DNA of 64,000 bases, from the NCBI RefSeq assembly GCF_001458355.1, contig NZ_CYSA01000019.1:1-64000 (forward strand). The letters run 5' to 3'. Shown piece after piece: positions 1 to 64,000 of this stretch (position 1 is the stretch's first letter; the number at the start of each line of letters is the position of its first letter). The position numbers and the translations under genes are program-made. Origin of the DNA: Thalassovita gelatinovora. Lineage in GTDB: Bacteria > Pseudomonadota > Alphaproteobacteria > Rhodobacterales > Rhodobacteraceae. The notes below the pieces were generated by a model. It searched no databases. It was given only the letters and a program-made list of their open reading frames with translations, and was not told the DNA's origin.

Positions 1-888
1 CACCGATCCGGGCTTGCACAGAACCTGACCACGCTCAACCGCTTCACGGTCGATACCGCGCAGCAGCGCGCCGATATTGTCGCCCGCTTCACCGCGATCC
101 AGCAGCTTGCGGAACATTTCAACACCGGTACAGGTGGTGGTCTGAGTGTCTTTGATCCCAACGATTTCGATGGTGTCGCCGACATTGATCACGCCGCGTT
201 CGACACGACCGGTCACAACGGTCCCACGACCCGAGATCGAGAACACGTCTTCGATCGGCATCAGGAACGGCTGGTCGATGGCACGTACGGGCTCGGGGAT
301 ATAGTCATCCACGGCCGCCATCAGTTCGCGGATCTTATTTTCGCCGATTTCCGGATCGCGGCCTTCCAGCGCGGCCAGCGCCGAACCCGCGATGATCGGG
401 ATATCGTCGCCCGGGTAACCGTATTCGTTCAGCAGCTCGCGGACTTCCATTTCCACCAGCTCCAGCAGTTCCTCGTCGTCGACCTGGTCAACTTTGTTGA
501 GGAACACCACCATCGACGGGATGCCGACCTGGCGGCCCAGCAGGATGTGTTCACGGGTCTGCGGCATCGGGCCGTCAGCCGCGTTCACAACCAAGATCGC
601 GCCGTCCATCTGCGCCGCACCGGTGATCATGTTTTTCACATAGTCAGCGTGGCCGGGGCAGTCGACGTGAGCGTAGTGACGCTTGTCGGTTTCGTATTCC
701 ACATGCGCGGTCGAGATGGTGATGCCGCGGGCTTTTTCTTCCGGGGCGCCGTCAATCTGATCGTACGCTTTGAAGTCACCGAAATATTTGGTGATTGCTG
801 CGGTCAGCGTGGTTTTACCGTGGTCAACGTGGCCGATCGTGCCGATGTTGACGTGCGGTTTGTTACGCTCAAACTTTTCCTTTGCCAT
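1..888 (-). CDS. tuf: Elongation factor Tu (C-terminus cut by window edge)
   Basis: This gene encodes the GTPase that delivers aminoacyl-tRNA to the ribosomal A site. The visible 296 residues cover the G domain and part of the beta-barrel domains; roughly 95 C-terminal residues lie beyond the left edge (family length about 391-395). The P-loop GHVDHGKT is at residues 19-26 and the guanine-specificity motif NKVD follows further on. The ATG is preceded by a good AGGAGG ribosome site at 894-900 (minus strand). It is the last gene of the str operon, 54 nt after fusA. The identification is certain. Whether a second tuf copy exists elsewhere in the genome cannot be told from this window. Confidence 0.98.
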
Positions 889-910
889 GATGGCCTCCTT
901 TGTCTTTGGA

Positions 911-934
911 GGGGGACCGAGCAGCCGGTCCCCC
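911..934 (-). other. fusA-tuf intercistronic hairpin
   Basis: A perfect 9-bp stem (GGGGGACCG/CGGTCCCCC) with a six-base loop fills the 54-nt gap between fusA and tuf. No T-run follows it on the minus strand, so it looks like an mRNA processing or stability element rather than an intrinsic terminator. Confidence 0.5.
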
Positions 935-942
935 GAATTCTT

Positions 943-3060
943 TTAGGCGTATTTCGCCTGAATTTCGTCGCTGATATTCTGCGGCACCGGATCGTAATGC
1001 GAGAACTGCATGGTGAACTGGGCACGGCCCGACGACATCGAACGCAGAGTGTTGATGTAGCCGAACATGTTGGCCAGCGGCACATTCGCGTCGATTGCGA
1101 TGGCATTGCCACGGTTTTCCTGACCAGACACCTGACCCCGACGGGACGTCAAGTCGCCGATGATACCGCCGGTATATTCTTCCGGGGTGATCACTTCGAC
1201 TTTCATGATCGGTTCAAGCAGCTTCGCGCCGGCCTTTTTCAGACCTTCACGCATCCCTGCACGGGCCGCGATTTCAAAGGCCAGAACCGACGAGTCAACG
1301 TCATGATACGCACCATCGATCAGGGACACCTTGAAGTCGATCACCGGGAAACCGGCCATTGGGCCGCTATCCATGACAGACTTGATGCCTTTTTCGACGC
1401 CCGGAATGTATTCCTTCGGCACCGACCCGCCAACGACTTTGGATTCGAAAGAAAAACCTTCGCCCGCTTCGGTTGGTGTGATGACCATCTTGATCCGCGC
1501 GAACTGACCCGAACCACCCGACTGTTTCTTGTGGGTGTAATCGATTTCAGCTTCGTGGCTGATGGTTTCACGGTAAGCCACCTGCGGCGCACCGATATTG
1601 GCCTCAACCTTGAATTCACGCTTCAGGCGGTCAACCAGAATGTCCAGGTGGAGTTCGCCCATGCCCTTCATGATGGTCTGACCCGATTCCAGGTCAGTTT
1701 CCACGCGGAAAGACGGGTCTTCTGCAGCCAGACGGGCCAGACCCTGAGACATTTTTTCCTGGTCACCCTTGGTTTTGGGTTCGACAGCGATTTCGATCAC
1801 CGGATCGGGGAAGGTCATGGTTTCCAGAACCACCGGTTCCTTGATATCGCACAAGGTATCGCCCGTTGTGGTATCTTTCAGACCTGCCAGTGCGATGATG
1901 TCGCCTGCGAAGGCTTCCTCGATTTCCTCGCGGTTGATCGAGTGCATCATCATCATACGGCCAACGCGTTCTTTTTTGCCTTTGGTCGCATTCAGGATCG
2001 AATCGCCCTTTTTCAGCACACCGGAATAGATCCGGGTGAAGGTCAGCGAACCAACAAAGGGGTCGTTCATGATTTTGAACGCCAAGCCTGCGAAGGGCAT
2101 ATTATCATCCGCACGGCGGGGGATATTACGCTCTTCGGTTTCGTCATCAGGGGCGAAGCCCATGTAATCGACAACGTCCATCGGGCTGGGCAGATAATCG
2201 ATCACCGCGTTCAGCAGCGGTTGAACACCTTTGTTTTTGAACGCGGAACCACCCAAGACCGGAACGAAGTGCAGCGCCAAGGTGCCTTTGCGCAGCAATT
2301 TGCGCAGGGTGGCGATATCGGGCTCTTCACCTTCAAGATAGGCTTCCATCGCATCGTCGTCTTCTTCGACGGCGGCTTCGATCATTTTGCCACGCCATTC
2401 GTCGGCCATGTCCTTCAGGCTGTCGCGGATCGGTGCTTTGACCCATGATGCGCCAAGGTCTTCACCCTGCCACAGCCATTCTTCCATGGTGACCAGATCG
2501 ATCAGGCCTTCCAGTTCGGTTTCGGCACCAATCGGAATACCCACAGGAACGGCGCGTGCGCCGGTGCGGTCTTCGACCATGTGCACGCAGTTGAAGAAGT
2601 CTGCGCCGATCTTGTCCATCTTGTTGACGAAGACGATACGCGGAACCTTGTACCGGTCGGCCTGACGCCAAACGGTTTCGGTCTGCGGCTCGACACCGGC
2701 GTTGGCGTCGAGAACAGCAACCGCACCGTCGAGAACCGCCAGCGAGCGTTCGACTTCGATTGTGAAGTCAACGTGGCCGGGGGTGTCGATGATGTTCATC
2801 CGGTGCTTCGGAGTGTCAGCATTCACGCCATCTTCGGTGCGTTCCCAGAAAGTGGTGGTCGCAGCCGAAGTGATGGTGATGCCGCGTTCCTGTTCCTGCT
2901 CCATCCAGTCCATGGTGGCCGCACCATCGTGCACCTCACCAATGTTGTGGGATTTGCCGGTGTAAAACAGGATGCGTTCCGAGCAGGTGGTTTTACCTGC
3001 ATCGATGTGCGCCATGATACCGAAGTTACGGTACAGTTCGAGCGGATATTCGCGTGCCAT
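943..3060 (-). CDS. fusA: Elongation factor G
   Basis: This is the translocation GTPase (705 residues, normal length for EF-G) that moves tRNAs and mRNA after peptide bond formation and helps recycle ribosomes. The G-domain P-loop AHIDAGKTT is at residues 17-25; DTPGHVDF and NKMDK follow in the expected order. Domains II-V, including the conserved GGSGQF stretch of domain IV, are complete. It lies 21 nt downstream of rpsG and 54 nt upstream of tuf in the str operon. Only one intact reading frame is present and nothing suggests a specialised paralogue such as EF-G2. Confidence 0.99.
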
Positions 3061-3081
3061 TGGTTTCGTACCTTCGTGGAT

Positions 3082-3564
<483 letters not shown>

Positions 3565-3936
3565 TTACTTCGGACGCTTGGCGCCGTATTTCGAACGACG
3601 TTGTTTACGGTCTTTGACGCCCTGGGTATCCAAAACACCACGCAGAATGTGGTAACGGACACCCGGAAGGTCTTTCACTCGGCCGCCACGGATCAGGACA
3701 ACAGAGTGTTCCTGAAGGTTGTGGCTTTCACCGGGAATGTACGAAATGACTTCGAAACCGTTGGTCAGGCGAACCTTTGCAACTTTACGCATAGCCGAGT
3801 TCGGCTTCTTCGGCGTGGTGGTATACACACGGGTACACACGCCACGCTTTTGCGGGCACTGTTCCAGGTGCATGGATTTCGAACGTTTGACTTTGGGCTG
3901 CCGCGGTTTGCGGATCAGCTGCTGAATCGTTGGCAT
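3565..3936 (-). CDS. rpsL: 30S ribosomal protein S12
   Basis: S12 is part of the decoding centre. The start [10 protein letters not shown] gives the canonical 123 residues, so I use the ATG at 3936 rather than an in-frame upstream start at 3963. The two regions altered in streptomycin-resistant mutants of other bacteria (TPKKPNS and GGRVKDLPG) have the wild-type sequence, and the aspartate that is methylthiolated in many bacteria is in the second. It is the first gene of the str operon, 230 nt downstream of a strong predicted promoter. Confidence 0.99.
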
Positions 3937-4165
3937 TGGGTCGCTTTCCCCGTTTCCTAACACATCTGCCAGTGACCGGAGCCACCGACGGTTTCAATTC
4001 TTTGCATCACGCGCGTCCGCATAACACAAAAACCGCAATCGTTCCCATTCCGAGGCGAACGACGCGGTGAGTTCCCAGAGGACCGAAGCTTCAAAGTAGC
4101 TTGGGACTTGGCCACTGCAATTTTGATATCGGCGACAGGGGCGTCCCTCTTTGCCGGATGTGGCG

Positions 4166-4194
4166 CGTATAGGGGGAGTCGGAAGGCTTGTCAA
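4166..4194 (-). promoter_or_regulatory. Strong sigma70-type promoter of the str operon
   Basis: On the minus strand a perfect TTGACA (-35, 4189-4194) is followed by a 17-bp spacer and TATACG (-10, 4166-4171). Transcription would start near 4159, leaving a leader of about 220 nt before rpsL. This is the best promoter match I found in the window and it sits where a ribosomal-protein operon needs one. Confidence 0.75.
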
Positions 4195-4214
4195 CAAGCG
4201 CCGGGGCGTCCGCG

Positions 4215-5066
4215 TCATTCTTGGCCAAGGACCGTGTCCCATGCCATTTTCAACCTGTCCAAGGGAATGTTGAAACGCTCCATCATAGTTTCGGGCAGCT
4301 TGTCCTTGTCGAACCAAACTTCTTCGGAATTATGCGGATTATAGCTGACCGAACTGTCGTTTTCTCCATGCGCCCCGCGCAGGAACATCGGCACCCGCGG
4401 GAAAGACAGCATCGGGATGCGTTTCCACATCTGCGCATGATTGAAATGCAGAAGGCTTTCGGCTGCCTGTGGCCGCAGATACAGCACCAACCCCGGGGTC
4501 CAGTACCGCGTCGTCACCGGGATCAGTTTGACCCCCGACAAGTCGGTTTGCAGGATGAAACCCTTATTGAAATCCAGCGCCAGTTTTCCGCCGTTGCGAA
4601 AGATGCCCTTTACCTTGGGAAAGAAATCGCGGGTTCGTTCGACGAAATCAACCGAAACTGCATCGTCGTCGTCCAAGCGGAATTCAGCCACTGCGCGCAC
4701 ATCCATATCGCGTTCGGCCACCATCACGTCGCGACAGACGTCTTGATGGTGTTGACCTTCACGGGCGAACACCGGCTTGATCTGGGGAATGTCGGCAATA
4801 AGGTCCAGCACCTGCGATCGCGTCGGGTCTGGCAGAGTATCCCCCATCAACAGAATGATCTTGAAATCCGGATCTGTCTGCGCCCTGAGCGATGGCAGCA
4901 CGACCTGTTCCAGATAAAACAGCCGTAATTGCAACCTTAGCGGATCGTAAAGCGCTTGCCGCAGCGTTTCGAACCCACCTTCTTCTTCTTTCTGAAATGC
5001 CCCAGGGGCGGAAGGATAGGACCACCGGCACAAGCCAAGGATTTGGACTTCGACTGTCAAATTCAA
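4215..5066 (-). CDS. Putative rhamnosyltransferase-type glycosyltransferase
   Basis: The protein resembles the Pfam 'putative rhamnosyl transferase' family (PF11316) found next to polysaccharide and cell-surface genes. It opens with the strand QILGLCRWSYP and carries the acidic FRLDDDDAVS motif expected to bind nucleotide sugar and metal. The donor sugar is unknown. The start is uncertain: two TTG codons (5066 and 5060) lie directly after the stop of the EamA gene, and an ATG at 5141 would overlap that gene by 74 nt. I prefer the TTG start because the family begins near this point and because it would be translationally coupled to EamA. It ends 21 nt before the str promoter. Confidence 0.7.
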   Translation of the reverse strand: MNLTVEVQILGLCRWSYPSAPGAFQKEEEGGFETLRQALYDPLRLQLRLFYLEQVVLPSLRAQTDPDFKIILLMGDTLPDPTRSQVLDLIADIPQIKPVFAREGQHHQDVCRDVMVAERDMDVRAVAEFRLDDDDAVSVDFVERTRDFFPKVKGIFRNGGKLALDFNKGFILQTDLSGVKLIPVTTRYWTPGLVLYLRPQAAESLLHFNHAQMWKRIPMLSFPRVPMFLRGAHGENDSSVSYNPHNSEEVWFDKDKLPETMMERFNIPLDRLKMAWDTVLGQE

Positions 5067-5067
5067 T

Positions 5068-5955
5068 TCACCCGTTACGTTTCGTCTGCTTGGCAATCTG
5101 GCCTTCCCGGTAAAGCATGAAAACACCACTGCAGACAACAATTGCCGCCCCGATCAGCGTCAATGGGGCCGGCCAGTCACCGAAAACGAACCAACCCAGC
5201 GTCAAGGCCCAGATAAGTCCGGTATAGCGAAACGGTGCGATAAAGCTGATTTCGCCAACCCGCATGACCAGCACCGAACACAGATATCCGGCAATGATCG
5301 ATACCGAAGACGCCACGATGACCCCCCATGTCCGCACGTCCATTTCCACCCAATCCCGGCCCAGACCGGCCAAGCCAAAAAACACCATCACCGACATTGA
5401 CGTTGTCCATGTCACCAGCATCGATGGGGTGCTGCGCGACAGCCTGCGGGTGACCAGATCACGCATCGTCACGAACCCCACCGCGATCAGCGCATAGACG
5501 GAATACAGCGTGAATCCCTCAGCCCCCGGCCGTACGATCAGCAAAACCCCCAGCAACCCGACAAGGATCGCTGACATCCGGCGCCAGCCGAGGCTTTCAC
5601 GAAAGAGCAGAGCCGCCAGCAGAGACACCGTTAGCGGCAACGATTGCAGGATCGCCGTGACGTTGGCGATGGGCATATGGAACAGCGCGGTCAGGAAAAA
5701 ATAGGCAGAGCCGATTTCTGCCACGATGCGAAGCGCGATCAACCCCAGATCGCGGCGCGGCAACCGAAAGTGTAAGACACCTAGCCGCCATGCCCAGACC
5801 CCTGTGAACAGAGAAGTCAGTATTCCACGCAGGAACAAGAGCTGAAAAAGCGGTACATCGCCTGACAGCACCTTCATGAAGGTGTCGTTGATGGTGAAGG
5901 CCGCCATAGAAGCCATCATCAGCAATGCACCACGCATATTGTCAGAAAGGGGCAT
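5068..5955 (-). CDS. EamA/DMT-family membrane transporter
   Basis: A 295-residue inner-membrane protein with about ten hydrophobic segments arranged as two EamA repeats, as in drug/metabolite transporters. The N-terminal motif MRGALLMMASMAAFTINDTFMK is typical of roseobacter DMT proteins. The substrate cannot be deduced; relatives export amino acids, nucleotides or metabolites. Its stop codon touches the start of the downstream glycosyltransferase, so the two form a small operon between rpoC and rpsL. Confidence 0.85.
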   Translation of the reverse strand: MPLSDNMRGALLMMASMAAFTINDTFMKVLSGDVPLFQLLFLRGILTSLFTGVWAWRLGVLHFRLPRRDLGLIALRIVAEIGSAYFFLTALFHMPIANVTAILQSLPLTVSLLAALLFRESLGWRRMSAILVGLLGVLLIVRPGAEGFTLYSVYALIAVGFVTMRDLVTRRLSRSTPSMLVTWTTSMSVMVFFGLAGLGRDWVEMDVRTWGVIVASSVSIIAGYLCSVLVMRVGEISFIAPFRYTGLIWALTLGWFVFGDWPAPLTLIGAAIVVCSGVFMLYREGQIAKQTKRNG

Positions 5956-6062
5956 TTGGGGATCTCGGAATTAAAGACCCGCAACTGCTGCATATTTTTC
6001 GTTGCGCCGTCCAGAGAAAAGAACCATCCCGACCGCTCTGAGCCCCCCTGCCCCGCAAACTG

Positions 6063-6092
6063 AAAAGGCCCCCGCAAATGCGAGGGCCTTTT
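6063..6092 (-). terminator. Intrinsic terminator after rpoC
   Basis: AAAAGGCCC pairs with GGGCCTTTT around an inner CGC/GCG and an AAAT loop, 20 nt beyond the rpoC stop. The flanking A and T runs make it usable in both directions. It marks the end of the rplJL-rpoBC unit. Confidence 0.8.
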
Positions 6093-6111
6093 CGTCATCA
6101 GTTTCGGACGT

Positions 6112-10353
<4,242 letters not shown>

Positions 10354-10405
10354 TTTGATACCTCAAATTTTGCGGAAGGGGGGACGGGATGAGGGCGCGA
10401 CGCCC

Positions 10406-14542
<4,137 letters not shown>

Positions 14543-14728
14543 GACAGTCGTCACCTTTCGTTTCCAATCGGTCGCGCCTGCCGTCGGGCCCCGGCAGCAC
14601 GTCCATTTGAAACAGGTTGATTACGATCCATTCATGGTTTCTGTCCCACCAGAAACCTCCCGATCACAGAACCAAACCTTAGAAAACGCCCCACCTCAAA
14701 TCAGAGAGGCACTTGCTAAGACAGGTTC

Positions 14729-14756
14729 GGCTGGGCCCGGATTCCCGGACCCAGCC
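14729..14756 (-). other. Hairpin between rplL and rpoB
   Basis: GGCTGGG/CCCAGCC encloses an inner CCGG/CCGG pairing. The T-tract behind it on the minus strand is poor. In E. coli the same gap holds a partial terminator and an RNase III site that set the ribosomal protein to polymerase ratio; this hairpin is a candidate counterpart by position only. Confidence 0.5.
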
Positions 14757-14791
14757 TGAATTTAACGGGGCATTTGCGCCCCCAAAGCCGA

Positions 14792-15172
14792 TTACTTCAG
14801 TTCGACTTCGGCGCCAGCTGCTTCCAGCTTGCCTTTGATTTCTTCGGCTTCGTCTTTCGACACGCCTTCTTTCACGGCTTTGCCACCTGCTTCGACCAGT
14901 TCTTTGGCTTCTTTCAGGCCCAGACCGGTGATGCCGCGGACTTCCTTGATCACGTTGATCTTGGAGGCGCCGGCCGATTTCAGGATGACGTCGAATTCGG
15001 TCTGCTCTTCAGCAGCTGCGCCACCGGCGTCGCCACCAGCTGCCGCCATCATCACAGCGCCACCAGCGGCGGGCTCGATGCCGTATTCGTCTTTCAGGAT
15101 GGTTTTCAGTTCTTGAGCTTCCAGCAGGGTCAGACCTACGATTTGCTCAGCAAGTGCTTTCAGATCAGCCAT
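14792..15172 (-). CDS. rplL: 50S ribosomal protein L7/L12
   Basis: The stalk protein (126 residues) that recruits translational GTPases. The N-terminal dimerisation helix ([19 protein letters not shown]), an Ala/Gly-rich hinge (about residues 35-52) and the C-terminal domain with the [12 protein letters not shown] helix are all present. It lies 71 nt after rplJ, which encodes its ribosomal anchor L10. As several copies per ribosome are needed, its higher expression relative to rpoBC is probably set by the hairpin downstream. Confidence 0.99.
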
Positions 15173-15243
15173 TTTACTGTTTTCCGTTCGTTTAGATGTG
15201 TTCCAACGTGAAGGTTCTTACCCCACGCAGATCAAAAGGTTGC

Positions 15244-15762
15244 TTACGCGGCTTCCGCCTTCTCTTCGATGGTCGAAAGAATGCTCGCGATATTCGAAGC
15301 AGGAGCGCCAATCGCGCCGGCGATATTCGATGCAGGTGCGGCGATACAACCAACGATCGAGGCAATAAGTTCCTCGCGCGAAGGCATTTTCGACACGGCT
15401 GCAACGCCGTCACGATCCAGAGCGTTCTCACCCATTGCACCGCCGAGGATTTCGAATTTCGAATTATCCTTGGCGAAGCCCTCGGCCACCTTGGCAGCTG
15501 CCACGGGGTCCTCGGAATAGGTCAGAACGGTCATACCCGAAAGGTAGTCAGCAATGCTTGCGCAGGGCTTTCCTTCCAGAGCGATTTTGGCGAGCTTGTT
15601 CTTGGCGACACGTACGGACCCACCGGCTTCGCGGGCGCGAGCACGAAGGTCCTGCATCTCAGCAACCGTGAGACCTGCGTAGTGGGCTACGACCACAACG
15701 CCAGAGCTTTCAAAGATCTGGCCGAGTTCGTCGACCAACTTCTCTTTTTGTGCTCTATCCAC
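15244..15762 (-). CDS. rplJ: 50S ribosomal protein L10
   Basis: L10 anchors L7/L12 dimers at the base of the ribosomal stalk. I use the GTG start at 15762 ([13 protein letters not shown]), which gives the usual 172 residues and has GGAG seven nt upstream; an in-frame ATG at 15813 would add 17 residues without similarity to the family. It heads the rplJL-rpoBC segment and is preceded by a 369-nt leader with two terminator-like hairpins. In other bacteria the L10-L12 complex represses its own leader. Confidence 0.97.
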
Positions 15763-15945
15763 AGTTTCACTCCAATTATGGGGGTTTCCCCCCGGCTCTT
15801 CACTGCCGGGCAAGCCCGGCGACTAAGTCCGAATTACGGGGCAAAGCCAAAATCGCCCGAGGAACCCAGGCTGAATTGGTTATTCCCGTCTCAGGCAGGA
15901 AATTAAGGCACCAAATGACACCACCCACCGTCTTGGACGAAACAA

Positions 15946-15977
15946 AATAAAGCGCACGAAGAATCGCACGCTTTATT
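15946..15977 (-). terminator. Attenuator-like hairpin in the rplJ leader
   Basis: In minus-strand RNA the two arms pair over 14 bp, including two adjacent G-U wobbles, around a UUCU loop, and the stem runs into UUGUUU. In the plus-strand transcript the two wobbles become C-A mismatches, so the structure favours the rplJ direction. It lies about 185 nt before the rplJ start and could reduce read-through into rplJL-rpoBC. Confidence 0.65.
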
Positions 15978-15986
15978 CCGCAGTGC

Positions 15987-16015
15987 TGTCTAGACCAGTT
16001 ATCGGGGGTTTCCAA
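15987..16015 (-). promoter_or_regulatory. Weak promoter candidate upstream of rplJ
   Basis: TTGGAA (16010-16015), a 17-bp spacer and TAGACA (15987-15992) on the minus strand. The implied start site lies almost at the foot of the 15946-15977 hairpin, which is odd for a promoter and lowers confidence. Confidence 0.35.
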
Positions 16016-16083
16016 GAGGGGAAGGCAAAATATTTCTCATTCCTGCCCTCGCTCTTGGACGCCAAAAATTCCGTCACCAAAAA

Positions 16084-16109
16084 ATAAGGACGCCAAAAGG
16101 CGCCCTTAT
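16084..16109 (-). terminator. Intrinsic terminator after rplA
   Basis: An 11-bp stem with one G-U wobble and a UUUU loop, followed directly by six U residues in the minus-strand transcript, 23 nt after the rplA stop. The wobble position is a mismatch on the other strand, so it is directional. Confidence 0.8.
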
Positions 16110-16131
16110 CTCAAATCAGTTCGAAGTTCGC

Positions 16132-16830
16132 TTACCCGACGTTTGCCGACGACACGTCGATGCTGACGCCCGGACCCATGGTCGAGCTGATCGCGATCTT
16201 CTTCATGTAAGCGCCTTTGGCTCCCGTCGGCTTGGCCTTGGCAACGGCCGAAACGAACGCCTTGACGTTCTCGACCAGCTTGGCTTCATCGAAGGATGCC
16301 TTGCCAACACCAGCGTGAACCACACCGGCTTTTTCGGCGCGGAACTGAACTTCACCACCCTTGGCGGCAGCGACAGCCTCTTTCACATCCATGGTCACGG
16401 TACCGACCTTGGGGTTCGGCATCAGGTTGCGCGGACCCAAGATTTTACCCAGACGACCGACAACAGGCATCATATCCGGGGTCGCGATGCAACGATCGAA
16501 ATCGATCTTGCCGCCCTGGATGGCTTCCATCAAGTCTTCGGCGCCAACGATATCCGCGCCTGCGGCCTGAGCTTCTTCTGCCTTGGGGCCACGGGCGAAC
16601 ACGGCGACGCGCACGGTTTTGCCGGTGCCGTTGGGCAGGCTGACAACGCCGCGAACCATCTGATCGGCGTGACGAGTGTCGACGCCCAGATTCATCGCGA
16701 TTTCGATGGTTTCATCGAATTTGGCGTTGGCATTTGCCTTGACCAGTGCGACCGCTTCTTCAACGGTCAGATTTTCTTTGCCTGCGAAAGCTTCGCGGGC
16801 AGCGGTGGTGCGTTTTCCAAGCTTTGCCAT
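16132..16830 (-). CDS. rplA: 50S ribosomal protein L1
   Basis: L1 (232 residues) binds 23S rRNA in the mobile stalk that helps release E-site tRNA, and in E. coli represses its own L11-L1 message. The N-terminus ([14 protein letters not shown]) and the segment [14 protein letters not shown] are family signatures. It follows rplK after a single base, so translation of the two is likely coupled. It is followed by a strong terminator. Confidence 0.99.
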
Positions 16831-16831
16831 C

Positions 16832-17257
16832 TTACTTCACCTCAATGCCCATGGACCGGGCGGACCCGAGGATGATCTGCATCGCCGCTTCAATATCGTT
16901 GGCGTTCAGGTCTTTCATCTTGGCTTCGGCGATTTCTTTCACCTGAGCGACACTGACCGAACCCACGGTTTCACGACCGGGCGTCTTGGCGCCCGACTTC
17001 AGCTTGGCAGCTTTTTTCAGGTAATATGACGCGGGCGGCGTCTTGATGTCCATGGTGAAGGACTTGTCCTGATAATAGCTGATGATGGTCGGGCACGGTG
17101 CGCCCGCTTCCATGTCCTGCGTCTTGGCGTTGAACGCCTTGCAGAATTCCATGATGTTGATGCCGCGCTGACCCAGCGCCGGACCAACCGGCGGGGACGG
17201 GTTTGCTTGACCGGCGGGCACCTGCAGTTTCAGTGTGCCGACGAGTTTCTTGGCCAT
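16832..17257 (-). CDS. rplK: 50S ribosomal protein L11
   Basis: L11 (141 residues) forms the GTPase-associated centre with 23S rRNA and is the site where RelA senses uncharged tRNA. The N-terminal domain motif [20 protein letters not shown]-type proline-rich stretch and the C-terminal RNA-binding domain are complete. It starts 127 nt after nusG and runs straight into rplA. Confidence 0.99.
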
Positions 17258-17358
17258 GTGGCCTCTCCTTTTTCCAACACCCCTCGAACGCGATCTCGGG
17301 GCTGCTCAGTTGTGTGGTCTGGTCTGGACATCGCGATGCCCTCGCCTCCCACGTCGGG

Positions 17359-17378
17359 GGCCGCCACGACTGGCGGCC
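17359..17378 (-). other. Hairpin after nusG
   Basis: A perfect 8-bp stem (GGCCGCCA/TGGCGGCC) with a CGAC loop, 7 nt downstream of the nusG stop. No T-run follows, so it is more likely a pause or processing signal than a terminator. Confidence 0.4.
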
Positions 17379-17384
17379 ATTCGA

Positions 17385-17918
17385 TCAGATCTGTTTGGTG
17401 ACCTGAGCGAAATCCAGTTCGACCGGGGTTTCGCGGCCAAAGATCGACACGGAAACTTTCAGCTTCTGCGAATCTTCGTCCACTTCCTCGATCATGCCGT
17501 CGAAATCTTCGAACGGGCCGTCGTTGACCTTGACCCTCTCGCCCACTTCGAAGCGGATCAGCGTACGCGGCGCTTCTTCGCCTTCCTGCACGCGGTTCAG
17601 GATCTGGTTCACTTCTGCGTCACGCATCGGCATCGGGCGGCCTTGCGGACCCAAGAAACCGGTGACGCGGTTGATCGAATTGATCAAGTGATAACCTTGG
17701 TCGCTCATTTCCATCCGCACCAGAACGTAACCGGGCATGAAACGGCGTTCGGTTGTCACCTTCTTACCGCGGCGCACCTCGATCACTTCTTCGGTCGGCA
17801 CCAGAACTTCATCGATTTCGTCCTGCAGACCGTTTTCTTCTGCGGATTGACGAATCTGCTCGGCGACTTTCTTCTCGAAGTTCGAGAGAACGCTCACCGA
17901 ATACCAACGCTTCGCCAT
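17385..17918 (-). CDS. nusG: Transcription termination/antitermination factor NusG
   Basis: NusG (177 residues from [10 protein letters not shown]) binds RNA polymerase, suppresses pausing and links transcription with Rho or the ribosome. The N-terminal NGN domain ([17 protein letters not shown]) is followed by the C-terminal KOW domain with the motif [13 protein letters not shown]. An ATG 16 codons upstream (17966) is in frame, but family members start at MAKRWY. It lies between secE and rplK as in most bacteria. Confidence 0.98.
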
Positions 17919-18007
17919 CTTGATCCCGTCCTTGCATCCACGCGCCCCAAAGGGCAGAAATTCCAATCAATTCCGAGCTTTCGCCCGTTTCTCCCGAAAA
18001 TAAAAAA

Positions 18008-18036
18008 GCGGCGTGCAACTCGAATCGCCGCACGCC
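18008..18036 (-). terminator. Terminator-like hairpin between secE and nusG
   Basis: GGCGTGC/GCACGCC, or alternatively GCGGCG/CGCCGC, forms a GC-rich stem that ends in a run of six T on the minus strand. It lies about 80 nt after secE and about 90 nt before nusG. Since nusG has no obvious independent promoter, it is more likely a partial terminator than a full stop. Confidence 0.6.
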
Positions 18037-18115
18037 ATTTCCGGATGAGGCCTGTCACCTACCCCCGAACCCTTTCGAATTCAAGAGAAAAGGCATCAAA
18101 CAAAGGCCCCAGACC

Positions 18116-18313
18116 TTAGCCGAACATCGACAACAGTCCGCGCAACCCGCCCTTGATCGCCAGATCGACCAGCGCAAAGAAAATCGCGGTCACCGTCGCC
18201 ATGATGAACACCATCACGGTGGTCAGCAACACCTCGCGCCGGGTCGGCCAGGCGACCTTGCCCACTTCGCTGCGGACCTGCTGAATGAACTGAAGCGGAT
18301 TTGTGCGTGCCAT
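18116..18313 (-). CDS. secE: Preprotein translocase subunit SecE
   Basis: A 65-residue single-pass membrane protein that stabilises SecY in the translocon. The conserved amphipathic helix (FIQQVRSEVGKVAWPTRREVL) precedes one transmembrane segment at about residues 30-55. The short form is typical of alphaproteobacteria, unlike the three-helix E. coli protein. The usual proteobacterial neighbour upstream, tRNA-Trp behind a tuf copy, is absent here; a YtoQ gene is found instead. Confidence 0.96.
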   Translation of the reverse strand: MARTNPLQFIQQVRSEVGKVAWPTRREVLLTTVMVFIMATVTAIFFALVDLAIKGGLRGLLSMFG

Positions 18314-18345
18314 GCTTTCGTCTTTTCTGTCTGGGATGGGCCGCA

Positions 18346-18357
18346 GATACGCGTATC
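18346..18357. promoter_or_regulatory. 12-bp palindrome upstream of secE
   Basis: GATACGCGTATC is a perfect palindrome 33 nt before secE. It overlaps a weak promoter candidate for secE (TTGAAT at 18368-18373, TATCTG at 18344-18349, 18-bp spacer). The binding protein, if any, is unknown. Confidence 0.3.
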
Positions 18358-18378
18358 CCGGGGTGAATTCAAGGGGGC

Positions 18379-18828
18379 TCAGACCGGCAAGCTGCCGCTC
18401 AGCACGTAGCGCAGCATTTCGACCACCTGACGCGGTTCCTCGGCCACGGCCAAAGCGGCGGCGTCGACCTCTTTCAAAGCGTGCTGATGATCAGGTCCGT
18501 GCAGCACGATCAGCGACTTTCCCAATGCGGCGGCATAGCCCGCATCAAAGGCCGCGTTCCATTGTTTATACTTGTCGCCGAACCGCACCACCACGATATC
18601 CGCATCGGCAATACCTTTACGGGTGCGGATCGCGTTCAGCTTGGCCCCCTTGTGATCGTGCCAGAATTTGTCCGGTTCCGCCCCCATGATCGCCACGCCG
18701 CAATTGTCGCTGGCATCGTGATCGGTCACCGGTGCGCTGAATTCCACATCCAGCCCAGCGGCCCCGTCGATGATCTGTTCGCGCCAATCGGTATGGATTT
18801 CACCAGACAGATAGATTTTCAACGTCAT
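18379..18828 (-). CDS. YtoQ family protein
   Basis: A 149-residue cytoplasmic protein of the YtoQ family, which is related to nucleoside 2-deoxyribosyltransferases. It starts MTLKIYLSGEIHTDW with GGAGG five nt before the ATG; longer in-frame starts lack family similarity. Conserved blocks include SAPVTDHDASDNCG and the FGDKYKQWNAAFDAGYA segment. The biochemical role has not been established as far as I know. It precedes secE by 65 nt on the same strand, so secE may be partly transcribed from upstream. Confidence 0.85.
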   Translation of the reverse strand: MTLKIYLSGEIHTDWREQIIDGAAGLDVEFSAPVTDHDASDNCGVAIMGAEPDKFWHDHKGAKLNAIRTRKGIADADIVVVRFGDKYKQWNAAFDAGYAAALGKSLIVLHGPDHQHALKEVDAAALAVAEEPRQVVEMLRYVLSGSLPV

Positions 18829-18904
18829 CAAAGCCTCCGTTTTCGCTAAGGTCATGGTAACCCGCTTCGCCGTCAAAGCCCAGCATAAGACCGGGTTGCG
18901 ACGG

Positions 18905-19543
18905 TCATTTCCGGCGCACGACCAGATAGCGACTGGGCGGACGGGCCGGAAAATTCCCCGACTCGATAATCTCGAAACCGGCTTTTTCAAACGCCCGTTC
19001 CAAAGCGCCGATGGAAAAGAACCGCACGAAAGGCGCCTTGCCCAGCAATTGCATTAACGGCAAGGCCAGCTTGATCGCCCGCAGCTTCAGCGACCCACCG
19101 GATTCGGCCAGACAGACAGTTTTCGAAATGAACACCCCGCCCGGTTTCACCATGTCGCGAATATGCGCCAAAGCCACATCAATGTCTTCGATCAGATGCA
19201 ACAGGTTGAATGCCATGACAACGTCATAAGGATCTTCACGCAACTCTGCATCGTCAACATCCGCCTGCACGAAATACACGTTATCAGCGTTGGCTTCAGC
19301 GGCGCGAGTCTTGCCGATCTGCACCATTTCAGCTGCCAAATCGCTGGCGACGACAACTCCGGCGGACCCGGCCAAGTTCACGGCAGTGGTCCCGGTACCA
19401 CATCCCAGCTCCAGAACCCGGTCGCTCTGCTTCAGATAAGACCGGGTCCGTTCCAATGTATATTCATACGAATCCATGTCGCGGATTGGTGTTTCGGCAT
19501 AACGATGGGCCATCTTGTCCCAAAATTTGGCGGCGCTTTGCAT
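18905..19543 (-). CDS. Class I SAM-dependent methyltransferase
   Basis: A 212-residue methyltransferase with motif I LELGCGTG at residues 44-51 and the downstream motifs expected for a Rossmann SAM-binding fold (VVASDLAAEMV, FNLLHLIED, KPGGVFISKT). The methyl acceptor cannot be inferred; the closest architecture is that of ubiquinone/menaquinone-type and generic small-molecule methyltransferases. It is divergent from the LysR gene at 19629 with an 85-nt gap, so it is a plausible target of that regulator. It is 76 nt upstream of the ytoQ-like gene on the same strand. Confidence 0.85.
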   Translation of the reverse strand: MQSAAKFWDKMAHRYAETPIRDMDSYEYTLERTRSYLKQSDRVLELGCGTGTTAVNLAGSAGVVVASDLAAEMVQIGKTRAAEANADNVYFVQADVDDAELREDPYDVVMAFNLLHLIEDIDVALAHIRDMVKPGGVFISKTVCLAESGGSLKLRAIKLALPLMQLLGKAPFVRFFSIGALERAFEKAGFEIIESGNFPARPPSRYLVVRRK

Positions 19544-19628
19544 GGCGGTTCTCCTTCATGACGCAACATAGCCATGCATAAATCCATTAGAAATTGCGGA
19601 ATTTCGCAGGTGCTTTATACGTATTCGC

Positions 19629-20534
19629 ATGGAAAACACCCTGCTGCCCTTCGACTGGAACCATGTCCGCGCGTTTCTTGCAACCGCCGAAGAAGGCTCG
19701 CTTTCTGCCGCTGCGCGCAAACTCCGGCTGACCCAACCGACACTGGGCCGACAGGTCGCAGCCCTCGAGGATGAGCTTGGGCTGATGCTGTTCGAACGGG
19801 TCGGGCGCAGCCTGATCCTGACCCGCGCCGGGACTGAACTTCTCGAACATGTCCGAGCCATGGGGGACGCTGCCAGCCGGGTGGCGCTGGTCGCTTCGGG
19901 CCAATCACAAGCAATCGACGGGCTGATCCGGATCACCGCCTCGGATATATTTTCCGCCTTCGTGTTACCACCGGCGCTGAAACAGTTGCAGCTACAGGCC
20001 CCACGGTTGCAGGTTGATATCGTTGCGACCAACGATATCAGTGACCTGATGCGACGCGAAGCTGATGTCGCGATCCGGAACCTGCGGCCCGAACAACCCG
20101 ACCTGATCGCCCGGTTGGTGCGCGAGGCTTCGGCATATTTCTATGCGTCCACTGAGTATCTCGACCGGATGGGACGCCCTCAAAGCCTGGACGATCTGGC
20201 AGATCACGATTTCATCCATTTCGGCGATGCCGAACGAATGTGCGAATATCTGACCCCGCTGGGTCTGCCGGTCACCACCGATAATTTCCGCATCGGGTCT
20301 GGAAGTGCTTTGGTCGGCTGGGAACTTTCGCGTCAGGGCTTTGGCATCGCCACGATGGACGAAGCCGTGGCGCGGTTGGTGCCTGGCATGGAAAAGATTC
20401 TGCCCGAACTTGAGCCTGTTGTTTTCCCGGTTTGGCTGGCCACCCACCGCGAATTGCATACCAGCCGGCGCATCCGGCTGGTCTTCGACCTGCTGGCCGA
20501 TTTCCTGTCGAAAAGCAGCGAGATCCGCCCCTGA
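19629..20534 (+). CDS. LysR-family transcriptional regulator
   Basis: A 301-residue regulator with an N-terminal winged helix-turn-helix (about residues 8-66, FDWNHVRAFLATAEEGSLSAAARKL) and a C-terminal periplasmic-binding-like effector domain. The HTH is divergent from a methyltransferase gene; LysR proteins often control the divergent neighbour. A TGCG-N6-CGCA repeat near 19595-19615 in the gap could be its binding site. The effector is unknown. Confidence 0.9.
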   Translation: MENTLLPFDWNHVRAFLATAEEGSLSAAARKLRLTQPTLGRQVAALEDELGLMLFERVGRSLILTRAGTELLEHVRAMGDAASRVALVASGQSQAIDGLIRITASDIFSAFVLPPALKQLQLQAPRLQVDIVATNDISDLMRREADVAIRNLRPEQPDLIARLVREASAYFYASTEYLDRMGRPQSLDDLADHDFIHFGDAERMCEYLTPLGLPVTTDNFRIGSGSALVGWELSRQGFGIATMDEAVARLVPGMEKILPELEPVVFPVWLATHRELHTSRRIRLVFDLLADFLSKSSEIRP

Positions 20535-20572
20535 CGGTTCATCATGCCCCCCCTGCCCGCGTTCCATAAGCA

Positions 20573-20597
20573 AAGGGCCACCCCAAAGGCGGCCCTT
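20573..20597. terminator. Bidirectional terminator between LysR gene and pheT
   Basis: AAGGGCC pairs with GGCCCTT and encloses a further CC/GG pair. A second small hairpin (ATCCCG/CGGGAT) follows at about 20602-20616. The two convergent genes end on either side. Confidence 0.6.
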
Positions 20598-20631
20598 GCA
20601 AATCCCGCAGCGGGATATTCCCGCCACGCAT

Positions 20632-23031
20632 TCAGCCGCGCAGCACCCCGCCGGTCGCCTTGCTGACCTTCTCGACGATCTTGGCGGCCACCGCTTCGAT
20701 GTCTTTTTCCTTTAGCGTCGTTTGGGTCGGCTGCAACCGCACGGTGATGGCGATGGACTTCTTGCCCTCGCCTAGGCTGCCGCCGATGAACTGATCAAAC
20801 ACCCGCACGTCTTCGATCAGCGCCTTGTCGGCCCCGGCTGCGGCATTGACCAGGGTCAGCGCCTCGATCTGCGCATCCACCACGAAGGCGAAATCGCGTT
20901 CCACCGCCTGCAGATCGCGCAGTTCCAGCGCCGGGCGCGTGGCCGCTTTCTTCTTCGGCAACGGCACCTCTTCGGGCCAGATGGTGAAACCCACGGCAGG
21001 GCCTTTCACGTCCATTTCGGCCAACACCTTGGGATGCAATTCGCCAAAGACGCCCAGCACCTTTTTGGGCCCCAGACAAATCTGGCCATGGCGGCCCGGA
21101 TGCCACCAGCCTTCACCATTGCGCAACACCTGCACCTTGGCGGGCGCCCCAATGGCGGCCAAAACCGCCTCGGCATCGGCCTTGGCGTCATAGACATCGA
21201 CCGGACGCGACGCGCCATGCACATCCTTCGGCCCGCTACGCCCGACCAACAGGCCGGTCACTTGCAACCTCTGTTCGCCCGGTTCGCCACCGGCAAAGGC
21301 CGGGCCGCATTCAAACAGCGCCAGATCATGGAAGCCGCGCGCCTGATTGCGGGCTGCCGCCTGCAACAGGCCGGGCAACAGATCGGGGCGCATATGGCTC
21401 ATCTCGCTGGAAATCGGATTTTCCAACATCGTTGCATCCGATCCCCCACCGAACAGCAGGGCCGAAGCCCGATCGATGAAGGAATAGGTCACGCATTCAT
21501 TATAGCCCAACTGCGCCGCAGTGCGCCGTGCCATCTGTTCGCGCACCTGTATCGGAGACAGGATCGGACGCGGCACACCAACCGAGGGTCGCGCCAAGGG
21601 CTTCGGTTCCAGCTTGGTCAGCGATGCAATCCGCGCCACTTCTTCGACCAGATCGGCCGGGCCTTGCACATCGGGGCGCCAACTGGGCACGTGGGCCAGA
21701 TTGCCTTCCATCCGGAACCCCAGCTTGGTCAGGGTCTGACGCTGTTCGGATTCAGGAATATCCATGCCGACCAGCGATACAACCCGACCCGCATTCAGGG
21801 TATAAGCTCGCGCCACATCCGGCACCGACCCGGCCACCACCACGTCGGACGCTTCACCGCCGCAAAGATCGAGGATCATCTGCGCCGCGTCTTCCATCGC
21901 CTGCATGTTATAAGCAGGATCAATGCCACGTTCGTTGCGATAGCGCGCATCGGTGTTGATCTTCAGTACGCGGCCAGTCTTGGCGATCTGGATCGGGTCC
22001 CAGACAGCAGCTTCGAGAAACACATCGACCGTATCCAAGGTACAGCCTGATGCCAAACCGCCCATGACGCCGCCAATGGATTCAACGCCATTTTCGTCGG
22101 AAATCACCACGCAGCCTTCGGGAAAGCTGTATTCCTTTTCGTCCAGACCGACCATGGTTTCACCACCCTTGGTGCGATGCACATGCAAGGTGCCCTTGAC
22201 CTTGCCAGCGTCAAACACGTGCAGCGGCCTGTTGCGGTCATAGGTGAAAAAATTGGTCACATCGACCAGCGCCGAAATCGGTCGCAGCCCGATCGCCCGC
22301 AACCGCTGTTGCAGCCATTCCGGGCTGGGCCCGTTTTTCACGCTCCTGATCAGTCGCCCCGCAAACACTTCGCAGCCGTCTTCTTGTGCATCTGCGTCGA
22401 TCACCACCTTGATCGGGCAGGAATATTGGCCTTCAACGTCATGTGCAGCAACCGGCTTCAGTTCGCCCAGACCTCTTGCCGCCAGATCGCGGGCAATGCC
22501 GCGCACGCCCAACGCATCGGGACGGTTCGGCGTGATCGCGATATCGATCACCGGATCGACCTTGGCCGGATCGTTTTCGGCAAGCCAGTCGATAAATTTC
22601 TGCCCGACCTCGCCCGAGGGCAGTTCGATAATACCGTTGTGTTCGTCCGACAGTTCCAATTCGCGTTCCGACGCCATCATACCGTGACTTTCGACGCCGC
22701 GAATATTGCCGACGCTCAGCGTCACATCGATGCCGGGTACGTAATCGCCGGGCTTGCACAGGACCACGGTGATGCCTTCCCGCGCGTTCGGTGCACCACA
22801 GACGATCTGCTTGTCGCCCTCGTCGGTTTCCACCGTGCAAACGCGCAGTCGATCCGCATCAGGATGCTGTTCGGCATGTTTGACTTTGGCCAGCGTGAAG
22901 GAGGCCAGTTTCGAGGCCGGGTCTTCGACCTCTTCCACTTCAAGACCCAGATCGGTCAGCGCGTAAAGGATTTCATCCAGAGACGCCTCGGTTTCGAGGT
23001 GTTCTTTCAGCCAGGAAAGGGTGAATTTCAT
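20632..23031 (-). CDS. pheT: Phenylalanine--tRNA ligase beta subunit
   Basis: The beta subunit (799 residues) of the heterotetrameric enzyme that charges tRNA-Phe. The N-terminal EMAP-like tRNA-binding domain (about residues 39-150), the central B3/B4 editing and B5 domains and the C-terminal anticodon-binding FDX-ACB domain (about 700-795) are recognisable. It is separated from pheS by an ASCH-domain gene that lies 23 nt upstream, an unusual interruption of the pheST pair. Confidence 0.98.
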   Translation of the reverse strand: MKFTLSWLKEHLETEASLDEILYALTDLGLEVEEVEDPASKLASFTLAKVKHAEQHPDADRLRVCTVETDEGDKQIVCGAPNAREGITVVLCKPGDYVPGIDVTLSVGNIRGVESHGMMASERELELSDEHNGIIELPSGEVGQKFIDWLAENDPAKVDPVIDIAITPNRPDALGVRGIARDLAARGLGELKPVAAHDVEGQYSCPIKVVIDADAQEDGCEVFAGRLIRSVKNGPSPEWLQQRLRAIGLRPISALVDVTNFFTYDRNRPLHVFDAGKVKGTLHVHRTKGGETMVGLDEKEYSFPEGCVVISDENGVESIGGVMGGLASGCTLDTVDVFLEAAVWDPIQIAKTGRVLKINTDARYRNERGIDPAYNMQAMEDAAQMILDLCGGEASDVVVAGSVPDVARAYTLNAGRVVSLVGMDIPESEQRQTLTKLGFRMEGNLAHVPSWRPDVQGPADLVEEVARIASLTKLEPKPLARPSVGVPRPILSPIQVREQMARRTAAQLGYNECVTYSFIDRASALLFGGGSDATMLENPISSEMSHMRPDLLPGLLQAAARNQARGFHDLALFECGPAFAGGEPGEQRLQVTGLLVGRSGPKDVHGASRPVDVYDAKADAEAVLAAIGAPAKVQVLRNGEGWWHPGRHGQICLGPKKVLGVFGELHPKVLAEMDVKGPAVGFTIWPEEVPLPKKKAATRPALELRDLQAVERDFAFVVDAQIEALTLVNAAAGADKALIEDVRVFDQFIGGSLGEGKKSIAITVRLQPTQTTLKEKDIEAVAAKIVEKVSKATGGVLRG

Positions 23032-23054
23032 TTTATGTCCTCCAAAGGCACCGC

Positions 23055-23477
23055 TCAGCGGTCTGCCAAATCCTCAACCAGTTCGAAAGTTTCGAACACC
23101 AGCATCATTTCAGGGTCAAAACCGCCATCACGCCTGAAAGCAGCTTCATGCCGCTTGCGCCAGGCATCCAGCGTATTGTCTTCGCCTTCGGTCACAGCCA
23201 TCGCTTCGGTGACATCGCAAAACCGGATCTGTTGAACCGATACGGTGCGGATGATCAAAGCAGCTGTGCCATCCCAGTTGGCGGCAATGTCGTGACGGCC
23301 CACCTTGGGCAATGCTTCGGGGTCACCATCGAATTCGGCCAAAGCCGCGCTATTTGCGGTTTTCTTACCCGCACGCACCAATTCCAGCAAAGCGTCGGAT
23401 TGGACCTTTTCATCGCTGAAAGTGAACGTTCCCGCCCCCGGATAGGTAACTTGCAGGTCTTCCATTTCGTCAATCAT
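23055..23477 (-). CDS. ASCH-domain protein between pheS and pheT
   Basis: A 140-residue cytoplasmic protein with an ASCH fold, a PUA-like domain thought to bind RNA or modified nucleosides. Seen in the sequence are the core G-K-K-T-A motif (VRAGKKTANSAALAEF) and the acidic FCDVTEAMAVTEGEDNTLDAWRKRH segment typical of the family. The start at 23477 is chosen over Met5 (23463-23465). It lies 92 nt after pheS and 23 nt before pheT, so it is probably co-transcribed with the synthetase. Its substrate is unknown; a link to tRNA biology is only suggested by position. Confidence 0.8.
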   Translation of the reverse strand: MIDEMEDLQVTYPGAGTFTFSDEKVQSDALLELVRAGKKTANSAALAEFDGDPEALPKVGRHDIAANWDGTAALIIRTVSVQQIRFCDVTEAMAVTEGEDNTLDAWRKRHEAAFRRDGGFDPEMMLVFETFELVEDLADR

Positions 23478-23569
23478 TGCTTAATTCCCAATCGCAGAGC
23501 TGGCGCGTTCAATGCCGTCGGATAACAGGCAACCATCTCGACCGTCCCGCAAGAAACGATCGTGGTGGA

Positions 23570-24643
23570 TCACCGCGACAACCCACCGTGCAAGGTCGGC
23601 ACATCAAGCGATGCAAACCCGTAATGGCGCAGCCAGCGCAGGTCGCTGTCAAAGAACGCCCGCAGGTCGGGAATGCCGTATTTCAGCATCGCCAGCCGGT
23701 CGATCCCCATGCCGAAGGCAAAGCCCTGCCATTCGTCCGGGTTCACGCCCGCAGCCGACAAAACATTCGGATGCACCATACCCGAACCCAGAACCTCCAT
23801 CCAATCGTCGCCTTCGCCGATCTTCAACTGTCCATTGACCCAGGAACATTGGATGTCAACTTCGGCCGAGGGTTCGGTGAATGGGAAATGCGACGCCCGG
23901 AAACGGGTCTTGATACCGTCGATTTCGAAAAACGCAGCAAAGAATTCTTCCAGCACCCATTTCAGGTTCGCCATCGAAATATCTTTGTCGATGGCCAACC
24001 CTTCGACCTGATGGAACATCGGCGTATGGGTCTGGTCGTAATCGGAGCGATACACCCGGCCCGGCGCGATCACCCGGATCGGTGCGCCCTGTTTTTCCAT
24101 CGCCCGGGTCTGCACCGGGCTGGTATGAGTACGCAGCACATGCGGCGGGCGGTCGTCGCCTTCGGCGCGGTGCATATAGAACGTGTCGAATTCCTGCCGC
24201 GCGGGGTGATGCGGCGGAATGTTCAGACTGTCGAAATTGTACCAGTCGGTTTCGATCTGCGGCCCTTCGGCCACGGCAAAGCCGAGATTAGCAAAGATCG
24301 CGGCCACTTCTTCGCTGACCTGGCTGATCGGGTGAATGCTGCCCCGACGGTCGCCACGCCCCGGCAGGGTCACATCCAGCCATTCTGTGCGCAACCGTTC
24401 ATCCAGCGCGGCATCGGCCAGCGCGGATTTCTTCGCCGCCAGCGCCGAGTTGAGTTCGTCCTTCAGCGCGTTGAGCGCGGGACCGGCCACCTGACGCTCT
24501 TCTGGGCTCATCTTGCCCAGCTCGCGCATTTTCAGGCTGACTTCGCCCTTTTTACCCACCGCCTGAACGCGGATGTCTTCCAAAGCGGCTTCATCGCCCG
24601 CATCGGCAATGGCGCTAAGGTATTTCTGTTTCAGATCGTCCAT
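23570..24643 (-). CDS. pheS: Phenylalanine--tRNA ligase alpha subunit
   Basis: The catalytic alpha subunit (357 residues), a class II aminoacyl-tRNA synthetase. An N-terminal coiled-coil arm (about 1-95) precedes the catalytic core, where class II motif 2 ([16 protein letters not shown]) and motif 3 ([18 protein letters not shown]) are intact. It follows rplT by 113 nt on the same strand, with a terminator between them. The alanine that sets amino-acid specificity in E. coli (position 294) was not checked by alignment. Confidence 0.98.
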
Positions 24644-24698
24644 CCGATCCCTCCAATTCCGTTAAGCCCCTGCTACCCAGCACAGGCCCAAAACGCAA

Positions 24699-24731
24699 GA
24701 AGCCGCGAGACCCCAAAAGGTCCGCGGCTTC
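24699..24731 (-). terminator. Intrinsic terminator after rplT
   Basis: GAAGCCGCG pairs with CGCGGCTTC; GACC/GGTC continue the stem beyond a single bulged A, with a CCAAAA loop. It starts 26 nt after the rplT stop. Confidence 0.75.
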
Positions 24732-24756
24732 TTTAAACTTGATCCCGGTGCGGGAT

Positions 24757-25119
24757 TTACGCGAGCGCGGCCTTCGCCTTTTCGACGATGGCACCGAACG
24801 CTTCGGGTTCGTGCACGGCCAGATCGGCCAGAACCTTACGGTCGACTTCGATACCGGCCAGGCCCAGACCGTTGATGAAGCGCGAATAGGTCAGCGCTTC
24901 GTCATGGCTGCGCACTGCGGCGTTGATCCGCTGAATCCACAATGCGCGGAAATTCCGCTTGCGGTTCTTACGGTCGCGGGTTGCATATTGGTTCGCCTTG
25001 TCGACGGCCTGACGGGCGACCTTGAAGGTATTCTTGCGGCGGCCATAATAACCTTTGGCTGCCTTGATGACCTTCTTGTGACGGGCGTGAGTTGTGGTAC
25101 CACCTTTAACGCGGGACAT
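24757..25119 (-). CDS. rplT: 50S ribosomal protein L20
   Basis: L20 (120 residues) is an early 23S rRNA assembly protein. The basic N-terminal extension ([31 protein letters not shown]) and the globular C-terminal domain are canonical. It follows rpmI by 15 nt. In several bacteria L20 represses rpmI-rplT translation; no infC is present here, so the pair stands apart from the usual infC-rpmI-rplT order. Confidence 0.99.
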
Positions 25120-25134
25120 GTCTGCTCTCCTCTC

Positions 25135-25335
25135 TTAGCGGTCGTAGGGCATGAAGCCCTTGACGGTTTTTGCGTCGGGAGCCGACAGCGTGGTGTTGCC
25201 GCGTGCGTCGCGGATGAATTTCTTGGTGCGTTTGATCATGCCGTGGCGTTTGCCGGCCTGACCCCCCAGGACCTTTCCGGTCGCGGTCACCTTGAAGCGC
25301 TTTTTGGCGCTCGACTTCGTCTTCATCTTGGGCAT
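25135..25335 (-). CDS. rpmI: 50S ribosomal protein L35
   Basis: L35 (66 residues, basic) from the [18 protein letters not shown]; an in-frame Met seven codons upstream is not conserved. [15 protein letters not shown] is the family core. It is 15 nt upstream of rplT and 111 nt downstream of a small membrane-protein gene. Confidence 0.97.
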
Positions 25336-25446
25336 TTTCGTCTCCTTGTCATTCAACGATTACACGCGACTCGGCATGCCTCTACCGGCCGGCCGCGCAG
25401 ACAGGCCGCCCCTTTACGAAGGAACCGCCACGATTGCAAGCGAAAA

Positions 25447-25671
25447 TCAGTTCAAAAACCGCCCGACCACCCGGACATAAGCCATCGGGATATCGGCAAG
25501 GTCGACGCCATCCGCTTTCAGTACATAAGCGTATACCGTCAACGCAACGCCCAGCAGAAGGCTCAGCACCGGCACCCGCGGTATCACACCATCGCTCCAG
25601 TTCGACACGATCGACGGGATCGAAAGCCCTAAGACCGTCACGCCAACGACCAACACGAGATCGGAATCCAT
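25447..25671 (-). CDS. Small two-helix membrane protein
   Basis: A 74-residue protein with two hydrophobic segments (about residues 4-22 and 35-53) and no recognised domain. The start MDSDLVLVVG is chosen because a longer form would add nine non-hydrophobic residues. It lies 29 nt after pyk on the same strand and before rpmI. Proteins of this size and pattern accompany pyk in related roseobacters to my recollection, but no function is known. Confidence 0.65.
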   Translation of the reverse strand: MDSDLVLVVGVTVLGLSIPSIVSNWSDGVIPRVPVLSLLLGVALTVYAYVLKADGVDLADIPMAYVRVVGRFLN

Positions 25672-25700
25672 TGTTCCCTCCACACCTCTAAAGGGCAAGG

Positions 25701-27149
25701 TTACTCCGGGTCGGTAGCATAGATCAAATGTTCCGCGCAGGGGGCAACCCGCAGAATGTTGGTGGTGCCGGTCACGTTGAAGGGAACCCCGGCAGTGACA
25801 AGAATCTGATCGTCTTCACCAGCATAGCCACCCATCCTAGCCGCGCGGGCCGAATTGACCACCGCCTGCTTGAACCGGTCAACGGGTTCTTTGATGACCA
25901 CGCAATCGGTGCCCCAGGTCAGGGCAAGACGTCGCGCGGTGTCCCGCAAGGGCGTCATCGCGATGATTGGCACCCGCGGCCGTTCGCGCGCCACCAGCGC
26001 AGCGGTCGTGCCAGATTGGGTAAAACAACAGATTGCCTTGATATGAGTGGTTTCGGCTATTTCACGGGCAGCGGCCACAATGCCGTCGGCAACGGTTTTA
26101 CGATCCGCCGACCGCGACGCATCGATGACATCGCGATAGGTTTCGTCGCTTTCGACCTCGATTGCGATATCGTCCATCGTTTTGACGGCTTCGACCGGGA
26201 AATCCCCCGCTGCCGATTCCGCGCTCAACATGATGGCGTCGGCGCCTTCGTAAATCGCATTCGCCACGTCGGACACTTCGGCACGGGTCGGCATCGGCGA
26301 TTCAATCATCGATTCCAACATTTGGGTGGCGACGATCACGGGCTTGGCCGCCTTGCGGCATTTGCGGATCAGCCGTTTCTGGATCGGCGGCACGTTCTGC
26401 ACCGGCAATTCGACGCCCAGATCGCCGCGCGCCACCATTACCCCGTCACTGACCTCAAGGATTTCGTCAAAGGCTTTTACCGCCGCCGGCTTTTCGATCT
26501 TCGACAGGATCGCGGCCCGGCCATTGGCCAATTGCCGGGCTTCCCAGACGTCTTCGGGCCGCTGAACAAAGCTCAGTGCGAGCCAATCCACCCCCAGTTG
26601 ACAGACGAATTCAAGATCTTTGCGATCCTTTTCCGACAGCGCCGCCAGCGGCAAAACCACATCGGGCACATTGACCCCTTTGCGGTTCGAAATCATGCCG
26701 CCATTGATCACTTCGCATTCCGCAAATTCTGCCCCGCAATCGGTCACCCGCAACCGGATCTTGCCGTCATTGACCAACAGGCCTGCCCCGACTTCAAGCG
26801 CTGCAAAAATTTCCGGATGCGGCAGGCAAACCCGAGTCACATCGCCCGGTGCCGGGTCCAGATCCAACCGGAACGTCGCGCCGTTTTCCAGCATTTCTTC
26901 GTCATTGGCAAAAACCCCGACACGCAGTTTGGGCCCTTGTAGATCGGCCAGAATACCGATCGGATTATCCAGATCGCTTTCGACCTGACGAATCATCGCA
27001 TGGCGTTCGCGGATTTCATCGTGGCTGCCATGGCTCATGTTCAACCGGAACACATCGGCCCCAGCTTCGTGCAGTTTGCGGATCATTGCATAATCGTTCG
27101 AAGCCGGCCCAAGCGTCGCCACGATCTTCACATTGCGAAAGCGTCTCAT
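25701..27149 (-). CDS. pyk: Pyruvate kinase
   Basis: Pyruvate kinase (482 residues) converts phosphoenolpyruvate and ADP to pyruvate and ATP. The N-terminal strand KIVATLGPAS, the active-site RLNMSHG, and the signature IEKPAAVKAFDEI with the catalytic lysine are present, and the C-terminal domain is complete. The gene is preceded by a consensus-like promoter and a 14-bp palindromic site matching the CceR/PckR carbon-control motif at 27175-27188, which would place it under repression on gluconeogenic substrates. Confidence 0.98.
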   Translation of the reverse strand: MRRFRNVKIVATLGPASNDYAMIRKLHEAGADVFRLNMSHGSHDEIRERHAMIRQVESDLDNPIGILADLQGPKLRVGVFANDEEMLENGATFRLDLDPAPGDVTRVCLPHPEIFAALEVGAGLLVNDGKIRLRVTDCGAEFAECEVINGGMISNRKGVNVPDVVLPLAALSEKDRKDLEFVCQLGVDWLALSFVQRPEDVWEARQLANGRAAILSKIEKPAAVKAFDEILEVSDGVMVARGDLGVELPVQNVPPIQKRLIRKCRKAAKPVIVATQMLESMIESPMPTRAEVSDVANAIYEGADAIMLSAESAAGDFPVEAVKTMDDIAIEVESDETYRDVIDASRSADRKTVADGIVAAAREIAETTHIKAICCFTQSGTTAALVARERPRVPIIAMTPLRDTARRLALTWGTDCVVIKEPVDRFKQAVVNSARAARMGGYAGEDDQILVTAGVPFNVTGTTNILRVAPCAEHLIYATDPE

Positions 27150-27174
27150 TCCGTCTCCTGATTGCGGCAGATTG

Positions 27175-27188
27175 TGTTAACGCTAACT
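27175..27188. promoter_or_regulatory. CceR/PckR-type operator of pyk
   Basis: TGTTAACGCTAACT matches 12 of 14 positions of the TGTTAGCGCTAACA palindrome known for the LacI-family regulators CceR (Rhodobacter) and PckR (Sinorhizobium), which control central carbon metabolism. It spans the predicted pyk start site, a position that suits a repressor. Confidence 0.7.
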
Positions 27189-27214
27189 TATAGCGATTGT
27201 GGCGATACAGACAA
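27187..27214 (-). promoter_or_regulatory. pyk promoter
   Basis: TTGTCT (27209-27214), a 16-bp spacer and TATAAG (27187-27192) on the minus strand, 38 nt upstream of the pyk start. The -10 box touches the operator above. Confidence 0.6.
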
Positions 27215-27267
27215 TTCCCATTTGCTGCATTCTGCCGTACAGGGACATGAAAGGAAGTGAAACTTTC

Positions 27268-28008
27268 ATGACTTACGAACCTTATCGCATAATCGGGGCC
27301 GACCGCCCGTCACGTTGGCTGATCACCTGCGATCACGCCGCCAACACCGTGCCGCCCTTTGTCAACGATGGCCAACTGGGTCTGGGCCAGAGCGACATGG
27401 AACGCCACATAGCCTATGATGTCGGCGCGGCGGGACTAACCGAAGCGCTGGCCGAAGCGATGAACGCGCCCGCAATCCTGTCGAATTTTTCGCGTCTGGT
27501 GATCGACCCGAACCGGGGCGAAGACGACCCGACCCTGTTGATGAAACTGTACGATGGCACCATCATCCCCGCCAATCGTCATGCCGGTTCAGAAGAGCTG
27601 GAACGCCGGTTAAACGGCTGCTATCGTCCTTATCACACCGCGCTGGCGGAACTGGCGGGGCGGCGTGACGATACTGTCATCCTGTCGGTGCACAGTTTCA
27701 CCCGGCAATTACAGGGCCGTGATCCCCGGCCTTGGCATATCGGCGTACTGCATGCCTCCGATACCCGGCTGGCCAAGCCGCTGCTGCGGTTGTTGCGCGA
27801 CGAAAAAGACCTTTGCGTGGGCGAAAACGAACCTTATGGCGGTCACCTGCCGGGGGATGCGATTGCGCGTCACGCGATTGCCTATCAGCGCCCCAATATC
27901 CTGATCGAACTGCGCAATGATCTGATCGAAACCGAAGACCATCAGGTCGCGTGGGGCCATCGGTTGGCCCCGATCATGGAACAAGCGCTGGCACAAATCG
28001 GAGTTTGA
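27268..28008 (+). CDS. N-formylglutamate amidohydrolase family protein
   Basis: A 246-residue member of the N-formylglutamate amidohydrolase family, which resembles zinc carboxypeptidases. The motif CDHAANTVP near the N-terminus supplies expected metal ligands; IDPNRGEDDPTL and VHSFTRQL are further family blocks. The ATG at 27268 is preceded by AAGGAAG; an upstream ATG at 27247 is possible. No hut genes are adjacent, so a role in histidine breakdown is not supported; many relatives act on unknown N-acyl amino acids. It is divergent from pyk. Confidence 0.85.
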   Translation: MTYEPYRIIGADRPSRWLITCDHAANTVPPFVNDGQLGLGQSDMERHIAYDVGAAGLTEALAEAMNAPAILSNFSRLVIDPNRGEDDPTLLMKLYDGTIIPANRHAGSEELERRLNGCYRPYHTALAELAGRRDDTVILSVHSFTRQLQGRDPRPWHIGVLHASDTRLAKPLLRLLRDEKDLCVGENEPYGGHLPGDAIARHAIAYQRPNILIELRNDLIETEDHQVAWGHRLAPIMEQALAQIGV

Positions 28009-28068
28009 GGCGTGATCGCGCCGATTTCCATGCCCGCCCGGTTTCAAGACACAAAACTTGGACGGGAG

Positions 28069-28464
28069 CTAATCAAGCGCGACCCGACTGCCCGCGATTC
28101 GCACCACCGGCACCAAGGACGGGTCAAAACCTGCCAGACAGCGGGTATTGACCGCCCAACCGTCAAATGGCTGCATTCCCTCGGCCCGTTCTTGCCGGGT
28201 CGGTTCTGAAGGGCGGCGAAAGGGTAAAATCCCACAACGGGGACAAAAATAGTCCTTGGCCGTGCCACTGCCCCATTGATACAGCCGTAAATCGTCCAAA
28301 TCCGGGTGATGCAGCGTCAATGCCCTATCCGGCACCCGAAAATTCAATGCCCCGCGCTGATGACAGATAGAACAGTCGCAAACCCGGACATGGTCGATAT
28401 CTGCGGCGACTTCGAAGCGGATGAAGCCGCAGTGACAGCCGCCCTGCCAGACCCGCGCTGTCAT
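28069..28464 (-). CDS. GFA/CENP-V family zinc protein
   Basis: A 131-residue cytoplasmic protein with the glutathione-dependent formaldehyde-activating (GFA) fold. Cysteine pairs expected to bind zinc are visible: GGCHCG at residues 8-13, CDCSIC at about 29-34 and CPRCG at about 75-79. Members with proven activity are few, and this one should not be assumed to act on formaldehyde. Its start overlaps the end of the upstream membrane-protein gene by 4 nt, so the two are translationally coupled. Confidence 0.85.
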   Translation of the reverse strand: MTARVWQGGCHCGFIRFEVAADIDHVRVCDCSICHQRGALNFRVPDRALTLHHPDLDDLRLYQWGSGTAKDYFCPRCGILPFRRPSEPTRQERAEGMQPFDGWAVNTRCLAGFDPSLVPVVRIAGSRVALD

Positions 28465-29048
28465 TCCAGATCCTTCAACCCCTGCCGCGACTTTGCCAGA
28501 CCGGCCTGAAAGCGTTCCCCGTCGCCATAATCCACAAAGCCGGTATAATGATCATGCGGACCATTGATCCGGTCGGAATGCTTTATCGGACACCAATAGG
28601 CTTCGGTCCGGCCGGCGATTTCGCGGGTATACCCGATCACCCCGTTGCAATAGCCGCAATAGATGCAATTCAGTTTCTGCAATCCGTTGAGATAAGCCAG
28701 ATGTTGACGATCGATCCGAATATGATCGCGGCGACGTACCTTGGGGATGCCGTAAACCGGGAAACAGATCGCGTGGTAGATGGTCACGAACATGTCCAGA
28801 ATGGCAAAGGGCACGATCAGCGCATAGATCACCGGCGCGGACAGCACCACCATCGGCCTTGTCCGGGCCAGAAAACGCAGCAGCTTCACCCGCAATTGCC
28901 GGTGCTGCGTACGCACCTCATCGTCAAAAACCACACGCCCGTTTTCCAACTTGTAGCGGAACGCGCGGCGACGCTTGGACAGCTCTACCTCGACCTGTTC
29001 CTGCAATTCGCGGATACGCTCAAGAAGGGTTTCGGCTTTGTTGCTCAT
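28461..29048 (-). CDS. Conserved membrane protein with CxxCxxC motif
   Basis: A 195-residue protein I cannot assign to a named family. An N-terminal coiled-coil-like basic region (1-60) precedes a hydrophobic stretch at about 66-98 that could form one or two membrane helices. The C-terminal soluble part carries C128-x2-C131-x2-C134 and C153, with nearby H157, H165 and H167, an arrangement that suggests metal binding. Overlap with the GFA gene by 4 nt suggests a shared role. Confidence 0.75.
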   Translation of the reverse strand: MSNKAETLLERIRELQEQVEVELSKRRRAFRYKLENGRVVFDDEVRTQHRQLRVKLLRFLARTRPMVVLSAPVIYALIVPFAILDMFVTIYHAICFPVYGIPKVRRRDHIRIDRQHLAYLNGLQKLNCIYCGYCNGVIGYTREIAGRTEAYWCPIKHSDRINGPHDHYTGFVDYGDGERFQAGLAKSRQGLKDLE

Positions 29049-29253
29049 GCGGGGGCCTCACGTCGGGTTGAATTCGCAAGATTAGCACAGCTTGACTGCA
29101 AACCAAATCATTCGCCCAGTGCCAGGCTGGTTCAATTCGGTTGGGGCAGACAAAGGGCAAGGCGCTCGCGCACCTTGCACAAATGCCTTTTTAAGACGCT
29201 TGTAAACGCAAATAGAATTTACGTTCGAACCCGATCGTTCTGACGTGTCGCGC

Positions 29254-29682
29254 TCAGGCGATGCTGACCAGTTCGATGGCGAAGGTCAGGGCTTCACCGG
29301 CCAGTGGGTGATTGGCGTCCAGCGTTACCGTTTCCTCGGTCACTTCGGCGATGGTGACCGGAAGCACCTGACCATCCGCGGTCTGCACCTGCAACTGACC
29401 ACCGACTTCAAGCGGCATATCAGCGGGGATTTCGGCCCGCGGCACAGCTTGAACCGCTTGCGGGTTGGTTTCACCGTAGGCTTGGTCGCAGGGCACTTCG
29501 ACAACTTTCTTGTCGCCGACCTGCATCCCCGGCAGCGCCGCGTCCAGCCCCGGAATGATCTGGCCGGCATCGACCTGGAATTCCAGCGGATCGCGACCTT
29601 CTGAACTGTCGAAAACCGATCCGTCTGCCAAAGTGCCGGTATAGTGAATACGAACGGTGTCGCCCGTTTTAACCTGGGTCAT
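29254..29682 (-). CDS. FKBP-type peptidyl-prolyl isomerase (SlyD-like)
   Basis: A 142-residue FKBP protein that accelerates proline isomerisation during folding. The N-terminal half holds the FKBP core (VRIHYTGTLADGSVFDSS), and the middle insert (about 70-125) corresponds to the chaperone 'insert-in-flap' domain of SlyD. The His/Cys-rich tail of E. coli SlyD that binds nickel is missing. The ATG at 29682 begins MTQVKTGDT; an in-frame extension upstream has no similarity. It is monocistronic, with 205 nt of featureless sequence before the next gene downstream. Confidence 0.92.
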   Translation of the reverse strand: MTQVKTGDTVRIHYTGTLADGSVFDSSEGRDPLEFQVDAGQIIPGLDAALPGMQVGDKKVVEVPCDQAYGETNPQAVQAVPRAEIPADMPLEVGGQLQVQTADGQVLPVTIAEVTEETVTLDANHPLAGEALTFAIELVSIA

Positions 29683-29917
29683 AGAATATCCTGTGATGTG
29701 TGGGGGATTGGAAAATGAGGCCGCCGAGTCCAGCAGGCGGGTGCTCTGGATGATTGGGCAAGCGTAACCGCAGCCGACCACGATTGCAAATCGACCCGCC
29801 TTCCCGCCTTGTGACCAGCCGAAATGGCGCAGGCCGCAGGGTTGTAGATATACGTAAAACTCCGACCTTTCCCTGACCTGTCAGAAGTGCAAACCTTGCT
29901 GCAAGGAGGAAATCTCG

Positions 29918-30604
29918 ATGACAATCACCACATGCGTTTTTGACGCCTACGGTACTCTGTTCGATGTCGCGGCTGCGGCACGTCAGGCCGCAGCCGAACC
30001 CGGACGCGAAAAATTGGCCGAGGTCTGGCCGAAACTAGCCGAGCATTGGCGCCTGAAACAGCTGCAATACAGTTGGATACGCGCACTGACCGGCAGCCAC
30101 TGCGATTTTTGGCAAGTCACCCAGGACGGGCTGGATTGGGCGCTGGAAGCCGGCGGATTACAAGGCGATGACGATCTGCGCGAACGGCTGCTGGCGCTTT
30201 ATTGGCAATTGCAGGCCTATCCTGAAGTGCCAAAGATGTTGTCCGATCTGAAGGCGGCCGGGCTAAACACCGCAATCCTGTCGAATGGATCGCCCGACAT
30301 GCTGCAAGGCGCGGTCGACAGCGCCGGGATCGGCGATCTGCTCGACGATGTGCTGTCCGTCGAAAGCGTCGGCATCTTCAAACCCGCGCCGATTGTCTAT
30401 GACCTGGTCGGTCAGCGTTTCGGCTGCGACAATGCTGAGGTTCTTTTTGTATCTTCCAACGGTTGGGATGCGGCATCGGCTTCGGGCTATGGCTTCGCCA
30501 CGGCCTGGGTGAACCGCGCCGGGGATCCGACGGACCTTTTGCACGCCAAACCTGATCACGTCCTGACCGACCTGACCCAAATTCCAGAACTCGCGAGATC
30601 CTGA
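29918..30604 (+). CDS. Haloacid dehalogenase type II (HAD superfamily)
   Basis: A 228-residue HAD hydrolase of the L-2-haloacid dehalogenase subgroup. Motif I VFDAYGTLFD provides the nucleophile D9; motif II is SNGSPDML, motif III the lysine of GIFKPAP, and motif IV is SSNGWDAASASGYGF, which in type II dehalogenases carries the Ser, Asn and Asp of the active site. It would hydrolyse L-2-haloacids to D-2-hydroxyacids in the cytoplasm. AGGAGG lies 6-8 nt before the ATG. It overlaps the following hydrolase gene by one base in a TGATG junction, forming a three-gene operon. Confidence 0.9.
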   Translation: MTITTCVFDAYGTLFDVAAAARQAAAEPGREKLAEVWPKLAEHWRLKQLQYSWIRALTGSHCDFWQVTQDGLDWALEAGGLQGDDDLRERLLALYWQLQAYPEVPKMLSDLKAAGLNTAILSNGSPDMLQGAVDSAGIGDLLDDVLSVESVGIFKPAPIVYDLVGQRFGCDNAEVLFVSSNGWDAASASGYGFATAWVNRAGDPTDLLHAKPDHVLTDLTQIPELARS

Positions 30605-31437
30605 TGCCCAAATTCACCACATCCGACGGCCTGTCGCTGCATTACGAAGACCAGGGACAGGGCCTGCCGGTCCTATGCTTGTCGGGCCTGACCCGCAACG
30701 CGCGCGATTTCGATTTCGTCGCCCCGCAATTAGCCGGATACCGAATGATCCGGCTGGATTATCGCGGCCGGGGCCAATCCGATTGGGCCGAAGATTACCT
30801 TAGCTACAACGTCCCACGCGAATCCAAGGATGTGCTGGAATTGCTCGATCATCTGGGCATCGACAAGGCGGCGATCATCGGCACTTCGCGCGGCGGGTTG
30901 ATCGCGATGGGACTGGCGGCGGTGGCTAAGGACCGGCTGCTGGGCGTCTGCCTGAACGATATTGGCCCGGTGCTGGAAACTGGCGGGCTTGATTACATCA
31001 TGGGTCATCTTGGCCAGCACCCGGAGTTCAAGACATTCGACGAAGCCGCCGCCGCGCGCAAACAGGCGATGGAACCGCTTTTCCCCGGCGTCCCGTTGAA
31101 CCGTTGGCGCAAGGAAGTCACCCATACCCATGTTGAAACCCCCGAAGGTGTCAGGCTGAATTACGACCCCAAACTGCGCGACGCGGTGATCGAAGCCGGA
31201 GCCACCGGCACGGCCGATCTGTGGCCCTATTTCGACGCCATCGCGCCGCTGCCCTGTGCAATCATCCACGGCGGCAATTCCGATCTGCTCAGTTTTGAGA
31301 CAGTTGCAGGAATGAAGCGGCGAAATCCCAATCTGGTCGTTGCCCATGTGCCCGACCGGGCGCATATTCCGTTTCTCGACGAAGCCGAAGCGCAGGTCGC
31401 GCTGTCGGACTGGCTGGAAAAACTGAAACAGGCATGA
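30604..31437 (+). CDS. Alpha/beta hydrolase
   Basis: A 277-residue alpha/beta-hydrolase-fold enzyme. The nucleophile elbow GTSRGG puts the catalytic serine at residue 95, and the catalytic histidine is in the C-terminal DRAHIPFLDE stretch. The oxyanion region is SGLTRN. The substrate is unknown; family members near haloacid dehalogenases are often esterases or C-C hydrolases. It shares the operon with the HAD gene upstream (1-nt overlap) and a PLP-dependent dehydratase 4 nt downstream. Confidence 0.88.
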   Translation: MPKFTTSDGLSLHYEDQGQGLPVLCLSGLTRNARDFDFVAPQLAGYRMIRLDYRGRGQSDWAEDYLSYNVPRESKDVLELLDHLGIDKAAIIGTSRGGLIAMGLAAVAKDRLLGVCLNDIGPVLETGGLDYIMGHLGQHPEFKTFDEAAAARKQAMEPLFPGVPLNRWRKEVTHTHVETPEGVRLNYDPKLRDAVIEAGATGTADLWPYFDAIAPLPCAIIHGGNSDLLSFETVAGMKRRNPNLVVAHVPDRAHIPFLDEAEAQVALSDWLEKLKQA

Positions 31438-31441
31438 AGCA

Positions 31442-32413
31442 ATGAATATCGACATGATCGAAGCCGCCGCCAAACGGCTGGAAGGCCATGCCCGGAAGAC
31501 CCCGCTGCTGTCATCGCCCTTTCTCGATGACATTGCCGGGCGCCGGGTTTTCGTGAAACCCGAATGCCTGCAACATACTGGAAGCTTCAAGTTTCGCGGT
31601 GGTTGGTCGGCGCTTTCGGCGCTTGATCCGGAAACCCGCGCCCGTGGCGTGATCGCCTTTTCCAGCGGCAATCATGCGCAGGGCGTGGCCTATGCCGCTG
31701 CACAACATGGCGCACCGGCAGTGATCGTGATGCCCTCGGACGCCCCAAAACTGAAAATCGAAAACACCCGCGCTTTGGGGGCAGAAGTGGTGCTTTATGA
31801 CCGCGCGACCGAAGACCGCGACGCGCTTGGCGCGACACTGGCCGCTGAGCGCGGCCTGACCCTGATCAAGCCCTTCGACGAACCGCAGGTGATTGCGGGT
31901 CAGGGAACGGCGGGACTGGAAATTGCCGATCAAGCGGCCGGGCACGGCATCACGAAGGCCGAGGTGCTGATCCCCTGCGGCGGTGGCGGATTGACGTCGG
32001 GTGTGGCGCTGGCGTTGGAAAAACATGCCCCCGACATGGTGGCACGGCCTTGCGAACCCGTAGGGTTCGACGACGTCAAACGTTCAATCGCCAGCGGTCA
32101 TATCGAACGCAATCCACGACTGACAGGATCGATCTGTGACGCGATCATTACGCCACAGCCGGGCGATATGACCTTCCCGATCATGCAGCGGCTTTGCGGC
32201 AACGGTATCGCGGTCAGCGACGAAGACTGTCTGCGCGCTATGGCGCTGGCTTTTTTACGGCTGAAAATCGTAATCGAACCCGGCGGTGCGGCGGCATTGG
32301 CAGCGGTGCTGTTTCACGGCGACGAAATCGAAACAGACACGGTGATCGCCATCGCCTCGGGTGGCAATGTCGATCCGGCCATGTTCATCAAGGCGTTGCA
32401 GGATTTCGCCTGA
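31442..32413 (+). CDS. Threonine/serine dehydratase-like PLP enzyme
   Basis: A 323-residue fold-type II PLP enzyme. The PLP lysine is K50 in GSFKFRG, followed by SSGNHAQGVA and the phosphate-binding CGGGGLTSG loop. Its length, without a regulatory ACT domain, fits catabolic threonine/serine dehydratase or serine racemase; sequence does not separate these. It is the third gene of an operon with a HAD dehalogenase and a hydrolase. Its 3' end is followed by 137 nt with no clear terminator. Confidence 0.85.
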   Translation: MNIDMIEAAAKRLEGHARKTPLLSSPFLDDIAGRRVFVKPECLQHTGSFKFRGGWSALSALDPETRARGVIAFSSGNHAQGVAYAAAQHGAPAVIVMPSDAPKLKIENTRALGAEVVLYDRATEDRDALGATLAAERGLTLIKPFDEPQVIAGQGTAGLEIADQAAGHGITKAEVLIPCGGGGLTSGVALALEKHAPDMVARPCEPVGFDDVKRSIASGHIERNPRLTGSICDAIITPQPGDMTFPIMQRLCGNGIAVSDEDCLRAMALAFLRLKIVIEPGGAAALAAVLFHGDEIETDTVIAIASGGNVDPAMFIKALQDFA

Positions 32414-32550
32414 TCGAAACTGCCGCGATCAAACAGCGGTCTATCGGGAATAAAAACGCGCCCCGGCTTGATCGCAAAGCCGTTTCGCGATTGTCTTGGT
32501 TAAAGCCTTTGTTGACGCAGACAGACCCCCTTTTAACAGGCCACATTCCC

Positions 32551-33753
32551 ATGACCAATTTCACCATCGCCAGTTTCAACATCAAAAACCTGATCGGTGC
32601 CAATCAGGAATATTACCAGTTCCAGACCTACACACCCGAAGAATACGCCTGGAAACTCGATTGGGTTGCAGATCAGATCCTGACTATGGATGCCGATATC
32701 GTCGGGTTTCAGGAAGTGTTCGAAGAAGACGCCCTGCGCGACGTGATCGAAGAAGCCGATATCAGGGGCGAAGCCTATAACGCCGCCGTCATCCCCGATG
32801 CATCGAAACGGTATCACAAAAAGGCGATTTTCCGGAAACTGGGCTACACGCCTTACCGTGATGCCGCATTGGCCTTTGCCCCCAACAGCAACGATAACGA
32901 CCTGCCGGGACAACGCCGCCCCGGAGTTGCCATCCTGTCGCGCATGGGCTTTGCTGATCGCCCCGAGATCATTCAGGATCTTGATGATCCGCTCGTCATC
33001 CCATTTCGCGAATTGACCGGCGAAGATGCGGGGCATTACACGATTTCCCGCCTGTCGCGCCCGATCCTCAAGGTCCGGGTGCCGGTCGGCCGTGAGGTGA
33101 TCACCGTTTTTTGCAGTCATTTCAAATCGAAGCTGGGCGAATTTGTCAAACGTCCTGGTGCGCCCTTCGCACCCGAAGCGGACCTGACCCGGTACGACCC
33201 AGCCGGCCGCGCCATAGGGAGCCTGCGCAGCGCGCTGCGCCGGATGGCCGAAGCCTGGGTGCTGCGCCGCGCCATTCTGGCGGAATTGGACAAGGGCCGC
33301 CCGGTGATCGCGCTTGGCGACTTCAACGACGGTGAACATTCGGTCAGTTCCGAAATCGTGTCCGGCGAAACCCCGTTCATCAACTATAGCTGGATGCTGC
33401 GCCACAATGCGCAGCATGAAACCGATCGCTATTCCCACGAAGAAGCCAAGCGCATCAATGACGCGGTCGAACGTGTGCGGCTGCATTCCGCGGAAAAGCT
33501 GTTCGTGCGCAAATCCATGCGCGACATGGTCTATACGGCGGCCTTTGGCGGTGTTTATGAATCCATCGACCAGATTTTCCTCAGCCGCCATTTCCATCCC
33601 GATTACAAGAAACGGATCGGCGAAATGAAATATTTCAGCACCTTCAACGATCACATCACCGACGGGTCACACCCCGAAGCACCCTATAACAAGCTCGCCT
33701 CGGACCACGGACAGATCATGGCGCATATCCGGCTGGGGGTTGAAGACAAGTAG
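32551..33753 (+). CDS. Endonuclease/exonuclease/phosphatase family protein
   Basis: A 400-residue protein of the EEP superfamily, whose members cleave phosphodiesters in nucleic acids, lipids or signalling molecules. Motifs in order are ASFNIKNL at the N-terminus, the metal-binding glutamate of VGFQEVFE, GDFND around residue 255 and SDHG near the C-terminus, all consistent with a metal-dependent hydrolase. No signal peptide is visible, so it is probably cytoplasmic. The ATG at 32551 is chosen because the upstream in-frame stretch overlaps the dehydratase gene. Confidence 0.85.
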   Translation: MTNFTIASFNIKNLIGANQEYYQFQTYTPEEYAWKLDWVADQILTMDADIVGFQEVFEEDALRDVIEEADIRGEAYNAAVIPDASKRYHKKAIFRKLGYTPYRDAALAFAPNSNDNDLPGQRRPGVAILSRMGFADRPEIIQDLDDPLVIPFRELTGEDAGHYTISRLSRPILKVRVPVGREVITVFCSHFKSKLGEFVKRPGAPFAPEADLTRYDPAGRAIGSLRSALRRMAEAWVLRRAILAELDKGRPVIALGDFNDGEHSVSSEIVSGETPFINYSWMLRHNAQHETDRYSHEEAKRINDAVERVRLHSAEKLFVRKSMRDMVYTAAFGGVYESIDQIFLSRHFHPDYKKRIGEMKYFSTFNDHITDGSHPEAPYNKLASDHGQIMAHIRLGVEDK

Positions 33754-33836
33754 GCACACCGCGCCCTATTGTCCCTTTGACCCCGGCACGGTTTTCTCCG
33801 ACCTTCCTGCAACCCGATCACGACAAGGACGCCCCC

Positions 33837-34625
33837 ATGAACATCTCCGATCTTGGAGACATCAAGCTCCATTACCGCGAAGATGGCGACCCGAACGGTG
33901 CGCCCATCGTCTTTGCCAATTCGCTGGGCACCGACTTACGGCTCTGGGACAAGGTGGTTCACCTGCTGCCAGCGGGGCTGCGCATCATCCGCTATGACAA
34001 ACGCGGCCACGGGCTCAGCGATTGCCCGCCCGGTCCCTATTCCATGGGCACGCTGGTGCGCGACACGGAAAAGCTGCTCGATCAGTTGAACGTCAAGGGG
34101 GCCGTTTTCGTTGGCTTGTCCATCGGCGGCATGATCGCGCAGGGGTTGGCGGTCAAGCGGCTTGATCAGGTGCGCGCACTGGTTCTGTCCAACACGGCGG
34201 CCAAGATCGGCCAGCCCGAAATGTGGCAAGACCGGATCGCCGCAACCCGGCAAAACGGGATCGAGGCGCTGGCCGATGCCACGATGGAACGCTGGTTTTC
34301 CCGCCCCTTCCGCGAAAGCAATGAACTGACCGCGTGGCGCAACATGATGGTCCGGCAACCAATCGAAGGCTATATCGGCTGTTGCGCCGCAATTTCAGGC
34401 ACCGATTTCTATACCCCCACCAGCGGTTTGCGCCTTCCCGTGCTTGGCATTGCAGGGTCCGAAGACGGATCAACCCCTCCTGATCTGGTGCGCGAAACGG
34501 TGGATCTGGTCCCCGGATCGAAATTCCATCTGATCCGCAAGGCCGGCCACCTGCCCTGTGTCGAACGGCCAGAGGAATACGCCACCGCTCTGACCGGATT
34601 TCTGCGCGACATCAGACACATCTGA
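33837..34625 (+). CDS. pcaD: 3-oxoadipate enol-lactonase (PcaD-like)
   Basis: A 262-residue alpha/beta hydrolase similar to PcaD, which opens the lactone ring of 3-oxoadipate enol-lactone in the beta-ketoadipate pathway. The nucleophile serine is S95 in GLSIGG, with the oxyanion motif FANSLGTDLRLWD and C-terminal KAGHLPCVERP carrying the histidine. No other pca genes are adjacent, so the pathway assignment is tentative and the enzyme may be a different lactonase or esterase. AAGGA lies 7-11 nt before the ATG. It converges with the Asp/Glu racemase-family gene. Confidence 0.75.
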   Translation: MNISDLGDIKLHYREDGDPNGAPIVFANSLGTDLRLWDKVVHLLPAGLRIIRYDKRGHGLSDCPPGPYSMGTLVRDTEKLLDQLNVKGAVFVGLSIGGMIAQGLAVKRLDQVRALVLSNTAAKIGQPEMWQDRIAATRQNGIEALADATMERWFSRPFRESNELTAWRNMMVRQPIEGYIGCCAAISGTDFYTPTSGLRLPVLGIAGSEDGSTPPDLVRETVDLVPGSKFHLIRKAGHLPCVERPEEYATALTGFLRDIRHI

Positions 34626-34653
34626 ACCGATGCCCATACGGGGCCGCACCCGA

Positions 34654-35400
34654 TCAAAGCCGGAACAAACCGCCCGGCGCTTCGGCGGTCACCGGCGCGC
34701 CGCAACTGCGGGCCATATGCCAGACCAGCGCCTGATTGCTGCTGATCACCGGCAAGCCAAGACGGTTTTCCAGATCATCGATAATGTCGAAGGTGCGCAA
34801 GTTGGTGCAGGACAGAAACACCGCTTCCACGCCGTCCGCCCGGCCCGCTTGCATCGCTGCGGCGTGGATCGATTGCGGGTCGATCCGCGCCACCCGTGCC
34901 TCGATGTCTTCACCGAAGGAAATCGTGTCCCGCACGTCGAAGCCATGCGCCCCGAACGTCATGGAAATGGCATCGGCGACCGACGCGATATAAGGGGAAA
35001 CGATGGCGATGGACCGGGCCTTGACCACCTGCAACGCGGCGACGCTGGCGGTTAACGGATTGCTGACCGCACGGGTATTTGCGCTGCCGGTAACAAGGGA
35101 CGTGACCTTTTGCGCCCCGATCAGGGTGGTCCCCGAGGTGCAGGCATAGCCAACGGCATCGAATTGGGCACTCGGCGGTAGCAATGCGGCGGCCCGTGGT
35201 AATTCGGCCTCCATCGCGGCAATCGTACCCGGGGTCAATTCAGCCCCCGACGGGATGCGCGACATATGAAGCGCCACGTCAGGCACCGCAAAAGCCCGGC
35301 GAAAATCCTGCTCCACCGTTTCATCGACCTGCAGCACGATCAGGCCAAGCGTTGCCTTGGCACCAATCGGGCCAGTCAAACGGTAGGGGAAAGACGTCAT
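34654..35400 (-). CDS. Asp/Glu racemase superfamily protein (EutA/maleate isomerase-like)
   Basis: A 248-residue member of the Asp/Glu racemase superfamily, closest in layout to arylmalonate decarboxylase, maleate isomerase and the ectoine-locus protein EutA. Cysteines in GYACTSGT (about residue 87) and FLSCTNLRT (about 198) match the two active-site thiols of the family. Exact chemistry is unknown. It is the last gene of a three-gene operon and starts within the stop codon of the M24 gene. Confidence 0.8.
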   Translation of the reverse strand: MTSFPYRLTGPIGAKATLGLIVLQVDETVEQDFRRAFAVPDVALHMSRIPSGAELTPGTIAAMEAELPRAAALLPPSAQFDAVGYACTSGTTLIGAQKVTSLVTGSANTRAVSNPLTASVAALQVVKARSIAIVSPYIASVADAISMTFGAHGFDVRDTISFGEDIEARVARIDPQSIHAAAMQAGRADGVEAVFLSCTNLRTFDIIDDLENRLGLPVISSNQALVWHMARSCGAPVTAEAPGGLFRL

Positions 35401-36563
35401 CAGTGAATCTCCGGCAAATCAGGCTGGGTGCGTGTCGACAGCAATTCTGCCCCGTCCGCTCGCAGCACGAGGTTTTCCTCGTGGACCATGATCTTTCCCG
35501 GCTCGATTTCGACACCGGGTTCCAGCGTCAATACCATGCCTTCGCGCAACACCGTGTCATCTTTTGCGGTGACAGATGGCCATTCGGTCAATGTCAGCCC
35601 CAACCCGTGACCCAAGCGGCCCCCGCCGGGCGTCGCCCCGTGTGCCCGCAACGCCCCAGTCAAAACGCCATGCAAATCAAGCGCCGTCATGCCCGGGCGC
35701 AGCTCCGCCAGCGCGGTATCGGTCGCAGCAAACAGCGCGGCATGGGCCCGGCGTGCGCCATCATCGGCGCGTCCAATCGCATAATTGCGGTCGAAATCGC
35801 AGAAATACCCATCACGCACCGCCCCGGTGTCGAGCATCAGAACATCGCCCAAGGCAAGTGGCTGCGGCCCGGCCGGTGAAATCACGTCACCATATCCGCC
35901 CGGACCGGCACCACCCGCGACGTAGCTCACCCAATCGGCACCTTCCTGCAACAGCGCGATCTGGAAATCGCGGAACACCAAATCAAGCGGCCGCCCCGCC
36001 CCGGAGAATTCGGGGACGCGGGCAAAGGCACGGTCTGCGACGCCACAGATCACACGAATTTTTTCAATCTCGGCCTCGGATTTCACTTCCCGCACTCGTT
36101 GCACTGTATCGGTCGCATCAACAAAACGACGCGGCGCGATGCGTGCACCCACCCGCGCGTAATCGGCCAGCGGCATCCGCAGATGGGTTTCAAGCTGCAT
36201 CGGCACCCCGATACAGCCTGTTTCCGGCACCAGACCGGCCAGCGTATCAGCCAATAGGGAGACACCATCGTCTTCTGGGTTCGGGGCGTCCCAAGTGCGA
36301 ATATCCGTCACCCAGCAGCGCCGCATCAGATCGGCACCGATCGCCGGGATCACCGCGATAGGTCGCCCCGAGGCCGGAACGATGATGAACCACGGTCGCG
36401 CCGGACTTTCCCAAAACCGGGTCAAAAACCCGGTGACATAAAAGACATCCGCAGGCGTTGTCAGCAAAAGCGCGTCCTGCCCGGCGGCCTGCATCCGCCG
36501 TTGCAACCGTTCAACCCGCAGCCGGTATTCCGCTGTGGGAAAAATCAGCAATGGCTCAGCCAT
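35400..36563 (-). CDS. M24-family metallopeptidase (Xaa-Pro peptidase-like)
   Basis: A 387-residue pita-bread enzyme. A non-catalytic N-terminal domain (1-155) precedes a catalytic domain with all five dimetal ligands: D245 (LDTGAV), D256 (CDFDRN), H319 (GHGLGL), E348 (LEPG) and E362 (HEEN). That pattern fits an aminopeptidase P/prolidase-type enzyme. M24 proteins of this architecture also occur as ectoine hydrolase (DoeA/EutD) and creatinase, so the true substrate may be an amide other than a peptide. It overlaps DpaL-like by 8 nt and the racemase by 1 nt. Confidence 0.85.
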   Translation of the reverse strand: MAEPLLIFPTAEYRLRVERLQRRMQAAGQDALLLTTPADVFYVTGFLTRFWESPARPWFIIVPASGRPIAVIPAIGADLMRRCWVTDIRTWDAPNPEDDGVSLLADTLAGLVPETGCIGVPMQLETHLRMPLADYARVGARIAPRRFVDATDTVQRVREVKSEAEIEKIRVICGVADRAFARVPEFSGAGRPLDLVFRDFQIALLQEGADWVSYVAGGAGPGGYGDVISPAGPQPLALGDVLMLDTGAVRDGYFCDFDRNYAIGRADDGARRAHAALFAATDTALAELRPGMTALDLHGVLTGALRAHGATPGGGRLGHGLGLTLTEWPSVTAKDDTVLREGMVLTLEPGVEIEPGKIMVHEENLVLRADGAELLSTRTQPDLPEIH

Positions 36564-37605
36564 CTTCGGGGCCTTCGCTCAGGATGGTGAGAACCCGGGC
36601 CTCGGGTGCCAATGGCGGGCGCGCAGCGAACAACGCCGCCAAACCGGCCCCACCGGACGGGGTCGTAGGCAATCCGTTTTCGGCCAGCCGGGCAACCGCC
36701 GTTTCAGCCTCGGCTTCGCTGATCGTCACGAACATGTCAGCATCGCGCGCCAGCTCCGCCAGCGCGATCATCGACGGGGTCTTGCAATCCAATCGCCCCA
36801 TCGACGACACCGGTCCTTCTGTGGTGATCAACCGCCCGGCACGGATGCTTTCGATCAATGCCGGGGCGGCATCGGGTTCGACAACGATAACAACCGGATC
36901 ATCCCCCCAAACGGCCCGCGCATATGCAGCAACCGCCGCCGCCAATCCACCAACACCTGCCTGCAGGAAAATATGGGTGGGGATTGTGTCGATCTGTGCC
37001 GCCGTTTCGGCAGCAAGTTGCAGATACCCTTCCATAACCCGGCTTGGCAGATCTTCGTAACCGGGCCATGAACTGTCCGACAGTAGGGTCCAACCTTGGT
37101 CCTCTGCCGCCGCTGCCGCCGCGTTCATGCTGGCTTCATAGGTTGCCCCGGCACGCATCACGTCCGCCCCTTTTGCCCGCAATCGGTCGGCAAAGGCTTC
37201 GGGCACGGTTTCGGCCAGGTAAATAACCGCCCTAGCCCCGAACACCCGCGCGCCTGCGGCAACAGACAGACCGTGATTTCCCGCGCTCGCCGTCACGAAG
37301 ACCCGCCCGGCAAGCGCCTGTTTCCAATCGCCGTTCCGAACCACCCCGGCTGCTTCCCGCGCGATGGCATACGCCGCGCCAAGCGCCTTGAAACTGCCCA
37401 GTCCCATGCGGTCCCGTTCGTCCTTGATATACAGTTTGGCAATGCCCAGTTGCGCCGCCAGGTCTGGCTGGTCCAGCAACGCGGTTTGTCCATGCACCGG
37501 GCACAGGGACAGCAATTCGCCAACCGCCGTTGCGTCGCTCATTGGAAACCGGGTCGCGCCTTGAAGGCCGCTGCCGCGAAACGGGTTTTCAAGAAGAGCA
37601 GGCAT
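36556..37605 (-). CDS. Diaminopropionate ammonia-lyase-like PLP enzyme
   Basis: A 349-residue fold-type II PLP enzyme similar to DpaL, which splits 2,3-diaminopropionate to pyruvate and ammonia. The PLP lysine is K73 in SFKALG; the phosphate loop is QAGVGG. The WPGYEDLPSRVMEGY block is characteristic of DpaL. However, the TDGNHG motif of the E. coli enzyme reads SAGNHG here, with A108 in place of the aspartate thought to help use the D-isomer. It is about 50 residues shorter than E. coli DpaL. It heads an operon with an M24 peptidase and a racemase-family protein. Confidence 0.78.
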   Translation of the reverse strand: MPALLENPFRGSGLQGATRFPMSDATAVGELLSLCPVHGQTALLDQPDLAAQLGIAKLYIKDERDRMGLGSFKALGAAYAIAREAAGVVRNGDWKQALAGRVFVTASAGNHGLSVAAGARVFGARAVIYLAETVPEAFADRLRAKGADVMRAGATYEASMNAAAAAAEDQGWTLLSDSSWPGYEDLPSRVMEGYLQLAAETAAQIDTIPTHIFLQAGVGGLAAAVAAYARAVWGDDPVVIVVEPDAAPALIESIRAGRLITTEGPVSSMGRLDCKTPSMIALAELARDADMFVTISEAEAETAVARLAENGLPTTPSGGAGLAALFAARPPLAPEARVLTILSEGPEDG

Positions 37606-37845
37606 GGTCGGTAATCCCTCGCTTTTCCTTAGCCTTAGCAGCGGGTCCTGCCCTCGGCCAAACGTTTTATGGAATATCGGTTGAACTGGTCCCGATCCTT
37701 CTCCAAGCTTACCGGTGGAGACATGGCCGCATAACGTGGCTATGCTGCAAGACATGTCAGACCGCGCGGGACCATCGGCAACCCTGCCGGGACACTGGTG
37801 TGCACAGCTGATCTTTGAACGCAACAAAATTTCCGGAGCCTTATA

Positions 37846-38691
37846 ATGCGTATTCGACTGGGATGCCGATTGTCTTTCTGGCTGCCGCAACCGACCCCGA
37901 TGATCATGCTGCTCAACGTCCATTATTCCCGCGCCAGCGATCTGGAACGGCCCGACCTTCTGGTCACCGATCCGCCAGTCCCGATCGAGGCTTACCGTGA
38001 TGGCTTTGGCAACTGGTGCAGCAGGTTGATCGCCCCCGCAGGCCTGTTCACGGTTTCAACCGATGGGGTTCTCAACGATGCCGGGCTTTCAGACCCGGTC
38101 GATCAATCCGCAGAACAACAGCCGGTCGAACAGCTTCCCAGCGATGTGCTGCCGTTTTTGCTGGCCAGCCGGTACTGCGAAAGCGACGTTCTTTCGGATT
38201 TCGCCTGGAACCGTTTCAACCATGAACCGCTTGGCTGGGCCCGCGTCCAGGCGGTGTGCGACTTCGTCCACAATCATGTCCAGTTCGGTTATGAACAATC
38301 GCGACCGACCCGGACAGCGGTAGAGACATTGAACGAAGGCGTCGGTGTTTGCCGGGATTTCACCCATCTGGCGGTCGCGTTGTGCCGCTGTCTCAACATC
38401 CCGACAAGGTACTGCACCGGATATATAAGTGACATTGGGCAACCACAGACCCACGCCGCAATGGATTTTGCCGCCTGGATGGAGGTGTATCTTGGCGGCA
38501 AGTGGTGGGTGTTCGATCCGCGCAACAACGATACCCGCTTTGGACGCGTCCTGATCGCACGCGGGCGTGATGCCGCCGATGTGCCGTTGACCCATAGTTT
38601 CGGTCAACATGACCTCAGGGGGTTCGAAGTGTGGATCAATGAGATCGAAGATGAGGCCGATCCTTCTTCAGGACAGCGCCAACCGCTCTGA
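37846..38691 (+). CDS. Transglutaminase-like superfamily protein
   Basis: A 281-residue protein with an N-terminal beta-rich domain (1-110) and a transglutaminase-like core. The catalytic cysteine is C169 (GVCRDFTHLA) and the aspartate is in FDPRNN at about 224. The usual His of the H-A-W motif is replaced by Ala209 (MDFAAW), with H203 six residues upstream. Relatives that lack this histidine are common in proteobacteria, so it may work with a different residue or not be catalytic. No signal peptide is evident. It is a single gene that converges with the acyl-CoA dehydrogenase. Confidence 0.85.
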   Translation: MRIRLGCRLSFWLPQPTPMIMLLNVHYSRASDLERPDLLVTDPPVPIEAYRDGFGNWCSRLIAPAGLFTVSTDGVLNDAGLSDPVDQSAEQQPVEQLPSDVLPFLLASRYCESDVLSDFAWNRFNHEPLGWARVQAVCDFVHNHVQFGYEQSRPTRTAVETLNEGVGVCRDFTHLAVALCRCLNIPTRYCTGYISDIGQPQTHAAMDFAAWMEVYLGGKWWVFDPRNNDTRFGRVLIARGRDAADVPLTHSFGQHDLRGFEVWINEIEDEADPSSGQRQPL

Positions 38692-38792
38692 GCGGTCAAG
38701 GACTGAAGATGGGATTTTGCGCCTTATTCAAAAGGCCCCAGGACGTGCTGTATCAAGGCTGTTCGCTAAGTCGATGAAGGGTTGATACAATT

Positions 38793-38820
38793 TGCGCGGC
38801 GGGATCTCTCCCGCCGCGCA
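38793..38820. terminator. Bidirectional terminator, transglutaminase / acyl-CoA dehydrogenase
   Basis: A perfect 12-bp stem (TGCGCGGCGGGA and its complement) with a TCTC loop between two convergent genes. The U-tracts on both sides are short. Confidence 0.6.
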
Positions 38821-38866
38821 CAATCCTGAACAAAGCTTACAGCTTTGCTCGTTACTTTTGCAGCCC

Positions 38867-40171
38867 TTACGGCCCAGCGAAAATTTTGCCCTGCATCTTG
38901 CCGCTTACCAATGCCTGACGTTCGTTCGACGCTTCGAATTCTCTGACCTCGGCGCGGGCCACGACCTGATGATGCACTTCGTCCGGTCCATCGGCGAAAC
39001 GCAGCGTGCGCTGTCCGGTATACATGCCCGACAGTGGCGTCCATTGCGACAGACCAGTCGCGCCATGCACTTGCATCGCCGCATCGATAATTTCGCAGGC
39101 CTTTTCGGGCACCATTGCCTTGATCATCGACACCCAGATACGGGCTTCCTTGTTGCCCAGCGTATCCATTGCCTTGGCGGCTTTCAGAACCATCAGGCGC
39201 ATTGCTTCGATATCGATCCGGGCGCGGCTGATGGTTTCCATGTTCTTGCCCAGATCGACGATCCGCTTACCAAAGGCTTCACGGCTGACACCGCGAGCAA
39301 TCAGCATTTCCAGCGCGCTTTCGGCGGCACCGATCGAGCGCATGCAATGGTGAATCCGACCCGGTCCCAATCGGACCTGACTGATCTCGAAGCCACGACC
39401 TTCGCCCCACAGGATATTTTCCTCGGGCACGCGCACATTGGTGAACCGGATATGCATATGGCCGTGCGGCGCATCATCATGTCCGAACACATGCATCGGG
39501 CCAACGATTTCCACGCCGGGCGTGTCAACAGGCACCAAGATTTGGCTTTGCTGCTTGAACGTTTCGGCATCGGGCGACGTCTTGGCCATCACAATCATGA
39601 TCTTGCAACGCGGATCACCGGCACCTGAAATGTAATATTTTTCGCCGTTGATCACCCATTCGCCGTTTTCCAGAACCGCGCTGGTGGAAATGTTGCGCGC
39701 ATCAGAAGACGCGACATTGGGTTCGGTCATGGCAAACGCCGACCGGATTTCACCTGCCAGCAGCGGCTTCAGCCACTTTTCCTTCTGCGCAGGCGTCCCG
39801 ACACGTTCCAACACTTCCATATTGCCGGTATCGGGCGCCGAACAGTTCAGGGTCTCCGGTGCCAGCGGGCTTTTGCCTAACTCGGCGGCGATATAGGCAT
39901 AATCGAGATTGGACAGACCTTCACCGGTTTCCGCATTGGGCAGGAAGAAATTCCACAGCCCGGCGTCGCGTGCCTTTTGTTTGGCCCCTTCCAGCAGTTC
40001 CAACTGACCCGGAGCATAGGACCAGCGATCTGCCCGGCCTTCGCCGAGAGCATAGAATTCATTGGTGATAGGGTCGACGTTTTCCTGAATATGCTTGACC
40101 ACACCATCCAGCAAAGGCCGGGCTTTTTCGGACATTTCCAGATTGTTCATATTGTCTGTGGATTGTACCAT
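38867..40171 (-). CDS. Acyl-CoA dehydrogenase family protein
   Basis: A 434-residue FAD flavoprotein of the acyl-CoA dehydrogenase superfamily, of the ACAD10/11-like type. The N-terminal helical domain, the FAD-binding segment FAMTEPNVASSDARNI, and the C-terminal helical domain with QVHGATGLSQWTPL are present. It would carry out alpha,beta-dehydrogenation of an acyl-CoA and pass electrons to ETF. The chain specificity is unknown. It is a lone gene without other beta-oxidation genes in view, preceded by a 400-nt gap. Confidence 0.9.
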   Translation of the reverse strand: MVQSTDNMNNLEMSEKARPLLDGVVKHIQENVDPITNEFYALGEGRADRWSYAPGQLELLEGAKQKARDAGLWNFFLPNAETGEGLSNLDYAYIAAELGKSPLAPETLNCSAPDTGNMEVLERVGTPAQKEKWLKPLLAGEIRSAFAMTEPNVASSDARNISTSAVLENGEWVINGEKYYISGAGDPRCKIMIVMAKTSPDAETFKQQSQILVPVDTPGVEIVGPMHVFGHDDAPHGHMHIRFTNVRVPEENILWGEGRGFEISQVRLGPGRIHHCMRSIGAAESALEMLIARGVSREAFGKRIVDLGKNMETISRARIDIEAMRLMVLKAAKAMDTLGNKEARIWVSMIKAMVPEKACEIIDAAMQVHGATGLSQWTPLSGMYTGQRTLRFADGPDEVHHQVVARAEVREFEASNERQALVSGKMQGKIFAGP

Positions 40172-40571
40172 TCAGATCTCCAGTGTCAGCATCGGCGGCT
40201 TCAGCCTCCGATGGATTTGCGAATATATCAGTTGCGGGTTTGCGGTCGCGATCCTGGCGCAACATGATCCAGTCCGGACCAAGCCCTTTGGCGCACCACA
40301 TTCCTGCGCGAGGATCGCATTCAACCTTCCCTCCCATCGGATCGCTTACCGAAACTCCGGCACTGCATATTGATGCGCCAACTGTGTTTCGGGCTTTGAT
40401 CCTCGACGCCATATTGCCCCAAACCGTACTGTTTATGAAATTTATTTTGATAATTGAAATCATTCACAATGGTGATAGTACCTCACGATGAACAACCTGA
40501 CCGGAATACTGCTCAAAATTTCATGGAATACCCCGTGAACGGACTTTGTTCCGCTGCATATCACGGGCATT
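40172..40571. other. 400-nt gap between LysR gene and acyl-CoA dehydrogenase
   Basis: Both flanking genes read on the minus strand. I see no gene, tRNA, strong hairpin or clear promoter here. A minus-strand open frame at 40059-40463 overlaps the dehydrogenase start by 113 nt and has no recognisable features, so I do not call it. The stretch presumably carries the dehydrogenase promoter. Confidence 0.6.
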
Positions 40572-41471
40572 TCAATCGTGCAGAGTCACCGGCAAATCCT
40601 TGATCAGATCAAACAGCCAGACAATCGCGGCGTCACCGTTAGAACGCACATGCCGATGCAACTTGATCTCCATCGGGGCAAGGTCAATGGGCAACTGTAG
40701 CACTTCGAGGTTCAGCGCCCGCGCCCATCCCGCAGTCACCGTGACCGCAAGGTCGGAATTTTGCACCAATCTATTGACCGCAAGATAACTTTGAAGCTGA
40801 AAAATAATATTTCTTTTCAATCGCATACGACGAAGCGCAATATCAACCGCGCCCCGCCCCCGTGGTCGGCCCGACACATGCACGTGGCCCAGCGCCAAAT
40901 AACTGTCCAGGGTGAATTCATCGTGCAAGACAGGGTGACCTTTGCGTACTGCGCAGACAAACTTTTCCGAACGCAGGGTGTGGCTGATCAGGTCGGCATT
41001 GTCATTGAGCGGAATATCAATCGCCAGATCGACATGGCCACGCTCCAACGAAGGACGCAGTTCCGCGCGCGGCACCCGGAAACTGTGCAGCGTTGTCGAA
41101 GGTGCTTCTTTTTGCAATGCGCGACCGATCAGCGGTAGAAAGGTCGCCTCGTTGAAATCCAACATGCTGATCTGGAATCGCCGGTCACTGGCGGCAGGAT
41201 TGAAAAATACCGCTGGCTGAGCCGCGATCTGCAACGATTGCAACGCTTCTGCGACCCGGTCGGCAATGCTTTCGGCAAAGGCAGTAGGCTGCATGCCGCT
41301 GCTGGTGCGAATAAACAGTGGATCCTTGAAATTGGTTCGCAGCCGCGCCAGCGCATTGCTTACCGCAGGCTGAGTGATCGACAATCGGTCAGCCGCGCGG
41401 GTCAGATTGCGTTCGGCATAGATTGTATCGAAGACAACAAACAGATTGAGGTCGATCTGCGTCAGTTTCAC
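40572..41471 (-). CDS. LysR-family transcriptional regulator
   Basis: A 299-residue LysR regulator. The N-terminal HTH (IDLNLFVVFDTIYAERNLTRAADRLSITQPAVSNALARLR, about 6-65) is very typical of the NodD/NahR-like branch. It is divergent from the flavin oxidoreductase gene at 41665 with a 193-nt gap holding a CATTAATTCCATGAATG repeat at 41483-41499, which could be its operator. The likely target is that oxidoreductase. The effector is unknown. Confidence 0.9.
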   Translation of the reverse strand: MKLTQIDLNLFVVFDTIYAERNLTRAADRLSITQPAVSNALARLRTNFKDPLFIRTSSGMQPTAFAESIADRVAEALQSLQIAAQPAVFFNPAASDRRFQISMLDFNEATFLPLIGRALQKEAPSTTLHSFRVPRAELRPSLERGHVDLAIDIPLNDNADLISHTLRSEKFVCAVRKGHPVLHDEFTLDSYLALGHVHVSGRPRGRGAVDIALRRMRLKRNIIFQLQSYLAVNRLVQNSDLAVTVTAGWARALNLEVLQLPIDLAPMEIKLHRHVRSNGDAAIVWLFDLIKDLPVTLHD

Positions 41472-41664
41472 CCGGCCGGCTCCATTAATTCCATGAATGA
41501 ACCTTATCTATCGGGTAAATATGAGTGATGCTAGCACTGTGCGCAAAATCGACGGCCCGGTTGCCCCCACCCGCCCGTTCCGGCTTTGAAATTGATGCCG
41601 GAGATCAATTGCCACGCACTGAATCGCAAGATAGCGTCGCCCCCAAACAACCAAAGGATCAACG

Positions 41665-42825
41665 ATGACCACCGCACCGCACCTGTTTCAGCCGCTGACC
41701 CTGCGCGGGATCACGACTCGCAACCGCGTCGTGATTTCCCCGATGTGCCAGTATTCGGCGCATGACGGACATATGGAAGATTGGCATTTGGCGCATCTGG
41801 GTCGCTTCGCGATGGGTGGGGCCGGGATTATCTTCACCGAAGCCACGGCAGTCCAAAAACGGGGCCGGATCACCCACGGATGCCCCGGCTTGTGGACCGA
41901 TAGCCAAATCACCGGTCATGCCCGCATTACCCAATTCGCATTGCGCAACGGGGCTATCCCGGCCATCCAACTGGGACATGCAGGCCCCAAAGGTGGCATG
42001 CAGCGCCCATGGTTCGGAAACGGTCCTTTGGATGAGGCTGACATCGCGCGGGGGGACATGCCGTGGACACCGGCAGGCCCGTCTGCTGTACCCGTCGCCA
42101 AAGGTTGGCCGGTTCCGCATGCGCTGACCGAGGCTGATATCGACGCGTTGCTGGATGACTATGCCGCGGCTGCGGTGCGTGCGCTTGCCGCCGGGTACAA
42201 GATCGCGGAAATCCACGGCGCGCATGGCTATCTGATTCACAGTTTCCTGTCGCCGCTTTCGAACCAGCGCACAGATGCCTATGGCGGTGACCTGTCCGGG
42301 CGGATGCGGCTGGCGCTGGACGTTGCGGAAAGGGTGCGAACGATCTGGCCCGACGATCTGCCGCTGTTTTTCCGCACCTCTGCCGTGGACGGACATCCGG
42401 ATGGCTGGACGCTTGACGATACCGTCGTTCTGGCCCGCGAACTTCGCCGTATCGGGGTCGATGTGATGGACTGTTCGTCCAGCGGAATTGCGGGATCGGC
42501 GACCTCCTCAACGGGACAGAAACGTCAACCGGGTTTTCAAGTCGGCTATGCCGAACGGGTGCGTCAAGATGCCGAGATGACCACCATGGCCGTCGGGTTG
42601 ATCACCCATCCGCAGCAGGCCGAAAACATTCTGACCCAAGGAAGTGCGGATCTGATCGCCATCGGCCGCGAAGCGCTTGTCGATCCGAACTGGGCGCTTA
42701 ACGCGGCGCGTGATCTGGGGCATGACGCAACGTTTGAAACCTGGCCCGAACAGTCGGGTTGGTGGCTGGCAGGCCGACAAAGGACATCTGATTTTTATGT
42801 GCACGAGGACAGCGTCAAATCCTGA
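41665..42825 (+). CDS. NADH:flavin oxidoreductase (old yellow enzyme, YqjM-like)
   Basis: A 386-residue FMN enzyme of the old yellow enzyme family that reduces electron-poor C=C bonds with NAD(P)H. The N-terminal SPMCQYSA motif places a cysteine at residue 28, the hallmark of the thermophilic-like/YqjM subclass that tunes FMN redox potential. The active-site HGAHGYLIHSFLSP segment and the GGDLSGRMRLALDV block are intact. AAAGGATC precedes the ATG. It is divergent from a LysR gene. The natural substrate cannot be read from sequence. Confidence 0.9.
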   Translation: MTTAPHLFQPLTLRGITTRNRVVISPMCQYSAHDGHMEDWHLAHLGRFAMGGAGIIFTEATAVQKRGRITHGCPGLWTDSQITGHARITQFALRNGAIPAIQLGHAGPKGGMQRPWFGNGPLDEADIARGDMPWTPAGPSAVPVAKGWPVPHALTEADIDALLDDYAAAAVRALAAGYKIAEIHGAHGYLIHSFLSPLSNQRTDAYGGDLSGRMRLALDVAERVRTIWPDDLPLFFRTSAVDGHPDGWTLDDTVVLARELRRIGVDVMDCSSSGIAGSATSSTGQKRQPGFQVGYAERVRQDAEMTTMAVGLITHPQQAENILTQGSADLIAIGREALVDPNWALNAARDLGHDATFETWPEQSGWWLAGRQRTSDFYVHEDSVKS

Positions 42826-42882
42826 GCCGCAACGGTTCAGACTTCAGTGATCCGGTTCCAGGAACCGCGATAATCGCCAGAC

Positions 42883-42920
42883 ATTTTGGGCCTGCCATCC
42901 ATCGATGGCAGGCCCAAAAT
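42883..42920. terminator. Bidirectional terminator between OYE and aminotransferase
   Basis: A perfect 16-bp stem (ATTTTGGGCCTGCCAT and its complement) around a CCATCG loop, with AT-rich ends, between two convergent genes. Confidence 0.85.
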
Positions 42921-42980
42921 TGTTTATTCCGACCGATAATCCTGATCGATAATTAGCAAGATCAAGGATGTAGCGACCGA

Positions 42981-44339
42981 TCAGGTTGGCAGACCTTCAA
43001 GCGCAGCACCCAACTTTTCCAGAAGTTCATCAATCTGGGCCTCGTCGATGATCATCGGCGGGCACAGGCCGATCGTTTCATAAATATTACGCACGATCAG
43101 ACCCTGCTCTGCGGCAAGTTTAGAAGCCGTCGCAGCGATATACCCCGCCGGTTCATAACTTTTCTTGGTCGCTTTGTCGGCCACCAGTTCGATCCCGGCG
43201 ATCAGGCCGACACCGCGAACTTCACCCACCATCGGATGATCCGAAAATTTACGCAGTCCCGACTGGAACTTGTCCTCGAGCCGGGCGACGTTGCCCATCA
43301 GATCTTGTTCTTCGATGATCTTGATGTTTTCCAATGCGACCGCACAGGCCACCGGGTTGCCCCCGGCGGTAAAGCCATGCCCCAAAGTGCCCAATTGTTC
43401 GGTGTAATCGGCAATCACCTGATAAACCTCGTCCGTCATCAGGATCGCTGCCAGGGGCATATAGGACGACGTCAACTGCTTCGACGTCACCAGGATATCG
43501 GGTTTGAAACCATAGCGTTCACAGCCAAAGGGTTTGCCGGTACGGCCGAACCCGTTGATCACCTCATCCGACACAATCAGGATATCGTATTTCCGGCAAA
43601 GCGCTTCGATACCCGGCCAATAACCTTCGGGCGGGGTCATCACACCACCCGCGCCCATCACCGGTTCACCAATAAAGGCGGCGATGGTTTCGGGGCCTTC
43701 GGCAAGGATTGTTTCCTCAGCTTCTTTCAACAAACGCGCGGTAAATTCCGCCTCGGTCTCGCCGTCTTCGGCCCAGCGATAGTAGTGCGGACAGGTCAGA
43801 TGAACGACCGGGATCGCGGGTAGGTCGAAGCCTTTCTGGTTACCCGGCAGACCAGTCAAAGAGCCAGAGGCGACGGTAATGCCGTGATAGGCCTTGTTGC
43901 GCGACAGAAACTTTTTCTTTTCCGGGCGGCCCAGCATGTTGTTCATGAACCAGACGAATTTGACCACGGTGTCATTCGCCTCGGAGCCAGAGTTGGTATA
44001 GAAAACCTTGGTCAGATGTTCCGGCGTGATTTCCACCAGCTTTTCCGACAGCAGAATGCCCGGCGCATGCGCTTTATGGGCGAAGTTCTGATAGTAGGGC
44101 AGCTCGGCCATCTGCTTGGCCGCTGCTTCGACCAGACGCGGTTGCGAAAAGCCGACGCCGACCGACCACAGCCCGGCGAGCCCTTCGAGATATTTTTTGC
44201 CCTCGCTATCATAGACATAGCACCCGTCACCTTTGGTGATGATCATCGGACCCTGCTTTTCGTGAACGCGGGCATTGGTGTAGGGGTGCAGTTGATAGGC
44301 GATATCAGTTTCTTGCAGCGAATTTGAACGAGTGGTCAT
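42981..44339 (-). CDS. Class III aminotransferase (omega-amine:pyruvate type)
   Basis: A 452-residue fold-type I PLP enzyme. The PLP lysine is K287 in VTSKQLTSSY and the pyridine-nitrogen aspartate is D258 in LIVSDEVINGFGRTG. The VTSKQLTSSYMPLAA block occurs in roseobacter omega-transaminases that accept amines such as putrescine, taurine or beta-alanine with pyruvate. The amine here is unknown. It lies 47 nt downstream of the HDAC-family amidohydrolase, suggesting that a free amine made by that enzyme is its substrate. Confidence 0.88.
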   Translation of the reverse strand: MTTRSNSLQETDIAYQLHPYTNARVHEKQGPMIITKGDGCYVYDSEGKKYLEGLAGLWSVGVGFSQPRLVEAAAKQMAELPYYQNFAHKAHAPGILLSEKLVEITPEHLTKVFYTNSGSEANDTVVKFVWFMNNMLGRPEKKKFLSRNKAYHGITVASGSLTGLPGNQKGFDLPAIPVVHLTCPHYYRWAEDGETEAEFTARLLKEAEETILAEGPETIAAFIGEPVMGAGGVMTPPEGYWPGIEALCRKYDILIVSDEVINGFGRTGKPFGCERYGFKPDILVTSKQLTSSYMPLAAILMTDEVYQVIADYTEQLGTLGHGFTAGGNPVACAVALENIKIIEEQDLMGNVARLEDKFQSGLRKFSDHPMVGEVRGVGLIAGIELVADKATKKSYEPAGYIAATASKLAAEQGLIVRNIYETIGLCPPMIIDEAQIDELLEKLGAALEGLPT

Positions 44340-44386
44340 CAGGATCTCCGGTTTCTCGGTGGCAAGGTGCAGCGTTTGCGAAAGAG

Positions 44387-45415
44387 TTATTTTCTCCCGG
44401 TGTATCCGGAAAGAAATGCGGTAAGTGAAGTGCTCAGATCAGGTGAGAGATATCCCCCCTCCTGAATCAAAACGGTTGGCAGACCCGCCCCGGCAATCAT
44501 GCTGCCAGCCCGGGTGAACCCGTCGAAGGTAACTTGCAGCCCCTTGAGCGGATCATTTTCGTGTGCGTCCAGCCCAAGGGCGACGACAAGCGCATCTGGC
44601 GCAAATTCTGCGATACGGTCAAGGGCGGTCGCGATCGTGTCACACCATCCGTCATCCGAGGTCGAGCGCGCCAGCGGCATGTTGACGTTGAACCCTTCGC
44701 CCGCACCAGCCCCGGCTTCATTCGCATAACCGACAAAGAACGGATAATAATCTTCGGGCGTTGCGTGGATCGAAATCGTCAACACGTCGCCGCGTTCGTA
44801 AAAAATGTCCTGTGTCCCGTTACCGTGATGGACGTCGATATCCAGCACGGCGACCTTGCGATTTTTTGTCCGCAGCGTTTCCACAGCGGTGGCGGTGTTG
44901 TTCACGATGCAATGACCTGCAGCCACGTCAGCCGAACTGTGATGCCCCGGCGGGCGGCACAGGCCATAAGCCGCATCCGCGCCCTGCAACACGGCCTGCG
45001 CCGCAGCATAAGCCGTGGCCGCCCCGGCCAATGCCGCTTCCCAGCTATGTTCACCGATCGGGGCCGAGGTGTCGCCAAGGTGCCAACCCGCCTTTCCCAG
45101 AATATGGCTGGGATAGGTTTTGACCTTGTTCAAGGCATGGACGTTAGGGACAACTTCCTTACCGGCATTCGGCAAAGTCTGCCATTCGTCCCATGCCGTT
45201 TCCATGAATTGCAGGAACCGCTGGGTATGGACTTTTTCGAGTATGTCGCGAGGGACATCCGCTGCGGGTTCTTCGGTGGCGAAACCCAGCTTCGCCAGCC
45301 CAGCCAGAAGCAAATGTGCGCGCTCTGCCTGTTCGGCATTCTGCGCAACCACACCGGCAGAGAGACGAAAAACCGGATCATGTAATTCGGTAGAGGCTGC
45401 ATAAAAACATTTCAT
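44387..45415 (-). CDS. Histone-deacetylase-family amidohydrolase (acetylpolyamine type)
   Basis: A 342-residue zinc deacylase of the arginase/deacetylase fold. Catalytic histidines H158 and H159 are in RPPGHHS; zinc ligands are D194 and H196 (LDIDVHHGNG) and D283 (GLDAHENDP). Bacterial members include acetylpolyamine amidohydrolases that deacetylate acetylputrescine or acetylcadaverine. It overlaps the upstream GntR gene by 4 nt and precedes the aminotransferase, so removal of an acetyl group before transamination is a reasonable reading. Confidence 0.88.
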   Translation of the reverse strand: MKCFYAASTELHDPVFRLSAGVVAQNAEQAERAHLLLAGLAKLGFATEEPAADVPRDILEKVHTQRFLQFMETAWDEWQTLPNAGKEVVPNVHALNKVKTYPSHILGKAGWHLGDTSAPIGEHSWEAALAGAATAYAAAQAVLQGADAAYGLCRPPGHHSSADVAAGHCIVNNTATAVETLRTKNRKVAVLDIDVHHGNGTQDIFYERGDVLTISIHATPEDYYPFFVGYANEAGAGAGEGFNVNMPLARSTSDDGWCDTIATALDRIAEFAPDALVVALGLDAHENDPLKGLQVTFDGFTRAGSMIAGAGLPTVLIQEGGYLSPDLSTSLTAFLSGYTGRK

Positions 45416-46128
45416 ATGTCAGAGCTTTCTTCATCCGTTGCAAAGGATTTGGTAACGACTTCACGTGCGACGCCGATGTGATAGTCAATCGCGTCTACAG
45501 CCGCAGTACTGTCACGCGCTTCGATCGCGGCCAGAATGGGTTCATGGGTTTCCGCCAACTTTCGAGGATCATCGTACAGACGTCCGATCACTAAAAGGCC
45601 CAATTTTGTTTCATTGGCAATCTGCTCAAAGACCTGCAAATAGCGCGGGTTCCCCGACCCTTCGCAAATCAGGCGGTGAAACTGAAGGTCGGCATTCACA
45701 TGCGTGATCATGTCGGTGGCTTTGCCGGCTAGACGATGAAGTCTGCTCAACTGCGCCTTGAGACCGGGAAGCGCCGCTTCGGCATTGGCTTCAACCAGCC
45801 GGGCGATGGCGGCGGATTCAATCACGATCCGAAGCTCATACAGGTTATCCATCGTTGCTGCCGACACGGTATGCACAAAAAAACCGCGGTTTGTTTTGTA
45901 GTCGACAAGGCCAGAGCTTTCCAACAAGCGCAGCGCCTCGCGAACCGGCGCGCGGCTCAGGTCCATCTGTCGGGCGATGGTGGATTCGGCCAGTCGATCC
46001 CCAGGAGAAAGCCGCCCCGACAGGATCGCTTCGACCAGCGAACCTGCGACTTGATTGACCAATCCATCCCGGCTCAGAGGTGAAAAGCCCCCCGCTTGGT
46101 CATGCAAACCTTTGTCGCCCTTGCCCAT
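45412..46128 (-). CDS. GntR-family regulator with FCD domain
   Basis: A 238-residue repressor-type protein. The N-terminal winged helix (about 15-80, containing LAESTIARQMDLSRAPVREALRLLESSGLV) precedes an all-helical FCD effector domain (about 90-220) of the FadR/VanR type that usually binds an organic acid with a metal ion. It overlaps the HDAC gene by 4 nt and is divergent from the aldolase-ABC operon, so it most likely controls both arms. A perfect palindrome at 46193-46204 is a candidate operator. Confidence 0.92.
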   Translation of the reverse strand: MGKGDKGLHDQAGGFSPLSRDGLVNQVAGSLVEAILSGRLSPGDRLAESTIARQMDLSRAPVREALRLLESSGLVDYKTNRGFFVHTVSAATMDNLYELRIVIESAAIARLVEANAEAALPGLKAQLSRLHRLAGKATDMITHVNADLQFHRLICEGSGNPRYLQVFEQIANETKLGLLVIGRLYDDPRKLAETHEPILAAIEARDSTAAVDAIDYHIGVAREVVTKSFATDEESSDI

Positions 46129-46192
46129 ATACGGCCCCTAGTTGGCACAATTATTAGCGCATTTTCATTTTTGACTATCTCAGTATTTGTCG

Positions 46193-46204
46193 ATTGTCGA
46201 CAAT
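46193..46204. promoter_or_regulatory. Palindromic operator candidate for the GntR/FCD regulator
   Basis: ATTGTCGACAAT is a perfect 12-bp palindrome in the 137-nt divergent region. It fits the TTGT-N2-ACAA pattern used by FCD-type GntR repressors. A further TTGTCGAT half-site sits just to its left at 46187-46194. Confidence 0.6.
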
Positions 46205-46265
46205 TACCTTGACTCTACAGCGCAACGCCCTTTTGCTGACCTCAACAAAGCGAATGGGGCAAAGA

Positions 46266-47147
46266 ATGACCGATAAAGTAGCAGGCCGACGTCCGCAGCC
46301 GGGTCGAAACGATGACACGCCAAGCGGCCAGAGCGTGGCCGGAGCGATGAAACCCCATTCCATCGGCGGGCAATCCGCCGCAACAACATCTCCAGCGGAA
46401 TATGACGAGGCGGCGCTGCGCCACGATCTGGCCGCCGCGTACAGAATGATCGCCCTCATGGGAATGGATGACAGCATCTACACCCATATCTCTGCCCGTT
46501 TGGCCGATGGCCCGGATGGTCAGAAACGGTTCTTGTTGAACCCGTTTGGTTTGCGCTTCGATGAAGTCACGGCCTCGACCCTCGTAACCATCGACGAATT
46601 GGGAAACGTTCTGGATGATCCTTACGGTGCGGGGGTGAATGCTGCTGGATTTACGATCCATTCCGCGGTTCACATGGCCCGCCATGATGCAACCTGCGTA
46701 CTGCATACCCATACCGTTGCCGGCGTCGCCATCAGTTCGGTCAAAGAAGGCCTGCTGCCGCTCAATCAATGGTCCGCTCAGTTCCACGGTGCCATCGCCT
46801 ATCACGATTACGAAGGCATTGCACTGGATCTGGACGAACGCAGCCGGATCGTTTCCGACCTTGGCGCCAAGAACGTAATGTTCCTGCGCAATCACGGTGT
46901 TCTGGTCTGTGGCCGCACCATTGCCGAAGCTGTGCGGTTGGCTCTCAACCTTGAACGATCCTGCAAGGCACAGATTGCGGCCCTGTCGATGGGATTGACG
47001 CCCGCCCCTCTGTCCGACAACGTGGCTGCACATACAGCGGGACAATATGCCAGCTCATATGACGAGATCATCCGATCTGGCAATGACCCCGAATGGATGG
47101 CCATGCTGCGGCTTCTGGACGGCAAAACGCCCGGTTATGCCGCGTGA
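46266..47147 (+). CDS. Class II aldolase/adducin family protein
   Basis: A 293-residue zinc aldolase/epimerase-fold protein. Zinc-binding histidines are H147 and H149 (LHTHTVAG) and H210 (RNHGVLV), the usual pattern of fuculose-phosphate aldolase relatives. About 45 N-terminal residues are low-complexity and polar. The start is uncertain: ATG codons at 46254, 46266 and 46347 are in frame and none has a strong ribosome site. It is the first gene of the ABC operon. The substrate is unknown; many members act on sugar phosphates or hydroxyacids. Confidence 0.85.
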   Translation: MTDKVAGRRPQPGRNDDTPSGQSVAGAMKPHSIGGQSAATTSPAEYDEAALRHDLAAAYRMIALMGMDDSIYTHISARLADGPDGQKRFLLNPFGLRFDEVTASTLVTIDELGNVLDDPYGAGVNAAGFTIHSAVHMARHDATCVLHTHTVAGVAISSVKEGLLPLNQWSAQFHGAIAYHDYEGIALDLDERSRIVSDLGAKNVMFLRNHGVLVCGRTIAEAVRLALNLERSCKAQIAALSMGLTPAPLSDNVAAHTAGQYASSYDEIIRSGNDPEWMAMLRLLDGKTPGYAA

Positions 47148-47182
47148 TGCCACGGCCTGACCGCGACCAATAACCAACAATA

Positions 47183-47200
47183 GTGCGTGCAAACACGCAC
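47183..47200 (+). other. Hairpin upstream of the binding-protein gene
   Basis: GTGCGTG/CACGCAC around CAAA, in the 90-nt gap between aldolase and binding protein. No T-run follows. It may protect the 5' end of the abundant binding-protein message. Confidence 0.45.
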
Positions 47201-47237
47201 ACCTCATCACCCAAATCAAAGAAACAGGGATGAAGAC

Positions 47238-48782
47238 ATGAAGTATTTTAAGCTCACAACCTTTCTGGTTGCAGCCGCTTTCGCGCAAAGCGTATCGGCT
47301 CAAACCGATGGTGGCCGCCTCGACGTAGTAATCCAGCCCGAACCGCCTGGGCTGATGCTGGGTTTGGTGCAAAACGGCCCGACCCAGATGGTTGCCGGTC
47401 AGCTTTACGAAGGTCTGCTGCGCTACAACTCCGATCTGGAGCCGCAGCCTTCGCTGGCCAAAAGCTGGGAAATTGCCGAAGACGGCATGACCTACACCTT
47501 CCACCTGAACGAAGGTGTGACATGGCATGACGGCGAACCCTTCACCTCGGCTGATGTGCTGTTCACAACTGAATTCCTCAAGGACAGTCACGCCCGCTTC
47601 CGCGCGTCGTTCAGCCATGTGGAAAGCATTGAAACACCTGACGATCTGACCGTGGTCATCCACATGAAGGAACCTTACGGCCCCTTCATCAACGCTTTCG
47701 AAACCGGCTCGATGCCGATCGTGCCGAAACACATCTATGAAGGCACCGACTACGCGACCAACCCGATGAACGCGACCCCCATCGGAACCGGCCCTTTCAA
47801 GTTCAAGGAATGGGTCAAGGGCAGTTATATCCATCTGGTCAAGAACGATGACTACTACCTCGATGGCCTGCCGCACCTGGACGAAGTGTATTACCGCGTG
47901 GTTCCTGATGCCGCCGCGCGCGCAGTGGCCTTTGAAACCGGTGAAGTCGACGTGTTGCCCGGCGGCGCCGTCGAAAACTGGGACGTCAAGCGCCTGACCG
48001 AAATGGAAGATGTCTGCTCGACCTCGGCGGGCTGGGAATTCTTCGCACCCCATGCCTGGATGTGGCTGAACAACCGCGAAGGCCCGACCGCCGACAAGCG
48101 GTTCCGCCAAGCCGTGATGTTCGGGCTGGATCGTGAATTCGTGAAAGACGTGGTTTGGAACGGTTTCGGCACCGTGCCCACGGGTCCGGTTTCGACCAAG
48201 ACCAACTTCTATTCCGATGACGTACCAATGTATCCGCATGACCCGGAAAAGGCCAAGGCACTGTTGGCTGACATGGGTTATGACGGCACACCCGTCCGCC
48301 TGCTGCCGCTACCCTATGGCGAAACCTGGCAACGATGGGCCGAAGCGGTCAAACAGAACCTTGGCGAAGTCGGCATCGTCGTCGAAATCGAATCTGCCGA
48401 TGTTGCCGGCTGGAATGAAAAGACGGCCAATTGGGATTACGATATGGCCTTCACCTATCTTTACCAATACGGCGATCCGGCCTTGGGCGTGTCGCGCAAC
48501 TATACCATGAGTCAGATCAAGAAAGGCAGCCCGTGGAACAACGTCGAAGGGTATGAAAATCCCGAACTCGACAAAAAATGGGACGCCGCCGCAGTTGAAC
48601 CCGACTTGGCAAAACGGGCCGCGCTCTACAACGAAATCCAGAAAGAGATCGTCGAAGATGTGCCCGTTGCCTGGCTGCTCGAAATCGAATTCCCGACGAT
48701 CTATCGTTGCAACGTCAAGAACCTGATCACCACCGGTGTCGGGCTCAACAACGGCCTGCGCGACGCCTGGATCGAAGAGTAA
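47238..48782 (+). CDS. ABC transporter substrate-binding protein, family 5
   Basis: A 514-residue periplasmic solute-binding protein of the dipeptide/oligopeptide/nickel class (SBP_bac_5). The first 21 residues form a signal peptide ending SVSA before QTDGG, so it is a soluble periplasmic protein and not a lipoprotein. The ATG at 47238 follows an AGGGA site. Its ligand is likely a small peptide or charged amine derivative; the neighbouring deacetylase and aminotransferase favour an acylated amine. It is followed by a strong hairpin and the two permeases. Confidence 0.9.
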   Translation: MKYFKLTTFLVAAAFAQSVSAQTDGGRLDVVIQPEPPGLMLGLVQNGPTQMVAGQLYEGLLRYNSDLEPQPSLAKSWEIAEDGMTYTFHLNEGVTWHDGEPFTSADVLFTTEFLKDSHARFRASFSHVESIETPDDLTVVIHMKEPYGPFINAFETGSMPIVPKHIYEGTDYATNPMNATPIGTGPFKFKEWVKGSYIHLVKNDDYYLDGLPHLDEVYYRVVPDAAARAVAFETGEVDVLPGGAVENWDVKRLTEMEDVCSTSAGWEFFAPHAWMWLNNREGPTADKRFRQAVMFGLDREFVKDVVWNGFGTVPTGPVSTKTNFYSDDVPMYPHDPEKAKALLADMGYDGTPVRLLPLPYGETWQRWAEAVKQNLGEVGIVVEIESADVAGWNEKTANWDYDMAFTYLYQYGDPALGVSRNYTMSQIKKGSPWNNVEGYENPELDKKWDAAAVEPDLAKRAALYNEIQKEIVEDVPVAWLLEIEFPTIYRCNVKNLITTGVGLNNGLRDAWIEE

Positions 48783-48789
48783 TCGAAAG

Positions 48790-48817
48790 GCGCGGGGCTG
48801 GAATTCCAGCCCCGCGC
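48790..48817 (+). terminator. Intercistronic partial terminator after the binding-protein gene
   Basis: A 12-bp GC-rich perfect stem (GCGCGGGGCTGG and its complement) with an AATT loop, followed by TTTAG. It starts 7 nt after the stop codon. Such hairpins commonly let the binding protein be made in excess over the permeases. Confidence 0.75.
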
Positions 48818-48891
48818 TTTAGCACAGACACAATAATGCGGCCACGGCGGACAAAGCACCCCTGGCCGTCCCGCCGGACAAAGGACGACCA

Positions 48892-49869
48892 ATGACCATT
48901 GTCGGACCCGTTCTAGGACGTTTGTTCAAGGCAGTATTGACGCTACTTGCCATCGCGATCCTGAACTTTTTTCTCATTCACGCCGCCCCGGGCGACCCTG
49001 CCGCAGTACTGGCTGGCGAAGCGGGTGCTGCTGACGAACAGATGATTGCCGATCTGCGGGCCCAGTTCGGTCTGGACCAACCTTTTTACATCCAGCTCGG
49101 AACTTATGTTGGAAACGTGCTGACGCTTGATCTTGGCTATTCGTTCCGACAAGGCGCACCGGTGCTGGATCTTATCCTTGACCGGCTGCCTGCCACACTC
49201 ATCCTGACATTGACGGCCTTCGGTATCTCGCTGACCTTAGGGATCATGCTGGGCGTGGCTGCTTCGGCGCGGGTGGGCAAACCTGCCGACAGCCTGCTGA
49301 CCGGCTTTGCGCTGATCTTTTACGCCACGCCGCTTTACTGGGCGGCGCTGATGGCGGTGCTGGTGTTCTCGGTGCAACTCGGCTGGCTGCCCGGGTTTGG
49401 CTATGAAACCGTTGGCGCAGACTATACCGGGCTGCAACGGGTTGGGGACATCCTGTCCCATCTGGTCCTGCCCGCCCTGACGCTGGGGCTTTTCTTCATG
49501 GCGGTCTATATGCGCATGACGCGGGCGTCGATGCTGGAAGTCGCGCAACAGGATTTCGTCAAAACCGCGCGAGCCAAGGGCCTGTCCCCGTCGGTGATCC
49601 GTCGCCGCCATATCCTGCGCAACGCGCTTTTACCCGTCGTTACATTGGCCGGTCTGCAGGCAGGACAACTGATCGGCGGCGCAGTGCTGACCGAAACGGT
49701 GTTCGCCTGGCCGGGCATCGGACGGCTGATGTTCGAAAGCCTCGCAGCGCGGGACTACAACACCATTCTTGGCGTGTTTCTGGTGTCTGCCGCGATGGTA
49801 ATCCTGTTCAACATCGTGACCGACATCGTTTACGGCCTGATCGATCCACGCATCCGGCATACGGCCTGA
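48892..49869 (+). CDS. ABC transporter permease (DppB/OppB type)
   Basis: A 325-residue inner-membrane permease with six predicted transmembrane helices. The N-terminal LNFFLIHAAPGDPAAVLAGE stretch and the EAA loop (about 213-235, MLEVAQQDFVKTARAKGLS) that docks on the ATPase are typical of DppB. It starts 110 nt after the binding-protein gene and forms a heterodimer with the next gene product. Confidence 0.93.
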   Translation: MTIVGPVLGRLFKAVLTLLAIAILNFFLIHAAPGDPAAVLAGEAGAADEQMIADLRAQFGLDQPFYIQLGTYVGNVLTLDLGYSFRQGAPVLDLILDRLPATLILTLTAFGISLTLGIMLGVAASARVGKPADSLLTGFALIFYATPLYWAALMAVLVFSVQLGWLPGFGYETVGADYTGLQRVGDILSHLVLPALTLGLFFMAVYMRMTRASMLEVAQQDFVKTARAKGLSPSVIRRRHILRNALLPVVTLAGLQAGQLIGGAVLTETVFAWPGIGRLMFESLAARDYNTILGVFLVSAAMVILFNIVTDIVYGLIDPRIRHTA

Positions 49870-49879
49870 GGAGACAAAC

Positions 49880-50719
49880 ATGAGCTTCTGGAAACGCTTT
49901 GCCAGAAATCGCGGCGCAGTCTTCGGGCTGGTCCTGTTGCTGGCCGTCATCATCATCGCGCTGATTGCGCCGATGATTTACCCACGCGGCCCCTGGCCAA
50001 TGGTCCAACGCCCCTTTCTCGCACCATATGCCGTTGACGGCTTGCCGCTTGGCACCGACACGCTGGGCCGGAACGTGGCTGCCGGGCTTGTTTATGGTGC
50101 GCAGGTTTCCTTGCTGGTCGGGTTGATTTCGACGGTCATGGCCCTGTTAATCGGTGTGCCGCTGGGTGCGGTGGCGGGATTTTATGGTGGTTGGCTGGAC
50201 GAAGGTGCGATGCGCTTTACAGAATTCTTTCAAACCATCCCGAACTTTGCTCTGGCCATCGTGCTTGTGGCCATTCTTGAACCGTCATTGACATCGATCA
50301 CCCTGTCGATTGCCATCGTCAGTTGGCCCCCGGTGGCGCGGCTCGTCCGGGCCGAGGTCATGTCAGTGTCCAAGCGCGAATATGTCGATGCCGCCCGCCT
50401 GGCCGGTCTTTCGAATCTGCGCATCCTTGTGGGGCAAGTCCTGCCCAACACCGTTTCGCCGATCATCGTCATGGCGTCCTTGATGGTCGCAACCGCAATC
50501 TTGCTTGAAAGTTCGCTATCATTCCTTGGTCTTGGCGACCCCAATATCATGTCATGGGGATATCAGATCGGCGCGGCGCGCACCGTGATCCGGTCGGCCT
50601 GGTGGCTCAGTTTCTTCCCCGGCCTTGCCATCGTGTTGACCGTTCTGGCGCTGAACCTGATCGGTGAAGGGTTGAACGACGCCTTGAATCCCCACCTGTC
50701 ACGGAAGGGACGCACATGA
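49880..50719 (+). CDS. ABC transporter permease (DppC/OppC type)
   Basis: A 279-residue permease with six predicted helices and the conserved LPLGTDTLGRNV segment after the first helix. The EAA loop (VMSVSKREYVDAARLAGLS) is present. It starts 10 nt after the first permease and overlaps the ATPase gene by 4 nt, so permease and ATPase translation are coupled. Confidence 0.93.
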   Translation: MSFWKRFARNRGAVFGLVLLLAVIIIALIAPMIYPRGPWPMVQRPFLAPYAVDGLPLGTDTLGRNVAAGLVYGAQVSLLVGLISTVMALLIGVPLGAVAGFYGGWLDEGAMRFTEFFQTIPNFALAIVLVAILEPSLTSITLSIAIVSWPPVARLVRAEVMSVSKREYVDAARLAGLSNLRILVGQVLPNTVSPIIVMASLMVATAILLESSLSFLGLGDPNIMSWGYQIGAARTVIRSAWWLSFFPGLAIVLTVLALNLIGEGLNDALNPHLSRKGRT

Positions 50720-52338
50720 CCAATCCAGTTCTTTCGATCGAGCATCTCAGCATCAAGCTTCCCGACGGGGCGGATCGGCAATTCGCCGTGGACGATTGCA
50801 GCTATACGCTCGACAAGGGTGAAATCCTTTGCGTTGTTGGTGAAAGCGGTTCGGGCAAGTCGATGACGGCCAATGCCCTGATGGGCCTTCTGCCCGAAGG
50901 GGTGAGCGTCGGTGCGGGCCGCGCTGTTTTCGAAGGCAAGAACATCCTGCGCCAAACCGAAGCGGAAAGCCAAGATCTGCGCGGTGCCAAGATCGCAATG
51001 ATCTTTCAGGAACCGATGACAGCGCTCAATCCGCTCATGCGGATTGGCGACCAGATCAGCGAAGTGTTCGAAGCCCACAAGCGACATACACCGTCGGAAC
51101 GGCGCAAACGGGCGCTGGATCTGGTGCGCGAGGTCGACTTGCCCGACCCGGAAAAAATCATCCGTGCCTATCCGTTCCAACTCTCGGGCGGGCAACGTCA
51201 GCGGGCAATGATCGCGATGGCGCTGGCGCTTGAACCGCAGATCTTGATCGCGGACGAACCGACAACGGCGCTCGACGTGACAACACAGGCCCAGATCCTC
51301 AAACTGATCCTCGACCTACGCAAAAAGCGTGACATGGCGGTGATATTCATCACCCATGATTTCGGTGTCGTGGCCGAAATCGCCGATAAGGTGCTTGTCA
51401 TGCGCTACGGGAAAATCGTTGAACGGGGCACTACCGATGCGGTGCTGAAAACCCCGCAACACGATTATACCAAGCACCTTTTGGCTGCCATCCCGTCGGG
51501 GCTGGTCCCGCAAAATGCTGAGGTGCAGAATTCTCCGGCACTGGAAATAAAGGCGCTGAATAAGGTTTTCCGCACCGGTGGCGGCTTCATGAAACCGCAC
51601 CGCGAAGTGCGCGCCATCGACAATATTTCGCTGTCCATCGCCAAGGGTGAAGTCTTGGGGCTGGTAGGCGAATCCGGTTCGGGGAAATCCACATTGGGCC
51701 GGGCGGTGGTCCGGTTGGTGACGCCGGATAGCGGCCAAATCCTCGTTGGTGGCAGCGATATGGCCGCGCTCAGCGAAACCGAATTGCGCCGTGCGCGTTA
51801 CAAGGTTCAAATGGTGTTTCAGGACCCTTATGCGTCGCTCAACCCACGGCACAAGATCCTGCGCGCACTGACGGATGGCCCCATCGCCAAGGCGGTGCCC
51901 AAAGAACAGGCCCGTGCCCGCGCGCACGAATTGATGGAAATCGTCGGTCTTGGCGCAGACGCGGTGGATCGCTTCCCGCACGAATTTTCTGGCGGACAAC
52001 GGCAACGTATCGGGATCGCCCGCGCATTGGCCATGGACCCGGATCTGATCATCGCAGACGAAGCCGTTTCGGCCCTCGACGTGTCGATTCAGGCGCAGGT
52101 TCTGGATCTGCTCCGCGATCTTCGCAGCAAGCTGAACTTATCGATCCTCTTCATCACCCATGACCTGCGCGTTGCTGCCCAGCTTTGCGACCGCATCGCC
52201 GTCATGCAAAAAGGCAAGCTCGTCGAAATCGGGCCGGTGTCCGACGTGTTCCTGAACCCGCAGGATGACTATACCAAGCGCCTGCTCGCCGCTGTACCGG
52301 GGGGCGGTTGGGGTCTTGCCGAGGCGGCCTTGACATGA
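50716..52338 (+). CDS. Fused ABC ATPase (DppD-DppF type)
   Basis: A 540-residue protein that joins two ATPase domains normally encoded by separate dppD and dppF genes. The first Walker A is GESGSGKS at about residue 37, with signature SGGQRQR near 157 and Walker B LIADEP; the second Walker A is GESGSGKS near 318 and the second signature is FSGGQRQR near 425. The oligopeptide-type C-terminal extensions are short. It would energise import by the two permeases. It overlaps the dehydrogenase gene by 4 nt (ATGA). Confidence 0.95.
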   Translation: MTNPVLSIEHLSIKLPDGADRQFAVDDCSYTLDKGEILCVVGESGSGKSMTANALMGLLPEGVSVGAGRAVFEGKNILRQTEAESQDLRGAKIAMIFQEPMTALNPLMRIGDQISEVFEAHKRHTPSERRKRALDLVREVDLPDPEKIIRAYPFQLSGGQRQRAMIAMALALEPQILIADEPTTALDVTTQAQILKLILDLRKKRDMAVIFITHDFGVVAEIADKVLVMRYGKIVERGTTDAVLKTPQHDYTKHLLAAIPSGLVPQNAEVQNSPALEIKALNKVFRTGGGFMKPHREVRAIDNISLSIAKGEVLGLVGESGSGKSTLGRAVVRLVTPDSGQILVGGSDMAALSETELRRARYKVQMVFQDPYASLNPRHKILRALTDGPIAKAVPKEQARARAHELMEIVGLGADAVDRFPHEFSGGQRQRIGIARALAMDPDLIIADEAVSALDVSIQAQVLDLLRDLRSKLNLSILFITHDLRVAAQLCDRIAVMQKGKLVEIGPVSDVFLNPQDDYTKRLLAAVPGGGWGLAEAALT

Positions 52339-53261
52339 TCAAGGACCGGCGTTCCGGCATTGTCGCCACCTGTTCTGCACTGGATTTGATGGCGCTATAT
52401 GAACAGCCCTTTCTCGAATTCGCACCTGAAATAGACCTGATACCGCCAGAAGCGGTTTCAGTCCCGGAAGCCGTCGAATATGTGCTGACCTGGAAACCCG
52501 AAGATGATGCCTTTGTGCCCTATCCCAATCTGCGCGCGGTGTTTTCCATCGCCGCAGGGATCGACGGGATACTGGAATGTCCCTCATTGCCCGATGTGCC
52601 GGTGTTCCGGGTCGAAGATCCGGATCAAGCGCAACAGATGGCAGGCTTCGCCGCCTTTCACGTGGTTTGGCACCATCGCGACATGGGGGCCTATTTGAAA
52701 GCCCAGAAAAGCCACAGTTGGCAGCGCGATGTGGGCAAGCAATCCCCCCGGCACAAACGTATCGGGATCATGGGGTTTGGCCTGATGGGGCGCGCCATCG
52801 GAAAAGGGCTGACCGCGCTGGGATATGACGTGACGACCCTTTCACGCCGTCCCCCCACGCCCGCCGAACCGGGCATGCGCCACATGACCACCGACCAAAC
52901 GCAATCGTTTCTGGCTGGCACGGATATCCTGATCAATGTCATGCCACTAACCCCGGAAACCCAAGGCATTCTGAACCGCGACCTCTTTGCGGCGCTGCCC
53001 AAAGGTGCTGTTTTGATCCAGATGGGGCGCGGCGCGCAATTGATCGAGTCCGATCTGCTGGATGCCCTCGAAAGCGGGCAGATTTCAGGCGCGTCACTTG
53101 ACGTGTTCGGGACCGAACCGTTGCCGCCTGAAAGCCCGCTTTGGGATCATCCGAAGCTTTTCCTGACCCCGCATGTGGCCAGCACACCCGAAGCAGCAGC
53201 CGTCGTCCGTTCGGTGCGGGCGGGACTTTCTACGCTCTCGCAAAACGGTTTAACAGACTAG
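52335..53261 (+). CDS. GhrA-like glyoxylate/hydroxypyruvate reductase (D-2-hydroxyacid dehydrogenase)
   Basis: A 308-residue NAD(P)-dependent 2-hydroxyacid dehydrogenase. The dinucleotide motif GIMGFGLMGRAIG lies at residues 144-156, followed by the conserved RGAQLIESDLLDALESG and the C-terminal histidine in LTPHVAS. It would reduce glyoxylate or hydroxypyruvate, or oxidise a D-2-hydroxyacid. It shares a 4-nt overlap with the ATPase gene, so it belongs to the transport operon and probably handles a product of the imported compound. Confidence 0.9.
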   Translation: MIKDRRSGIVATCSALDLMALYEQPFLEFAPEIDLIPPEAVSVPEAVEYVLTWKPEDDAFVPYPNLRAVFSIAAGIDGILECPSLPDVPVFRVEDPDQAQQMAGFAAFHVVWHHRDMGAYLKAQKSHSWQRDVGKQSPRHKRIGIMGFGLMGRAIGKGLTALGYDVTTLSRRPPTPAEPGMRHMTTDQTQSFLAGTDILINVMPLTPETQGILNRDLFAALPKGAVLIQMGRGAQLIESDLLDALESGQISGASLDVFGTEPLPPESPLWDHPKLFLTPHVASTPEAAAVVRSVRAGLSTLSQNGLTD

Positions 53262-53544
53262 TTCTGCTCTGATCGCCTACTTGGAAATGATCAAAGGGTG
53301 ATTAATTTTCACCAGCGTCTCCTTTTACTCGGCCTCGCCTCTCACCATCTGTTTGGAGTGGAAGGATTGCGCAGCTCGGCATCTGATCTGAAACAAGGTT
53401 AAAGTTCAGGCAAATGTTAGAGTAACGTGAGGATATGCAGACACGCGATCCATCCCAATTTGTGCGTAGAGCCGCGCCCGAACAGTTCCGACGGTGCCTT
53501 GAAATTTTGGCGTCGCTACAGTCGTAGAAAGAAGGAGTTTTTTC

Positions 53545-53931
53545 GTGAGTTACACAATCAATCGCATCCTAACCGGCAGCACGTTCGACGATGCCGATGC
53601 CCGTACCCGCGCCGCCCTTGCGCAAAATGGCTTTGGTGTTCTGACCGAAATCGACGTCAAGGCGACAATGAAGAAGAAGCTGGACGTCGATATGAAATCC
53701 TATCGAATCCTCGGGGCATGCAATCCGCAGATGGCCTTTCAGGCGATCGGGATGGAGCCACGGGTCGGCGCAATGCTGCCCTGTAACGTGATCCTTCGCG
53801 AAGTCGAAAACGGTGTCGAGGTCAGCGCGATTGATCCCGAAGCTTCCATGCAAGCGATCAACAACCCGGACCTGCATGAGGTCGCGGGTCAGGTGCGTGA
53901 TCTGCTTGCAAAGGCTGTCGCGGCTATCTGA
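53545..53931 (+). CDS. DUF302 family protein
   Basis: A 128-residue cytoplasmic protein of the DUF302 family, whose function is unknown. The family core (FGVLTEIDVKATMKKKL and YRILGACNPQMAFQAI) is intact. The GTG start is preceded by GAAGGAG. The gene lies in a 720-nt space between the ABC operon and the amidase. The 283 nt upstream (53262-53544) contain no visible gene or hairpin. Confidence 0.88.
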   Translation: MSYTINRILTGSTFDDADARTRAALAQNGFGVLTEIDVKATMKKKLDVDMKSYRILGACNPQMAFQAIGMEPRVGAMLPCNVILREVENGVEVSAIDPEASMQAINNPDLHEVAGQVRDLLAKAVAAI

Positions 53932-53978
53932 TCTGTTTCTGACCTGAGCGAATTCCCCCTTGATGCGCCGCCGGGGGA

Positions 53979-55379
53979 TCAAGCCCAGTTCGGGGTTGTC
54001 ACCACAGGCACGTTGCCGGCGTTTTCAATGTCCTGCCCGGCAGCCAACAGGATATCTTCGCGGAATCGAGGTCCGATCAATTGCACGCCGACCGGCCTGT
54101 GATCGGCTTCACCAGTTGCGACTGACAGCGCAGGGACGCCGATCACGGGCAAAGCCCGTTGGATAAGTTGTGCCTCCATCGCGGCCGCGAAAGCATCTTC
54201 GGAACTGACATCCTGTTGCTGAGCGAACGGCAACTCTCCTGAAACCGGGCAAATGAGAACAGGATAGTCCTTCAAAAACAATTCCCATTGCCGCACCAAT
54301 GCGACCCGTGCCTGAAGCGACTTCATCAACGTGTCAAAGCCAACTTCACCGGCATCCCTTGTCATGTGTTCGAAGACAAACTGCGAATCCGGCTCTGCTT
54401 CGCGTTCGATCATTTCGCGTGCGCCGAATTGGGTATCCGCCATCCAAAGTTGCGCATTGATTTCAGCAGCAAGCCGCATCGGTGGGCACGCGACCTCTTC
54501 GACTATCCAACCTGCTGCCTTCAATCTTTCCGCAGTGTCGAACAAGGCGGCCCGGACTTCGTCGGCAACGGGCATGCCGTCTGGTGCGATCGTCAACGCA
54601 GCACGTTTTTGGTAATCCCCGCCCGCCATCGGCGCGGATACGTACCACGGGTCGCGCAAATCCGGCGCGGCCATGGCGGCCAACGATATCCCAATGTCGG
54701 AAATGCTGCGGGCAATCGGCCCGGACACCGCCATAATCTGCGCCCCGATGAAACGGTCCGGCGCGCTGGCATTGTAGGCCGGAATTCTTCCGAAAGTGGG
54801 GCGCAGGCCGTGAAGACCGCAGGCATAAGCAGGGTAGCGGATGGACCCCGCGATATCAGTGCCGTGCCCTATGGCGCAAAGCCCTGCCGCAACCGCCGCG
54901 GCCGCGCCACCAGAAGATCCGCCCGGCGTTATCGCCTTGTTTCGCGGGTTCAGCGTTTGCCCATGCAGGTTGTTATTGGTAAACCAGCGCAGCGAAAAAG
55001 CCGGCGTGTTGGTACGCCCGATAATCACCCCGCCTGCTTTGCGGATGTTTGAAACCACCGGACTGTCATGCTGCGCCACCAGATTTTCCTGCAATCTGAG
55101 CCCGTTTGTTGTCGCTTGACCTTCTTGATCCACATTCACCTTGATTGTCACCGGAACGCCGCACAGAACGCCCGGATCTTCGCCGCGCGCAATGGCTTCA
55201 TCGACTTGTCGAGCTGCCTGCAATGCATCTTCTGGAAATTCCTGCACCACCGCGTTTACCGTTGGGTTCACATCGGCAATGCGCTGTAGATGCGCCTTGG
55301 TCACTTCCGTCGCCGACAGAGCTTTCGATCGCACTGCTGTGGCGATTTCGGAAGCGGTAAGATTCCAGATTTGCGACAT
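53979..55379 (-). CDS. Amidase signature family protein
   Basis: A 466-residue amidase signature enzyme. The Ser-cisSer-Lys triad is readable: K80 (VPVTIKVN), S155 (TPGGSSGG) and nucleophile S179 (TDIAGSIRYPA). It hydrolyses an amide, but the substrate cannot be inferred from sequence; malonamidase E2 of Bradyrhizobium belongs to this family and the mat genes lie immediately upstream on the same strand. The start MSQIWNL is chosen because longer in-frame starts lack similarity. A 275-nt gap with a hairpin separates it from the mat operon. Confidence 0.88.
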   Translation of the reverse strand: MSQIWNLTASEIATAVRSKALSATEVTKAHLQRIADVNPTVNAVVQEFPEDALQAARQVDEAIARGEDPGVLCGVPVTIKVNVDQEGQATTNGLRLQENLVAQHDSPVVSNIRKAGGVIIGRTNTPAFSLRWFTNNNLHGQTLNPRNKAITPGGSSGGAAAAVAAGLCAIGHGTDIAGSIRYPAYACGLHGLRPTFGRIPAYNASAPDRFIGAQIMAVSGPIARSISDIGISLAAMAAPDLRDPWYVSAPMAGGDYQKRAALTIAPDGMPVADEVRAALFDTAERLKAAGWIVEEVACPPMRLAAEINAQLWMADTQFGAREMIEREAEPDSQFVFEHMTRDAGEVGFDTLMKSLQARVALVRQWELFLKDYPVLICPVSGELPFAQQQDVSSEDAFAAAMEAQLIQRALPVIGVPALSVATGEADHRPVGVQLIGPRFREDILLAAGQDIENAGNVPVVTTPNWA

Positions 55380-55605
55380 GAAACATCTCCTTTGGGATTC
55401 ACCGGAGAACATTGCACGTATCGCCCCCGTAGCACAGGGCCAGGAAGAATGAGCCGATATTGCGAACCCTGTTATCTTCTCGGAAGAACAGAAATTTGCC
55501 AATGCGGCCCAAGTTTGAGGCATCTGTCGCGGTCGACGCCAATCATAGAGCGAGAAAGGTACCGCGCAGGGGTGGCTACCCTTTTTCATCGTATACGAAT
55601 TTAAC

Positions 55606-55634
55606 GGATCATGCGGATAGTCCCCGCATGATCC
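55606..55634 (-). terminator. Terminator-like hairpin after the mat operon
   Basis: An 11-bp perfect stem (GGATCATGCGG and its complement) 21 nt after the GlcG-like stop. The U-tract is weak (GUUAAAUU), so it may terminate only partly. Confidence 0.5.
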
Positions 55635-55654
55635 TTCACCGCCCCGGCTTGTCG

Positions 55655-56140
55655 TTAATGTTGATCCGACAGCGACGATTTACGCCAATCCGGGTCAAAA
55701 TTCGGTGGGTTCGACGCAAGCCCGACACTGCGGATCGCAAGAACACCACAGTATTCATCCTTTTCCGAAGAATCGCCGCTGATCCCGACTGCGCCGATGG
55801 TCATGCCGTCGGCGTCCTCGATCAAAGTCCCGCCCGGCACTGGGACAAACCGCCCATCCGACGCGGCCGCCAGCGCGGTCTGGAAGTTCGGGCGCGCGGA
55901 CAGATAATCACGGATCTGCCGGCTGGGCATCCCCATACCAAGCGATCCCCACGCCTTGCCAAAAGCGATATCGAAGCGCAGCAGGCCGCTGCCGTCTTCG
56001 GATTGCATCGCTTTCATGCGCCCCCCTGAATCCAGCACCACCACGGTCAGCGGTTTCATGCCTTCCTGCCGTCCGATTTCCAGCGCTTTTTCCAGAATGG
56101 CCGTAGCCGTTTCCAGCGGAAGACTCGATTTCAGTTTCAT
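55655..56140 (-). CDS. GlcG/HbpS-like protein at the end of the mat operon
   Basis: A 161-residue protein of the GlcG/HbpS family (PF03928), some members of which bind haem or cobalamin. The conserved LDSGGRMKAMQSEDGS, FGKAWGSLGMGMPS and GAVGISGDSSEKDEYC blocks are present. It lies 19 nt after matM, in the same operon. Homologues are often beside transport and catabolic genes, yet their role is not established. A haem-binding role is not proven here. Confidence 0.88.
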   Translation of the reverse strand: MKLKSSLPLETATAILEKALEIGRQEGMKPLTVVVLDSGGRMKAMQSEDGSGLLRFDIAFGKAWGSLGMGMPSRQIRDYLSARPNFQTALAAASDGRFVPVPGGTLIEDADGMTIGAVGISGDSSEKDEYCGVLAIRSVGLASNPPNFDPDWRKSSLSDQH

Positions 56141-56159
56141 GTTGTTTCCTTGCTCAAGT

Positions 56160-57482
56160 TCATCGGCTCATCATTTCGGGCAGCCATGTCACGATTTCGG
56201 GGAAAAGCAGCAGCACGATGATCGTTACCACATCCGCGACGAAAAAGATCGTGATCCCCCGAAACACGTCCGACAGCGGTATATCCGGCCTGACCGCGTT
56301 GACGACGAAACAGTTCAGCCCGATAGGGGGCGTGACAAGACAGACCTCTGCCATCTTGACGACGATGATACCGAACCAGATGGAATCGTAGCCCAGCGCC
56401 ATCACCGCCGGATATACCACCGGCAGGGTCAACAAAAGCATGCCGATCGCATCCATGAACATTCCCAGCACCGCATAGGCAAGCAGGATGCAGATCATGA
56501 TGACCAACGGCGGTGCATCAATCGATACGACCCAGGACGTAAACGCATCGGCCACCCCGGAAAACCCTAGAAAGCGCACGAAAATCGTGACGCCCCAGAT
56601 CAGCGAAAAGATCATCACCGTCAGCTTGGCTGTTTCCATCAGAGAACCCGAAATCGCCTTGAGACCGGCACCACGGGCAATCGCGACGACAAAGACCACT
56701 GCCGCGCCCAATGCTCCGGCTTCGGTCGGGGTGGCCCAGCCTTGGTAGATCGCCGAGATGATAATCGCGACGACCAGCATGATCGGCATCAGCGGCGGCA
56801 GCGACACGGCCCGTTCTTTCCACGTCGATGACGGGACAGCAGGAGCCTCGTGCGGGCGAAACATCGCCCAAAGGATAATAATCAACGCATACACGATGGC
56901 CGACACCAGCCCCGGCAAGAACCCCGCAAGCAGCAGCTTGCCGACGCTTTCTTCGACGATGATCGCATAGATCACCAGAATGGCCGAAGGTGGAATCAAC
57001 GTGGCAAGCGTACCACCAGCCGCAACGACACCCGCCGCCAGCTTGCGATCATAGCCGTATTTCAGCATTTCGGGCACAGCGACGCGGGCAAAGACCGCAG
57101 ATGTCGCCGTTGACGCACCGGACACGGCCGCAAACCCGGCGGTCGCAAAGACCGTGGCCACGGCAAGCCCGCCGGGCAGCCAGCTTAGCCATTTTCGCGC
57201 AGCATCAAAGAGTTGCGTTGTCATACCAGCGTGAAAAGCGACGAACCCGATAAAAATAAACATGGGCAGCACGCTAAGCGCATAGGTCGATGACTTGGCG
57301 TGCGGCACGATCCCGACGATGCCCGCTGCCGGCCCCCAGCCGATCAGTTCGACCAGCCCCAGCAGACCAACCGTCGCGGCCGCGATCACCACGCGCACGC
57401 CGATCACGACAAGAATCAATAACAGGCCAATCCCGATCAGCCCGACCAGTAGAGGGTTTGAAAATCCGATGCCGATCAGCAT
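56160..57482 (-). CDS. matM: TRAP transporter large permease (malonate type)
   Basis: A 440-residue membrane protein with about 12 helices, the DctM-type large subunit of a TRAP transporter, which couples substrate import to sodium. The start MLIGIGFSNPLLVG lies one base after the stop of the small subunit. Conserved blocks include GFAAVSGASTATSAVFARVAVPEM and LIPPSAILVIYAIIVEES. The assignment to malonate follows from the operon context, as in the MatPQM system of Sinorhizobium meliloti. Confidence 0.9.
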   Translation of the reverse strand: MLIGIGFSNPLLVGLIGIGLLLILVVIGVRVVIAAATVGLLGLVELIGWGPAAGIVGIVPHAKSSTYALSVLPMFIFIGFVAFHAGMTTQLFDAARKWLSWLPGGLAVATVFATAGFAAVSGASTATSAVFARVAVPEMLKYGYDRKLAAGVVAAGGTLATLIPPSAILVIYAIIVEESVGKLLLAGFLPGLVSAIVYALIIILWAMFRPHEAPAVPSSTWKERAVSLPPLMPIMLVVAIIISAIYQGWATPTEAGALGAAVVFVVAIARGAGLKAISGSLMETAKLTVMIFSLIWGVTIFVRFLGFSGVADAFTSWVVSIDAPPLVIMICILLAYAVLGMFMDAIGMLLLTLPVVYPAVMALGYDSIWFGIIVVKMAEVCLVTPPIGLNCFVVNAVRPDIPLSDVFRGITIFFVADVVTIIVLLLFPEIVTWLPEMMSR

Positions 57483-57483
57483 G

Positions 57484-58110
57484 TCAGCGTCCTTCCTTAT
57501 CGGCTTCGTCACCAAGCACTTCGTGGGCTTCTTCACGGGCCGTTTCAGCGGCATCCTTGAGTGACACCACGCCTTCGTGCGCGTGGCTGGGGTAAATGAA
57601 CAACCGTACGGATCCGGCCAACTGGATGCCCAGCCGCAGGAACCAAAAGGCGAAAGCGATGGGCACCAACAGCTTGGATGGCCAGACCGGGTATTCTGCG
57701 TCTATGGTCGTGTCGCCGATCTGGTAGGATCGCAGGAAATGGTCCCAGCTATACCAGATCAACACAGCAACGATTGCCATCCCCAGAAGCGACCCGACGA
57801 TTTCCGCCAACCAGTAAGACCGTCCCCAGAGACGCCCCAACAGCAGCTCCATTCGGATATGTGCGCCCATACGCTGGGTATACGCCGCCCCAAGGAACGC
57901 CATGCCGGCCATCGATAGCTCGACCAGATCGATGTAGCCTGACAGCGGATTGTTAAAGAAGGTCCGCATGACAATCTGCGCCACGCCCAACAGCATCAGC
58001 AGAAAGATAAACGTCGCGGCGATAAAGTTAGCAGCGTCTTCGACTGGCATCATGAACCGGTCACACCGGCCAATCCAGCCAGACGCCTGGGCGTCGTTGG
58101 AAACACGCAT
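57484..58110 (-). CDS. matQ: TRAP transporter small permease (malonate type)
   Basis: A 208-residue DctQ-type protein with four predicted helices (about 20-45, 50-80, 90-115 and 145-165). Its C-terminal tail of about 35 residues is rich in Glu, Asp and Ala and extends beyond the helices. The ATG at 58110 is supported by family length. It is 78 nt after matP and one nt before matM. Confidence 0.88.
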   Translation of the reverse strand: MRVSNDAQASGWIGRCDRFMMPVEDAANFIAATFIFLLMLLGVAQIVMRTFFNNPLSGYIDLVELSMAGMAFLGAAYTQRMGAHIRMELLLGRLWGRSYWLAEIVGSLLGMAIVAVLIWYSWDHFLRSYQIGDTTIDAEYPVWPSKLLVPIAFAFWFLRLGIQLAGSVRLFIYPSHAHEGVVSLKDAAETAREEAHEVLGDEADKEGR

Positions 58111-58188
58111 CCTGATCACGTCCTTGCCAAGAGTAATAGAATGGGATCGCGGAGGAAGCCGCGATCCCGAAAACAAACTGCGAAGAAT

Positions 58189-59229
58189 TTACTTCGCGGT
58201 CTTGGCTTCTTCCGCATAGCGCAAAAGATCATTCAGAACCTCCTGCGCGTCGAAGTTGCCTTCGTTGGCGGCGACCCATTCTTGCCAGACCGGGAGCGCG
58301 GCCCGTTCGCGGATTTCAGCGATCTGCTCGTCCGTGTAGGTGATCTTGTCCAGCGTTTCTTCGAACAGCTTGAAATTGCCCTCGTCCGCTGCCGCATAGG
58401 ACGCCTGTTCGGTGTCCAGAACCAGATCCCGGTTGTCCATCAGGAAGTCTTGATAGGCAGCGGGCAGCGCTTCGAATGCCGTCTTGTTCAGCACCCAACC
58501 ACATTCCGACGTGCCCGGCGCGAGATTGGATGTGTACCAATCGGCCTCTTCGTTGATCTTGAAGGCCACATGCGCATAGGTCATCGGAAAGGCTGCCGCA
58601 TCGACGGTGCCGTTTTGGAACGCCGTCAGAGTTTCTGACGCCGACAGGGTCTGATTGATAGCCCCAAGCTTTTCCATCGCATCGCCCAATCCGCCACCGG
58701 CGCGCACCCGCAGGCCGCTCCAGCCGTCGATTTCGGTCGGTGCAGGGCCTTTGCCCATGATTTCGTATTGAGGCAGCAGCCCCGATGCGTAGGGCATGGC
58801 GTTCCATCGCGCCATGTCGGCGACGATGGCGGGATGTTCGAACATCTTCTTGAAGGTGTATTTGTGTACCTCGGGATCGCCGATCGGCAGGAAGGGCAGC
58901 GAAAACACCATCCATGCCGGGTTCTTACCGGGATGGTAGAAGTTGCAGATGCCCGCGCCTTCAAAGGCGTTGAGCTTGAGCCCATCAAGGTTTTCGCGCG
59001 AATTTCCAAGTTGGTCAGCGTAGAATATCTTGATCTGGAATTTGCCGTCGGTTTCTTCGGCGGCTTTGGCGGCCAGTGCTTCCATCCCGGATGTCAGCGC
59101 CCGTGGGTTGCCGTACATCGAGATTTTCCAGAACACCGACGGGCCTTCAATGTTGGCGGCCTGTGCCGGTGATTGCAGTGTAAGGCAGGCCAGCGCAGCA
59201 GCGGCCAGCGGTTTCAGGGTCTTTGTCAT
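58189..59229 (-). CDS. matP: TRAP transporter substrate-binding protein (malonate type)
   Basis: A 346-residue periplasmic solute receptor of the DctP family. A signal peptide of 24 residues ends PAQA before ANIEGPS. An AGGAGG site precedes the ATG. Conserved DctP features are the FKIKIFYADQLG-type strand and the arginine-containing segment GLRVRAGGG that contacts the carboxylate. Its place between matB and matQM supports malonate as the ligand. Confidence 0.9.
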   Translation of the reverse strand: MTKTLKPLAAAALACLTLQSPAQAANIEGPSVFWKISMYGNPRALTSGMEALAAKAAEETDGKFQIKIFYADQLGNSRENLDGLKLNAFEGAGICNFYHPGKNPAWMVFSLPFLPIGDPEVHKYTFKKMFEHPAIVADMARWNAMPYASGLLPQYEIMGKGPAPTEIDGWSGLRVRAGGGLGDAMEKLGAINQTLSASETLTAFQNGTVDAAAFPMTYAHVAFKINEEADWYTSNLAPGTSECGWVLNKTAFEALPAAYQDFLMDNRDLVLDTEQASYAAADEGNFKLFEETLDKITYTDEQIAEIRERAALPVWQEWVAANEGNFDAQEVLNDLLRYAEEAKTAK

Positions 59230-59286
59230 CTTTTCCTCCTCAAAAGATTGTTGGTTCAAACACAGGGCCCCTCTGCCCCGTGCGGT

Positions 59287-60789
59287 TCAGGCGTCGGACG
59301 TATAGGTCTGGCGCAGAATGTTCTTTTGCACCTTTCCCATGGTGTTGCGCGGCAGGTCGGCCACGATCTCGATCCGGCGGGGATGCTTGAAGCGGGCCAA
59401 ATGCGGCGTGATTTCGGACAAAAGCGCGGCAGGATCGAGCGTGTTCCCCGGTTCGGGGACGACGACGCCGATGGTTGCCTCTCCGAAATCCGGATCAGCC
59501 ACGCCGAAGACGGCGGATTCTCGGACGCCGGGCAACGCGTCCAGCAGCACCTCGATTTCCTTGGGATAAATGTTGTAGCCGCCCGAAATGATAAGATCCT
59601 TCTGGCGCCCAACAATCACAAGATAGCCGTCAGGGTCGATCTGTCCGAGGTCCCCGGTAATGAAAAAGCCATTCTCACGCAGCTCTTCTGCGGTTTTTTC
59701 CGGCATCCGCCAGTAGCCGGAAAAGACGTTGGGACCGCGCACTTCGATCATCCCCGTCTCGCCTTGCGGCACTTCGATGCCGGTGTCGGGGTCGGAGATC
59801 CGAATTTCGGTTCCGGGCAGGGGAAAACCAACCGTGCCGGGGCGTCGATCCCCTTCGTAGGGGTTCGACGCGTTCATGTTGGTTTCGGTCATGCCGTAGC
59901 GTTCAAGGATGCGGTGACCGGTGCGGGCCTCGAAGTCAGTGTGGGTATCGGCCAGAAGCGGCGCACTGCCAGACACGAAAAGCCGCATATGTGCGGTCGC
60001 TTCGCGCGTAAAAGACGGTTCCGCCAACAGACGCGTGTAGAAGGTCGGCACCCCCATCAGAACCGTGGCGCGCGGCAGGTCAGCCAACAGTTTTTCTGCC
60101 TTGAAGGCGGCGTGAAAGATCATCGCCGCTCCCGACAGAGCCGAAACGTTCACCGCCACGAAAAGCCCGTGGGTATGGAAAATCGGCAAGGCATGCAACA
60201 AGACATCCGCATCGGTGAACCGCCACAGATCGGCCAGCGCGGTAGCGTTCGACAACAGATTAGCATGGCTCAACATCGCGCCTTTGGAACGCCCGGTCGT
60301 CCCCGAGGTATAGAGGATCGCTGCCAGATCGTCGGCACCGCACTCCACCACCGCATGAACAGCGGGCATGGCATCTGCGGCATCGCTCAGACTACCGCTG
60401 CCGTCGGCATTCAGTGTGTGCAGCGCGGCTCCCTTCAGAATACCGGTCATGGCAACGGCATCCTCAGCGTCGCAGATCACCAGTCCCGGTTCTGCGTCGC
60501 CCAGAAAATAGGCCAATTCACTGGTGGTATAGGCGGTATTGAGTGGCAACAACACCAAGCCGCTGCGCAGGCAGGCGGCATAGACCGCAAGCGCCTCGGG
60601 TGACTTGGCGACTTGCAACGCCACGCGATCGCCCTTGGTCAGTCCGATTTCGGCAAAGACGTTGGCCAACCGGGCCGACAGGGCAACAAAATCGCCGTAG
60701 CTCAGTGCCCGACCCTTTTCCAGCATCAGGAAGGGCGCGTCATTCTTGGCGTGACGGCCAAAGAGAGGATCGAAAAGGACGTTGCTCAT
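59287..60789 (-). CDS. matB: Malonyl-CoA synthetase
   Basis: A 500-residue adenylate-forming enzyme that makes malonyl-CoA from malonate, CoA and ATP. The AMP-binding P-loop YTSGTTGRSKG is at residues 160-170; YGMTETNMNASNP and the C-terminal catalytic lysine in GKVQKN (about 486) follow. It overlaps matA by 4 nt and precedes the TRAP transporter genes. The size and gene context distinguish it from generic acyl-CoA synthetases. Confidence 0.92.
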   Translation of the reverse strand: MSNVLFDPLFGRHAKNDAPFLMLEKGRALSYGDFVALSARLANVFAEIGLTKGDRVALQVAKSPEALAVYAACLRSGLVLLPLNTAYTTSELAYFLGDAEPGLVICDAEDAVAMTGILKGAALHTLNADGSGSLSDAADAMPAVHAVVECGADDLAAILYTSGTTGRSKGAMLSHANLLSNATALADLWRFTDADVLLHALPIFHTHGLFVAVNVSALSGAAMIFHAAFKAEKLLADLPRATVLMGVPTFYTRLLAEPSFTREATAHMRLFVSGSAPLLADTHTDFEARTGHRILERYGMTETNMNASNPYEGDRRPGTVGFPLPGTEIRISDPDTGIEVPQGETGMIEVRGPNVFSGYWRMPEKTAEELRENGFFITGDLGQIDPDGYLVIVGRQKDLIISGGYNIYPKEIEVLLDALPGVRESAVFGVADPDFGEATIGVVVPEPGNTLDPAALLSEITPHLARFKHPRRIEIVADLPRNTMGKVQKNILRQTYTSDA

Positions 60790-62111
60790 GAGTCTGCCTT
60801 GCTTGCCGGGATGGGGGCGGATTTGAGAAGAGAAGCAATCGTGCGCGATGTGGCGACGGTGCCTGTCGTGGTGAACCCTTCGATGTTGCGGTCGATCCGG
60901 GCCGGGTCGTAAAGGTAATTGACCATCGTGCCATAAGATGTGCGCTGACCATTGTCGGACGCGTCACCATCCGCGTGTACATCCTGAACGATGGCCCCGT
61001 TGCCTAGATGAAAACGCGCCACCACATTTGCCGGGTCGCCCCGAGGGCGTTTTTCCTTCACCAGGTAATGCGCGATATAGCGGCGCAGCGTGTCGTTGGA
61101 CTTGTCGTCCCTGCTGCCCGATTGTGCCAAGGCGACCTTCAAAGCCTCCGCCTCGGTCCCGGAAAGTGTTTCCTGAACGCCATCGATCCAGGCGCGGAAA
61201 CCCGGGATTGGTGAAAGCGTGACAAATGTCTTGAGCTGCGGCAAGCTGGCCGACAGATCCTCGACCACATGCTTGATCAACGCGTTGCCGAACGAAATAC
61301 CACGCAAACCGGCCTGACAGTTCGAGATCGAATAGAACACCGCCGTGTCCATCTTATCCGCCGGGGTTGCGGCGCGATCTTCGGTCAGAACCGATTGAAT
61401 ATTGCCGGGAATACCGTTGGTCAGCGCCACTTCGACAAATATCAGCGGCTCTTCGGGCATACAGGGGTGGAAATAGGCGAAACACTGACGATCCTCGGGC
61501 AGAAGCCGCAACCGCAGGGCATCCCAGCTGTCGATAGCGTGCACAGCCTCGTAGGCGATGATCTTTTCAAGGATATTCGCCGGGCTGTTCCAGTTAATTC
61601 GCCGTAGCACCAGAAAACCGGGATTGAACCAGGATACGAAGAGATGTGCGAAATCCAGATCGATACGGGCCAATGTCGGTTCTTGGCGGATCGCCTCGAA
61701 CAGATCACAGCGCATCGCAACCAGATCAGCCGTGGCTCCGGGGACCCGGTTCAGGCGTCGCAAGATTTCCTGACGACGTGGTTCCGCCTGCGCGGCAAGC
61801 GCGGCCAGATCTTCGGTGGACCGGGATTTTTCGTAACTGTGGGCAAGTGTCGCGACGGCGTCGGGATCTATGTCGAAATCATCTGCCAGATGACGGAAAA
61901 AATCCATCCTCTGATCTTTGTCCATTGCACGGTATTTCTGCAGGACCGCACGCGCCACCTTGATCGCCGACACATCGCCGATGTCGGACAGCAAAACATG
62001 GCACAATTCATTGATCGGGCGCGCATCCTTCGTCGCCGTAGTCTGTTGCGCCCGATTGGTAATGGACGCCAGAAGATCCGTCAGAAAGCTGGACTGCAAC
62101 ATCGGTTCCAT
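60786..62111 (-). CDS. matA: Malonyl-CoA decarboxylase
   Basis: A 441-residue malonyl-CoA decarboxylase that converts malonyl-CoA to acetyl-CoA and carbon dioxide. The serine of TLSPIPGF (S300) and the histidine of RFHLGNGA (H368) match the catalytic pair of characterised enzymes. A second in-frame ATG at 62102 has a better-spaced AGGA, so the true start may be there (438 residues). It is the first gene of the mat operon and is preceded by a promoter with an embedded inverted repeat. Confidence 0.95.
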   Translation of the reverse strand: MEPMLQSSFLTDLLASITNRAQQTTATKDARPINELCHVLLSDIGDVSAIKVARAVLQKYRAMDKDQRMDFFRHLADDFDIDPDAVATLAHSYEKSRSTEDLAALAAQAEPRRQEILRRLNRVPGATADLVAMRCDLFEAIRQEPTLARIDLDFAHLFVSWFNPGFLVLRRINWNSPANILEKIIAYEAVHAIDSWDALRLRLLPEDRQCFAYFHPCMPEEPLIFVEVALTNGIPGNIQSVLTEDRAATPADKMDTAVFYSISNCQAGLRGISFGNALIKHVVEDLSASLPQLKTFVTLSPIPGFRAWIDGVQETLSGTEAEALKVALAQSGSRDDKSNDTLRRYIAHYLVKEKRPRGDPANVVARFHLGNGAIVQDVHADGDASDNGQRTSYGTMVNYLYDPARIDRNIEGFTTTGTVATSRTIASLLKSAPIPASKADS

Positions 62112-62163
62112 TCCTATCGGGTCAAGGTTTTGGCGCGCCCCGAGTGCGCGTGATTCCAGTCTA

Positions 62164-62191
62164 TGTATATCGATTAAATTTAACGATACAA
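62164..62191 (-). promoter_or_regulatory. mat promoter
   Basis: TTGTAT (62186-62191), a 16-bp spacer and TATACA (62164-62169) on the minus strand, about 50 nt before matA. The spacer is occupied by an inverted repeat, a layout that suits repression. Confidence 0.6.
62171..62185. promoter_or_regulatory. Operator candidate in the mat promoter
   Basis: CGATTAAATTTAACG is a near-perfect inverted repeat between the -35 and -10 boxes. It resembles the palindrome at 62660-62673 in the divergent promoter, so both may bind one regulator. A degenerate third copy lies at about 62200-62216. Confidence 0.6.
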
Positions 62192-62231
62192 TAAAAAATC
62201 GATTATTTTATTTTCGACGTGACTGAAGTGA

Positions 62232-62618
62232 TCAGCTCAGGCTGACCCGTCCCGTGGACAAACCGACCGACATATTCAAAGCGCCTTCGTTTACGAGCCA
62301 TTTGCGCAAGGTGAAATTGCGCGCCTTCGCGCTGTGCATCGGATCAGCCTGTGCCAGCGCCATGGCAGCCTCCATCGTCTCAGCACGGTAGATGATCATA
62401 CCGGCCCCCTGCATTTCGTTGCCGCTGTCATCAGAAAGGGGCCCCGCCAGCACCAGTTGCCCTGTTTCTTCGAGCTTTCGTTGATAGGCCAAATGCGCAG
62501 GCAAGGTAGCCTTGACCGCTTCAGGCCCAGAGGCTGGCGTCGAAACCACCACAAACAACTCCAGCGCCAAGCCCCCCCGCCCCTTGGCTTCTTGCTTATA
62601 CGCGTCCCACCTTGGCAT
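62232..62618 (-). CDS. YciI family protein
   Basis: A 128-residue protein of the YciI family with a dimeric alpha/beta-barrel-like fold related to muconolactone isomerase. The core begins LELFVVVSTPASG, and the AHLAYQRKLEETGQLVLAGPLSDD segment carries the histidine-aspartate pair seen in the family. No reaction is proven for most members. It lies between matA (same strand) and the fumarylacetoacetate-hydrolase gene (divergent), and its promoter region contains the CGAT palindrome. Confidence 0.85.
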   Translation of the reverse strand: MPRWDAYKQEAKGRGGLALELFVVVSTPASGPEAVKATLPAHLAYQRKLEETGQLVLAGPLSDDSGNEMQGAGMIIYRAETMEAAMALAQADPMHSAKARNFTLRKWLVNEGALNMSVGLSTGRVSLS

Positions 62619-62651
62619 CCTCGTTCACCCCAAAATTAAAATCGATATTAT

Positions 62652-62680
62652 TTGACATACGATAATATTATCGCCAAAGA
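62652..62680 (+). promoter_or_regulatory. Promoter candidate of the FAH-nitroreductase operon
   Basis: A perfect TTGACA (62652-62657) is followed by an 18-bp spacer and a weak AAAGAT-type -10 near 62676-62681. The spacer holds the 62660-62673 palindrome. Confidence 0.45.
62660..62673. promoter_or_regulatory. Operator candidate, CGAT palindrome
   Basis: CGATAATATTATCG is a perfect 14-bp palindrome in the 91-nt region between YciI and the FAH gene. Its arms match those of the repeat in the mat promoter. Confidence 0.6.
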
Positions 62681-62709
62681 TAGCAAAAAACGGATTAAAG
62701 GAACTCCTT

Positions 62710-63594
62710 ATGAAGCTCATGGTAGGCAAATCCGCCGACAGCACCGCCGTTTATCTGATCGAAGATACGAAGGCGCTGAACCTCACGGCGGCAATGCCAG
62801 AGGCGGGCACAGATCTGATAGGACTGATCACGACCCCCGCCCTGATGGAAAAGCTGCGCAATGGTGATGTGTCCGGCACCACCGAAGATGCCGCAAGCAT
62901 CGAACCTGCTTTGCCCGTCACCGCACCGGGCAAGATTCTTTGCTTGGGACTGAACTACATCGAGCACATCAAGGAAGGCGGATACGACATCCCGGACTAT
63001 CCGGCGATCTTCATGCGGACGCGCAATTCGATCATGGCGGCAGGTGAACCTATGGTACGGCCACGCTGTTCGGACAAGCTGGACTACGAAGCCGAGCTGA
63101 TGATCGTCATCGGCAAGGGCGGGCGCTATATCACCGAAGAAGACGCGCTGGACCATGTCTTTGGCTACACTGTGTTCAATGACGGGTCGCTGCGCGATTA
63201 CCAGCGTAAGACGCACCAGTGGACCCCGGGCAAGAATTTCGACAATACCGGCGCCATTGGCCCCTATGTCGTCACCCCCGAGGATCTGCCCGCAGGCGCG
63301 GCCGGTCTCAAGATCGAAAGCCGCGTCGGCGACGAGGTCCTGCAAAGTTCCAACACCGGCAATATGATCTGGTCGGTGGCACAAACCATTGCGATCATGT
63401 CGGAATTCACCACGCTGGAGCCGGGCGACCTGATTGCCATGGGCACACCTCCGGGTGTCGGCCACGCCAAGAAACCGAACCCGCGTTGGCTCAAGCCCGG
63501 CGAAACCGTCGAGATCGAAATCGAACGCATCGGCATCTGTGCAAGCCCGGTCATGGACGAGGCCGATATCGCAACGCAAAAGGTGACGTCGTGA
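62710..63594 (+). CDS. Fumarylacetoacetate hydrolase family protein
   Basis: A 294-residue FAH-fold metalloenzyme. The metal ligands E127 and E129 (DYEAEL) and D158 (VFNDGS) are present, as is the YTVFNDGSLRDYQ block. Members hydrolyse or decarboxylate acylpyruvates and related beta-diketo acids; the substrate here is unknown. AAGGA lies about 10 nt before the ATG. The final codons overlap the nitroreductase start by 4 nt (GTGA), so the two are an operon. Confidence 0.9.
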   Translation: MKLMVGKSADSTAVYLIEDTKALNLTAAMPEAGTDLIGLITTPALMEKLRNGDVSGTTEDAASIEPALPVTAPGKILCLGLNYIEHIKEGGYDIPDYPAIFMRTRNSIMAAGEPMVRPRCSDKLDYEAELMIVIGKGGRYITEEDALDHVFGYTVFNDGSLRDYQRKTHQWTPGKNFDNTGAIGPYVVTPEDLPAGAAGLKIESRVGDEVLQSSNTGNMIWSVAQTIAIMSEFTTLEPGDLIAMGTPPGVGHAKKPNPRWLKPGETVEIEIERIGICASPVMDEADIATQKVTS

Positions 63595-64000
63595 GCGACA
63601 CGCTCAATACTGCCCGCGCCTCGGCGCAGGCGGCCGTTCGGGCGGTACGTGCCGCCCGCGAACGGCTGGATGATGCTTCGATCGATCTGATCCTGCGCGA
63701 TGCACGTTCGCATTATGCCTGGACTGACAGGCCGGTGCCGGATGCGCTGCTGCAAGAAATCTACGAGATCACGATTGCCGGCCCAACCAGCATGAACACC
63801 TGCCCGGCGCGCTTTGTCTTCGTACGCAGCGTAGAAGCCAAGGCGCGACTGGCCAAATCGCTTAAGGAAAAGAACATCGACAAGATGATGGCCGCCCCGG
63901 TGACGGCCATCATCGCCTATGATCCGCAGTTCTGGACCCAATTGCCCTTCCTGTTTCCGCACGAGGATCGCCGCCCCCACTTCGAAGGCAAGCCCGAACA
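63591..64000 (+). CDS. Nitroreductase family protein, RutE-like (cut by window edge)
   Basis: The visible 136 residues start at a GTG inside the FAH stop and match the nitroreductase fold. The IAGPTSMNTCPARFVFV stretch, the DARSHYAW segment and the FPHEDRRPHFEG segment resemble RutE and related malonic-semialdehyde reductases, which use FMN to reduce malonic semialdehyde to 3-hydroxypropionate. The 3' part lies beyond the window, so the assignment to RutE rather than another nitroreductase is tentative. The overlap with the FAH gene and nearness to the mat genes suggest a role in C3-dicarboxylate metabolism. Confidence 0.75.
   Translation, partial: MSDTLNTARASAQAAVRAVRAARERLDDASIDLILRDARSHYAWTDRPVPDALLQEIYEITIAGPTSMNTCPARFVFVRSVEAKARLAKSLKEKNIDKMMAAPVTAIIAYDPQFWTQLPFLFPHEDRRPHFEGKPE

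Follow-up and report, generated by a model that had tools for sequence, protein, structure and literature searches.

Two divergent gene arms in Thalassovita gelatinovora form a real but patchily distributed cluster, for which we propose, with about an even chance of being right, a role in importing and dismantling an amide that joins an omega-amine to a hydroxy acid, under the control of a GntR regulator. The stretch analyzed, referred to here as the window, is 64,000 nt long (assembly GCF_001458355.1, contig NZ_CYSA01000019.1, positions 1 to 64,000, forward strand), and the arms occupy 42981..53261 (Table 1). The (-) arm encodes GntR, an HDAC-fold deacylase and a class III aminotransferase, and the (+) arm encodes an adducin-type class II aldolase, a complete SBP5-type ABC importer and a GhrA-like dehydrogenase. 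This inventory had been drawn up in an earlier note on the same DNA, and it is borne out: every named gene was found at its coordinates and strand, and the family matches agree. The computed basis of our proposal is gene content, conservation and a conserved site. Literature searches, which returned mostly titles and the beginnings of abstracts, yielded no description of the present gene set.

Table 1. Features of the divergent arms, in window coordinates
Feature	Position	Strand	Basis
Class III aminotransferase, PRK06105 subfamily, probable omega-amine/omega-amino acid:pyruvate transaminase (putative substrate)	42981..44339	-	NF004767
HDAC-fold zinc amidohydrolase, APAH-like	44387..45415	-	Hist_deacetyl and motifs
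GntR/FCD transcriptional regulator	45412..46128	-	PF00392 and PF07729 (FCD)
Palindrome ATTGTCGACAAT, 12 bp, probable GntR operator (predicted)	46193..46204	.	Genome uniqueness and conserved core
Class II aldolase/adducin-type protein, PRK07044	46266..47147	+	NF005451
SBP_bac_5 solute-binding protein with YQYGDP motif	47238..48782	+	PF00496
ABC permease, DppB/NikB type	48892..49869	+	Family matches, BPD_transp_1
ABC permease, DppC/NikC type	49880..50719	+	Family matches, BPD_transp_1
Fused double ABC ATPase, DppD-DppF type	50716..52338	+	Two ABC_tran stretches
GhrA-like D-2-hydroxyacid dehydrogenase	52335..53261	+	PF02826

Enzymes and importer encoded by the two arms

The HDAC-fold protein (Hist_deacetyl, 241 bits) belongs to the same fold family as Mycoplana ramosa APAH and Pseudomonas aeruginosa PA0321 and PA1409, and retains the zinc and catalytic motifs; RPPGHH, DIDVHHGN, GLDAHENDP and EGGY are all present. 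Its best-scoring solved relatives are named acetylpolyamine amidohydrolases, with which it shares the acetyl-preferring RPPGHH and EGGY. However, the equivalents of M. ramosa Glu106 and Glu117 are Leu and Ser, the gate motif is PLK rather than PIS, and an SBP5 importer and an aldolase are encoded alongside the enzyme. The acidic residue that binds the substrate amine at M. ramosa Glu106 is thus absent from the window enzyme; across 35 sequences, the window included, this position is nonpolar in 33, Glu in one and His in one. We also considered whether the Lys of DPLKG is a gatekeeper, as in the PKG of HDAC6, that would select a carboxylate-bearing substrate. This idea was rejected: the gatekeeper-aligned residue is Leu, and the Lys position varies among close orthologues (K, R, E, L, Q, M). 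The remaining two HDAC-family genes in the genome (32-33% identity) do not sit in a comparable set; their neighborhoods hold only a gabT-like gene and ABC ATPases.

The aminotransferase (Aminotran_3) scores above the PRK06105 cut-off (738.7 versus 517 bits). Its closest solved relatives are 6tb1 and 6g4b (E ~1e-177), and the match to 6g4b, a 6-aminohexanoate transaminase of P. jessenii, is nearly full length (residues 5-448 of 452). The aldolase (Aldolase_II), which judging by the sequence most likely starts at ATG 46266, likewise exceeds the PRK07044 cut-off (309 versus 207 bits), and none of the sugar-phosphate aldolase models reaches its cut-off with this protein. His147, His149 and His210, invariant in 16 sequences, presumably form a metal site. 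Among comparable proteins, 3ocr resembles the window aldolase in its conserved histidines, and TqaM and NovR are more distant. No substrate is named in the PRK07044 model. The dehydrogenase carries a 2-Hacid_dh_C domain (PF02826, 151 bits) and has a D-2-hydroxyacid dehydrogenase domain in common with GhrA glyoxylate/hydroxypyruvate reductase; GhrA is its best named model, but at 175.8 bits against a cut-off of 403 the protein is not GhrA by that model. Both the dehydrogenase and the aldolase families are functionally broad.

The importer is complete, because SBP_bac_5, both BPD_transp_1 permeases and a single 540-aa ATPase with two ABC domains were all matched. The binding protein (PF00496, 297 bits) most likely starts at ATG 47238, where the sequence gives a signal-peptide-like N terminus. 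The transporter is of the SBP5 type, not the Pot type. Its domain make-up is that of DppABCDF and other SBP5 peptide importers, from which it differs in the fused ATPase and in Gln410, which replaces the Asp of DppA. That Asp anchors the peptide N terminus in DppA. The Gln is kept in 22/22 sequences aligned at >=50% identity, the window included.

Conservation of the gene set and of the palindrome

Lack of conservation of the cluster was named in the earlier note as a result that would count against its reading. Instead, the same divergent arrangement appears at nine of 11 close deacylase orthologue loci, and other alphaproteobacteria, as well as one betaproteobacterium, carry similar sets; within the genus, another genome (L098) has the same set plus M20 and amidase genes. 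Neighbors within 10 kb were counted at 40 related binding-protein loci, comprising the window, nine chosen via HDAC, 12 picked by hand and 18 found by the binding protein alone. HDAC is present at 27, aldolase at 22, aminotransferase at 17, M20 at 16, GhrA at 16 (one at 37%) and KPR, of the 2-dehydropantoate-reductase family, at five. At the 18 loci found by the binding protein alone, the counts are eight, seven, four, six, six and two, respectively. None of 13 DppA-type control loci has HDAC, aldolase, GhrA, KPR, M20 or carbamoylase-type hydrolase, so the enzyme neighbors of the window importer distinguish it from these loci.

The association is not strict. Among 20 stretches fetched by the binding protein, nine have HDAC (one at 36% identity) and seven have aldolase; because 11 and 13 stretches, respectively, lack these genes, the importer does not always come with them, although some of these stretches are short contigs. 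Conversely, L047 keeps GntR, HDAC, aminotransferase, aldolase and GhrA, with no match to the importer in its 20-kb stretch. A scan of genome contigs for related loci confirmed no relative. Binding-protein relatives on pTiC58 (36%) and in Pseudohalocynthiibacter (42%) have other neighbors, the latter with one M20 hydrolase ~6 kb away.

GhrA and KPR share the dehydrogenase slot: in many related operons one or the other follows the ATPase gene, and never both at any of the 40 loci. No GhrA gene is annotated beside the cluster of Pseudosulfitobacter sp. DSM 107133. Six PanE residues are kept in four of the five KPR proteins; that of L064 lacks five of the six. Relatives also encode hydrolases of the M20, carbamoylase and amidase-signature types, pointing to a compound with more amide character than one acetyl group would give. 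A PRK07487-type amidase gene follows GhrA on the same strand in L039, L041, L044, L071 and L098. The M20 and in-operon amidase genes seen in some relatives are absent from the window, and an M20 relative (54%) is encoded elsewhere in the genome. The window's own amidase, a 44-47% relative, is on the opposite strand and was not counted in the unit.

Other flanking genes were set aside. A link to siderophore degradation was considered: siderophore-type genes adjoin the cluster in Pseudosulfitobacter and Qingshengfaniella, none were seen in the other annotated stretches examined, and a literature search on this link brought up no paper describing the cluster. In the window a malonate operon (53979-62111) adjoins the cluster, as malonate decarboxylase genes do in Azospirillum sp. 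B510, observations that touch on the pantothenate-type amides considered below. None of the window genes for malonyl-CoA synthase, malonyl-CoA decarboxylase and TRAP recurs in the fetched stretches (only four matches, at 28-35% identity), and the operon was not included in the unit.

The earlier note had pointed out a palindrome between the arms, and this feature gains support. ATTGTCGACAAT has a single perfect copy in the whole genome (3,902,797 bases, ~3.9 Mb), and 18/18 divergent intergenic regions counted, at loci selected for GntR divergent from aldolase or binding protein, contain its core TGTCGACA between the arms. These regions hold 19 copies of the core in 3,600 bp versus 11 in the remaining 404,995 bp of these loci, an enrichment of ~194-fold. 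In the window by itself the core would not be significant (two copies versus 0.94 expected; 24/100 shuffles reach two), and the case for the palindrome is therefore based on conservation across loci rather than on the window copy alone. In most close relatives, a -35-like TTGAC is situated a few bases downstream of ATTGTCGACAAT on the aldolase side. The palindrome is distributed as expected of an operator common to both arms; ATTGTCGACAAT is probably a GntR operator, and both gene sets are probably switched by this one shared DNA site.

Proposed route and alternative substrates

From gene content and conservation we infer regulator binding, operon expression, all of the chemistry, the order of steps and the ligand class, as follows. 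The GntR/FCD regulator, probably a repressor, would act at ATTGTCGACAAT on both arms. With inducer present, the SBP5 importer would take up a small molecule that has one or more amide bonds, an omega-amino (or beta-alanine/GABA-like) moiety and probably also a hydroxy acid moiety. The HDAC-fold enzyme would hydrolyze an amide on a terminal nitrogen; in relatives an M20 deacylase, a carbamoylase-type hydrolase or an amidase would assist. The aminotransferase would then pass the freed amine to pyruvate. Cleavage (or decarboxylation) of a hydroxy-oxo intermediate would fall to the aldolase, and the GhrA-like enzyme would interconvert a D-2-hydroxy acid and the corresponding 2-oxo acid, such as glyoxylate or ketopantoate.

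The earlier note's route of uptake, deacylation, transamination and reduction is partly supported: its uptake, amide-hydrolysis and transamination steps agree with the data, the cluster is conserved, its dedicated importer is accompanied by amide hydrolases and an omega-type transaminase, and the palindrome is operator-like. Two of the note's suggested substrates, N-acetylputrescine and acetylcadaverine, fit poorly. Uptake of an N-acetylated diamine or polyamine, deacetylated and then transaminated, is in our view unlikely, even though the solved relatives and acetyl-preferring motifs of the HDAC-fold enzyme point to it and P. aeruginosa PA0321 and PA1409 support growth on compounds of this kind (PMC4784309). 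The nonpolar Glu106 position argues against this substrate, although PsApaH with His106 is still a polyamine deacetylase (PMC11532494), so an acidic residue is not essential there. Also against it are the use of an SBP5 rather than a Pot importer, the Gln in place of the DppA Asp, the amide-hydrolase-rich relatives and the rarity of aldehyde dehydrogenase, which is expected after diamine transamination and was found near only 2/40 loci (with one seed). The aldolase and 2-hydroxyacid dehydrogenase would, moreover, be left without an evident role.

Also quite unlikely is catabolism of an N-acylated hydroxy-diamine or hydroxylysine-like compound, with a kinase and a phospholyase replacing the aminotransferase step in some relatives. 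Phosphotransferase and class III aminotransferase pairs are annotated beside related clusters L060, L063, L065 and L066, and the L065 pair and L063 kinase match the two ends of PRK06148; fused proteins of this kind are linked to phospho-hydroxylysine or phosphoethanolamine lyases. However, within 10 kb a kinase was found near 2/40 loci and a second aminotransferase near 3/40, all hand-picked, and these seeds have no match in the window. That the importer is an ordinary one for oligopeptides, nickel or heme, with the enzymes adjacent by chance, seems very improbable. NikA and Opp4A are the best NCBIfam matches of the binding protein, but all 12 matching models score below their own cut-offs (NikA, 173.6 versus 393; DppA, 116.8 versus 1005), the same enzymes recur with this binding-protein subfamily and not with the DppA-type loci, and Gln410 replaces the DppA Asp.

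Within the favored class of omega-amine/hydroxy-acid amides, the boldest candidate is the pantothenate type (pantothenate, pantetheine and related vitamin B5 or coenzyme A fragments). A catabolic route for these compounds, of which the papers found give no description, is a long shot, suggested by the mutual replacement of GhrA and KPR. After import, the amide hydrolases would yield D-pantoate and beta-alanine (and cysteamine). Beta-alanine would be turned into malonate semialdehyde by the omega-transaminase, and D-pantoate would be oxidized to 2-dehydropantoate by GhrA or by the KPR that takes its place; the class II aldolase would split the latter product into 2-oxoisovalerate and formaldehyde.

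Many bacterial HDAC-fold enzymes lack a known substrate (compare PMC11532494). The enzyme described here comes with a dedicated importer, a single conserved site and recurring partner enzymes, so that its substrate could be reached through the ligand of the binding protein. That compound, if found, would also help to assign a function to the PRK07044 aldolases and the PRK06837 M20 deacylases, which NCBIfam names without a substrate.

Gene content and distribution of the cluster

All nine genes named in the earlier note are present, in the order and on the strands given there. NCBIfam identifies the aminotransferase as PRK06105 (738.7 bits versus a cut-off of 517) and the aldolase as PRK07044 (309 bits versus 207). 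The remaining genes were assigned by Pfam: Hist_deacetyl (the HDAC-fold amidohydrolase, here HDAC), GntR plus FCD, SBP_bac_5, two copies of BPD_transp_1, a double ABC ATPase, and 2-Hacid_dh_C (the GhrA-like dehydrogenase). Genes for EF-G, both large RNA polymerase subunits, a phenylalanyl-tRNA synthetase beta chain and pyruvate kinase lie in the window too, which makes a chromosomal location the most likely one here. Within the plasmid collection, the closest relative belongs to Pseudosulfitobacter sp. DSM 107133, on a plasmid of 571 kb.

With HDAC as the query (E <= 1e-90), matches were found in 73 of 295 family genomes; identity reached at least 60% in 12, including the genome itself, and the next-best match was 53%. 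The earlier note had proposed looking for the gene set elsewhere, and in stretches of 17-20 kb around the other 11 close relatives, GntR and HDAC genes divergent from the aldolase do recur (9 of 11 loci), as do the aminotransferase (9), the importer (8) and the GhrA-like gene (7). One locus (L043) has HDAC without the rest of the set, and another (L047) keeps the enzymes and regulator, with no importer match within the fetched stretch. A third (L038) retains the GntR-HDAC-aminotransferase arm (aminotransferase, 90%) and has a Peripla_BP_6 branched-chain-type ABC importer where the SBP5 arm would stand. An M20-family deacylase follows HDAC at four loci (L039, L040, L041 and L044); the subfamily label is based on the L041 copy, which is assigned to PRK06837. 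The set also occurs in another genome of the genus (G679, locus L098), where M20 comes after HDAC and the GhrA-like gene is followed by an amidase. The binding protein occurs in two of nine genus genomes examined, counting this one, and the island is therefore patchy.

At E <= 1e-60 the binding protein has matches in 325 plasmid records, and identity is at least 60% in 14. Among twelve plasmid neighborhoods hand-picked from the 30 matches listed, several of the same partners occur together in Nitratireductor, Paracoccus, Qingshengfaniella, Skermanella, two Azospirillum, Chelatococcus and Haematobacter, and also on a plasmid of the Comamonadaceae (betaproteobacteria). Neorhizobium has the binding protein without partners, and both Pararhizobium and Thioclava lack HDAC but have the aminotransferase (50% identity in Pararhizobium). 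A class-wide search found matches to the binding protein at E <= 1e-160 in 19 of 385 genomes, counting this one. When 20 of 26 other binding-protein places were fetched irrespective of HDAC (four stretches being contigs no longer than about 10 kb), nine had HDAC, in one case with 36% identity, and seven had the aldolase. As a control, 13 of 16 DppA-type places of the same class were fetched; none of the 13 had HDAC, aldolase, GhrA-like, PanE-like reductase (KPR), M20 or carbamoylase-type hydrolase genes, and one had the aminotransferase plus a gabT-like gene.

These searches gave 40 loci: the window (1), those reached through HDAC (9), the hand-picked plasmids (12) and those found by binding protein alone (18). 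Partner counts in the last group (HDAC 8, aldolase 7, M20 6, GhrA-like 6, aminotransferase 4, KPR 2) indicate that the association between binding protein and enzymes is real, but confined to part of the binding-protein family.

The site between the arms and neighboring loci

The core TGTCGACA of the palindrome ATTGTCGACAAT lies between the arms in all 18 loci counted, with 19 copies in 3,600 bp between the arms versus 11 in the remaining 404,995 bp of these loci. The full palindrome has a single perfect copy in the genome and one-mismatch matches at 13 further places. The site is a well-conserved candidate operator. In most close relatives, TTGAC follows it by a few bases on the aldolase side, a placement that would suit repression of the aldolase promoter from this site, as we infer; a simple promoter scan listed no promoter toward the aldolase.

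Several other rows of genes were observed (see table). The malonate-type operon is convergent to the cluster and is not conserved next to it in the stretches fetched; its malonyl-CoA synthase is PRK07514, above cut-off. All three members of the ectoine-utilization-like set score below NCBIfam cut-offs, the M24 peptidase being distantly DoeA-like. The dehydratase beside the dehalogenase is closest to threo-3-hydroxyaspartate ammonia-lyase, below that model's cut-off. The row in L099, elsewhere in the same genome (C26), resembles a rhizobial aminotransferase-BKACE-GNAT-HDAC arrangement (L006).

Coordinates of features in the window and in fetched stretches
Feature	Stretch	Position	Strand	Content
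Perfect palindrome	window	46193-46204		ATTGTCGACAAT
Second core copy	window	35433-35440		TGTCGACA, within M24 peptidase gene
Malonate-type operon	window	53979-62111	minus	PRK07487 amidase, HbpS-like protein, TRAP transporter, malonyl-CoA synthase, malonyl-CoA decarboxylase
Ectoine-utilization-like set	window	34654-37923	minus	EutA-like, M24 peptidase, diaminopropionate ammonia-lyase-like
Dehalogenase row	window	29918-32413	plus	haloacid dehalogenase type II (above cut-off), alpha/beta hydrolase-like, dehydratase
Retained arm	L038	2998-8439		GntR, HDAC, aminotransferase; Peripla_BP_6 branched-chain-type ABC importer
M20 row	L099	~5200-10400		second M20 relative (53-54%), GNAT acetyltransferase, aminotransferase (33%)

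Substrate and function

In the binding proteins, Gln410 takes the place of an Asp of E. coli DppA (reference, its C-terminal 366 residues) that presumably anchors peptide N termini; this Gln is present in 22 of 22 proteins with at least 50% identity, a count that leaves out three more distant proteins, which were aligned only. Because the surrounding YQYGDP-type motif is common to the binding proteins, it suggests one ligand class.

The HDAC of the window retains the catalytic motifs. All 35 HDAC sequences have Ser or Ala at the equivalent of M. ramosa Glu117, a position that we take to have a functional role. M. ramosa Glu106 contacts the polyamine amine, according to PMC11532494, whereas its equivalent in the cluster HDACs is nonpolar in 33 of 35. 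This difference would make polyamines less favored, and it only weakens that reading because PsApaH, with His106, still acts on polyamines (same source). The acetylated diamines of the earlier note lose ground as substrates; the broader reading, import and breakdown of an amide, is likely.

The GhrA-like gene lies within 10 kb of 16 of the 40 loci (one at 37%) and KPR near five; the two never occur together. Four of the five KPR proteins keep PanE Asn98, Lys176, Asn180, Asn184, Ser244 and Glu256, which presumably have functional roles, and the fifth keeps Glu256 alone. This mutual exclusion and residue retention suggest that the dehydrogenase slot interconverts a 2-oxo acid and a D-2-hydroxy acid. 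Since an aldehyde dehydrogenase (one seed) matched near only two of 40 loci, one being the seed's own source, the next step for the aminotransferase product is probably cleavage, reduction, or oxidation by an enzyme whose gene lies elsewhere. Relatives add M20, carbamoylase-type and amidase hydrolases. From the HDAC, binding-protein, dehydrogenase, aldehyde-dehydrogenase and extra-hydrolase clues, we read the compound that would be imported as an amide that combines an omega-amino portion with a hydroxy acid portion. As a hypothesis, pantothenate-type amides would give every cluster enzyme a use.

We found no description of this gene combination in the open-licence literature. P. aeruginosa grows on acetylputrescine and acetylcadaverine, with growth lowered by disruption of PA0321 or PA1409 (PMC4784309), and cadaverine, putrescine and spermidine are linked to a Pot-type system in Ruegeria pomeroyi (PMC10130141). 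A classification of bacterial deacylases mentions neither an aminotransferase nor an ABC transporter in its main text (PMC11532494). The cluster is a catabolic island of a type already known, conserved yet patchy, with a well-conserved operator-like site.
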